40,580 nucleotides of DNA, from NCBI GenBank assembly GCA_024281095.1, contig JAMXLJ010000153.1:1-40580 (forward strand). Direction: 5' to 3'. Below are positions 1-40,580 of the stretch, piece by piece; positions within the stretch are counted from its first letter, which is position 1; every line of letters begins with the position of its first letter. The notes under the pieces were generated by a model. The model had not been told where the DNA came from. It saw only the letters and a program-made list of their open reading frames with translations, and ran no database searches. This DNA is from Acidimicrobiia bacterium (GTDB lineage Bacteria > Actinomycetota > Acidimicrobiia > IMCC26256 > JAMXLJ01). The position numbers were made by a program, and so were the translations under genes.

Positions 1-71
1 CCGAGCACCAGCCGGCTGCGCCCGAGCATGCGCGTGAGCTGTTTCGGATCGGTGGTGTCGATCTGCATCAT
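1..71 (-). CDS. 5' end of an unidentified gene (partial)
   Basis: A reading frame entering from the left edge starts with ATGATG at 71 on the minus strand. Its first A overlaps the TGA stop of the next upstream gene, giving an ATGA four-base overlap, so it is probably translationally coupled to that gene. The visible product begins MMQIDTTDPKQLTRMLGRSR and runs off the window after 23 residues. Too little is visible to name a family. The start is chosen from the overlap, which is repeated at many gene junctions in this window. Confidence 0.5.
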   Translation of the reverse strand, partial: MMQIDTTDPKQLTRMLGRSRLVL

Positions 72-955
72 CCGTCCTCCGTCGTCGGGACCACGTGCGC
101 GGTCCAACCCACACCTGTCGACTCCCCACCGCGGAACCGGCACAACGCTCGCCACAACCCGCCGGCATCGCCGCTCGCGCTCTCGAACGCGAGCGGTGCG
201 ACCCCGAGCACGTCGACCGAGAAATTCAGGTCGTCGACCGTGAGCTCGTCGTCGGCCACGTCGGCGTGCTCGACCGCGACGGCGGATCCACCCGGCGCCC
301 AGCGGGCGCCGAACGCCCGTCCATCGGCGAGCGCGGTCGCCGAGAGCGCAACGCCGTCGGACGTGGTGAGGCCGGCCCACCTCCAGCCGCCGTCGCGCCA
401 GTCGGACGGGCCCCACGTGTGGGCCCGTTGCCCGGTGCCGTCGACGGTGACCCGCTCGCGTCCGAGCAGGATCTCGCCTTCGACCCGACCGGCCTGCACG
501 TAGCCGCGACCGTCGCACGGCGCGGACGCCGGCTCGATCGCGTCGACCGTCGCCTCCCACGAGAGGTCGTGCCCGACCGGAAGCCGCTCGCCGAGCTCTC
601 CATGCAACGCATCGAGCGGATCGTCGAGTCGCAGGCCGAACGCCTCGAGACCGAGGCTCCAGTGCTCGAGCGGCGTCTCGCACACACACTCGGCCCACAA
701 CCCGTCGGCACGGATCTCGAGCATCGCGCCCCGGGGCGGCGCAACGTCGTGGTCGCGCACGATCACCGGGCCCTGGTCGGGACGTACCACGCACGCCCAG
801 TACCACGCGCGTTGCCGCACGGGATGCATCGCGAGGTGCACGTAGCCCCCCAAACCCTGTTCGGTCGCGAAGTCGAAGTACCACGACTCGCTCCACGACG
901 AGCTCGGCCGCCCGCACGCGGCGGGCGTGTGATGCCGCTCGTCGACCGGTTGCAC
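68..955 (-). CDS. Lipocalin/AttH-like hypothetical protein
   Basis: A 295-residue protein of unknown function. The N-terminal third has a SWYFDF motif followed by GGYVHLAMHP. The later part has GTGQRAHTWGPSDWRDGGW. These resemble the two halves of the beta-barrel seen in AttH/carotenoid-hydratase-like and related actinobacterial hypothetical proteins, which often lie near lipid or steroid genes. No signal peptide is visible, so it is probably cytoplasmic. The GTG start at 955 lies six bases after a TAGGAT box, which would make the mRNA leaderless. Its stop overlaps the start of the next gene, so the two are probably one transcript. The family assignment rests on remembered motif shape only. 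An internal later start near the SWYFDF motif cannot be excluded. Confidence 0.7.
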   Translation of the reverse strand: MQPVDERHHTPAACGRPSSSWSESWYFDFATEQGLGGYVHLAMHPVRQRAWYWACVVRPDQGPVIVRDHDVAPPRGAMLEIRADGLWAECVCETPLEHWSLGLEAFGLRLDDPLDALHGELGERLPVGHDLSWEATVDAIEPASAPCDGRGYVQAGRVEGEILLGRERVTVDGTGQRAHTWGPSDWRDGGWRWAGLTTSDGVALSATALADGRAFGARWAPGGSAVAVEHADVADDELTVDDLNFSVDVLGVAPLAFESASGDAGGLWRALCRFRGGESTGVGWTAHVVPTTEDG

Positions 956-961
956 CCGCGG

Positions 962-975
962 ATCCTAGCTACGGT
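962..975. promoter_or_regulatory. Divergent leaderless promoter pair
   Basis: The 26 bases between two divergent genes hold two -10-like boxes around a TAGCTA palindrome (966-971). On the minus strand TAGGAT (967-962) is followed by six bases and then the GTG at 955. On the plus strand TACGGT (970-975) is followed by six bases and then the ATG at 982. Neither start has a Shine-Dalgarno. In actinobacteria a TANNNT box this close to a start codon usually means a leaderless transcript. No convincing -35 boxes are seen. Confidence 0.45.
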
Positions 976-981
976 GTCGCG

Positions 982-1962
982 ATGCGACGCCTGGCGATTC
1001 TGTGTGTGCTCGTCGCCGCTCTCGCCTCGTGCAGCAGCGGCGGCAACTCCAAGGCGAAGGCGGCCACGACCACCTCGAGGGCCGCGTCCTCGTCGACGAG
1101 CGCGTCCTCGGGCGCCACGAGCGCGACGAGCACGGCCGGCGACCCGAGCCATCCGTGCGGGCGCACGGCCACCGCACCGGCCCGCTACCGCCACGTGATC
1201 TGGCTCTGGATGGAGAACCACGCCTGGAGCTCCGTCATCGGCACCGGCTCGGCGCCGTATCAGACCGGCCTCGTCAACGCGTGCGGTTCGCTTCGCGCCG
1301 AGGCCGTCGTCGGTGCGCCCTCGCTGCCGAACTACCTCGGCGCGACCGCGGGCCAGATCTTCGGGATCCACGACGACGAGAACCCGTCGTCGCATCCCCT
1401 CACCGCCGACAACCTGTTCCGCCAGGTGCGCACGGCCGGTGGCACGTCGAAGAGCTACGAGGAGTCCATGCCGTCGAACTGCACGCTGACGAGCGCCGGC
1501 GAGTACGCCGTGCGCCACAACCCGGCGGCGTACTACACCGGCGCCGACGACCGGGCCGCGTGCATGCGCGACGACGTGCCCATGGGCAGCGTCACTCAGG
1601 GCCCGTTCGCCGACGCATTGAGCACCGACACGCTGCCGACGTTCGCGTTCATCACTCCGAACGTGTGCAACGACACGCACGACTGCCCCGTGGCGACCGG
1701 GGACGCGTGGCTCAAGAGCTGGGTACCGAAGATCCTCACGAGCGCCGCGTACCAGCGCGGCGACACCGCCCTGATCATCGGCTACGACGAGTACTCGCCC
1801 GTTCCGAACATGTGGATCGCCCCATCGGTACGGCCCGGCGCCACGTTCGGGCCGAGCACCGACCACTACGCCTTGCTGCGCGCAACGGAGGAGATGCTCG
1901 GCCTGCCGCTCCTGGCCGACGCGGCGAACGCGCCCGACGTGCGCAGCGCGCTCAACGTGTAG
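982..1962 (+). CDS. Secreted phosphoesterase lipoprotein (acid phosphatase/phospholipase C-like)
   Basis: A 326-residue exported protein. The N-terminus has a signal peptide ending in the lipobox LASC (Cys17), then a Ser/Thr/Ala-rich linker to about residue 55, so it is probably a membrane-anchored lipoprotein with an extracellular catalytic domain. The domain carries HVIWLWMENHAW, PSLPNYLGATAG, FITPNVCNDTHDC and DTALIIGYDEY. These match the metal-binding and nucleophile segments of the alkaline-phosphatase-fold phosphoesterase family that includes acid phosphatases and phospholipase C. The Ser in PSLPNY is the likely nucleophile. The substrate cannot be told from sequence. The ATG at 982 is preceded by a -10-like box rather than a ribosome binding site. 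It is transcribed alone, with convergent ogt downstream. Confidence 0.8.
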   Translation: MRRLAILCVLVAALASCSSGGNSKAKAATTTSRAASSSTSASSGATSATSTAGDPSHPCGRTATAPARYRHVIWLWMENHAWSSVIGTGSAPYQTGLVNACGSLRAEAVVGAPSLPNYLGATAGQIFGIHDDENPSSHPLTADNLFRQVRTAGGTSKSYEESMPSNCTLTSAGEYAVRHNPAAYYTGADDRAACMRDDVPMGSVTQGPFADALSTDTLPTFAFITPNVCNDTHDCPVATGDAWLKSWVPKILTSAAYQRGDTALIIGYDEYSPVPNMWIAPSVRPGATFGPSTDHYALLRATEEMLGLPLLADAANAPDVRSALNV

Positions 1963-2016
1963 CCGTGTCCGGGTAGGCCCGGTCGATGTCGAGCCCGCGT
2001 TCTCGGCCGGCGCCGT

Positions 2017-2520
2017 TCACCGGAACGTGACGTTCTCGCGCTCCAGCAGGGCCCGCTTCGTCGCGACGCCGTGCGCACCCCCGCCGTAGCCGCCGATCCG
2101 GCCGCCCGAAGCGACGACGCGGTGGCACGGGACGACCAACGGCACCGGATTGCGCGCCATTGCGGTGCCGACCGCCCGCGCCGCGCCGGGCTTGCCGGCC
2201 ATGGTGGCGAGCTCGCCGTAGGTGACGGTCTCGCCCCAGGGGACCTCGCGACGCAGGGTCTCGAGCACTTTACGCCGGAACGGCGACACGACCGTGTCGA
2301 GGTCCGGCGTCAGGTCGAGCTCGTGATCGGCGCCCGCGAACCACGCGTCGAACGCGGCGGCGACGGCGTCGTCGCGTTCGGGCGCCGCGTCGGTCTCCGG
2401 GTCGCGCACCGCGCCGTCGAATGGCAGCTCGACCCGGCAGACGCCGCGGGGGCCGACCACGACGAGCAGCTCACCGATCGGCGTCGGTTGCCGCCACCAT
2501 CGCCGGCTCGTCGGGTTCAC
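2017..2520 (-). CDS. ogt: Methylated-DNA-protein-cysteine methyltransferase
   Basis: A 167-residue suicide repair protein that transfers alkyl groups from O6-alkylguanine in DNA to its own cysteine. The active-site motif PCHRVV places the acceptor at Cys132. [13 protein letters not shown] (HTH entry) and [15 protein letters not shown] (arginine finger region) are also typical, and GGYGGG follows the active site. Length fits the Ogt/MGMT family. The GTG start at 2520 overlaps the TGA stop of mdh as GTGA. A longer upstream frame is open but would lie wholly inside mdh, so the coupled start is preferred. Coupling to mdh is probably for expression rather than function. Confidence 0.9.
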
Positions 2521-3512
2521 GAGATCAGTTCGGTGACCTCGTCGCGCTCCGCGAGCAGCTCGTCGGTGGTGATCTTGATCTTCTCCCGTGCGAAGTCGTC
2601 GTGCTCGATGCCTTCGACGACCTGCCAACCGGAACCGTCGGTACGCACCGGGAAGCCGAACTGCAGGCCCTCGGGCACGCCGTACTCGCCGCGGCTCACG
2701 ACCGCGAGCGACGTCCAGTCGCCCTCAGGGGTGGGCGTGCGGATGCTGACCACCGAGTTGATCGCCGCGTTGGCGGCCGACGCGGCCGACGACGCCCCGC
2801 GCGCCTCGATCACCGCGGCGCCGCGCTTCTGCACCGTCTCGATGAACGGCCCGCGCAGCCACGCGTCGTCGTCGATCACCTCGGGCGCGGGACGGCCGCC
2901 GATGCGCGCGTTGCGGAAGTCGGGGTACTGCGTGGCCGAGTGGTTGCCCCAGATCGCCAGGTTGGTGACCTCGCGCACCGGCGCGCCCGCCTTGTGCGCG
3001 AGCTGACTCTTGGCCCGGTTCTCGTCGAGGCGCGTCATCGCGAACCAGCGCTCGGCGGGAACTTCCTTCGCGTTGGCGCGCGCGATGAGGCAGTTCGTGT
3101 TGCACGGGTTGCCGACGACGAGGATCCGGACGTCGCTCGCCGCATGTTGGGCGATCGCCCGGCCTTGTGGCTTGAAGATGCCGCCGTTGACGCCGAGCAG
3201 CTCGCCCCGCTCCATTCCCGCCTTGCGCGGGATCGACCCGACGAGCAGCGCCCAGTTGGTGCCGTCGAACGCGGTCTTCAGGTCGGACGTCGCGACGACG
3301 TCTTCGAGGAGCGGGAACGCACAGTCGTCGAGCTCCATCACGACGCCCTCGAGGGCTTTCATCGCAGGCTCGATCTCGAGCAGGCGCAGCACGACGGGCT
3401 GGTCCTCCCCGAGCATCGCGCCGGACGCGATGCGGAACAGCAGGGAGTAGCCGATCTGACCGGCGGCGCCGGTGACCGTGACATGGAGAGGCGACGGCTT
3501 GGCGCTGACCAT
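2517..3512 (-). CDS. mdh: Malate dehydrogenase
   Basis: A 331-residue cytoplasmic NAD-dependent malate dehydrogenase, oxidising malate to oxaloacetate in the TCA cycle. Visible motifs are the Rossmann loop [13 protein letters not shown] near the N-terminus, [38 protein letters not shown] and the catalytic-histidine segment [13 protein letters not shown]. Length and motifs fit the malate dehydrogenase type 2 group found in actinobacteria. The ATG at 3512 is preceded by a TAAGGT box with six bases between, suggesting a leaderless transcript from its own promoter. It lies downstream of icd and a J-domain gene on the same strand, and ogt follows with a four-base overlap. Confidence 0.95.
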
Positions 3513-3518
3513 GGCGGG

Positions 3519-3524
3519 ACCTTA
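3519..3524 (-). promoter_or_regulatory. -10 box for a leaderless mdh transcript
   Basis: TAAGGT read on the minus strand, then six bases (CCCGCC), then the mdh ATG. There is no Shine-Dalgarno between. It lies in the 20-base gap after the J-domain gene, so mdh may have its own start site as well as read-through. No clear -35 was found. Confidence 0.4.
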
Positions 3525-3532
3525 GCGACTGG

Positions 3533-4333
3533 TCAGGGCCGCGCCTCGACTCGCTCGCCCTCGGTCTCGATCGTCCCGAGGAGGAGGTCACGGGCCTCGG
3601 CGAGCTCGTTCAGCCGCTCGGCGGCACCGGCCTCGGCGCCGCCCTGATCGGGGTGTGCGAGCCGTACCAGGCGGCGGAACCGCTGCCGGACGTCCCGCCG
3701 CTCGAGCGGCATTCCCGGGCGGAGCCCGAGCACTTCCATGGCCCAGCGCCGCTCGGAGGGGACGCCCTTCCACAGCAACACGTCGGCGTCCGCGGCGTGC
3801 GCGAAGGCGTTCGTGCCCGTTGGCATCCATCCGGGCACGAAGCCACGGGCGCCGGGCACGCCGTCGATCAGCAATCGCAGGCCGACGCCGTCGGGGCGGG
3901 CGCTCGTGTGGACGGCACGGTCGATCGCGTCGAGCGTGATGCGCCGGGCCGCGGGCGGCAGCGACGCGGCCGCGACGATCGCTCCGAGTACCTGGGGTGC
4001 GGGGTGTCCGTGCACGTCGAGCTCGAGGACGGTGCCCGCGTGCTCGTCGAGTAGGCGGTGACGGGAGCGGTCGAGGCCGTGGGTGTCGGTCTGCAGGCGG
4101 TATCGCAGCGCGATCCGCGGGACCGTGAGCCCTCTGCGCGCGTCGGACAAGAAACGGGGGAGCAGGTCGAGCTGGTCGTCGTCGAGCCCGTGCAGCTGCT
4201 CGGCGACGATCGCCGCGAGCAGGCGCGCACCGTGCGCGCCCCCGCCGGTCGGCAGGTACGCGTCGCCGACCGCGACGCGGCGGGTGGGCATGTGCCGTCG
4301 GGTGTGGCGGATGTTGAGCTCGGCGAGCACCAC
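3533..4333 (-). CDS. J-domain protein with an unassigned N-terminal region
   Basis: A 266-residue protein. The last 70 residues form a DnaJ-type J domain: EVLGLRPGMPLERRDVRQRF, the HPD signature in LAHPDQGG, and a closing helix. This predicts recruitment of an Hsp70 partner. The first 190 residues match no family I recognise. They are rich in Leu, Arg and His and include LPTGGGAHGARLLAAIVAEQ and LLPRFLSDARRGL. No membrane segment or zinc-binding cysteines are seen. The start is GTGGTG at 4333, behind GGAGG five to seven bases upstream and a possible -10 TAGATT at 4353-4348. It lies between icd and mdh. Unlike DnaJ, the J domain is C-terminal, which points to a specialised adaptor. Confidence 0.75.
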   Translation of the reverse strand: MVLAELNIRHTRRHMPTRRVAVGDAYLPTGGGAHGARLLAAIVAEQLHGLDDDQLDLLPRFLSDARRGLTVPRIALRYRLQTDTHGLDRSRHRLLDEHAGTVLELDVHGHPAPQVLGAIVAAASLPPAARRITLDAIDRAVHTSARPDGVGLRLLIDGVPGARGFVPGWMPTGTNAFAHAADADVLLWKGVPSERRWAMEVLGLRPGMPLERRDVRQRFRRLVRLAHPDQGGAEAGAAERLNELAEARDLLLGTIETEGERVEARP

Positions 4334-4391
4334 GACGGCCTCCGGAAAATCTACGAGGCCGTGCTACCCGTTGGACGGCCGGTGGTCACGA

Positions 4392-5585
4392 TCACAGGCG
4401 ATCGACGATCGCGCCGGCGAACTCCGACGTCTTCACCTCGGTCGCGCCCTCCATGAGGCGGGCGAAGTCGTAGGTGACGATCTTGTCCGCGATCGTGGCC
4501 TCGAGCGCCCGGACGATGTCGGCGGCCACGTCGCTCCACCCGAGGTGCTCGAACATCATCACGCCCGACAGGATCACGGAGCCGGGGTTCACCTTGTCCT
4601 GGCCCGCGTACTTCGGTGCGGTGCCGTGGGTGGCTTCGAACACGCCGTGGCCCGTGACGTAGTTGATGTTGCCGCCCGGGGCGATGCCGATGCCGCCCAC
4701 CTGCGCGGCGAGCGCGTCGGACAGGTAGTCGCCGTTGAGGTTCGTCGTCGCGATGACGTCGAAGTCCTCCGGGCGGGTGAGCACCTGCTGCAGCGTGATG
4801 TCGGCGATGTTGTCCTTCACGAGGATCTTGTCGCCGGGCTTGCCGCCGCAGTCGTCCCAGCCGACCGCGACGTCGGAGAACTCCGCGCGCACGAGCTCGT
4901 ATCCCCAGTTGCGGAACGCGCCCTCGGTGAATTTCTGGATGTTGCCCTTGTGGACGAGGGTGACGCTCTGTCGTCCGTAGCGCACCGCGTACTCGATCGC
5001 GGCACGGATCAGCCGCTTCGAACCCGTCTCGGAGACGGGCTTGATGCCGACGCCGGAGTCTTCGCGGATGTTCCACCCGAAGTTGTCGCGCAACAGGCCG
5101 ATCAGCTTCTTCGCCTCGGGCGTGCCCTCTTCGACCTCGAGGCCGGCGTAGATGTCTTCCGTGTTCTCACGGAAGATCACCATGTCGACCTTCTCCGGGT
5201 GCTTCACCGGGCTCGGCACGCCCTGGAACCAGCGCACCGGGCGGAGACAGACATACAGGTCGAGGATCTGCCGGAGCGCGACGTTGAGGCTGCGGATGCC
5301 GCCGCCGACGGGCGTGGTGAGCGGACCCTTGATCCCGATGAGGTAGTCGCGGAAGGCCTGCACGGTCTCGTCGGGGAGCCAGCTCCCGGTCTCGTTGAAC
5401 GCCTTCTCGCCGGCGAGCACCTCTTTCCATTCGATTCGCTTGCCGTGCTTCTTCGCCGCCGCGTCGAACACGAGCTGCGACGCGGGCCAGATGTCGACAC
5501 CGGTGCCGTCACCCTCGATGAAGGGGATGATGGGCTCGTCGGGCACGTCGAGGGTGCCGTCGACGAGGGTGATCTTGTCGGCCAT
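4392..5585 (-). CDS. icd: Isocitrate dehydrogenase (NADP-type)
   Basis: A 397-residue dimeric prokaryotic-type isocitrate dehydrogenase that oxidatively decarboxylates isocitrate to 2-oxoglutarate. Signatures are [16 protein letters not shown] near the N-terminus, [13 protein letters not shown] (substrate loop; its Ser corresponds to the phosphorylated Ser113 of the E. coli enzyme), [31 protein letters not shown], and near the C-terminus the cofactor region [17 protein letters not shown]. Length is slightly below the E. coli enzyme. The ATG at 5585 has AGGAG upstream, and a TACGAT box lies at 5623-5618. It leads a same-strand run with the J-domain gene and mdh, so two TCA enzymes are close together. 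Confidence 0.95.
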
Positions 5586-5659
5586 GTGCAGACTCCTGGA
5601 ACGGGCGCGGGGCGCTCATCGTATCCGGCACCTCCCGAGGCCCGGCCCCGCCCGGGGCG

Positions 5660-5845
5660 TCAGCGGGCGGCGAGGACGGCGAGGAGCGTGAGCACATAGG
5701 CGGCGGCCAGTGCGAGCAGCAGCATCCGCACCGTCGCGCCGCTGAACGCGCGCCCGCTGGGATCGGCGACCTCGAGATAGAGCCCACATGACGGGCACCG
5801 TGGCGCGCCGCCGGTCGGCGAGCCGCACAGCGGGCAGACGGCCAC
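5660..5845 (-). CDS. Small zinc-ribbon, tail-anchored membrane protein
   Basis: A 61-residue protein starting with GTG at 5845, four bases after the folD stop. Residues 4-20 hold two CxxC pairs (CPLC at 4-7 and CPSC at 17-20) spaced as in a rubredoxin-like zinc ribbon. Residues 41-58 (MLLLALAAAYVLTLLAVL) form one membrane helix at the C-terminus. The expected arrangement is a cytoplasmic zinc ribbon anchored by its tail. The function is unknown. The position is that of the last gene of a purN-purH-folD transcript. No named family is recognised. Confidence 0.7.
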   Translation of the reverse strand: MAVCPLCGSPTGGAPRCPSCGLYLEVADPSGRAFSGATVRMLLLALAAAYVLTLLAVLAAR

Positions 5846-5849
5846 GGGG

Positions 5850-6710
5850 CTACCGGGCCGCGCGCCGCTCGGCCGCTTCGACCGCGTTGCGGAAGAGCAT
5901 CGCGACCGTCGTCGGGCCCACCCCGCCGACCCGGGGCGTGATCCATCCGGCGACGTCGCCGACCGACTCGTCGACATCGGGCAGGAGCCGCCGGCCCTCG
6001 TAGCGCACGCCGCCGCCGACGACGACCGCACCCGGTTGCACGTGCTCGGGTTGGAGGATCCCGGGCACTCCCGCGGCCGCGATGACGATCGGCGCACGGC
6101 GTGTGTACTCGGGCCAGTCGGCGACGCCGGTGTGCACGACCGTGACCGCGGCGTTCGCGGTCGGACGCTTCTGGCTCAGCAGCAGTGCGAGGGGGCGTCC
6201 GAGCGTGGTGCCCCGTCCGAGGATGACGACCTCGCGGCCGGCGATCGCGATCTCGTAGTACGCGAGCAGGGCCTCGATGCCGGCCGGTGTGCACGGCACC
6301 GGGCCGGGCATGCTCAAGGCGAGCCGGCCCATGTTGAGCGGATGCAGCCCGTCGACGTCCTTGTCGGGATCCATCTCGAGGAGCGCGGCCTCGTAGTCGA
6401 TGCCGGGCGGCGTCGGGTGCTGCACGAGCATGGCGTCGACGGACGGGTCGTCGTTGAAGTCGTGGATGGCGGCCAACAGATCGGCCTGCGTGGCGTCGGC
6501 GGGCAGGTGATGGTGTGGCGAGTTGAAACCGAGCTCGGTCGCCTTCTCCTGCTTCATGCGGATGTAGCCCGCGCTGGCCGGGTCATCGCCCACGAGGATC
6601 GTGCCGAGCCCCGGACGGTGACCGTTCTCGACGAGCTTCGCGATGCGCGGCGCCAGATCCGCGAACACCGCCTCCGCCACGGGCCCGCCGGGCATCAGTT
6701 TCGCAGTCAT
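5850..6710 (-). CDS. folD: Methylenetetrahydrofolate dehydrogenase/cyclohydrolase
   Basis: A 286-residue bifunctional enzyme converting 5,10-methylene-THF to 10-formyl-THF, the one-carbon donor used by PurN and PurH encoded just upstream. The catalytic segment SAGYIRMKQEKATELGF has the expected Tyr and Lys. DVDGLHPLNMGRL is the substrate loop. The dinucleotide-binding loop is VILGRGTTLGRPLALLL, the actinobacterial variant of the usual GRSxxVGxP. The C-terminus has DVDESVGDVAGWITPRVGGVGPTT. The ATG at 6710 is 15 bases after the purH stop, so it is co-transcribed. The shared folate chemistry explains the operon. Confidence 0.95.
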   Translation of the reverse strand: MTAKLMPGGPVAEAVFADLAPRIAKLVENGHRPGLGTILVGDDPASAGYIRMKQEKATELGFNSPHHHLPADATQADLLAAIHDFNDDPSVDAMLVQHPTPPGIDYEAALLEMDPDKDVDGLHPLNMGRLALSMPGPVPCTPAGIEALLAYYEIAIAGREVVILGRGTTLGRPLALLLSQKRPTANAAVTVVHTGVADWPEYTRRAPIVIAAAGVPGILQPEHVQPGAVVVGGGVRYEGRRLLPDVDESVGDVAGWITPRVGGVGPTTVAMLFRNAVEAAERRAAR

Positions 6711-6725
6711 CTCTGTGATGCCTCC

Positions 6726-8246
6726 TCAGTGGAGGAAGTGCCGTTCGCCGGTGAACACCATCGCTACTCCGAGCTCGTCCGCGCGCGCGATGTTCACCTC
6801 GTCGCGTATGGCGCCACCGGGCTGCACGATGACCGCGACACCGGCTGACGCGGCCGCCTCGATCCCGTCGGGGAACGGATAGAACGCGTCGCTCGCGCTC
6901 GCGCCACCCTTGGCCCGTCCGTCCGCCTTCTTCGCCGCGATCTCCCCCGCCTCGACCCGGTTCTGCTGCCCGGCGCCGATGCCGACGGCCTGGCCGCCCT
7001 TCACGAGCACGATCGAGTTCGACTTCACGTGCCCGCAGATGCGCCACGCCAGTTCGGCGTCGCGCCATTGTTCCTCGGTGGGTGCGACGCGTGTGACGAC
7101 CTTCCACTGGTCGCGCGTGGCGGCGAAGTGGTGCGGCTCCTGCACGAGGAACCCGCCCGCGAGCTGGCGGTAGTCGCGGGTTTGTGGGCCGGGCGCGGGC
7201 GCCTCGAGCAGGCGCGTGTTCTTTCGCTTGGCCCTGAGCATGTCGAGCGTGCCGGGCTCGTACGACGGCGCGATGACCACGTCGGCCTGTGGGCCGGCGA
7301 CCATCGCGGCCGCAGTGGCTTCGTCGAGCGGCCGGTTCAATGCGACGATGCCACCGAAGGCAGACCGCTCGTCGCACTCCAGCGCGCGCTGATACGCGGT
7401 CGCGGGGTCGCCGGCGACGGCGACGCCGCACGGGTTCGCGTGCTTGATGATGGCGCACGTCGGTTGGTCGCCGAGGTCGTGCACCAAGCGCCATGCGGCG
7501 TCGGTGTCGTAGTAGTTGAGGTATGACAGCGCGAGGCCGCTGTGCTGCACGACGTCGTCCCACCAGCTGCGCGTGCCGGCCGCTCGGTACCGCGCCGCCT
7601 GCTGGTGCGGGTTCTCGCCGTAGCGGAGGTGCTCGTCGGTGCGGTCGAGCGCCACGACGAGGTGCTGCGGCAGCAGCTCGTCATGTTGGAGCCACTCGAG
7701 GATCGCGGCGTCGAACGCAGCGGTCGTCGCGAATGCGTCGATCGCGAGCTCACGGCGCGTGTCGTCGCCGATGGTGCCGTCGTTCGCGTCGAGCTCCGTG
7801 ACGAGTCCCTCGTACTGCTCGGCGGACGTGATCACCGTGACCCACGCGTGGTTCTTCGCCGCGGCTCGGATCATGGCGGGACCACCGATGTCGATGGTCT
7901 CGATGTCGGGTCGCTCGGTGAACGGATACAGGCTCGTGACGACGAGCTGGAACGGCGCGATGCCGTGGCGTTCGAGGTCTTCGCGATGCGTCGGCTTGCC
8001 GAGGTCGGCGAGGATGCCCCCGTGGACCTTCGGGTGCAGCGTGACGACGCGGTGGTCGAGCATCTCGGGCGCGCCGGTGACCTGCTCGACCGTCGTCACG
8101 GGCAGGCCAGCCTCTTGCAGCGCACGGGCCGTGCCGCCCGACGAGACGAGCTCGACACCATGGCGCACGAGCGCCCGCGCGAGGTCGACGACACCGGTCT
8201 TGTCGTAGACCGACAGCAATGCCCGTTCGATCTTGATCCGACTCAC
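6726..8246 (-). CDS. purH: AICAR transformylase/IMP cyclohydrolase
   Basis: A 506-residue bifunctional enzyme for the last two steps of IMP synthesis, using 10-formyl-THF. The N-terminal IMP cyclohydrolase domain shows RALLSVYDKTGVVDLARAL, LVSSGGTARAL and TLHPKVHGGILAD. The larger AICAR transformylase domain has RYGENPHQQAA, IIKHANPCGVAV, ALECDERSAFGGIVALN and a C-terminal SDAFYPFPDGIEAA. Length is typical. The GTG at 8246 overlaps the purN TGA stop as GTGA, so the two are translationally coupled. folD follows after 15 bases. Confidence 0.95.
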   Translation of the reverse strand: MSRIKIERALLSVYDKTGVVDLARALVRHGVELVSSGGTARALQEAGLPVTTVEQVTGAPEMLDHRVVTLHPKVHGGILADLGKPTHREDLERHGIAPFQLVVTSLYPFTERPDIETIDIGGPAMIRAAAKNHAWVTVITSAEQYEGLVTELDANDGTIGDDTRRELAIDAFATTAAFDAAILEWLQHDELLPQHLVVALDRTDEHLRYGENPHQQAARYRAAGTRSWWDDVVQHSGLALSYLNYYDTDAAWRLVHDLGDQPTCAIIKHANPCGVAVAGDPATAYQRALECDERSAFGGIVALNRPLDEATAAAMVAGPQADVVIAPSYEPGTLDMLRAKRKNTRLLEAPAPGPQTRDYRQLAGGFLVQEPHHFAATRDQWKVVTRVAPTEEQWRDAELAWRICGHVKSNSIVLVKGGQAVGIGAGQQNRVEAGEIAAKKADGRAKGGASASDAFYPFPDGIEAAASAGVAVIVQPGGAIRDEVNIARADELGVAMVFTGERHFLH

Positions 8247-8881
8247 GCTTCTGCAGTTCCTTCCGCTTCCAGCTTGGGCCGATCGCGCTCGGCCCCATCG
8301 ATCTTGGCCTCGTCGACCTTGGCTCCATCGAGCCGGGCGACGAGCTCGCGAAGCACTCGCGGGTACAGCTCGCGCTCGACCTCCTTGATGCGTTCGTGCA
8401 ACGACTCCACGGTGTCGCCCGCGAGCACCGGGACGGCCTGCTGGGCCAGGATCGGTCCGTCGTCGACCTCGAGGCGGGCGAAGTGCACGGTGCAGCCGGT
8501 GACCTTCACTCCGGCCTCGAGCGCTTCACGCACGGCGTGCCAACCCTTGAAGGCCGGGAGCAGCGCGGGATGCGTGTTGACGATCCGGTCGGGAAACCGG
8601 TCGTGGATGGGCTTCTCGAGAATGGTGCCGAATCCCGCCATCGCCACGAGGTCGACACCGTGCTGCTCCAGCGTGTCGACGACTCCGTGCGTGTACTCGA
8701 CCCGGTCGAAGTCAGGCCCGAAGCTCGCGCGCTCCGCGAGAACCGCGGGAATACCCGCGCGCTGCGCGCGGGCGATGGCTTCGCAGGGACGGTCGACCAC
8801 GACCACGACGATGGGCAGCTGCGCGTCGATGAGCGCCTGCAGGTTGGTCCCCGTACCCGACGCCAGCACACCGATGCGCAT
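8243..8881 (-). CDS. purN: Phosphoribosylglycinamide formyltransferase
   Basis: A 212-residue GAR transformylase using 10-formyl-THF in purine synthesis. The ATG at 8881 begins MRIGVLASGTGTNLQALIDA, the usual N-terminus of this family; a longer frame upstream is not needed. Catalytic segments are IVNTHPALLPAFKGWHAV (Asn and His) and TGCTVHFARLEVDDGPILAQ (Asp), in the expected order. The C-terminal tail has a repeated charged pattern (LDGAKVDEAKIDGAERDRPK) that looks like an unstructured extension. A TACCTT box seven bases before the ATG suggests a leaderless start. It is first gene of purN-purH-folD. Confidence 0.93.
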   Translation of the reverse strand: MRIGVLASGTGTNLQALIDAQLPIVVVVVDRPCEAIARAQRAGIPAVLAERASFGPDFDRVEYTHGVVDTLEQHGVDLVAMAGFGTILEKPIHDRFPDRIVNTHPALLPAFKGWHAVREALEAGVKVTGCTVHFARLEVDDGPILAQQAVPVLAGDTVESLHERIKEVERELYPRVLRELVARLDGAKVDEAKIDGAERDRPKLEAEGTAEA

Positions 8882-8888
8882 GCTGCTC

Positions 8889-8894
8889 AAGGTA
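8889..8894 (-). promoter_or_regulatory. -10 box for leaderless purN transcript
   Basis: TACCTT on the minus strand, then seven bases, then the purN ATG. No Shine-Dalgarno precedes the ATG. The same hexamer serves as the -10 of the groES promoter. No good -35 is seen; a CGAAGGGGTCG element lies at 8909-8919, where one would be expected. Confidence 0.35.
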
Positions 8895-9009
8895 CCTGTT
8901 GGTCCTGCCGAAGGGGTCGAAGGGTTCCGCGGGCGGAGGGTCCTTGCATTCATCGGGGTCTCATGTTCAGCTTCGCTGGCCGACCCCGGCACAACTGGAG
9001 GTCCCGGTC

Positions 9010-9474
9010 GTGGACAAGCTCAAGGAGCTCACGCTGGGCGAGAAGATCATCGTCGCGGCAGCCGTCGTGCTGTTCATCGACTCCTTCCTGCCCTGGTACA
9101 GCATCGACATCAGCATCTTCCACTACTCGCGCAACGGCTGGCAGGCGCCGAACTCGTTCCTGTCGGTGGTCGCGATCCTGCTCGGCATTGCCATGGCCGC
9201 GCAGGTGCTCGTCAGCCGGCTCGGCACCGTCGACATGCCGGACAGGATGGGCTCGCTCGGCTGGGGAATGGTGCACCTCATCGCGGGCGGTGTCGCGTTC
9301 CTGTTCGTCGTCATCAAGTGGCTGAACAACACCGACTTCACCGCGTACGGGCTGTACCTCGGGCTCATCTGCACGGCCGCGCTCGCGTTCGGCGGCTTCA
9401 CGGTCGCCAAGGAGCGCGGCGAGTTTCCCGCGACGAGAGGCACCGGCGGCACGCCGGGCGGCCCGTCGATCTGA
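9010..9474 (+). CDS. Four-helix integral membrane protein of unknown function
   Basis: A 154-residue protein. The GTG at 9010 is chosen because GGAGG sits nine bases before it at 8997-9001 and the product then begins VDKLKELTLGEKIIVAAAVV; a longer frame from 8899 lacks such support. Four hydrophobic helices are visible at about residues 13-29, 51-70, 86-105 and 113-130. A PWYS motif follows the first helix, and the tail is short, polar and Gly-rich (GTGGTPGGPS). The pattern of a helix followed by LPWY is common in actinobacterial small membrane proteins without known function. It is transcribed away from purN. Confidence 0.8.
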   Translation: MDKLKELTLGEKIIVAAAVVLFIDSFLPWYSIDISIFHYSRNGWQAPNSFLSVVAILLGIAMAAQVLVSRLGTVDMPDRMGSLGWGMVHLIAGGVAFLFVVIKWLNNTDFTAYGLYLGLICTAALAFGGFTVAKERGEFPATRGTGGTPGGPSI

Positions 9475-9500
9475 CCGTTCCGTTCGCGCTTCTCGGCCCC

Positions 9501-9529
9501 GGCCCACCTGCGCCACGCGTGGGTGGGCC
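9501..9529 (+). terminator. GC-rich hairpin after the membrane-protein gene
   Basis: GGCCCACC (9501-9508) pairs with GGTGGGCC (9522-9529) around a 13-base loop, 27 bases after the stop at 9474. No T-run follows, so it is only terminator-like. Confidence 0.35.
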
Positions 9530-9642
9530 GCGTCGCGTCGAGATCCAGCACGCACCGCAGGGCGGGACGCCGAGCGCGTCTCGAATCGCCGGCCCCGCTC
9601 GCCGCACCGAGCTTCTCCAACCACGCGCAGCACCCCAGCTCA

Positions 9643-9691
9643 CCGACCCCTTCGCGCCGAATCGACGGTCGATTCGGCGCGAAGGGGTCGG
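9643..9691. repeat. 49-base near-perfect palindrome
   Basis: Two 24-base arms (9643-9666 and 9668-9691) are exact reverse complements around a single G at 9667. The left arm begins CCGACCCCTTCGCGCC. There is no T-run on either side. It lies in the 256-base gap between two plus-strand genes and ends 22 bases before a TAGATT box. It could be an extended operator, a cruciform/REP-like element or a terminator. An 11-base part (CGAAGGGGTCG) also occurs at 8909-8919 upstream of purN. Confidence 0.85.
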
Positions 9692-9713
9692 GATCAGTGT
9701 CACTGCGGGGCGG

Positions 9714-9719
9714 TAGATT
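9714..9719 (+). promoter_or_regulatory. Possible -10 box of the winged-helix-like gene
   Basis: TAGATT lies 11 bases before the GTG at 9731, predicting a very short or absent leader. The 49-base palindrome ends where the -35 region would be. Confidence 0.3.
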
Positions 9720-9730
9720 CCGGTTGTGCC

Positions 9731-10402
9731 GTGCGGGCGGCCGCGCCGGTCGCGCACACCCTTCCCCGGATGTCGTCCACGCCTTGCGCGCCCGAAGCCG
9801 CGCGGCACAGGTCACGGGAGAATCGTGTGCGCCGGTTCAGAGCTCGTCCGTCACGACGGGAACAACTCCAACGCACGCGCGCCGCACTCATCGCGGAAGC
9901 GGGTGAGATCGACACCGCATTCCAGCGGATGGCGCTGCGCATGGCGTCGATTCGCACCGAGCTCGCACGCCTCCGCGAGGCGCTCTGGCCTGCGTCACCC
10001 GGCCGGGGATGGCGAGGATTCCGCCGCCCCCGTGTCGGAGGGCCCGAGCCGGTCGGCCGCCCCGCTCCACCTGCCCTGCCTCTGCACGGTCGCGCGCTCC
10101 GGCACGCGGCGATGGCGGTCCTCGCGCGCGCCCGGCGCCCGCTCAGCCTGCCCGAGATCCATCGCGCGCTCCACGTCGGGGGTTACGCCATCGCGGGTCG
10201 TACGCCGGTGAAGACGCTCGCGGACGCGCTCGGTTACGAGCACGATCGCGGCCGCGCCCGGCGCGTGCGGCGTGGCGTCTACGAGCTCGCGGAGCTCACC
10301 CCGGCGCGCCGGCGTCGAGTGCTACAGCGCGGCGACCACCTCGGCCATCAAGTCGCCCGCCTCGGTGGGGTTGAGCCCCACCCGCACGCCCGCAGCGCGT
10401 AG
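9731..10402 (+). CDS. Putative winged-helix-like protein
   Basis: Up to 223 residues if translated from GTG at 9731; an ATG at 9770 is an alternative. The first 40 residues are Arg-rich and low in complexity. Residues 43-86 look like a helical or coiled-coil region (REQLQRTRAALIAEAGEID then MASIRTELARLREAL). Residues about 122-190 resemble a winged helix used in DNA binding or specificity domains: MAVLARARRPLSLPEIHRAL, then TPVKTLADALGYEHDRGRA and a VRRGVYELAEL wing. The last 27 codons run antisense through the end of sucD. The upstream palindrome makes an autoregulator plausible, but that is inference. The exact start is uncertain. Confidence 0.6.
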   Translation: MRAAAPVAHTLPRMSSTPCAPEAARHRSRENRVRRFRARPSRREQLQRTRAALIAEAGEIDTAFQRMALRMASIRTELARLREALWPASPGRGWRGFRRPRVGGPEPVGRPAPPALPLHGRALRHAAMAVLARARRPLSLPEIHRALHVGGYAIAGRTPVKTLADALGYEHDRGRARRVRRGVYELAELTPARRRRVLQRGDHLGHQVARLGGVEPHPHARSA

Positions 10403-11206
10403 CGCTTCCATCTTGGCCTGGGCGGTGCCCTTGGAGCCCGAGATGATCGCGCCCGCGTGTCCCATCTTCTTGCCGGGTGGCGCGGTCACGCCCGCCACGT
10501 ACGCGACGACCGGCTTGGTCATCTCGCCCGTGATGAACGCGGCCGCTTCTTCCTCCGCGGAACCGCCGATCTCGCCGAACATGATGACCGCGCGCGTCTC
10601 GGGATCGGCTTCGAACCGGCGCAGGCAGTCGATGAAGCTCGTTCCCGGCACCGGGTCGCCCCCGATGCCGACACACGTGGTGACGCCGATGCCCTTCTCG
10701 CCGAGCTCCTTGAGGGCCTGATACGTCAACGTGCCCGACCTGCTGACGATCCCCACGGGGCCGCCTTCCTTCGCCACCTCGGCCGGGATGAAGCCGATGT
10801 TGCACTTCCCCGGCGTGAGCAGACCCGGACAGTTCGGCCCGATGAGGTGCGTGCCGGGGAAATCCCGCCGCAGGCGGTTGAAGAACATCGCCTCGTCGTG
10901 CATCGGGATGCCCTCGGTGAGGCACACGATGAGCTCGATGCCGGCCTCGGCCGCCTCCATCACGGCGGCCGCCGCGCCCGGGGCGGGCACGATGACCATC
11001 GAGGCGTTCGCGCCCGTGTCCGCGACGGCCTCCTTCACCGTGGCGTGAACCGGAATTCCCTCGACGTCGGTGCCGGCCTTCTTCGGGTTCACCCCCGCGA
11101 CGACCTGCGTGCCGTATGCCCGGTTGCGCAGCCCGTAGAAGCGGCCCTGGCTCCCGGTGAGCCCCTGGACGACAACCTTGGTGTTCTCGTCGACGAAGAT
11201 GCTCAC
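10322..11206 (-). CDS. sucD: Succinyl-CoA synthetase alpha subunit
   Basis: A 294-residue subunit of the succinyl-CoA ligase that makes ATP or GTP from succinyl-CoA in the TCA cycle. The CoA-binding N-terminus has VVVQGLTGSQGRFYGLRNRA. LIGPNCPGLLTPGKCNIGFIP and IVSRSGTLTYQAL are ligase signatures. The phosphorylated histidine is in KKMGHAGAIISGSKGTA. The GTG start at 11206 overlaps the sucC stop as GTGA, so the subunits are coupled for equal synthesis. Its 3' end is overlapped by a plus-strand gene for 81 bases. Confidence 0.95.
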   Translation of the reverse strand: MSIFVDENTKVVVQGLTGSQGRFYGLRNRAYGTQVVAGVNPKKAGTDVEGIPVHATVKEAVADTGANASMVIVPAPGAAAAVMEAAEAGIELIVCLTEGIPMHDEAMFFNRLRRDFPGTHLIGPNCPGLLTPGKCNIGFIPAEVAKEGGPVGIVSRSGTLTYQALKELGEKGIGVTTCVGIGGDPVPGTSFIDCLRRFEADPETRAVIMFGEIGGSAEEEAAAFITGEMTKPVVAYVAGVTAPPGKKMGHAGAIISGSKGTAQAKMEALRAAGVRVGLNPTEAGDLMAEVVAAL

Positions 11207-12357
11207 CGTGCCTCCCCGGCTCCCGCGAGCTCCACCGCGGTGCGAGCCGCCTCCAACATCGTCGGCTTCGACACGAGCCGGTCCGACTCGTGGTCCTTCA
11301 GGATCGCCCGTCCCTCTTCGGCGTTGGTGCCGTCGAGACGGATGACGATCGGCGCGCGCAACTCCACCCGTTCGAGCGCCTGCACGATCCCCTTCGCGAC
11401 CTCCTCACCGCGCGTGATGCCGCCGAAGATGTTGATGAAGATCGACTGCACGTTGTCGTCGGAGTTGATGACCTCGAGCGCGCCCGCCATGACATCCGCG
11501 TTCGCGCCGCCACCGATGTCGAGGAAGTTCGCCGGCGACCCACCGACCTGGTTCACCACGTCGCAGGTGCTCATCGCGAGGCCGGCACCGTTGGCGATGA
11601 TTCCGACGGTGCCGTCGAGACCGACGTACTGGAGCCCACGTTCCTTCGCCAGCTGCTCGCGACGGTCGAGCGATTCCTGGCCGCCGAACTCGCTCCATTC
11701 AGGATGCCTGTATGCCGCGTTGTCGTCGAGGCTCACCTTCGCGTCCAGCGCGTGCACGTTGCCTTCCGGTGTGAGGATCAACGGGTTGATCTCGACGAGA
11801 TCCGCGTCGCCTTCGGTATACGCCCGGTACAGCGAGAGCAGGATCGCAACGGCACCGTCGGTCGCACGCGGATCGAGCCGAGCCCGCGTCACCCATTCAC
11901 GGCACGCGTCCTCGGGCAGGCCGTCGACCGGGTCGATGTGGATGCGGGCGATCGCGTCGGGCTCCTCCGCGGCGACCTGCTCGATGTCGACGCCGCCACG
12001 CGCGGACAGCATCCCGAGGTGCTGCTTGGCGGCGCGATCGAGCGTGAAGGACGCGTAGTACTCCTGCTCGATGTCGCTCGCCTTCTCGATCCACAGCACG
12101 CGGACCACGTGGCCCTTGATGTCCATGCCGAGGATGTTCGACGCATGAGTTCGCGCTTCCTCGGTGTTGTTGGCGAGCTTGACGCCGCCGGCCTTGCCGC
12201 GGCCGCCCACCTGGACCTGCGCCTTCACCACCACGGGGTAGCCCAACCGGTCGGCGGCCTCGACCGCGGCGTCGACGCTCGACACGGCCGCGCCGGGCGA
12301 GACCGGGATGCCGAAGCGCGCGAACAGTTGCTTGCCTTGATACTCGAAGAGATCCAC
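11203..12357 (-). CDS. sucC: Succinyl-CoA synthetase beta subunit
   Basis: A 384-residue ATP-grasp subunit that binds the nucleotide and succinate. The N-terminus MDLFEYQGKQLFARFGIPV is standard, followed by VVKAQVQVGGRGKAGGVKLA in the ATP-grasp fold. The C-terminal CoA-ligase part has NGAGLAMSTCDVVNQVGG, NFLDIGGGA and NIFGGITRGEEVAKGI. The GTG at 12357 has GAGGAGCGGA upstream. It is preceded by the B12-binding mutase subunit 33 bases away on the same strand, which links methylmalonyl-CoA conversion to succinyl-CoA use. Confidence 0.95.
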   Translation of the reverse strand: MDLFEYQGKQLFARFGIPVSPGAAVSSVDAAVEAADRLGYPVVVKAQVQVGGRGKAGGVKLANNTEEARTHASNILGMDIKGHVVRVLWIEKASDIEQEYYASFTLDRAAKQHLGMLSARGGVDIEQVAAEEPDAIARIHIDPVDGLPEDACREWVTRARLDPRATDGAVAILLSLYRAYTEGDADLVEINPLILTPEGNVHALDAKVSLDDNAAYRHPEWSEFGGQESLDRREQLAKERGLQYVGLDGTVGIIANGAGLAMSTCDVVNQVGGSPANFLDIGGGANADVMAGALEVINSDDNVQSIFINIFGGITRGEEVAKGIVQALERVELRAPIVIRLDGTNAEEGRAILKDHESDRLVSKPTMLEAARTAVELAGAGEAR

Positions 12358-12390
12358 TCCGCTCCTCGGGACGGGTTCGTGTGCGAGTCG

Positions 12391-12795
12391 CTATGCAGCC
12401 CGCGCGTCGAGCGTCTGCTCGAGCCAGTCGCTGATCCGCTGCAGCGGTGTGCCGGGGGTGAACAGTGCCGCCACGCCGGCCGCCTCGAGCTTCGCGACGT
12501 CGGCCTCGGGGATAATGCCGCCACCGAAGACGAGCACGTCGCCGAGACCACGCTCGCGCAACAGCTCGAGCACCTTCGGGAACAGCGTCATGTGGGCACC
12601 CGAGAGCAGCGAGAGCCCGACCGCGTCCGCGTCTTCTTGGAGCACGGTCTCGGCGATCTGCTCGGGAGTCTGGTGGAGGCCCGTGTAGATGACCTCGAAT
12701 CCCGCGTCGCGCAGCGCGCGTGCGATCACCTTCGCACCCCGGTCGTGCCCGTCGAGCCCGGGCTTTGCGATGACGACGCGATAGCGCCGCTGCAT
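12391..12795 (-). CDS. Cobalamin-binding subunit, methylmalonyl-CoA mutase type
   Basis: A 134-residue stand-alone B12-binding domain. The start at 12795 ([20 protein letters not shown]) has GGAGG upstream. DGHDRG holds the DxHxxG motif, and His17 would be the lower axial cobalt ligand. [13 protein letters not shown] and VFGGGIIP complete the cofactor site. This matches the small or C-terminal part of methylmalonyl-CoA mutases, which interconvert methylmalonyl-CoA and succinyl-CoA. The large catalytic subunit is not in the window, so it must be encoded elsewhere, and another B12-dependent mutase is possible. It probably leads the sucCD transcript. Confidence 0.9.
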
Positions 12796-12859
12796 CGAAA
12801 CCTCCGACGTGGCGTCTCGTAGGCTTCCGGCCAAGGAGGACACGATACTCACGGCGCGC

Positions 12860-12889
12860 CGAGCAGGTCATTTTGGGGCGAGCAGGTCA
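12860..12889. repeat. Tandem 11-base repeat in the divergent accDA/mutase promoter region
   Basis: CGAGCAGGTCA occurs at 12860-12870 and 12879-12889, 19 bases apart, each followed by a short tract ending in GGGG. It lies between the divergent mutase-subunit and carboxyltransferase genes. On the minus strand each copy reads TGACCTGCTCG, and the nearer copy would occupy the -35 position 17 bases from a TATCGT box. This looks like a pair of regulator sites. Confidence 0.55.
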
Positions 12890-12906
12890 CCTGGGGAGGA
12901 AGACCG

Positions 12907-14391
12907 CTGCACTGGCTCGATGACATCGAGCAGTTCGTGGACGATTTCCGCGCCTGGGACGCCGCGCTCGGAGGCGTTACCGGCCGCAACCCTCTCGAGT
13001 GGGACGGGTACGACGACGTGTTGGCCACGGCCCGGGGCCGGAGTGGAGCCGACGAGTCGGTCGTCACCGGTACGGGGATGGTGCGCATCGTCCCCGGCGG
13101 GCCGGGCATCCCCGTCGCCGTCATCTCGTCGGTGTTCGACTTCGTCGGCGGGTCGATGGGCCTCGCGTCCGGCGAACGTGTCGTCCGGGCGTTCGACCGT
13201 GCGCGGCACGAGCGCCTGCCCGTGCTCGTCATCGCCCGAACGGGCGGTGCCCGCATGCAGGAGGGCATGCTCTCCCTCGTGCAAATGGCCCGGACGGCCG
13301 ACGCCGCCCGGCGCCACGCCGCCGCGGGTCTGCTGCAGCTCGCGTACCTCCGCTCGCCGACCACCGGCGGCGTCTACGCGTCGTTCGCGTCGCTCGCCGA
13401 CGTGCTGTGGGCCGAGCCGGAGGCGTTCGTCGCCTTCGCGGGCCCACGCGTCGTGGAGGTCGTCACCGGGGAGGCGCCACCCGATCACTCGCACCGGGCC
13501 GAGGGCGCGCTCGCGGCGGGCCTCGTGGATGCCGTGCTCACTGCCGACACCGCGCGCGAGGCGCTCGCACTGCTGCTGGCGGCAACCCGCGCTCCGGCCC
13601 GGCGGGCGATGCCCGAAGCGCCCGCTCCCGTGGCGCTCGCGCCCGACGATCGCGGGCGCGACGCGTGGGCACTCGTCGAGGGCGTCCGCGCTCCGATGCG
13701 CTCGTCCGGTCGCGAATGGCTGGCCCGGGTCGTGCCGTCGCGCGTGGAACTGCGCGGTGACCGCGCCGGCGGCACCGACGATGTCGTGGTGGCCGGCATC
13801 GGCACGACCGCCGCGGGAACCCCGACCGCGTTCCTCGCGCTCGACCGTCACGCAGGCGACGGACGGCCCCGGCCGCCCGGCTATCGCACCGCCCGGCGCG
13901 TGCTCGCGCTCGCGGCCCGGCTCGATCTTCCCGTCGTGACGTTCGTCGACACCCCCGGCGCCGACCCGGCCGAGGGCTCCGACCACGGCGGCCTCGCCGG
14001 TGAGATCGCGCGCACGCTCGCCGCGATCACCGCGCACCCGGCACCAACCGTGAGCGTCGTCGTGGGCGAGGGCGGCAGCGGCGGCGCACTCGCATTCGCC
14101 GCGACCGACCGCCTGTATCTGTTCGATGACGCCGTGTTCTCCGTGCTCGCACCCGAAGGCGCGGCGGCGATCCTCGAGCGCGACCCGGCCCGTGCGCCGG
14201 ACCTCGCCTCCCGGCTACGGCTCACCGCATGGGACATGGTCGACCTCGGAATTGCCGACGGCATCGTCGCCGGCGACGAGAGCGGCGACGCCGTACGCGC
14301 GATCGTGGAGCACGCGCTCGCGACGGCGAACCCCGGCGACGGACGCGCCCGATTCGACGAGGCCACCCGCACCTGGCTCCGGAGCACCTGA
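12907..14391 (+). CDS. Fused acetyl/propionyl-CoA carboxyltransferase (AccD-AccA)
   Basis: A 494-residue single-chain carboxyltransferase. The first half is AccD-like: VFDFVGGSMGLASGERVVRA and IARTGGARMQEGMLSLVQMA. The second half is AccA-like: FVDTPGADPAEGSDHGGLAG, VVVGEGGSGGALAFAATDRL and FSVLAPEGAAAILERD. It would move carboxyl from carboxybiotin to acetyl-CoA or a similar acyl-CoA. The N-terminal zinc ribbon of E. coli AccD is absent. Start: CTG at 12907 sits seven bases after GGGGAGGA and gives LHWLDDIEQF; the first conventional codon, GTG at 12937, has no Shine-Dalgarno at proper distance. The next gene starts within its stop codon. Biotin carboxylase and carrier are not in the window. 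Confidence 0.88.
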   Translation: MHWLDDIEQFVDDFRAWDAALGGVTGRNPLEWDGYDDVLATARGRSGADESVVTGTGMVRIVPGGPGIPVAVISSVFDFVGGSMGLASGERVVRAFDRARHERLPVLVIARTGGARMQEGMLSLVQMARTADAARRHAAAGLLQLAYLRSPTTGGVYASFASLADVLWAEPEAFVAFAGPRVVEVVTGEAPPDHSHRAEGALAAGLVDAVLTADTAREALALLLAATRAPARRAMPEAPAPVALAPDDRGRDAWALVEGVRAPMRSSGREWLARVVPSRVELRGDRAGGTDDVVVAGIGTTAAGTPTAFLALDRHAGDGRPRPPGYRTARRVLALAARLDLPVVTFVDTPGADPAEGSDHGGLAGEIARTLAAITAHPAPTVSVVVGEGGSGGALAFAATDRLYLFDDAVFSVLAPEGAAAILERDPARAPDLASRLRLTAWDMVDLGIADGIVAGDESGDAVRAIVEHALATANPGDGRARFDEATRTWLRST

Positions 14392-14864
14392 TGACCGCGC
14401 CACCCACGAGATCCACCCGGCGAAGCGACCTGACGCCGCTCATCGCCGCCGCGGTGATCTTCGCCACCCTCGGCGTCGTCGTCGCGCTGCTCATCCTGTA
14501 CGCGACCGGTGGCGGCAGCCAGCCCACCAAGCCGGCGCCGTTCCCTGCCGGGCTCGAGCGCTCCATCCGAAGTGACGTCAAGAGTGGCGGGCCGGTGTTC
14601 TATCCCGACCCGTTCCGGGGGTACCGCAGCATCCTCTTCGCCGTGGAGCAGGACCGCCTCGTCGCCTTGGCGACACATACGTGGGGCAACAACAAGTGCA
14701 CGGTGCACTGGAGGGGCTCGATCAACCGGTTCCAGGACTGCCACGGCAACCGGCTCACGAGCGAGCAGCTTCCGCGCTATCCGTACGTCGTCCCGAGCAG
14801 CGGCCCGACGAACGGCGCGGTGCTCGTCGACGTGCGCACGTTGCTACCGCCGCCGGCTCCGTAA
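14391..14864 (+). CDS. Membrane-anchored Rieske-like protein lacking cluster cysteines
   Basis: A 157-residue protein. The ATG at 14391 overlaps the carboxyltransferase TGA by one base. Residues 16-38 form a single N-terminal membrane helix, so the rest is probably outside the membrane. Residues 80-150 read like a Rieske iron-sulfur fold: LVALATHTWGNNKCTVHW, then NRFQDCHGNRL, LPRYPYVV and VLVDVRTLLP. In a true Rieske protein the ligands are CxH and CxxH. Here the first Cys is Ala94 (A-T-H96) and the second is missing from FQDCHG. His96, His118 and the two disulfide-type cysteines (103 and 117) remain. It should fold but not hold 2Fe-2S. The function is unknown; the link to the carboxyltransferase is by position only. 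Confidence 0.7.
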   Translation: MTAPPTRSTRRSDLTPLIAAAVIFATLGVVVALLILYATGGGSQPTKPAPFPAGLERSIRSDVKSGGPVFYPDPFRGYRSILFAVEQDRLVALATHTWGNNKCTVHWRGSINRFQDCHGNRLTSEQLPRYPYVVPSSGPTNGAVLVDVRTLLPPPAP

Positions 14865-14869
14865 GGGTC

Positions 14870-15568
14870 TCAACGCTCCTCGAGCGAGAGCGAGTCGACG
14901 TCCGGCCGCTGCGCAAGCTCGGTCAGCAGCTGGTCGAGGTCGACGCGGATGCCCGTCTTCACGCCGGCGGTGACGTCGCACTGGTCGCTCTCGGTGTCGC
15001 GCTCGATCTGGAGGCTTCGAAGCTCGACGTTGGGAAGCCCCCGAAGCGCCTCCACGAACGGCCCCGGCTCGACGCCGGGCCGCAAGCGGAACGACGCGAC
15101 CTCTGAACGCCGCCCGAGATGATCGCGCACCCAACGGCGCACACTGCGAAAGAGCACGAGCGACACGAGCGTTGCCACGGTGACCGCCACCGCGGCCCAG
15201 TAGTAACCGACCCCGATCGCGAGACCGATCGCGGCCGTGACCCACATCGATGCCGCGGTCGTGAGACCACGCACCGAACTGCCCTGCTTGAGGATCGCGC
15301 CGCCGCCGAGGAAACCGACCCCGACGACCACCTGTGACGCGACCCGACTGATGTCGATCTGCACGTTCGTGTTGTTGCGTCCGGTCGTGAACGGCGCGAA
15401 CGCGTGAATGGAGATCAGCCCGAACAGCGCCGCGCCGAGACAGAGCACGACATGGGTGCGGAAGCCCGCAGGCTGCGCGTCGATCTCGCGCTCGATGCCG
15501 ATCGCGCCCCCGAGCACGACGGCGAGCACGACCCGCAGCACCATCTCCGGTTGGTCCAGGTGGAGCAT
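14870..15568 (-). CDS. MgtC/SapB-family membrane protein
   Basis: A 232-residue inner-membrane protein. The N-terminal part has four to five helices with the family signature GGAIGIEREIDAQPAGFRTH, then CLGAALFGLISIHAF, VGVGFLGGGAILKQGSSVRG and LTTAASMWVTAAIGLAIGVG. The last 80 residues form a soluble ACT-like domain (RLRPGVEPGPFVEALRGLP and following). Family members are linked to magnesium limitation or acid and intracellular survival, sometimes through the F-type ATPase; no substrate is proven here. The ATG at 15568 has GGGAG upstream. It lies 36 bases after the PcrA helicase stop and converges with the Rieske-like gene, with 5 bases between stops. Confidence 0.9.
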   Translation of the reverse strand: MLHLDQPEMVLRVVLAVVLGGAIGIEREIDAQPAGFRTHVVLCLGAALFGLISIHAFAPFTTGRNNTNVQIDISRVASQVVVGVGFLGGGAILKQGSSVRGLTTAASMWVTAAIGLAIGVGYYWAAVAVTVATLVSLVLFRSVRRWVRDHLGRRSEVASFRLRPGVEPGPFVEALRGLPNVELRSLQIERDTESDQCDVTAGVKTGIRVDLDQLLTELAQRPDVDSLSLEER

Positions 15569-15604
15569 CGCCGCTCCCGGGCTCCAGCCTCGGAGGCGCC
15601 GGAG

Positions 15605-18079
15605 CTACGCAGACAGCTTGCGCAGCGGCGCCCAGGCGAGGAGGAGCCGCTTCTCGCCCGCGTCGCGGAACTGCACGACGGCCTCAGTCTTGTCGCCTTC
15701 GCCGACGAGGTCGAGGATCACGCCCTCGCCGAACTTCTCGTGGGCGACGTCGTCGCCGACGCGAAGCCCAAGGTGCTCTGCCCCGCGGGCACCGGTGGCG
15801 ACACCTGCACCGCGCACGGCACCGGCCGAACCTGTGCGCACGGCCGCGGAGACGACCGCGTCGCGGTGCGTGCCGAACCCTCGGCGGCGGCGCTCCTCAC
15901 CCTGCACCCGCACGAGGTTCTCGGGTATCTCGGAGAGAAAGCGACTCGGCGGGTAGTAGTCGGTGGCACCGAACAGGCTGCGACTCCACGCGTGGCAGAG
16001 GTAGAGGCGCTCGCGGGCCCGCGTGATCCCGACGTAACAGAGGCGGCGCTCCTCCTCGAGCTCGTCGGGGTCGCCGAGGCTGCGCGCGTGCGGGAACACA
16101 CCGTCTTCCAGGCCGCTGAGGAACACCACCGGGAACTCGAGGCCCTTGGCCGAGTGCAACGTCATGAGCGTCACCGTGGAACGATCGCGGCCGTCGTCTG
16201 CGGTGTCGTCGTCGGCGTCGAGGTCCGTGACGAGCGAGATCGCCTCGAGGAAGGCCTGGACCCGAGCCAGCCCGGTGGGGATCTGCACCGGCGACTCGTC
16301 GCGCTCCGCAGTGCCGACGCCCGCGATCGCACCCAGCGCCCCGAGGGCGTCGAGGTGCCCGGAGTCGAGCTGCTCGTCGAACTCCGAGGCCACGCCGACG
16401 AGCTCCTGCAGGTTCTCGAGCCGGCCCTGGGCCTCGATGCTGCGTTCGGACTCCAGCTCCGCCAGGTAGCCGGTGCGGGCCAGCGTGGCCTCGAGCACCG
16501 ACGCCACACCGCCCGCCGCGACTCCCTCGAGCTGCGTCATCACGTCGAGCAACTCGCGGATGCCGCCGAGCGCCTTTCCGGTGACGCCCGCGGCCGCGCC
16601 CTCGCGCAAGGCTTCGCGGAATGCGAGCCCCGACGACTTGGCGTATGTGTCGACGCGCGACACGGACGTGTCGCCGACGCCGCGCTTGGGCGTGTTGACG
16701 ATGCGCTTCCAGCTCACTTCGTCGTCGGGGTTCACCAACGCGCGCAGGTACGCAAGCGCGTCCTTCACCTCACGACGGTCGTAGAACTTCGTACCGCCGA
16801 TGACCCGGTACGGCACGCCCGACCGCACGAGCGACTCCTCGATGACGCGGCTCTGCGCGTTCGTGCGGTAGAAGACGGCGACGTCTTCGAACCGGTGGCC
16901 CTCTGAATCGGCGAGCCGGCCGATCTCGTGTGTGATGAACGCAGCTTCGTCGTGCTCGTCTTCTGCGTGGTAGCGGGTGATGAGCTCGCCGTCGACCTGT
17001 TCGGTCCACAGTTGCTTGGGTTTGCGTGCCGCGTTGTTCGCGATGACCGCGTTGGCTGCGTCGAGGATGCGCTGCGTGGAGCGGTAGTTCTGTTCGAGCA
17101 CGATGACCGACGCCTCGGGAAAGGCTTCCTCGAAGCGCAACAGATTCCGGTAGTCGGCGCCGCGGAACTTGTAGATCGCCTGGTCGGCGTCGCCGACGAC
17201 CATGACGTTGCGGTGCTCCTGCGCCAGCAGGCGCACGAGCTCCCACTGCGCGGCGTTGGTGTCCTGGAACTCGTCCACGAGGACGTGCCGGAACCGCGAA
17301 CGCCAGCGTGCCAGCGCATCGGGGTGCTCGCGGAAGAGGCGCACCACCAGCGTGAGCAGGTCGTCGAAGTCGACCGCAGACGCGTCGGCGAGGCGTCGCT
17401 GGTACTCGACGTACACGTCGGCGAGCCGGCGCTCGGGCGGCGACACCGCGCGGTCGAGCGCCTCGGCCGGGCCGACCAGCTCGTTCTTGAGGGCCGAGAT
17501 GCGGCCCTGCAGCTGTCGCGCCGGGAACCGCTTGGGGTCCAGGCTCAGGTCGCGGCGCACGTAGTCGACGAGACGCACGGCGTCGGACTGGTCGTAGATC
17601 GAAAACGACGAGCGGTACCCGAGCAGGTCGGCGTCGCGGCGCAGGATGCGGGCGCAGGCCGAGTGGAAGGTCGACACCCACATGCGCTGCGCGACCGGCC
17701 CGACGAGGGCCCCCACGCGCTCTTTCATCTCGCCCGCGGCCTTGTTGGTGAACGTGATCGCGAGGAGCCCGAACGGCGACGCACGCCGGCTGGCCACGAG
17801 ATACGCGATGCGGTGCGTGAGCACCCGTGTCTTGCCCGAACCTGCGCCGGCCACGACGAGGATCGGCCCGTCGCCGGCGACCACCGCTTCGCGCTGCACC
17901 GGGTTGAGGCCCTCGAGCAACTCTCCCGGGTCACGGCGCGGACGCCCGCCGTCATCGGTGCGGACGTCGGTGCCCCCGTCGCCTCGGGAATCGTCGTCAC
18001 GGGAATCGTCGTCGCGGGGATCGGCGTCGCGGCGCTCGGCGTCGCGGGGATCGGCGGTCGTGCGCAGCGGACTCGTCAT
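15605..18079 (-). CDS. pcrA: ATP-dependent DNA helicase, PcrA/UvrD type
   Basis: An 824-residue superfamily 1 helicase that unwinds DNA 3' to 5' in nucleotide excision repair and replication-fork maintenance. After a charged N-terminal tail (residues 1-50, Asp/Arg repeats), motifs run in order: NPVQREAV (Q motif), VVAGAGSGKTRVLTHR (Walker A near residue 81), ITFTNKAAGEMKERV, LVDEFQDTNAAQWELV (Walker B), VVGDADQAIYKFRGAD, LEQNYRSTQRIL, TLHSAKGLEFPVVFL and VGITRARERLYL. The last 50 residues (VGDDVAHEKFGEGVILDLVG) resemble the tudor-like domain of PcrA that binds RNA polymerase. The ATG at 18079 follows a TACGAT box by nine bases, so the leader is very short. Confidence 0.95.
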   Translation of the reverse strand: MTSPLRTTADPRDAERRDADPRDDDSRDDDSRGDGGTDVRTDDGGRPRRDPGELLEGLNPVQREAVVAGDGPILVVAGAGSGKTRVLTHRIAYLVASRRASPFGLLAITFTNKAAGEMKERVGALVGPVAQRMWVSTFHSACARILRRDADLLGYRSSFSIYDQSDAVRLVDYVRRDLSLDPKRFPARQLQGRISALKNELVGPAEALDRAVSPPERRLADVYVEYQRRLADASAVDFDDLLTLVVRLFREHPDALARWRSRFRHVLVDEFQDTNAAQWELVRLLAQEHRNVMVVGDADQAIYKFRGADYRNLLRFEEAFPEASVIVLEQNYRSTQRILDAANAVIANNAARKPKQLWTEQVDGELITRYHAEDEHDEAAFITHEIGRLADSEGHRFEDVAVFYRTNAQSRVIEESLVRSGVPYRVIGGTKFYDRREVKDALAYLRALVNPDDEVSWKRIVNTPKRGVGDTSVSRVDTYAKSSGLAFREALREGAAAGVTGKALGGIRELLDVMTQLEGVAAGGVASVLEATLARTGYLAELESERSIEAQGRLENLQELVGVASEFDEQLDSGHLDALGALGAIAGVGTAERDESPVQIPTGLARVQAFLEAISLVTDLDADDDTADDGRDRSTVTLMTLHSAKGLEFPVVFLSGLEDGVFPHARSLGDPDELEEERRLCYVGITRARERLYLCHAWSRSLFGATDYYPPSRFLSEIPENLVRVQGEERRRRGFGTHRDAVVSAAVRTGSAGAVRGAGVATGARGAEHLGLRVGDDVAHEKFGEGVILDLVGEGDKTEAVVQFRDAGEKRLLLAWAPLRKLSA
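17985..18059. repeat. Five imperfect 15-base tandem repeats in the pcrA 5' end
   Basis: Units of 15 bases (for example CGGGAATCGTCGTCA) repeat at 17985, 18000, 18015, 18030 and 18045 and encode the Asp/Arg-rich tail of the helicase (pattern DxRDD/ADPRD). The period is a multiple of three, so copy-number change would keep the frame. Confidence 0.75.
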
Positions 18080-18133
18080 GACCGCCTCATCGTACCGGCG
18101 TGCGGGTGTGACCCGTACGTATGTTCGGTGCGC

Positions 18134-18430
18134 TTATTCGGCCGCCGGGTCGAGGCGGAGCTCGGCCGTGTGGAGCTCCGTGGTGTCGTTGAACCCGGGA
18201 GGAGGCCCCGCCTCGCGCCACGAGCGCAGGAGCCGGGTGCGGTCCTCGTTCAACGCGACCGAGAACGAGCCGGTCCCCTCGTCGACGTCGAGCGCGAAGT
18301 AGGGCTGCCAGTCGGCTTCGAGCGTCGGCGAGTTCGGGTCCGCGTCCTTGGGGAGGCGCCGGAACCGCATCCGCTCCGTGTCGAAGAGCCAGATGCTGTG
18401 CGAGGAGTCGATGCGCTGGATGGCGCCCAT
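18134..18430 (-). CDS. Conserved-looking small hypothetical protein
   Basis: A 98-residue protein of unknown function. The ATG at 18430 is preferred because CCGGAG precedes it by seven bases; a longer frame from 18559 would add a Pro-rich stretch and run up to the dtd stop. The product begins MGAIQRIDSSHSIWLFDTER, then MRFRRLPKD, WQPYFALDVDEGTGSFSVAL and RLLRSWREAGPPP. It is acidic, soluble-looking, without cysteines or membrane helices. The alternation of charged and aromatic residues suggests a small beta-rich fold. It sits between dtd and pcrA on the same strand. No named family is recognised. Confidence 0.7.
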   Translation of the reverse strand: MGAIQRIDSSHSIWLFDTERMRFRRLPKDADPNSPTLEADWQPYFALDVDEGTGSFSVALNEDRTRLLRSWREAGPPPGFNDTTELHTAELRLDPAAE

Positions 18431-18559
18431 AAAGAACTCCGGGGGGCCGGGCCGGACTCCGGCGAGACCGACAGCGTACCCCGGGTCGGGGTGGATCGCT
18501 TCAGGGTGGGAGACCCTTCTCATGGAAGCATCAGGATGCCCCGGGAAGGGGCGCCCCAA

Positions 18560-18997
18560 TCAGGTTTCTACCAGCAGCGTGACGGGGCCGTCGTTGACGA
18601 GCTCCACGGCCATATCGGCCCCGAAGACCCCCGTGGCCACCGTGGCCCCGAGCGCCCGTAGGGCGTCGGAAAACGCTCTGACCAGCGGTTCTGCCGCCGC
18701 CGGCGCCGCCGCCGCGGCCCAGGAGGGCCGCCGGCCGCGCCTGGTGTCGCCGTAGAGCGTGAACTGGCTCACGACGAGCACCGCTCCACCGACCGCGGCG
18801 ACAGAAGCGTTCATCTGGCCGTCATCGTCGGGGAAGATCCGGAGGTGCCAGACCTTGGAGGCGAGCCTGACCGCGGCGGCCTCGTCGTCGTCGTGGGTGA
18901 CACCGACGAGCGCGCAGATGCCGGCGCCGATCTCGCCCACGATCTCGCCGTCGACGCGCACGCGCGCGCCCGTGACGCGTTGCACGAGCGCGCGCAC
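18560..18997 (-). CDS. dtd: D-aminoacyl-tRNA deacylase
   Basis: A 145-residue enzyme that removes D-amino acids wrongly attached to tRNA. It begins [20 protein letters not shown], the standard N-terminus. [17 protein letters not shown] is the first signature. [11 protein letters not shown] at the C-terminus corresponds to the cross-subunit NxGPVT motif and ends the protein as usual. Length is typical. The GTG at 18997 is 25 bases after the aldolase stop. A short hairpin (GCCCC 18538-18542 with GGGGC 18548-18552) lies just beyond its stop. Confidence 0.95.
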
Positions 18998-19022
18998 GCA
19001 GCGAACTCGCCCGGCGAGATGA

Positions 19023-20057
19023 TCAGGCCGCGCCGCTCTCCATGTCGGGCGAGTAGCTCCCCGAACGCGCCGCGCCGTTCAGCCGGGCCCGATGGAGGAA
19101 CGCGCGCTGACCCGCGTCGACGTTCGCCTTGTCACCCTTCCACGCCTTGAGCGACGGGGCCTGGAGCGCGCGTCCGTACGAGAACGACAGTTGCCACGGC
19201 AGCGGACCACGCTTGTTCATCGCGTCGAGGTTCGCAGTCGCTTCCTCGTCGCTCTGGCCACCGGAAAGGAAAACGATTCCCGGAACGGCGGCGGGAACCG
19301 CGGTCTTGAAGCAGCGGATCGTCGCGTCCGCGACTTCGTCGGGCGACGCCTTCCCACGATCCTTGCCCGGCAGCACCATGTTCGGCTTGAGGAGCATGCC
19401 CTCGAACTCGACCCGTTGCGCGTAGAGCTCGTCGAATGTGGCGTGAAGGGAGTCGCACGTGACCTGGTAGCACCGCTCGATCGTGTGGTTGCCCTCCATC
19501 ATCACTTCGGGCTCCACGATGGGGACGATGCCCTCCTCCTGGCAGAGCGCCGCATACCGGGCCAACGCGTGGGCGTTGACGTCGAGGCAGTACTGCGTGG
19601 GGATGCGGTCGCCGTCGATGTTGATCACCGCGCGCCACTTCGCGAACTTGGCGCCGAGGCCCCGGTATTCGACGAGGCGCTCGCGCAACCCGTCGAGGCC
19701 TTCGGTGACCATCTCGCCCGGCGACTTCGCGAGCGGTTTCGCGCCGGTGTCGACCTTGATGCCCGGAATGATGCCTTGGCGCTGCAGGATCTCGACGAGG
19801 GGCGTGCCGTCGGACGCCTTCTGGCGAATGGTCTCGTCGTAGAGAATGACCCCGCTGATGTAGTCGCCCGCACCCTCGGTGGTGAACAGCATCTCGCGGT
19901 AATCGCGGCGGTTCGTCTCCGTCGACTCGACACCGATCGAGTCGAAGCGCTTCTTGATCGTGCCGCTGCTCTCGTCGGCGGCGAGGATGCCCTTCCCCGG
20001 CGCAACGAGCGCCCTCGCAACCTCTTCCAGATCAGTGTTACTCCGCACGGTACTCAT
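19023..20057 (-). CDS. Fructose-bisphosphate aldolase, class I
   Basis: A 344-residue Schiff-base aldolase of glycolysis and gluconeogenesis, cleaving fructose 1,6-bisphosphate. The class I signature [17 protein letters not shown] contains the catalytic lysine. Other matches are [49 protein letters not shown] and [10 protein letters not shown]. Class I enzymes of this animal-like type occur in some actinobacteria beside or instead of metal-dependent class II. The ATG at 20057 is chosen because GGGGGAG precedes it; nine extra upstream codons are open. guaA ends 52 bases upstream on the same strand. Confidence 0.95.
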
Positions 20058-20109
20058 CGCTCCCCCTCGAGAATCGTCGAGCACGACATTCTTGCCCCTG
20101 ACGAGCGTG

Positions 20110-21711
20110 TCACTCCCATTCGATGGTTCCGGGCGGCTTCGACGTGACGTCGTAGGCGACCCGGTTCACGCCCGGCACCTCGTTGATGATCCGCGACGCG
20201 ATCCGCTCCAACACGTCGTAGGGCAGCCGGGCCCAGTCGGCCGTCATGGCGTCGTCAGACGTGACCGCCCGGATGACGATCGGGTACGCGTACGTTCGGT
20301 CGTCGCCCATCACGCCCACCGTGCGCACGACCGGCAGCACCGCGAAGCTCTGCCAGATCTTCCGGTACAGGCCGGCGCGCTTGATCTCCTCGACGACGAT
20401 CTCGTCGGCGCGTTGCAGGATCTCGACCCGTTCGGGCGTGATCGTGCCGATGATCCGCACGCCGAGGCCGGGGCCCGGAAACGGCTGACGCCACACGATC
20501 TCCTCGGGCAACCCGAGCTCCTCGCCGACCGCACGCACCTCGTCCTTGAACAGGTGGCGCAGCGGCTCGACCAGCTCGAAGTCCATGTCGTCGGGAAGAC
20601 CGCCGACGTTGTGGTGACTCTTGATCACCGCGTTGTCCGAGCCGCCCGACTCGACGATGTCGGGATACAGCGTTCCCTGCACGAGGAACCGCGCGTCGCC
20701 GAGGTCGCGCGCAACTTCTTCGAACACACGGATGAACGTCTCGCCGATGATCTTGCGCTTGCGCTCCGGGTCGATGACGTCGTTCAACGCGGCGAGAAAC
20801 CGGTCGGCCGCCTTCACGTGCACGAGGTCGATGTTGAACTGCCGGCGGAATGTCTCCTCGACCTGTTCCGCTTCGCCCTTGCGCAGCAGGCCGGTGTCGA
20901 CGAAGACGCACGTGAGCTGATCACCGACCGCCTTGTGCACGAGCGCGGCCGCGACCGCCGAGTCGACGCCGCCTGACAGGCCGCAGATGACACGCTCGCT
21001 GCCGACGCGGGCGCGGATCTCGTCGATGCTCTCCTCGATGATGGACACGTTCGTCCACGTCGGCCGGCAGCCGGCGACGTCGTGGAGAAACGCCTTCAAG
21101 ATCTCCTGGCCCTGCGGCGTGTGCGCCACTTCGGGGTGGAACTGCACGCCGTAGAGCGCGCGGTCGCGATCCTCGAACGCCGCGACAGGAGCACCCGCCG
21201 AGGTCGCGATCGCGGTGAAACCGGACGGCGGCGTGACGATGCAGTCGGCATGGCTCATCCAGACTTCCTGTTCGACCGCGAGGTCTGCGAACAGCGGCGA
21301 GGGCGAGACGACGGAGAGCTCCGTGCGCCCGTACTCGCCGCCGCCCGTGCGCCGCACCTCGCCGCCGAGTTGCTGCGCGAGGAGTTGCGCGCCGTAACAG
21401 ATACCGAGCACGGGCACGCCCGCGCTGTACAGGGATGGGTCGATCGACGGCGCGCCGTCGACGTGCACCGATGCCGGGCCGCCCGACAGGATGATCGCCT
21501 TGGGCCGTCGGGCGAGCATCTCGGCGACGGGAGTCGTGCGCGACACGATCTCGGAGTACACGTGCGCCTCGCGCACGCGACGCGCGATCAGCTGCGCGTA
21601 CTGCGCCCCGAAATCGACCACCAACACGACTTCATTGGTCGCGCTCGCTGCCGGCCGGGATACCCCGCCCGCGGAAGCTCGCCGCTCCGGCCCACCATGC
21701 GTGGCTCCCAT
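20110..21711 (-). CDS. guaA: GMP synthase, glutamine-hydrolysing
   Basis: A 533-residue enzyme converting XMP to GMP with ATP and glutamine. The N-terminal class I glutamine amidotransferase domain shows [35 protein letters not shown] with the nucleophilic Cys, and [12 protein letters not shown] with His and Glu of the triad. The ATP pyrophosphatase loop is [17 protein letters not shown]. The C-terminal dimerisation domain ends KPPGTIEWE, as in the family. The ATG at 21711 (MGATHGG) is preferred, with GAAAGGGG upstream; a TTG at 21729 would add six residues. It follows guaB3 closely, matching their shared purine role. Confidence 0.95.
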
Positions 21712-21757
21712 CGGAGGTGCCCCTTTCAAGGCCGGCTGACAGCTGATCGAGCCGCTC

Positions 21758-22924
21758 CTAGCGGCCCATGCCGATGCCCTGTGCGCGCTGCAGCGCCTTC
21801 CCCTCGGTCTGCAGCGCCGGGGCGACCATGACCTCGGCCTTCTGGAATTCCTTGAGTGTCTCGTAGCCCGTGGTGGCCATCGAGGTGCGCAGCGCGCCGA
21901 AGAGGTTCATCGTGCCGTCGTTCTCGTGGGCGGGCCCGACGAGAATCTCGGCGAGCGTCCCCTTCTGGCCCGCGTTCACGCGGGCGCCACGCGGAAGCGT
22001 GGGGTGGAACGTCGCCATGCCCCAGTGGTAGCCCCGGCCGGGCGCCTCGAACGCGCTCGCGAGCGGCGAGCCGACCATGACCGCGTCGGCGCCGCAGGCG
22101 ATGGCCTTCGCGACGTCGCCACCGGTGCGCATTCCGCCGTCGGCGATCACGTGGACGTAGACACCCGTCTCGTCGAGATGCCGGATGCGGGCGCCGGCCG
22201 CGTCCGCGATGGCCGTGGCCTGTGGCACGCCGATCCCGAGCACCCCCCGGCTCGTGCACGCGTGGCCCGGGCCGACACCGACGAGGATGCCGACCGCACC
22301 GGTGCGCATCAGGTGCAGCGCAGTGGAGTACGAGGCGCACCCGCCGACGATCACCGGCAGGTCGAACTCACGGATGAAGCGCTTCAGGTTGAGCGGCTGG
22401 CGCGACGGGTCCTTGGACACGTGCTCTGCCGACACGACGGTGCCCTGGATGACGAGAATGTCGAGCTCCGACTCGAGGACGTGCTTGGCGTACTGCTCGA
22501 CTCGCTGCGGCGTGAGCGACGCGCACGTGACGACGCCCGCGTCCTTGATCTCACGGATGCGCCGGCCGATCAGTTCCTCCTTGATGGGCTCGGCGTAGAG
22601 ATCCTGCATCCGGCGGGTCGCCTTGTCGGGCGGTAGCGCGGCGATCTCCTCGAAGACGGAGTCGGTGTCGTCGTAGCGCGTCCACAGGCCTTCGAGGTTC
22701 AGGCAGGCGAGGCCGCCGAGCCGGCCGATCTCGATCGCCGTGCGGGGTGACACCACGCCGTCCATCGCAGAGGCGATGAGCGGCAGATCGAAATGGAAGG
22801 CGTCGAGCTCCCAGGAGATGTCGACATCCTCCGGGTCGCGGGTGCGACGGCTCGGCACGATGGCCAGATCGTCGAACCCGTACGCCCGCCGTCCGGACTT
22901 GCCGATCCCGATCTCGACTTCCAC
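21758..22924 (-). CDS. guaB3: GuaB3-type IMP dehydrogenase family protein
   Basis: A 388-residue TIM-barrel protein of the GuaB3 group, common in actinobacteria. It lacks the tandem CBS domains of true IMP dehydrogenase. It begins [20 protein letters not shown], then [20 protein letters not shown] and [20 protein letters not shown]. The Cys in HACTSR aligns with the IMPDH catalytic cysteine. [31 protein letters not shown] is the phosphate-binding region. Some GuaB3 proteins have been linked to purine interconversion, so IMP dehydrogenase activity should not be assumed. The GTG at 22924 has GGGAG upstream. A TATCCT box lies at 22966-22961. Confidence 0.9.
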
Positions 22925-23003
22925 GTGGCTACTCCCGGCGCCGCCCACTCGGAATCTTCGAGGATACCCCCCCGGGGCGCGGGACCCGGTGGTGACGCCC
23001 GCC

Positions 23004-23714
23004 TCATCGGATCGCGAGCCGCGGCTCCGTCAGATGTCTGAGAAAGGCGGTGAGGATCCGGGCGGTCGCGCCCCACACCGTCTCGCCGGGAAGCAGGTAG
23101 AAGTGAACGGCCCGATCGACCTGTGGGACCACACCTTCGGGCACGGTGAGATCCCACCGCTCCTCCCGGTACACGTCGGGTTCGAGCAGCTCCGACAACC
23201 CGACGTCGAACACCGAGACGACCTCGAACGGATGAGGCGCCAGCTCGGGGCGCCCGTCGAGCAGCCCGACGAATGGTGCGATGGTGAACCGGGTCGCGAA
23301 GGTCGGGAACGAGTCGAGCTCACCCACCACCTCGACGTCCGCCGGTTCGAGTCCGATCTCCTCGTGTGCCTCGCGCAGCGCCGCGTGCCGCAGCGACTCG
23401 TCCACGTCGGGCTGATGCGTGCCGCCGGGAAAGGCGATCTCGCCTTGGTGCGACGGCATCGTTTCCGGTCGCTTCGTGAGGATGACGCGCGCCTCGCGCG
23501 CCTCCTCGAAGATCGGGAGCAGGACCGCAGCGGCGCGGCTTCCCGGCGCCACCTCGTCGGGACGCATCGGTGGTGGAAGCGCGGCGCATCGCTCGCGCAC
23601 CTCGTCGAGTGTGAAGCGACGGAGCTCGGGATCGAGGTCGGCCCAAGGCGCGCGTCCACCGGGGCGCGCGCCACTGGGTCGCGGGATGCGTTGCTTGCCG
23701 CCGCGTGCAACCAC
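23004..23714 (-). CDS. Nudix hydrolase, probable CoA pyrophosphatase
   Basis: About 236 residues from GTG at 23714 (VVARGGKQRIPR); an earlier GTG at 23741 is only three bases from a strong hairpin and so less likely. The Nudix region follows VILTKRPETMPSHQGEIAFPGG with LRHAALREAHEEIGLEPADV, giving the REXXEEXG metal site. ILTKRxxxxxxHxGxIxFPGG before the box is the mark of the CoA-pyrophosphatase branch, which cleaves CoA to phosphopantetheine and 3',5'-ADP. The C-terminus has VHFYLLPGETVWGATARILTAFL, also typical. The first 35 residues are basic and probably disordered. Confidence 0.9.
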   Translation of the reverse strand: MVARGGKQRIPRPSGARPGGRAPWADLDPELRRFTLDEVRERCAALPPPMRPDEVAPGSRAAAVLLPIFEEAREARVILTKRPETMPSHQGEIAFPGGTHQPDVDESLRHAALREAHEEIGLEPADVEVVGELDSFPTFATRFTIAPFVGLLDGRPELAPHPFEVVSVFDVGLSELLEPDVYREERWDLTVPEGVVPQVDRAVHFYLLPGETVWGATARILTAFLRHLTEPRLAIR

Positions 23715-23744
23715 GCGCCGAGCGTACCGGGGGCACCTCACGCG

Positions 23745-23776
23745 GCACGGCCCCGGGACGAATCCCGGGGCCGTGC
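23745..23776 (-). terminator. Strong hairpin terminator after the pilin gene
   Basis: Fourteen-base arms (23745-23758 and 23763-23776) are exact reverse complements. On the minus strand the loop reads TTCG, a very stable tetraloop. It lies 29 bases beyond the pilin stop and before the Nudix start. There is no T-run, as is usual in high-GC actinobacteria. Confidence 0.75.
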
Positions 23777-23804
23777 GGCGGTGCTGTGTGCAGCAGGTTG
23801 CGGA

Positions 23805-24137
23805 TCAGGTGCACTTCCCGGGGTTACCCGAGATCGCGGTCACCGAGCCATCGGTTGCGCTGGCCGAGTACCACTGCGACGACGTGCGCAGGAACTTGGC
23901 GGCGACGAGGCCGGGCACGTCCGTGTACTTGTTGTTCTGCGCGTAGTACGCCTCTTCAGCGGTCTGGACCGACTGCTTGTCGCTGACGCACGCGCTGCTC
24001 TGGCTGTTGTTGTTGATGCCCCCGACCGCGAACACGACCACCGCGGCGAGGATGCCGAGGATCGCGATCACGACGAGGAGCTCGGTCAGGGTGAAGCCCT
24101 TTTCGGACTTCCGGTCTTCCCAAACCCGGTTCATCAT
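23805..24137 (-). CDS. Type IV pilin, probable major subunit
   Basis: A 110-residue prepilin. The start is ATGATG at 24137, with AAAGGAAA upstream. A 14-residue positive leader ends in KG, then FTLTELLVVIAILGILAAVV with Glu at mature position 5, the classic class III signal for prepilin peptidase. Residues 15-40 form the N-terminal helix. The short head has ACVSDKQSVQTAEEAYYAQN and ends GNPGKCT, so Cys at the two ends could make a disulfide loop. The family resembles small pilins or pseudopilins of type IV pili. It has a 146-base upstream gap holding a TTGACA hexamer (24232-24227) without a clear -10, and its own terminator, so strong separate expression is likely. Confidence 0.9.
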   Translation of the reverse strand: MMNRVWEDRKSEKGFTLTELLVVIAILGILAAVVVFAVGGINNNSQSSACVSDKQSVQTAEEAYYAQNNKYTDVPGLVAAKFLRTSSQWYSASATDGSVTAISGNPGKCT

Positions 24138-24283
24138 CGTTGATTCGTTTCCTTTGTCTTCGCGGGTGCGCCCTGTTCGGCACCCATCTCTGCCTGTCAC
24201 GGAAGGCCCACCCACGGGCGCCCCTCTGTCAACTTCGGCAGGAACGCGACCGCCTTGAGGGGCAAATTGCGATGCTGACCAGG

Positions 24284-26242
24284 TCATCTGCTGACGGCCC
24301 AGTTGCTGACCACTGCTTGTGATCCAACGGCCGGCGTATCGGTGTAATTCACCACTGCGCGTACTCGGCGCACGCCGTCGACCTGGCCGATGAACACCAC
24401 GCTGCGCACAGAAGGTGGGACCGAGATGTTGGTCGAGATCGTGGAGATGCTCGGCGGGTCGTACAGCGCGATGGCGCGGACGATGATGCCGCGTGTCGCC
24501 TGCACCTTCGTCGCGAACGTCAACTCGAGATCGAGGCGCGCGAGCGGCGCGTACACCGTGCCGTTCAGATAGAACCCGCCGCCGAAGATCGACGTGAGCG
24601 CGACGAACGAGCACGCGCCGTTGCCGCCGAGGATGCCGCCGGGAAGGAGGATGCAGCCCGACTGCGCGCGCAGCGCCGGCGCGGTGTAGTTGACGACGAC
24701 CTCGAGCCCATCGAGATCCAACGCCGAGGCGGGCGAACCGCTGCTGTTGAGCTTTCCCGCGTAGACGACGTTGAGCGTCGAGAGCTGCGTGGCGGTCGTG
24801 ATGCACGACACGTTGTAGAGCGGGTCGGTGCCGAGCGTGGTGCGCGCGGTGATCGGGATCGAGCAGCTCGCGCCGTTGCCGTTCACGGTCGCCGTGAGCG
24901 TGTTGACGCTCGTCGGCGAGGACTCACGGTGCGCGACGCGCAGCTGCACCGAGGTGATGACCGACCCGGCGGGGATCGCGTTGGTCCCGTAGCCGTTGAA
25001 CGTCATCGATGCCGTCTTCCCGGCCCCGCTGAGGTTCGCGGTCGTCACGACGTTGTCGATCGCGTTCAACGCATTCGAGGGACTGAGTGGGCTGGCCCAG
25101 CCGGCGGTCGGCGTGAACGCCGTCGGCTTGTAGGTCGTCGTCGTCGGAGTTGCATTCCCGGTCTTCTGGCCGTAAAGCACGAGCTCGCGCCCGTTGGCGT
25201 CGGGCGACGCGCACAGCTCCGTGCTGCCCGCGGCAAAGAGCCACTGGCTGTCGCCGCCCCAGACGAACTGCACGCCGGTGTTCGGCGCGGGATCGGTGTC
25301 GACCTTGCACGCGCCGGGCGAGGGGATGACGGGCCGCGTGGCGCTGGTCGTGCTCCAGCCCTTGGGCGTGCCGCCCACGATGTTGATCGACGGGTCGGAG
25401 ATGAACCAGAGGTTGCCCGTGCCGTAGTTCGCGAGGTCGAAGTCGAAGTAGTACGCGCCGGGTTGGAACCACAGCACCGCGTTCTGGCAGTGGCCGTCGG
25501 TGAGGGCGGTGAGCGAGGCCTCGTCGTCGTAGTAGCCGGGCGTGAACGTGACGATCTTGTTCGCGGCCGTCGGGCACGCGGGCACGTTCTGGCGGGCCGG
25601 AACGACGCTGAGCGGCGACGGGTAGTTCGGGTCGTTGCCCTCCGGGTGGCCGGTCGGCCCGGCGTTGCACGTGACCGGGTTCCCGGTCACCGTTCCGCTG
25701 CAGGCACCACGCGCGGTGACCGGGTAGGTCCCGGTGTCGAGTGATCCGTTTCCGGCCCACTGGTTCGCGCTGATGCTCGAGTTCGAGAAGACCGGGCCGC
25801 CGATGTGCACCGTGCCCTGCTGGAAGAAGCTGCCCACGCTGATGCCGGGCTCCGACGAACCGGTGCCCGTGGTGAGGAGGGCCTGGCTCGGGAAGCTGGC
25901 GACGGAGCCGCCGCCGGACACGGCCTGGCCCGCGCACGTCGCGTTGATCGTGTGGCCGGCCGCGGCGGGGAAGCTGAGCGTCGGACAGCTCCCACCGTTC
26001 GTCCCCAGACTCGAGTTGCCCCGCACGAAGTCGATCGCAGTGTCGACGGCGCCTTGCGCGGCATAGACCGCGGCCCGCTGGTCGCGCACCGACTTGACGG
26101 TCTGAAAGCTGACCGCACCGAACTGCGCGAGTACTCCCGCACCGACGCCGAACAGCGTGATGAACGCGAGCGCGAGCACGAGCGAGGTGCCCCGCTCGTC
26201 GCGCGAGGGGCTCGGCACGCGGAGCAGCCGTCGCCGTCTCAC
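24284..26242 (-). CDS. Large PilX-like minor pilin/pilus assembly protein
   Basis: A 652-residue protein. The GTG start at 26242 overlaps the stop of the preceding gene as GTGA. The N-terminus is a PilX-like signal: basic leader, DERG, then TSLVLALAFITLFGVGAGVL, without Glu5. Residues 60-360 are Gly/Ser/Thr-rich with spaced cysteines. Residues about 365-520 look like a separate beta-sandwich module: FTPTAGWASPLSPSNALNAI, ASMTFNGYGTNAIPAGSVIT, VQLRVAHRESS, then LDLDGLEVVVNY. After it the PilX-like part resumes with RAQSGCILLPGG and GGGFYLNGTVYAPLARLDLE. The module resembles carbohydrate- or surface-binding domains, but its role is unproven. It is probably a pilus tip or priming component. Confidence 0.75.
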   Translation of the reverse strand: MRRRRLLRVPSPSRDERGTSLVLALAFITLFGVGAGVLAQFGAVSFQTVKSVRDQRAAVYAAQGAVDTAIDFVRGNSSLGTNGGSCPTLSFPAAAGHTINATCAGQAVSGGGSVASFPSQALLTTGTGSSEPGISVGSFFQQGTVHIGGPVFSNSSISANQWAGNGSLDTGTYPVTARGACSGTVTGNPVTCNAGPTGHPEGNDPNYPSPLSVVPARQNVPACPTAANKIVTFTPGYYDDEASLTALTDGHCQNAVLWFQPGAYYFDFDLANYGTGNLWFISDPSINIVGGTPKGWSTTSATRPVIPSPGACKVDTDPAPNTGVQFVWGGDSQWLFAAGSTELCASPDANGRELVLYGQKTGNATPTTTTYKPTAFTPTAGWASPLSPSNALNAIDNVVTTANLSGAGKTASMTFNGYGTNAIPAGSVITSVQLRVAHRESSPTSVNTLTATVNGNGASCSIPITARTTLGTDPLYNVSCITTATQLSTLNVVYAGKLNSSGSPASALDLDGLEVVVNYTAPALRAQSGCILLPGGILGGNGACSFVALTSIFGGGFYLNGTVYAPLARLDLELTFATKVQATRGIIVRAIALYDPPSISTISTNISVPPSVRSVVFIGQVDGVRRVRAVVNYTDTPAVGSQAVVSNWAVSR

Positions 26243-26763
26243 GCCGACCTCCGCGTACCGGTGACGGTGTACTGCCAGCCGCTGGTGCCCTTGACGGTGA
26301 GCGTCGCCGACTTGAACGTCGCGTCACACGCAGCCGTCGGCGCGCACGCAATCGTCGGCGTTCCGCTCAGCCCCGACGCGAGCAGGTTCTTGCTCACCAG
26401 GCTGCCACCCTGGCAGAACATGCGCACCATGTCGGTCGTCCCCGCGGGAACGGCATACGTCACTTCGTTGGTGAGTGAGCGGTCGTCGGCCCAGTCGAAG
26501 CTCGCGACGACCGCCGGGCCCGTGCCACCGCACGGCGCCGGATCCGCGGGAACGATGTTCGTCGCGCTCGCGACGTCGAACGGGAAGTAGTTGGCGGTGA
26601 GCTGCGCGCCCCGCGCCTCCATCAGCCGCTCCTGCGAGTCGCTCGTCGTGCGCAGACCCACGATGATCGACCCGCACAACGGCACCATGATGACGCCGAG
26701 GATGCTCACCGCGACCAAGAGCTCCGCGAGGGTGAATCCGCGTTCGTCACGGGCGCGGCGCAT
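26239..26763 (-). CDS. PilW-like minor pilin
   Basis: A 174-residue prepilin-like protein. The ATG at 26763 overlaps the preceding stop by one base. The leader MRRARDERG is followed by FTLAELLVAVSILGVIMVPL with Glu at position 5. The head has GLRTTSDSQERLMEARGAQL, ACAPTAACDATF and a C-terminal KGTSGWQYTVTGTRRSA. It fits the PilW/GspJ-like minor pilins that start pilus assembly with PilV and PilX partners. It is coupled on both sides, so equal amounts with its neighbours are expected. Confidence 0.8.
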   Translation of the reverse strand: MRRARDERGFTLAELLVAVSILGVIMVPLCGSIIVGLRTTSDSQERLMEARGAQLTANYFPFDVASATNIVPADPAPCGGTGPAVVASFDWADDRSLTNEVTYAVPAGTTDMVRMFCQGGSLVSKNLLASGLSGTPTIACAPTAACDATFKSATLTVKGTSGWQYTVTGTRRSA

Positions 26764-27197
26764 CACGGGACCCGCTTGTAGATCGTCATGGTCTCGTTGA
26801 CCCGGCCGTCGGCGGTCTTGGCCTGCAGATCGACTGCCTGTACGCCCTGATCGGTCGCCGGGCACGTCGTCGTGAAGTTCGCCGGATTGTTGCCGTCCCA
26901 GTAGCGCACCGCGGTCGGGCCGACGGTGTATCCCGTGGGCGTCGAGAAGCCCGCGATCGTGTACGCAGTCGTGGACGCGCAATTCACATACGAGACGCCC
27001 TGGATCTGTTCCGCATAGCTGCGCATGAGCGCCTCGGCCGAGCCCTCCTTCTTGCTGATGTCCGAGGTCTGCTCCGAGACCGCGAGCGCGCCGAGCACCG
27101 CCGCGAACAGGATCCCCATGATCCCGATCGTGACGAGGATCTCGGCGAGGGTCTCGCCCCGTTCGCCGGCGCGGACGCGGGCGCGCAGCCGTCGCAT
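26763..27197 (-). CDS. PilV-like minor pilin
   Basis: A 144-residue prepilin-like protein. The ATG at 27197 overlaps the pilC stop by one base (a TTG three bases upstream is also open). The basic leader ends AGERG, followed by ETLAEILVTIGIMGILFAAV: the usual Phe1 is Glu, while Glu5 is kept. The short head has SYVNCASTTAYTIAGFSTPT and TTCPATDQGVQAVDL with a likely disulfide, ending NETMTIYKRVP. It is read here as PilV/GspI-like. The Glu at mature position 1 may affect N-methylation but cleavage needs mainly the preceding Gly. Confidence 0.8.
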   Translation of the reverse strand: MRRLRARVRAGERGETLAEILVTIGIMGILFAAVLGALAVSEQTSDISKKEGSAEALMRSYAEQIQGVSYVNCASTTAYTIAGFSTPTGYTVGPTAVRYWDGNNPANFTTTCPATDQGVQAVDLQAKTADGRVNETMTIYKRVP

Positions 27198-28414
27198 CAA
27201 TGCACCTGTCCGGCGTGCGACGACTTGAAGATTCCGTACATCGCCGAGATCAGCGCGATCGCGACGAAGCCCACGACGAGGCCCATGAACACGATCACGG
27301 CGGGCTCGAACACCGTCGTCAGCTGCTTCACCTTGTGGCCGAGCTCACCTGCGTAGAACTCGCCCGCGGTCTCGAGCTGGTGGTCGAGCGAACCGGTGTC
27401 CTCGCCGACCTGCATCATCTGCGCCGCGGCCCGGGGGAAGAGGCCGCTCTCGCGGATCGGGCCCGCGATGCCGGCTCCCCGCAACATCTCTTCGCGCGCG
27501 TTCTCGAGCGCCCGCTCGAACACGATGTTGCGCGCGCTGTCGGCCGCGGCCCGCATCGCCTCGGGGAGAGGCACCCCGGCCCGGATCATCGCTCCGAACA
27601 CCCGGCAGAAGCGTTCGATGGTCGCGAGACGAACCACCTCGCCGATCAACGGCAGCTTCAGGAAGATGCGGTCTCTGACGACCCGTCCGCTCGGCGAGCG
27701 GAAGAAGATCCATCCGCCCGCGAGCGCCACCACGACCAGCGTGATGCTGTACATCCACGTCGAGCTGACGAAGTGCGCCATCGCCAGGAGCATCCGGGTC
27801 GGAAGCGGAAGCTTGGCCCCGAACGACTTGAAGAAGTTGGCGAAGCGCGGCAGCACGAAGGTGACGAGGACGCCGACCACTCCGAACGACATCAGGAGGA
27901 TGATCACCGGATACGTCAGCGCGGACTTGATCGTCCGGCGGGCTTCGAGGTCACGCTCCACGTACTGCGACAGCTGGTTGAGCACCTGGTCGAGACCACC
28001 GGTGAGCTCGGCCGCGCGGAGCATCGGCACGTAGTACGGCGGAAACGCGCTCGCGTGCAGCGCGACGGCGTCCGCGAAGCTGGCTCCGTTGCGCAGGGCG
28101 TCGGCCGCGTCGACGAGCACCTGGTGCATCAATCCCTTCGGATACTCCTCGAGCAACGCCTCGAGCGCGGTCAGCACCGGGATACCCGATCGCACGAACG
28201 CGCCGAGCTGGCGCGAGAACAACATGAGCTCCGGGCCCTTGATCCGCCGCGCGGTGAGCTCGAACTCGCCGATGCTCTTCTTCTCCTCCAGCTTCGTCAG
28301 CTGCAGGTCCTGTGCGAGCAACATGTTGCGGGCACGCGTGAGGCTCTCGGCCTCGATCACCCCCGCCGCGGACTCACCGGCCAGCGTCGTCGCGTCGTAC
28401 TTGTACTTCGGCAT
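27197..28414 (-). CDS. pilC: Type IV pilus inner-membrane platform protein
   Basis: A 405-residue PilC/GspF protein that anchors the assembly ATPase in the inner membrane. It begins MPKYKYDATTLAGESAAGVI. Two T2SF domains follow: LMLFSRQLGAFVRSGIPVLT near residue 65 and RFCRVFGAMIRAGVPLPEAM near 270. Each is followed by membrane segments; helices include TYPVIILLMSFGVVGVLVTF, YSITLVVVALAGGWIFF and the C-terminal PAVIVFMGLVVGFVAIALIS. Length is typical. The ATG lies 10 bases after pilB. Confidence 0.95.
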   Translation of the reverse strand: MPKYKYDATTLAGESAAGVIEAESLTRARNMLLAQDLQLTKLEEKKSIGEFELTARRIKGPELMLFSRQLGAFVRSGIPVLTALEALLEEYPKGLMHQVLVDAADALRNGASFADAVALHASAFPPYYVPMLRAAELTGGLDQVLNQLSQYVERDLEARRTIKSALTYPVIILLMSFGVVGVLVTFVLPRFANFFKSFGAKLPLPTRMLLAMAHFVSSTWMYSITLVVVALAGGWIFFRSPSGRVVRDRIFLKLPLIGEVVRLATIERFCRVFGAMIRAGVPLPEAMRAAADSARNIVFERALENAREEMLRGAGIAGPIRESGLFPRAAAQMMQVGEDTGSLDHQLETAGEFYAGELGHKVKQLTTVFEPAVIVFMGLVVGFVAIALISAMYGIFKSSHAGQVH

Positions 28415-28424
28415 CCCCGCCCTC

Positions 28425-30191
28425 CTAGATCAGGTACACGCCGCGGAGGATCTCGGCGATCGTGGTGACGTCGGCGTCGACGAGACGAAGCGCCTCTTCG
28501 CGCATCGGCCGCATCCCGTCGCGGATCGCTTGTTCGCGCACGGTCGCGTGCGTTGCGTTGGCGACGATGAGCTCCCGCATCTCCTCGGTGACCGCGAGGA
28601 GCTCGAAGACGCCGATTCGATCCTCGAACCCGGTATGCGAGCAGAAGTTGCACCCCGCGCCGTGGAAGAACGATTCCTTCACCCGACCGGTCGCCCGTTC
28701 GAAGAACGCGAGCTCGTCGGCGGTCGGCTGGTACGGCACCTTGCAGTGCCGGCACGTGCGGCGCACGAGCCGCTGTGCCACCACTCCCAGCAACGACGAC
28801 GCGATCAGGAAGCCCTCGATGCCCATGTCGAGGAACCGGTGGACGGCCGCCGACGCGTCGGTGGAGTGGAGCGACGAGAGGACGAAGTGACCGGTCAGCG
28901 CGGCTTGCACCGCGATGCCCGAGGTCTCGACGTCACGCATTTCGCCGACGAGAATCACGTCGGGGTCCTGACGCAGGATCGCGCGCAAGCCGTTTGCGAA
29001 CGTGACGCCGGCCTGTTCGTGGATCTGGATCTGGTTGATCGTCGGGAAGACGTATTCGACCGGGTCCTCGATGGTCATGAGGTTGCGCTCGGGCGAGTTC
29101 ATCTCGTTGAGGGTGGCGTACAGGGTCGTCGTCTTTCCGCTGCCGGTCGGGCCCGCCACGACGACCATCCCGTACGGGTTGCGGGCGAGCTCGCGGAACC
29201 GCTCGTACGTGTCCGCGGGCATGCCGAGGTCGCTCAGGTGCTTCAACGACTGGCTCTTGTCGAGGAGCCGCAACACGCACTTCTCGCCGTGCACGGTCGA
29301 GGTCGTGGACACGCGGACGTCGAGCGGGCGGCCGTCGGCGACGGTCTCGATCTGGCCGTCCTGCGAGCGACGGCGCTCGACGATGTTCATGCCGGCCATG
29401 ATCTTGATCCGGCTCACGAGCGCCGGGCCCATGGACGCGGGGAGGCGCGACACCTCGTGCAGCGCGCCGTCGATCCGGTACCGGACCCGGATTGCCTCGC
29501 CGAGCGGCTCGATGTGGATGTCGGACGCGCGATCGCGCACGGCCTGAAGGAGCAGAAGGTCGAACACCCTCACGACAGGCGCGCTGTCGTCGATCTGCCC
29601 CGGGAGCGCACTCTCGACCGGCGCGCGTTCGCTGATGCCGGCCTCGAAGTGACGGATCTGGTCCGCCACACCGGCCAGTGCGCGATAGCTCTGGTTGACC
29701 GTTCGCTCGATGTCGGACCGCGGCGCGATGACGAGCACGATCGGGCCTTCGACGGCTTGCTGCAGCACGTGCCGCGCGTCGCCCTCCTCCGAGTCGGCGA
29801 CCGCGATGAGCAGACCGTCCTCGGTCCGGCGGATCGGCACCGCGTGCAGGCTGCGGGCGACGCTCTCCGACAGCGCCGCGAGGGCCTCGGGTTCGGGGAC
29901 ATCGTTGCGGAGGTCGACGAGGGGCAGGCCCTGCTGCTCGGCAAGGACACGTGCGAGGTCGCGCTCGTCGAGCAGCCCGAGCTTCACGAGCGCGGTGCCG
30001 AGGCGGCCGCCGGAGGCGGCTTGCTCGAGCAGGCCCTGCGCGAGCTGGCCGTCGTCGAGCAGGTTCCGCTCGAGCAGCAGCTCCCCGAGGCGCGGTCCGC
30101 CCGCCGCGCTCGACGGCGCCGCCGCGGCGTGCGGCGTGCGCGGCGCGTCGACGTCCGGCGCGTCCGGACCGGGACCTCTCCGTAGCTTCAT
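28425..30191 (-). CDS. pilB: Type IV pilus assembly ATPase
   Basis: A 588-residue PilB/GspE ATPase that powers pilus extension. The ATG at 30191 is chosen because AGGTGAGG precedes it. A Pro/Ala-rich tail leads into an N-terminal GspE domain (LGELLLERNLLDDGQLAQGL and a second similar repeat, then LPLVDLRND). The ATPase domain has IHIEPLG, Walker A AGPTGSGKTTTLYATLNEM near residue 345, the Asp box TIEDPVEY, Walker B AILRQDPDVILVGEMRDVET and the His box HFVLSSLHSTDA. Zinc cysteines are CRHC near 478 and CNFC near 512. No retraction ATPase PilT, peptidase PilD, PilMNO or secretin is in the window. Confidence 0.95.
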   Translation of the reverse strand: MKLRRGPGPDAPDVDAPRTPHAAAAPSSAAGGPRLGELLLERNLLDDGQLAQGLLEQAASGGRLGTALVKLGLLDERDLARVLAEQQGLPLVDLRNDVPEPEALAALSESVARSLHAVPIRRTEDGLLIAVADSEEGDARHVLQQAVEGPIVLVIAPRSDIERTVNQSYRALAGVADQIRHFEAGISERAPVESALPGQIDDSAPVVRVFDLLLLQAVRDRASDIHIEPLGEAIRVRYRIDGALHEVSRLPASMGPALVSRIKIMAGMNIVERRRSQDGQIETVADGRPLDVRVSTTSTVHGEKCVLRLLDKSQSLKHLSDLGMPADTYERFRELARNPYGMVVVAGPTGSGKTTTLYATLNEMNSPERNLMTIEDPVEYVFPTINQIQIHEQAGVTFANGLRAILRQDPDVILVGEMRDVETSGIAVQAALTGHFVLSSLHSTDASAAVHRFLDMGIEGFLIASSLLGVVAQRLVRRTCRHCKVPYQPTADELAFFERATGRVKESFFHGAGCNFCSHTGFEDRIGVFELLAVTEEMRELIVANATHATVREQAIRDGMRPMREEALRLVDADVTTIAEILRGVYLI

Positions 30192-30378
30192 CTTCGGCCT
30201 CACCTCGTTCGACGCCCGCCGGACGATCCGCACCGCTGCCGGTGCCTGATGTCCATCTCGTCGGCCGGTGAAGGGCCTGGCTGTAGGCTCTTTCTCGCCT
30301 CGACCGGGGCCCGCGTATGCCATAAACCGGGCGGATTCGGGCTACCGGCGTGCGGACGGCTTCAGAGCGGGGGGTGGG

Positions 30379-32067
30379 ATGACCGGTTGGAACCTGGCCA
30401 CCTGTTGGGAGGCGATCGCAGACGCCCGGCCCGACCATCCCGCCCTCGTCCACGGCTCCCGCCGGGTCACGTGGGGCGAGTTCGACGACCGGGCGTCACG
30501 GCTCGCGTCGGCCTTCCGGTCGCTCGGCCTCGGGGTCGACTCGAAGGTTGCGCTGTATCTCTCCAATCGCAACGAGTACCTCGAGGCGACCGCGGCCGCG
30601 TTCAAGTTGCGCGGCGCGCACGTCAACGTGAACTACCGCTATCTCGAGGACGAGCTCGCCTATCTCATCGACAACTCCGACGCGGAGGTGCTGCTCTTCC
30701 ACGGGGCTCTGGCCGAGCACGTCGCTCGGGTGCGCGACCGGCTCCCCCGACTGCGCGGCGTCGTCCAGGTCGACGACGGAACCGAGCTCCTCGACGGCGC
30801 GCTCGCGTACGAAGAGCTGATCGCCGCGCACGACCCGATGGAGCGCGTCGACCGCACCGGCGACGAGCTGTACATCCTCTACACCGGCGGCACGACCGGG
30901 ATGCCGAAGGGCGTCATGTGGCGCAACGAGGACCTCTACCGCGCGCTCATTTCCGCGATCGTGAGCCTCGTGCGCGAAGCCGCGCCCGACACGCCGGACG
31001 GCCATGCGACGTTGGCCGCCCGCGTCGCCGACTCGGGTCTCACGCCGACGCATCTGCCCGCCTCTCCGCTCATGCACGGCACCGGTTTCATGTCGTCGGT
31101 GCAGGCGCTGTTGCTCGGCGGCACGATCGTGACACTCGAGTCGCGGCACTTCGATCCCGACGAGCTCTGGCGCACGGTGGGTCGCGAGAAGGTGACGCAG
31201 ATGGCGATCGTCGGTGACGCGTTCGCGAAGCCGATGGTGGGCGCGCTCGAAGACGCGGAGCGCCGCGGCGAGCCCTACGACCTGTCGTCGCTCAAGCTGG
31301 TGATCAGCTCGGGCGTGATGTGGAGCGCGCCGGTGAAGCAGGCCTTGATGCAACGGGGATCGTTCGTGTGTCTCGACTCACTCGGTTCGAGTGAGGGCGT
31401 CGGGTTCGCCGGCTCCATCAGCGCGCCCGGCCACGACGTGAACACCGCGAAGTTCACGATCGGCGAGCACACGAAGGTGCTCACCGAGGACGGCCGCGAG
31501 GTGCAGCCCGGCTCCGACGAGATCGGCCTGCTCTCGCTGACGGGACCGCTCCCGCTCGGCTACTACAAGGACCCCGAGAAGAGCGCCGCGACCTTCCGGA
31601 CCATCGGAGGCGTGCGCTACTCGATCCCCGGCGACTGGGCCCGGGTCGGCGCGGACGGGACCATCGAGCTGCTCGGCCGGGGTTCGGTGTCGATCAACAC
31701 GGGCGGCGAGAAGGTGTTCCCCGAAGAGGTCGAGGAGGCCCTCAAGCTGCACCCCGACGTGGCGGACGCCCTCGTCGTGGGGGTTCCCGACGACCGTTTC
31801 GGCGAAGTCGTCGCCGCGCTCGTCGCGCCGCGGTCCGGGGCGACCCTCGACGGGGGCGACGTGAAGGAGCTCGTGCGGGCGCACCTCGCGGGCTTCAAGC
31901 AGCCTCGCCACGTGCTCGTCGTCGACCGGCTGGTGCGCGGCCCCAACGGGAAGGCCGACTACGCCTGGGGCCGAGCTCGCGCACTCGAACGGCTCGCGAA
32001 CGATGCGCCGGCTCGGGGCGCGAAAGGGGCGGCGCTCGACGGCGCCGCCCGTTCGCAAACTGTTTGA
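30379..32067 (+). CDS. Acyl-CoA synthetase (FadD-like)
   Basis: A 562-residue adenylate-forming enzyme that activates a carboxylic acid as acyl-AMP and then acyl-CoA. The ATG at 30379 has GGGGTGGG upstream and begins MTGWNLATCWEAIADARPDH. The AMP-binding motif is ILYTGGTTGMPKGVMWRNED. Later motifs are DSLGSSEGVGFAGS, YSIPGDWARVGADGTIELLG, NTGGEKVFPEEVEEALKLHP and a C-terminal catalytic lysine region GPNGKADY. The MWRNED variant resembles mycobacterial FadD enzymes for steroid side chains or long-chain acids, but no steroid genes are nearby, so the substrate is open. It is transcribed away from pilB and converges with groES, with 10 bases between stops. Confidence 0.92.
   Translation: MTGWNLATCWEAIADARPDHPALVHGSRRVTWGEFDDRASRLASAFRSLGLGVDSKVALYLSNRNEYLEATAAAFKLRGAHVNVNYRYLEDELAYLIDNSDAEVLLFHGALAEHVARVRDRLPRLRGVVQVDDGTELLDGALAYEELIAAHDPMERVDRTGDELYILYTGGTTGMPKGVMWRNEDLYRALISAIVSLVREAAPDTPDGHATLAARVADSGLTPTHLPASPLMHGTGFMSSVQALLLGGTIVTLESRHFDPDELWRTVGREKVTQMAIVGDAFAKPMVGALEDAERRGEPYDLSSLKLVISSGVMWSAPVKQALMQRGSFVCLDSLGSSEGVGFAGSISAPGHDVNTAKFTIGEHTKVLTEDGREVQPGSDEIGLLSLTGPLPLGYYKDPEKSAATFRTIGGVRYSIPGDWARVGADGTIELLGRGSVSINTGGEKVFPEEVEEALKLHPDVADALVVGVPDDRFGEVVAALVAPRSGATLDGGDVKELVRAHLAGFKQPRHVLVVDRLVRGPNGKADYAWGRARALERLANDAPARGAKGAALDGAARSQTV
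32027..32050 (+). terminator. Hairpin at the end of the acyl-CoA synthetase gene
   Basis: GGGCGGCGC (32027-32035) pairs with GCGCCGCCC (32042-32050) around six bases. It lies just inside the coding end and is followed by a weak CTGTTT. It could act as a terminator between the convergent genes. Confidence 0.4.
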
Positions 32068-32077
32068 GGGGCTCGGG

Positions 32078-32392
32078 TTACTTCTTGCCCTTCTTGGCGC
32101 CGCCCGACGACTTCGCCAGCACGTCGCGGCTCGACAGGATCAGCAGGTCCTCGCCGTCGACCGTGATCTCGGTGCCGCCGTACTTCGAGTAGACCACGAC
32201 GTCGCCGACGGCGATGTCGAGGGGGATGATCTCGCCGGAGTACTCGGAACGCTTGCCCGGGCCCACGGCGAGGACCTCTCCCTGCTGCGGCTTCTCCTTC
32301 GCGGTGTCGGGAATGACGAGCCCGCTGACCGTCGTCTCCTCGGCCTCGGCGGTCCGGACGACGATCCGGTCCTCCAGCGGCTGCAGGTTCAT
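32078..32392 (-). CDS. groES: Co-chaperonin GroES
   Basis: A 104-residue 10-kDa lid subunit of the GroEL chaperonin. The ATG at 32392 has TAGGAGG upstream and begins [38 protein letters not shown] is the mobile loop that contacts GroEL, and [20 protein letters not shown] is the roof and base. A short Lys/Gly tail (GGAKKGKK) extends past the usual end. It is preceded by a CIRCE operator and promoter, so HrcA and heat stress should control it. No groEL follows: the next gene is convergent. Confidence 0.95.
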
Positions 32393-32490
32393 CGATGGGC
32401 CTCCTACGGCGTGAGTGCGTGTGTCGATCTGTCGGGTGAGCCGGCCCTGCTGCTCCGGATTCCCGCGGGATCCCGTGGGTGCTCGCCCGT

Positions 32491-32517
32491 TTAGCACTCG
32501 GAGGGGGCGAGTGCTAA
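32491..32517. promoter_or_regulatory. CIRCE element (HrcA operator)
   Basis: TTAGCACTC (32491-32499), nine bases, then GAGTGCTAA (32509-32517): a perfect match to the CIRCE inverted repeat bound by the HrcA repressor. It lies just downstream of the groES -10 box, overlapping the expected transcript start. Confidence 0.97.
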
Positions 32518-32522
32518 CGAGC

Positions 32523-32551
32523 AAGGTAGCAGCGGTGCCGGAGCCGGGCAA
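32523..32551 (-). promoter_or_regulatory. groES promoter
   Basis: On the minus strand TTGCCC (32551-32546) is separated by exactly 17 bases from TACCTT (32528-32523). The start site would fall in the CIRCE element, so HrcA binding would block initiation. The spacing and position make this the best promoter in the window. Confidence 0.7.
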
Positions 32552-32576
32552 GGTCGCGACCGGCAGGGTCGCGACC
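32552..32576 (-). terminator. Hairpin between tsaD and groES
   Basis: GGTCGCGACC occurs at 32552-32561 and 32567-32576. Each copy is its own reverse complement, so they form a 10-base stem with a five-base loop directly after the tsaD stop. No T-run follows. It probably ends the tsa transcript before the groES promoter, which it touches. Confidence 0.55.
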
Positions 32577-32577
32577 G

Positions 32578-33576
32578 CTACCTACCCGGCAGGCGAAGGT
32601 TCGGATCGGCTCCGCCGCCGAGATCACCGGGCCCGTCCGAAAGGAGCCGGCGATACGCCGTCGCCGCGATCATCGCCGCATTGTCGGTGCACAGCGCCGG
32701 GCTCGGCAGCATGGCCTCGCGGCCGGTGTCCGTCGCCGCGTCGAGGATGCGCGTCCGGAGTCGGGTGTTGGCCCCGACGCCGCCGCCGATGATCATCGTC
32801 TTGGCGTGACACGCGTCCGCGGCCGCGACGAGCTTGCCGACCAGCACGTCGACCACGGCTTCCTGGAACGACGCCGCGACGTCGCGGACCTCGGCGTCCG
32901 GGTTGTGGCGCACATGGTTCACCACGGCGGTCTTCAACCCCGAGAAGGAGAAGTCGAAGGCCTCGTCGCGCATGGGACGGGGGAACGCGATCGCGGTCGG
33001 GTCGCCGGTCGCGGCCAGACGGTCGATCGCGGGACCCCCGGGATATCCGAGACCGAGGAAGCGCGCGACCTTGTCGAAGGCCTCGCCGGCCGCATCGTCG
33101 ACGGTCTGGCCGAGGACGCGGTACTGATCGAGATCGTCCATCGCGACGACCATCGTGTGACCGCCCGACACGATCAGCACCGCCGCGGGCACCTGCAGGT
33201 CCGGCTGTTCGAGCCACGCCGCATGGAGGTGGCCTTCCAGATGGTTCACCCCGATGTACGGCACGTCTGCGACGAGCGCGATCGCCTTGGCCGCGCTCAC
33301 GCCGACGAGGAGCGCGCCGGCGAGGCCGGGGCCGTGACACGCGGCGACCGCGTCGATGCCGTCGAGCTCCGTGCCGGCCTCCACGAGCGCCTCGGCCACA
33401 ACCGGATTCAACAGCTCGACGTGGGCGCGGCTCGCGATCTCCGGGACGACGCCCCCGAAGCGAGCGTGCAGGTCGATCTGGCTCGACACCACCGACGACA
33501 GGACCTCACGGCCGTCGTCGACGACCGCGGCCGCGGTCTCGTCGCATGACGTCTCGATGCCCAAGATTCGGGTCAT
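32578..33576 (-). CDS. tsaD: tRNA t6A threonylcarbamoyltransferase TsaD
   Basis: A 332-residue ASKHA-fold enzyme that moves the threonylcarbamoyl group to A37 of ANN-decoding tRNAs. It begins [20 protein letters not shown]. The metal-binding histidines are in SRAHVELL and [46 protein letters not shown] and CTDNAAMIA complete the family pattern. The ATG lies four bases after rimI, with tsaB and tsaE further upstream in the same run, so three of the t6A genes are together. TsaC is not in the window. Confidence 0.96.
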
Positions 33577-33580
33577 CCGG

Positions 33581-34144
33581 TCACCACCGTTTCGGGGACT
33601 CGACGACGGTCCGCCCCGGGACCTGCCGGTCGAGCGAGTCGAGGAGCTCGCCGTACTCGGCGTCGTCGACGCCGTGGGCCCACATCACCAGCGCGTCCTC
33701 GTTCGTCTCGGCGTAGTAATTCTTGCGCACGCCGACGGGACGGAAACCGAAGCGCCGGTACAGCTCCTGCGCACCCACGTTGGCCATGCGCACCTCCAGC
33801 GTGAGACTCGCCGCGCCGCGGCCGACGGCCTCACGGGCCGCCGCGAGCAGCAGCCGCGACCCGATCTTGTGCCGGTGCCAGCGAGGATCCACCGCGATCG
33901 TGGTGATGTGCCCGTCGTCGACGGTCATCATGAGGCCCACGTAGCCGACGACCTCGCGTCCGATGCGGGCGACGAAGTACGCCCGCGTCGAGCGCAACGC
34001 GAGCTCGCTCAGGAACAACGACATGCTCCACGGCCGCGGATACACCTCGCCCTCGATGCGCAGCACCGAGCGCAGATGACGACGCCGCATCGGGACGATG
34101 TGCACCTCGAGGCCGTGGTCGTCCGGCCTCGCCGCGGCATTCAT
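33581..34144 (-). CDS. rimI: GNAT N-acetyltransferase, RimI family
   Basis: A 187-residue acetyltransferase of the RimI group, which acetylates protein N-termini such as ribosomal protein S18; in other bacteria it often lies among tsa genes. The acetyl-CoA loop is HRHKIGSRLLLAAAREA, preceded by ITTIAVDPRW, and LEVRMANVGAQELYRRFGF is the C-terminal motif B. The last 40 residues extend beyond the usual length. The ATG at 34144 has a strong GGAGGGAG and overlaps the stop of a 23-codon leader frame. The N-terminal 15 residues are extra relative to short RimI proteins. Confidence 0.92.
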   Translation of the reverse strand: MNAAARPDDHGLEVHIVPMRRRHLRSVLRIEGEVYPRPWSMSLFLSELALRSTRAYFVARIGREVVGYVGLMMTVDDGHITTIAVDPRWHRHKIGSRLLLAAAREAVGRGAASLTLEVRMANVGAQELYRRFGFRPVGVRKNYYAETNEDALVMWAHGVDDAEYGELLDSLDRQVPGRTVVESPKRW

Positions 34145-34212
34145 CGCTCCCTCCGCTCACGCTCGAGGGGGCTGCGCCCGGCAGAGCTCCGCTCCGTCCG
34201 CACGGTATTCAC
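34141..34212 (-). CDS. Possible 23-residue leader peptide before rimI
   Basis: A GTG at 34212 has GGAGGGAG five to six bases upstream. It opens 23 codons (VNTVRTERSSAGRSPLERER plus three residues) whose TGA overlaps the rimI ATG as ATGA. Its start and ribosome site are a near copy of those of rimI. Translation through it would join tsaB and rimI, which are otherwise separated by 87 bases. The product is Arg/Glu-rich and may have no function of its own. There is no homology evidence. Confidence 0.4.
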   Translation of the reverse strand: MNTVRTERSSAGRSPLERERRER

Positions 34213-34234
34213 CGCTCCCTCCGCACGGTGTTCA
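34189..34234. repeat. Tandem 23-base duplication after tsaB
   Basis: On the minus strand, 34234-34212 and 34211-34189 are 23-base copies that differ at two positions. Each contains TGAAYACCGTGCGGA and GGAGCGG. The first holds the tsaB stop codon and a Shine-Dalgarno. A third, partial copy of GGAGGGAGCGATGAAT carries the rimI start. Confidence 0.8.
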
Positions 34235-34945
34235 CGAGACGCGCTCCTCGCCCGTCGAGCGTTCGCTCTCGATCTCCGCGTCGCTCTTGCGCAGATACAT
34301 CGGCTGCACATCGGACGGCGAGCAGAACTCTTCACGCTCGTACCGCGCGCTCGCGAGCTCGAGCAACGCGGCCGCACGCGGCCAGGCAAACCCGGTCCCG
34401 GCGAGCTCGGCCCGGTCGAGCGACGCGAACTGCTCGCGCGAGCGGAGCGCCCCTTCACCGGCGATGAGCACCTCGTCGCCGCGCGCCTCGAGCTCACCGA
34501 CCAGGTCGTCCGGGCTGCCGATCTCGTACCCCGAGACGCGCTGGACGCCACCCGGTACGGGAAGGTACAGCGCGTAGTACACCTCGTGCCGCCGGGCGTC
34601 GAGCACCGCGGCAACGAGCCGCTGCGTGTACCGCAACGGGTACGCCACGAGATCAAGGCTCGGCACGCACACGACGGGGATGCGCAGGCCCTGTGCCATC
34701 ACCTTCGCCGTCGTCACTCCGACGCGCAGCCCGGTGAACAGTCCCGGGCCGACGCCGACTGCGATCGCGGCGAGTTGTCGCAGCTCGACGCCCGTCTCGT
34801 CGCACAGGTACCGGATCGCGGGCGCGAGCTGCTCGGCGTGCCGCGGCGTGGGCGTGCCCAGCGCGACCTCTCCCAGGAGGTCGCCGTCGCCGCCGATGGC
34901 AACGCTCACCCGCGACGTCGACGTGTCGATGCCGAGCAGCTGCAC
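34232..34945 (-). CDS. tsaB: tRNA t6A modification protein TsaB
   Basis: A 237-residue ASKHA-fold partner of TsaD, needed for its activity though not catalytic itself. It begins MQLLGIDTSTSRVSVAIGGD. LAAIAVGVGPGLFTGLRVGV is the conserved core, followed by TTAKVMAQGLRIPVVCVPSL and LDARRHEVYYALY. The C-terminal half is variable, as usual. The GTG at 34945 lies one base after the tsaE stop. A duplicated 23-base segment starts at its stop codon. Confidence 0.95.
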   Translation of the reverse strand: MQLLGIDTSTSRVSVAIGGDGDLLGEVALGTPTPRHAEQLAPAIRYLCDETGVELRQLAAIAVGVGPGLFTGLRVGVTTAKVMAQGLRIPVVCVPSLDLVAYPLRYTQRLVAAVLDARRHEVYYALYLPVPGGVQRVSGYEIGSPDDLVGELEARGDEVLIAGEGALRSREQFASLDRAELAGTGFAWPRAAALLELASARYEREEFCSPSDVQPMYLRKSDAEIESERSTGEERVS

Positions 34946-34946
34946 T

Positions 34947-35465
34947 TCACACCTCGCCGACGACGACGTCGACGCGGGCGTCGACGAGATCGGACAACGT
35001 GGACAGCCGCGCGGCCCAGGCCGAGCCGAAGGGTGTGAGCGTGATCACCCGCTCGTCGTCGGATGCCTTTTCCAGGGGCGCGACGCCGTCCGGCCGCTCG
35101 ATACTCACGTCGAGACGCTGCGGACCCAGAGCAGTTGCGACACGATCGCCCCATTCCACGATCGTGACGCCTTCCGCGCCCGGTCCCTCGTCGAGCGCGA
35201 GATCGAGCACCTCCTGCATGTGGTCGAGGCGGTAGACGTCGACGTGCGCGACGGGAAGTCGCCCGTGGTATTCGCGTACGAGCGTGAACGTCGGGCTGAC
35301 GACCGCTTCGTCGACGCCGAGGCCGTGCACCAGCCCCTGTGCGAGCACGGTCTTGCCCGCACCGAGGTCGCCCGCGAGCACGATCACGTCACCCGGGCGC
35401 GCGAGCTCGGCGATGGCGCGCCCGAGGGCACGGGTCTGGTCGGGAGACGTGCTCAGGAACCTCAT
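34947..35465 (-). CDS. tsaE: tRNA t6A modification ATPase TsaE
   Basis: A 172-residue P-loop ATPase that binds TsaB-TsaD and resets the complex between cycles. Walker A is LAGDLGAGKTVLAQGLVHGL, followed by VVSPTFTLVREYHGRLPVAH and DVYRLD. VTIVEWGDRV is the next conserved block. Length is typical. The ATG at 35465 overlaps the stop of the uracil-DNA glycosylase gene as ATGA. Confidence 0.95.
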   Translation of the reverse strand: MRFLSTSPDQTRALGRAIAELARPGDVIVLAGDLGAGKTVLAQGLVHGLGVDEAVVSPTFTLVREYHGRLPVAHVDVYRLDHMQEVLDLALDEGPGAEGVTIVEWGDRVATALGPQRLDVSIERPDGVAPLEKASDDERVITLTPFGSAWAARLSTLSDLVDARVDVVVGEV

Positions 35466-36079
35466 GTCCCGTCCCTCGCCGCCGTCCCCGCGTCACGGGC
35501 GCGCACGAGCGCGCGCTTCACCACGACGAAATCGGCCCGGCTCTGGGCGAGCGTCGTACCGCCGCTGCGCAACACCGCCGACGGGTGCAGCGTCGGGATG
35601 AGCACAACGCCCTCTGCGAACGGGAACTCCTTCCCGCGCAGCCGCGTGATGCCCTCCTTGGTGTCGAGGAGCAACTTCGTCGCGAAATTTCCGAGCGTCA
35701 CGACGACGCGGGGGCTGATGAACTGGAGTTGCGCCGCGAGCCAGGGCCGGCACGAGTCGATCTCGGCCGGCAACGGGTCGCGGTTGCCCGGGGGGCGACA
35801 CTTCACGACGTTTGCGATGTAGACGTCGTCGCGGCTGAGACCGATCCCCTCGATGAGTTTGGTGAGGAGATTGCCCGCCCGGCCCACGAAGGGGATGCCC
35901 TGCAGATCCTCCTGCTCGCCCGGGCCCTCGCCGACGAACATGAGGTCGGCGCCGGTGTCACCGGCTCCGAAGACGACCTGCGTCCGACCGCCGGCGAGCG
36001 CGCAACGGGTGCACGCGAGCGCTTCACGCTCGAGATCGGCAATCGATGCGAACTGCGGGGCAGTCAGGTCGAGCGGCAC
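35462..36079 (-). CDS. Uracil-DNA glycosylase, family 4 (4Fe-4S)
   Basis: A 205-residue enzyme that removes uracil from DNA. Four cysteines for an iron-sulfur cluster are seen: ACTRCAL at the N-terminus, KCRPPGNRDP and the Cys of EIDSCRPWL. The catalytic motif A is FVGEGPGEQEDLQGIPFVG, and motif B is TLHPSAVLRS. These define family 4 UDG rather than the Ung family. The GTG at 36079 has no clear partner upstream; 91 bases separate it from the S58 peptidase gene. The C-terminal 25 residues are Arg/Ala-rich. It sits between a peptidase and tsaE. Confidence 0.93.
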   Translation of the reverse strand: MPLDLTAPQFASIADLEREALACTRCALAGGRTQVVFGAGDTGADLMFVGEGPGEQEDLQGIPFVGRAGNLLTKLIEGIGLSRDDVYIANVVKCRPPGNRDPLPAEIDSCRPWLAAQLQFISPRVVVTLGNFATKLLLDTKEGITRLRGKEFPFAEGVVLIPTLHPSAVLRSGGTTLAQSRADFVVVKRALVRARDAGTAARDGT

Positions 36080-36170
36080 GGCGCCTCGCGCTCCCGGGGG
36101 CGACGCTCGATGCTACCGGCCCCCGGAGGTCCGCTCGCCCGGGGAGATGCGGAGGCGTGCCGAGGACGGG

Positions 36171-37052
36171 TCAGCGTCCGGTGACGGCGGCCCGCACGGC
36201 CGCGGAGACGACGGCGGTGGCGGCGATGCGGATGCGGTCCACGTCCCCAACGACTGTGCCCGTCGCGAGAGCGAAGGCGGCGTCGCCGTCGAAGCGCGTG
36301 TGCGAGGGCGACAGCGTTCGGGCGAGACCATGGTGCGCGCTCTCGGCGAGCAGGAGGCACTCGGTCTTCGTGAGCGCGGCGTCGGTTGCCACGACGACCA
36401 ACGTGGTGTGCTCGAGCGTCCCGAGGGCGGGCGACGGGAACAGTGGGGACCCCGGCGGCGCGGAGGACCCCGCGATGACGTGCCCGTCGTCACCGACGAC
36501 GTCGCCCACGGCGTTCACCACCGCGAGCGCACCCACGATCGCGCCTTCCTCGCGGGCGCTCGCGGTGCCCATGCCACCGGCCACCGCGTATTCGGGACCG
36601 TGCCACTTCCCGATCGTGGCCCCGCGTCCCGCCCCGAGCCGACCGTTTCGCACCGGCTCGTCACGCTCGGCGGCCGCGGCGGCCTCGTACGCCTCCCGCG
36701 CGGTGGGGCGCTCGCCGCCCGACACGGTGAGGTCGAAGATCGCCGCGGCCGGCACGATCGGCACGGGGCCGCCGCCGGTCGGGAACCCCAGCTCGCGTTC
36801 GGCCAGGAACGTCATGACGCCGTCGGCGGCCGCGAGGCCGAACGCGGACCCTCCGGTGAGCACCACCGCGTCCACCCGCGCGACGAGCTTCGTCGGATCG
36901 AGCAGCGCGGTCTCCCGCGTCGCCGGCGCACCTCCGCGAACTTCGACCGATCCGACGGTTCCTTCGGGCGGCAGCACGACGGTGACCCCGGTCGCGGCGC
37001 CGGTCCAGCTCCCGACGCGCACACCGGGCACGTCGGTGATCGAGCCGCTCAG
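36171..37052 (-). CDS. S58-family peptidase (DmpA/P1 type)
   Basis: A 293-residue protein of the N-terminal-nucleophile S58 family, which includes aminopeptidase DmpA, beta-peptidyl aminopeptidases and 6-aminohexanoate oligomer hydrolase. Motifs are SITDVPGVRVGSWTGAATGV, VDAVVLTGGSAFGLAAADGV, GAGRGATIGKW, GGMGTASARE and TTLVVVATDAALTKTE. In relatives the chain cuts itself before the Ser or Thr of this last block, here Thr216 after His215. Start: CTG at 37052, six bases after GGAGG and overlapping the previous stop as CTGA. No ATG, GTG or TTG lies between the previous stop and the conserved N-terminus. The substrate is unknown. Confidence 0.85.
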   Translation of the reverse strand: MSGSITDVPGVRVGSWTGAATGVTVVLPPEGTVGSVEVRGGAPATRETALLDPTKLVARVDAVVLTGGSAFGLAAADGVMTFLAERELGFPTGGGPVPIVPAAAIFDLTVSGGERPTAREAYEAAAAAERDEPVRNGRLGAGRGATIGKWHGPEYAVAGGMGTASAREEGAIVGALAVVNAVGDVVGDDGHVIAGSSAPPGSPLFPSPALGTLEHTTLVVVATDAALTKTECLLLAESAHHGLARTLSPSHTRFDGDAAFALATGTVVGDVDRIRIAATAVVSAAVRAAVTGR

Positions 37053-38083
37053 GCCCCACCTCCGACAGCCTCTTCGTTCTGCGACCCCGGGGCACCGGTG
37101 CGGACGTCTCTCGTGAAGTCGACGATCAGACGGTCGAGCTCGTCGGCGCGCTCCAACATGAGCATGTGCCCACCGCCGTCGATCATCTCGAGACGGGCGC
37201 CGGGGATCTCGGCCGCGATCCGGCGGGACTCGGCCGGTGGCGTCAGGAGATCGGCCGTGCCACAGATCACGAGGGTCGGGAGCCCGATACGTCCGATGTC
37301 GGGGACGAGGTCCAGGCCCAGCAACGCCCGCGTCGCGCCACGGGTCGTCTCGGGATCGCACGACTCGATCATGCGCCGCACGAGCTCGACATGGCTCGGC
37401 GCCGGGTCGCGCCCGAAGCCGATGCGCGCGAGCAGGAGGCCGAGATTGCGGCGCCCCATCAGACCGCCGACGTCGGGCAGGCGATCGCCGTGCCGCTCGA
37501 GCAGTCGGTGCAGTGCCCGAATCCCACTCAGCGGGGTGCGGCTCAGGGTCGACAGGAGGACAATGCCGCGCACGCGGTCGCGAACGACCTCGGGGTGGTA
37601 GGCGGCGAGAGCCTGTACCGCGACGCCACCCATCGAATGGCCGACGAGCACCGCGTCACGTACGTCGAGCTCCTCGAGCGCGGTGCGAAGGTCCGTCGCG
37701 AGGTTCTCGACGGAATGGCCGGATTCGCCGGCGCGGGAGTCGCCGTGGCCGCGACTGTCGATCGCGAGCACGGTGAAACCGAGCTCCGGCAACCGTTCGA
37801 TCTGCTTCACCCACGTGCGCACCGACAGTGTGACGCCGTGACACAGCACGATCGTTGGTCCGCTACCACGCCGGATCACCGAAATGGTGCCGCCGTCATG
37901 ACTGTCGAGGACGCGCACTTCGTCGGCCTGCGGAACGAACGCGTCGGACGCGTCGGTGTCGGGGCGGCGACGAACGCGTGCCGCCGCGGCCCGTTGCGCT
38001 CCGTACGCAAGTCCGGAAGCCGCGGCCGCGACACCCGCGCCGATACCTGCGACTCGGGCGATCCCGCGGGCTTTCGGCATCAT
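37049..38083 (-). CDS. Alpha/beta-fold hydrolase
   Basis: A 344-residue hydrolase. The ATGATG at 38083 overlaps the alr stop as ATGA. The N-terminus (ARVAGIGAGVAAAASGLAYG) is a signal-like or membrane-anchoring helix, followed by a basic stretch. The fold starts at VRVLDSHDGGTISVIRRGSG; VLCHGVTLSVRTW is the oxyanion hole, VGHSMGGVAVQAL holds the nucleophilic Ser near residue 148, VICGTADLLTPP the Asp region and DGGGHMLMLER the His. The substrate is unknown. A hydrolase at this place between alr and the tsa genes is a common actinobacterial arrangement. Confidence 0.9.
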   Translation of the reverse strand: MMPKARGIARVAGIGAGVAAAASGLAYGAQRAAAARVRRRPDTDASDAFVPQADEVRVLDSHDGGTISVIRRGSGPTIVLCHGVTLSVRTWVKQIERLPELGFTVLAIDSRGHGDSRAGESGHSVENLATDLRTALEELDVRDAVLVGHSMGGVAVQALAAYHPEVVRDRVRGIVLLSTLSRTPLSGIRALHRLLERHGDRLPDVGGLMGRRNLGLLLARIGFGRDPAPSHVELVRRMIESCDPETTRGATRALLGLDLVPDIGRIGLPTLVICGTADLLTPPAESRRIAAEIPGARLEMIDGGGHMLMLERADELDRLIVDFTRDVRTGAPGSQNEEAVGGGA

Positions 38084-39252
38084 CGGTAGCCGCGCGGGAC
38101 GCGAGGCCCGATGCCGCACACGATCTCGTAGTTGATGGTGCCGAGCCGCCGCGCCCACTCGGATGCGTTGATCTCGGCGTCGCCCTGACGTCCGATCAAC
38201 ACCACCTCGTCGCCAACCTCGACGGGCTCGTCGCCCATGTCGACGAGCAACTGATCCATCGTGATCGTGCCCGCCATCGGACGGCGCCGACCGTGCACGA
38301 GCACTTCGCCGCCGCGGTGCCCCAGCTCGCGCGGGACACCGTCGGCGTAGCCCACGGGCACGGTCGCGACGTAGCCCGCACGCGGCATCTCGTAGCGCAA
38401 CCCGTACGAGAGGCGTTCGCCGCGCTCGAGCCACTTCGCATGTGACACGCGCGCCTTGAACGACATGACACTCTGGAGCGGCAAGTCGCCTTCGAAGCGC
38501 GGCCCGGGCGCGAGGCCGTAGATCGCGACACCGCATCGTACGAGGTCGCGACGTGCGACCGGGAAGCTCATCGTCGCGGCGGAGTTCGCCGCGTGCACGA
38601 CGCCGGGGTCGATGCCCGCTTCCACCAACTCGTCGAGCACCGCGTCGAAGCGCGAGAGCTGTTCGACCGTATAGGGATCGTCGGGCTCGTCGGCCACCGC
38701 GAGGTGGGTGAGCACGCCGCCGAGACGCAGTTCGTCCCGTTCGCGGATCAGCTCGGCGAGCACCCGGGCTTGATCTTGCGCGCACCCGACCCGGTGCATC
38801 CCGGTGTCGACCTTGAGGTGCACGGCGAGCGGAAGCGGGCGTTGCGCCGACGCGCTGGCGGCTTTCGCGAGAGCCTCGATACCGGGCTCGGTGTACACGA
38901 CGGGCGTCAGCTCGTACGCGACCACGGCCGCGGCTGCGTCGATCGGCGGCTCCGACAGCACCATGATCGGCGTGTCGATGGCCGCCTTCCGCAGCGCCAC
39001 GCCCTCCTCCACCAGGGCCACGCCGAGCCAGGCCGCTCCCGCCTCGGTCGCGGCGCGCGCCACCGGCACCGCCCCGTGGCCGTAGCCGTCGGCCTTGACG
39101 ACGGCCATGAGGGCCGCAGGGGCGGCGAGGTCACGGAGGAGGCGGACGTTGTGGCGCAGTGCGCCGAGATCGATCTCGACCCACGCCGGGCGGAAGCCGG
39201 GCACCGCTCCAGTTTCGCAGCTGCCGGTGCCCCGCCCGGGGAACGGGCTCAC
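38080..39252 (-). CDS. alr: Alanine racemase
   Basis: A 390-residue PLP enzyme that makes D-alanine for peptidoglycan. The PLP lysine is in LMAVVKADGYGHGAVPVARA (Lys53 from the GTG start). SYGLRYEMPRAG holds the catalytic tyrosine, and TVPVGYADGVPRELGHRGGE and AGTITMDQLLVDMGD are further signatures. The GTG at 39252 overlaps the nnr stop as GTGA; the first 20 residues are then extra, and a GTG giving VPGFRPAWVEIDL is a possible alternative. Confidence 0.95.
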   Translation of the reverse strand: MSPFPGRGTGSCETGAVPGFRPAWVEIDLGALRHNVRLLRDLAAPAALMAVVKADGYGHGAVPVARAATEAGAAWLGVALVEEGVALRKAAIDTPIMVLSEPPIDAAAAVVAYELTPVVYTEPGIEALAKAASASAQRPLPLAVHLKVDTGMHRVGCAQDQARVLAELIRERDELRLGGVLTHLAVADEPDDPYTVEQLSRFDAVLDELVEAGIDPGVVHAANSAATMSFPVARRDLVRCGVAIYGLAPGPRFEGDLPLQSVMSFKARVSHAKWLERGERLSYGLRYEMPRAGYVATVPVGYADGVPRELGHRGGEVLVHGRRRPMAGTITMDQLLVDMGDEPVEVGDEVVLIGRQGDAEINASEWARRLGTINYEIVCGIGPRVPRGYR

Positions 39253-40580
39253 GGCCGGTGCACGAGTTCGGGCACGAGCTCGGGATCGAGGTCCGGATCC
39301 AGCTCCGGGACCCGGCGGAGACCCTCCAGCACGTCACCGGCGACGAGTGCGGTGTGGCCCGCAGCGTCGGCCGCCCGTCCGTGGACGAAGGCGGCCGCGG
39401 CGGCGGCATGGAAGGCGGGCGCGCCGCGCGCGACGAACCCGCCGACGATCCCGGACAGCACGTCGCCCGTACCGGCCGTGGCGAGCCACGGTCCTCCGGT
39501 GTCGTTGAGAGCGACGCGTCCGTCGGGGTCGGCGACCACGGTCGTCGAGCCCTTCAGGAGCACGACCGCGCCGGTCGCCGCGGCGAGCTCGCGCGCCGCG
39601 GCGATGCGGTCGCCGCCGACGGGCCCGCCCGCCAGTCGGGCGTACTCGCCGTCGTGCGGTGTGAGCACGGTCGGCGCGGTGCGGGCGCGCAGACAACCGG
39701 TGTCGCCGTGCAGCGCGTTCAATCCGTCGGCGTCGAGCACGAGCGCGACCGAAGACGCCTGCACCAGCCCGCGGACGGCTTGCTCAGTCGCGGCTGCGGT
39801 ACCGAGTCCGGGCCCGACGACGAGGCCCCGGAATCGTTCGATCGTCGACAGCACGACGGCGGCGGCGTCCGCGTCGAGCGCGCCGCCGGCCGTTGCGGGG
39901 AGCGGCTTGGTGATCACTTCCGTGCCCGACGCGCGCGTCGCCGCGTCCTGCCCCGGAAGCCCACACCACACGATCCCCGCGCCGGCACGCAACCCGGCGT
40001 GGCTCACGAGCAACGGTGCACCGGTCATGCCGCCGGAGCCGCCGACGACGAACAAACCTCCGACCGCCCACTTGTGCGTTGACGGATCGCGGCGCGGCAG
40101 CCAGGCCCGCACGTCGGCGGATTCCACGACCCCGATGCTCGGCTCGCCGACGTCGACACCGATGTCGACGACCTCGACGTCGCCCGCGTGGCTCCGCCCG
40201 GGCTCGAAGACGAGCCCCGGTTTCAGCGCCGCGAAGCAAACCGTCCGGTGGGCCCGCACCGCAAGCCCCTGGACCGACCCCGTGAGCCCGTCGACCCCGG
40301 ACGGGATGTCGACCGCGACGACTGGCAGTCCTGCCTGCGCGAACGCGCGGGCCACGAATGCCGCGTCCCCTTCGAGCGCGCCGCGAAAGCCGGTGCCGTA
40401 CATCGCATCGATCGCGACGTCGGCGCGGCCCAACGCGCGCTCGATCGCCCGCTCGTCGACGCCGGAGGCGAGCTCGAAGACCTCGACGCGCATCCCGCGG
40501 GAGCGCAGCACGCGCGCCGCGACGAGTCCGTCGCCGCCGTTGTTCCCCTTGCCGCACACGACGACCCCATGCTTTGCGTA
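39249..40580 (-). CDS. nnr: NAD(P)H-hydrate epimerase/dehydratase (partial)
   Basis: The 5' end lies beyond the window; 443 codons are visible. This bifunctional enzyme repairs damaged NAD(P)HX. The visible epimerase part begins AKHGVVVCGKGNNGGDGLVA, with VDIPSGVDGLTGSVQG next. The ADP/ATP-dependent dehydratase domain has GGSGGMTGAPLLVSHAGLRA, VLDADGLNAL, VLTPHDGEYARLAG, VLLKGSTTVVADPDGR and the motif WLATAGTGDVLSGIVGGFVA. The tail repeats Pro-Glu-Leu and Asp-Leu-Asp-Pro units (PELDPDLDPELVPEL). Roughly 80 N-terminal residues are missing relative to full-length relatives. Confidence 0.95.
   Translation of the reverse strand, partial: YAKHGVVVCGKGNNGGDGLVAARVLRSRGMRVEVFELASGVDERAIERALGRADVAIDAMYGTGFRGALEGDAAFVARAFAQAGLPVVAVDIPSGVDGLTGSVQGLAVRAHRTVCFAALKPGLVFEPGRSHAGDVEVVDIGVDVGEPSIGVVESADVRAWLPRRDPSTHKWAVGGLFVVGGSGGMTGAPLLVSHAGLRAGAGIVWCGLPGQDAATRASGTEVITKPLPATAGGALDADAAAVVLSTIERFRGLVVGPGLGTAAATEQAVRGLVQASSVALVLDADGLNALHGDTGCLRARTAPTVLTPHDGEYARLAGGPVGGDRIAAARELAAATGAVVLLKGSTTVVADPDGRVALNDTGGPWLATAGTGDVLSGIVGGFVARGAPAFHAAAAAAFVHGRAADAAGHTALVAGDVLEGLRRVPELDPDLDPELVPELVHRP

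Follow-up and report, generated by a model that had tools for sequence, protein, structure and literature searches.

A conserved protein family of Acidimicrobiia with a probable Rieske ancestry, no cluster ligand pattern, and an invariant cysteine pair

The 157-codon open reading frame at positions 14391 to 14864 of the window (the whole stretch of 40,580 nucleotides that was analyzed, from an Acidimicrobiia bacterium) is a genuine gene and is conserved. An iron cluster is what normally defines a Rieske domain, and the disulfide bridge next to that cluster is mostly described as serving its potential and stability. In the family to which this gene belongs, the cluster appears to have been discarded while the bridging cysteine pair has become the only element that stays invariant in many lineages of one bacterial class, and the family offers a natural test of the role of the bridge without iron. 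By analogy with cluster-free Rieske proteins, we consider it moderately probable that the product is a membrane-anchored, exported Rieske domain without a cluster that serves a membrane or envelope complex as a nonredox subunit with a structural, adaptor, or assembly role; for the nonredox adaptor role taken alone, our judgment is evenly balanced.

RESULTS

Gene and distribution

14391 to 14864, plus strand: gene of a Rieske-fold membrane protein, putatively cluster free (157 amino acids, ATG start), with homologs in relatives and purifying selection in seven homolog pairs

The G+C contents at codon positions 1, 2, and 3 of this reading frame were 0.63, 0.55, and 0.90, respectively, and dN/dS was between 0.055 and 0.30 in the seven close homolog pairs for which it was computed. 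These ratios, together with related genes in 42 of 61 relative genomes, ruled out a chance reading frame. In the search of the class, 98 of 247 Acidimicrobiia genomes gave matches, a number reduced to approximately 94 by the removal of nonmembers: G477, G486, and G492 had true Rieske fusions, and the match in G399 (E value of 9.6e-4) spanned mainly the helix region and was probably an artifact, like a permease (L080) that the phylum search caught via its membrane helix. Within the window's own order, matches were found in 36 of the 40 genomes listed. The family alignment (A6) had 51 members, with the partial sequences L005 and L036 left out; tblastn failed to recover two of the 42 matches, L037 and L042, which are absent from alignment A1. 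One family member, L186 (genome G449), is split across two frames by a frameshift that is either genuine or an assembly error.

The window protein fell below every family cutoff in Pfam and NCBIfam, and neither library matched it to a Rieske family, so that roughly 94 of the 247 sampled class genomes have a conserved membrane protein left nameless by these libraries. No match to PF00355 (Rieske) was listed for the window protein at E values up to 10 or for any of 40 family members at E values up to 1. Single-sequence searches of PDB and Pfam with the window protein returned chance-level matches only and no convincing solved structure, and a scan of the genome contigs with this one protein gave no match.

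Fold and ancestry

14535 to 14861, plus strand: predicted Rieske-fold domain, residues about 49 to 157 (VIA Z score of 9.5 to 9rk4_A over model residues 48 to 155; hhalign)

An earlier note on this DNA, made from the letters of the window, had proposed a Rieske fold and suggested a comparison of predicted structures with Rieske domains. The AF2 models of the window protein and of the homolog L060, which lacks both of the histidines discussed below, had mean pLDDT values of 80.5 and 81.2, respectively. For each model, all 50 of the rows listed by VIA were Rieske-type chains, and 9rk4_A was the best match to both the window protein (Z score of 9.5, rmsd of 2.7, 94 residues aligned) and L060 (Z score of 10.0, rmsd of 2.5, 94 residues aligned). 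The top 24 Foldseek rows for each model also were Rieske proteins, with best E values of 0.027 for the window model and 0.017 for the L060 model and no match with an E value below 0.001 for either.

Profile comparisons pointed to the same relationship. Without its helix, the family aligned by hhalign to 12 disulfide-type Rieske sequences with a probability of 96.3, an E value of 2e-9, and a score of 54.7, compared with at most 24.6 in 100 column shuffles and 14.0 for the reversed alignment, and a 40-member alignment gave a probability of 95.8 and a score of 52.6 in the same comparison. The score against 31 other Rieske sequences was 15.8, partly because those sequences have no bridge, and the contrast between 54.7 and 15.8 is driven partly by the cysteine pair itself. 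In preparing the Rieske set, we dropped one spurious frame (L048_4) and moved five sequences by eye into the disulfide group. Searches with the family profile also reached seven genuine Rieske proteins: four with CTHxxC...CPCHG motifs among 296 genomes of the phylum, which were the matches found outside the class (single-genome E values of 6.4e-9, 2.2e-7, 2.5e-5, and 4.5e-4), and three DoxX-Rieske fusions matched by a later profile in the class search. With the family profile, hmmsearch of PDB reached b6f Rieske chains only at E values of 0.15 to 0.56, amid unrelated entries, and a Rieske HMM run against the set of 51 members had a best E value of 0.0014. On the profile evidence, the domain is homologous to disulfide-type Rieske proteins beyond chance, and the fold and ancestry claimed in the earlier note were borne out by models and profiles to the point where we regard both as highly probable.

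Cluster ligands and the cysteine pair

14697 to 14699, plus strand: codon of Cys103, the first disulfide-position cysteine
14739 to 14741, plus strand: codon of Cys117, the second disulfide-position cysteine
14742 to 14744, plus strand: codon of His118, aligned with the second Rieske ligand histidine and not conserved

Rieske proteins carry the motifs CTHxGC and CPCHG, and the bridge is formed by the second cysteine of each. This pairing is described for AioB and for bc1 Rieske proteins in the portions of PMC3758308 consulted. In the profile alignment, Cys103 and Cys117 fell on these two bridge positions of CTHxGC...CPCHG, neither cluster cysteine was present, and the Gly/Pro (GPAP) loop was deleted; the window sequence had already been read as keeping the disulfide pair, lacking the iron-binding cysteines, and having a reduced Gly/Pro loop, and all three points held. 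Cys103 and Cys117 were the sole invariant columns of the 51-member alignment (51 of 51 each), followed by Pro68 (50 members), Gly54 (49), Leu127 (49), and Asp116 (44). The pair also was present in 16 of 17 further divergent members, the exception being the frame-shifted L186, with one cysteine only. A second cysteine pair nearer the domain start, perhaps a second disulfide, was seen in the divergent members L034, L038, L039, L040, L041, L172, L173, and L187.

The histidines behaved differently. The earlier note had stated that both of them remain and had proposed a conservation check at His96, Cys103, Cys117, and His118, in which the two cysteines were retained throughout but neither histidine was. 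His96 is not at a ligand position: it precedes Cys103 by 7 residues, whereas in CTHxGC the ligand histidine precedes the second cysteine by 3, at a position where the window protein has Asn100, and position 96 is histidine in 5 of the 51 members. His118 is aligned with a ligand, but its position is occupied by histidine in 9 members, by Asp in 20, by Asn in 8, and by Glu in 5, and the same-genus homolog L002 has Asp there. The ligand pattern CxH...CxxH occurred in 0 of 51 members, and no column of the alignment had a histidine majority.

Forms such as FVDPCDG, versus FxCPCHG, occur in other families of the class. The ligands have thus been lost as a trait of the family, and the histidines that the window protein has at positions 96 and 118 are largely accidental. 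A metal site built from His96 and His118 was ruled out, neither residue being conserved, as was an ordinary Rieske protein or electron carrier, the ligand pattern being missing in 51 of 51 members. The same absence makes iron or metal binding by the family unlikely, and the metal-binding module entertained in the earlier note was not supported. With the ligand set and the conserved histidine gone and the cysteine pair invariant, iron-based redox work is very unlikely, and family members very probably hold no iron-sulfur cluster, judging from the aligned residues.

The retained pair could itself be the working part if the Rieske scaffold has exchanged iron for thiol chemistry and now acts as a switch or sensor that cycles reversibly between dithiol and disulfide. 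The restriction of invariance to these two cysteines agrees with such a switch, and position 116, beside Cys117, is Asp in the large majority of members and could tune a thiol. However, purely structural disulfides are common in exported proteins. No CxxC-type motif is present, and the same two cysteines already form a bridge in Rieske proteins of the bc1 type and in the AioB of A. faecalis, according to the consulted portions of PMC3758308; we consider a switch unlikely. In the nonredox subunit that we favor, the cysteines that once tied together two cluster loops would have been kept as the only invariant feature, and we infer that they form a disulfide that staples an empty tip.

Membrane helix and export

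14433 to 14504, plus strand: predicted single transmembrane helix, residues 15 to 38 (AF2/DSSP)

The single N-terminal helix that had been noticed in the sequence was predicted in the model as well, and a second hydrophobic segment was found in none of the 51 members. In 36 of 51 members, lysine and arginine were more numerous on the N-terminal side of the helix; in 13, the two sides were equal. Because basic residues precede the helix, the predicted topology is N-in with the domain outside, which suggests an extracytoplasmic location. The Tat pattern that we tried fit 0 of 51 members, whereas the two bc-type Rieske proteins of the window's genome, which adjoin cytochrome b or c genes, have SRRQFF and GRRKIL before the helix. 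Loss of a Tat signal would be expected for a domain without a cluster to insert in the cytoplasm; such a domain would have no need to fold ahead of its export.

The genome's two bc-type Rieske systems and the apparent ancestry from disulfide-type Rieske proteins would fit a nonredox subunit or docking decoy of a bc/b6f-type respiratory complex, in which the old Rieske tip touches cytochrome b or the place of the Rieske subunit. The distribution of the gene argues against such a part: cytochrome b of the bc/b6f kind (PF13631) was found in 236 of 247 class genomes, with or without the Rieske-fold gene, so that most bc complexes manage without it. Since cytochrome b is this widespread, co-occurrence is uninformative about a respiratory partner. 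Additionally, the bc-type Rieske genes sit on other contigs, and the neighbors in the window are sucCD and genes for the B12-binding protein, the carboxyltransferase, MgtC, and PcrA, not bc genes. We therefore hold a bc/b6f decoy to be improbable. A bolder proposal is that the disulfide that guarded the cluster outlived it and is now a working element, in a membrane-tethered thiol switch or a nonredox docking decoy by which the quinol-oxidizing site of the Acidimicrobiia respiratory chain would be read or gated; this is quite doubtful.

Gene neighborhood

10322 to 12357, minus strand: sucD (10322 to 11206) and sucC (11203 to 12357), conserved divergent upstream genes
12391 to 12852, minus strand: B12-binding protein of the mutase small-subunit type (Pfam), the usual divergent neighbor, found in 28 of the 40 homologous loci scanned
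12937 to 14391, plus strand: stand-alone carboxyltransferase (Carboxyl_trans/ACCA, Pfam), overlapping the Rieske-fold gene by one base and not a conserved partner
15605 to 18079, minus strand: pcrA/uvrD helicase gene, conserved downstream and facing the Rieske-fold gene

The names sucD, sucC, and pcrA/uvrD are those that we take these window neighbors to have from their sequences. The conserved trait is the position of the Rieske-fold gene, divergent from sucCD-mcmB12 and facing pcrA. Among 40 scanned loci, which were taken from genomes already known to match, SucC was detected in 38 and was upstream and divergent in every one, and PcrA was detected in 37 and always lay downstream on the opposite strand; SucC and/or PcrA went undetected in five. 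The gene stands alone at this site, with no operon mate hinting at its function, and no nirB-like gene was noticed near it on reading the window's reading frames. In 12 loci from class genomes without the family, no Rieske-like reading frame that could represent an ancestral gene was seen at the same site among the frames left after filtering by codon G+C, a filter under which L152, L154, and L155 yielded no frames. The wider block, presumably icd-folD-purH-purN-sucD-sucC-mcmB12-(Rieske-fold gene)-pcrA-dtd-fba-guaA-guaB (window positions 4392 to 22948), has a strongly conserved order in related genomes.

The earlier note had coupled the protein to the carboxyltransferase, and this claim survived only in part. 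The stop codon of the carboxyltransferase does overlap the ATG of the Rieske-fold gene (TGATG, 14389 to 14393), but the two adjoin only in the window and in G017 (2 of 42 loci) and in 0 of the 40 other loci scanned; the translational overlap is real but sporadic. The G017 carboxyltransferase is 66% identical to that of the window and was the only close homolog among 25 other genomes searched, and in G060 and G354 carboxyltransferase homologs (42 to 46%) occupy the same site without the Rieske-fold gene. The enzyme was accordingly a weak candidate for a partner. A related possibility, that the protein is an accessory membrane anchor for this carboxyltransferase and the methylmalonyl-CoA branch, could draw on the overlap, on its recurrence in G017, and on the conserved site beside mcmB12 and sucCD, but it is very improbable given the missing enzyme elsewhere, its occurrence without the gene, and the positive-inside charge, which would place the domain outside, away from cytoplasmic enzymes. 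Sporadic beside the B12-binding mutase gene, the window carboxyltransferase also has a weak Pfam match to the malonate decarboxylase gamma subunit.

DISCUSSION

We propose that the domain of this family, which follows a single N-terminal membrane helix and is probably extracytoplasmic, arose from a disulfide-type (bc1/b6f-like) Rieske iron-sulfur protein, and that the cluster ligand set was lost and the proline loop deleted. The resulting protein would have no iron-sulfur cluster and would relay no electrons through iron; it would likely be a nonredox structural, adaptor, or assembly subunit, akin to PSB33/TEF5 in thylakoids or NirD in NirBD, which supports the repurposed structural module suggested in the earlier note. 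With the disulfide-type Rieske [2Fe-2S] proteins of bc1/b6f complexes (PF00355), the family shares the predicted fold, the register of the disulfide cysteines, the N-terminal membrane helix, and a likely extracytoplasmic domain, but it is without the cluster cysteines, conserved ligand histidines, GPAP loop, and Tat pattern and does not lie beside cytochrome b. Convergence, by which a small beta domain with a disulfide would merely resemble a Rieske protein, might account for the weak Foldseek E values and for a single-sequence Pfam search without Rieske, but it is highly unlikely in view of significant profile matches with shuffle controls, both disulfide cysteines in exact register, and intermediate-looking forms of the FVDPCDG kind.

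Few cluster-free Rieske proteins are known, and to NirD and PSB33/TEF5 the family would add an apparently exported bacterial counterpart. Our literature search, whose coverage mostly excluded subscription journals, found no paper recognizably on this family. The closest working analogue in print, in functional terms, is chloroplast PSB33/LIL8/TEF5, which likewise has a membrane-anchored Rieske-like domain without cluster-binding residues; in the consulted portions of PMC12164590 and PMC8003979, it is presented as an auxiliary, not electron-transfer, protein involved in photosystem II assembly. According to the same portions, PSB33/TEF5 differs from the family in being plant and algal only, with C-terminal helices and a position on the stromal side, and they mention no invariant disulfide pair.

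NirD, the small subunit of NADH nitrite reductase, has a Rieske fold to which our models aligned with VIA Z scores of 6.6 and 7.0 (4aiv) and 6.4 (2jo6), the values for 4aiv being lower than those of the better Rieske matches. NirD is soluble and cytoplasmic, a partner of NirB, and many NirD proteins are without cluster ligands. In B. bataviensis NirD, two ligands are substituted, as given in the consulted part of PMC3475470. Unlike the family, NirD has no membrane helix; among bacterial proteins it is the soluble analogue. The arsenite oxidase small subunit AioB (1g8j and 4aay) shares the Rieske fold, with VIA Z scores of 8.2 to 8.8, and has the disulfide in some members, as far as the consulted portions of PMC3758308 describe. 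AioB retains its cluster and may drop the disulfide, whereas the window family does the opposite. As a separate observation, a DoxX/DoxD membrane domain is fused to a genuine Rieske domain, with Pfam matches to both, in three class genomes, at L168:1033-2271 (minus strand), L169:351-1448 (plus strand), and L170:1268-2698 (minus strand).
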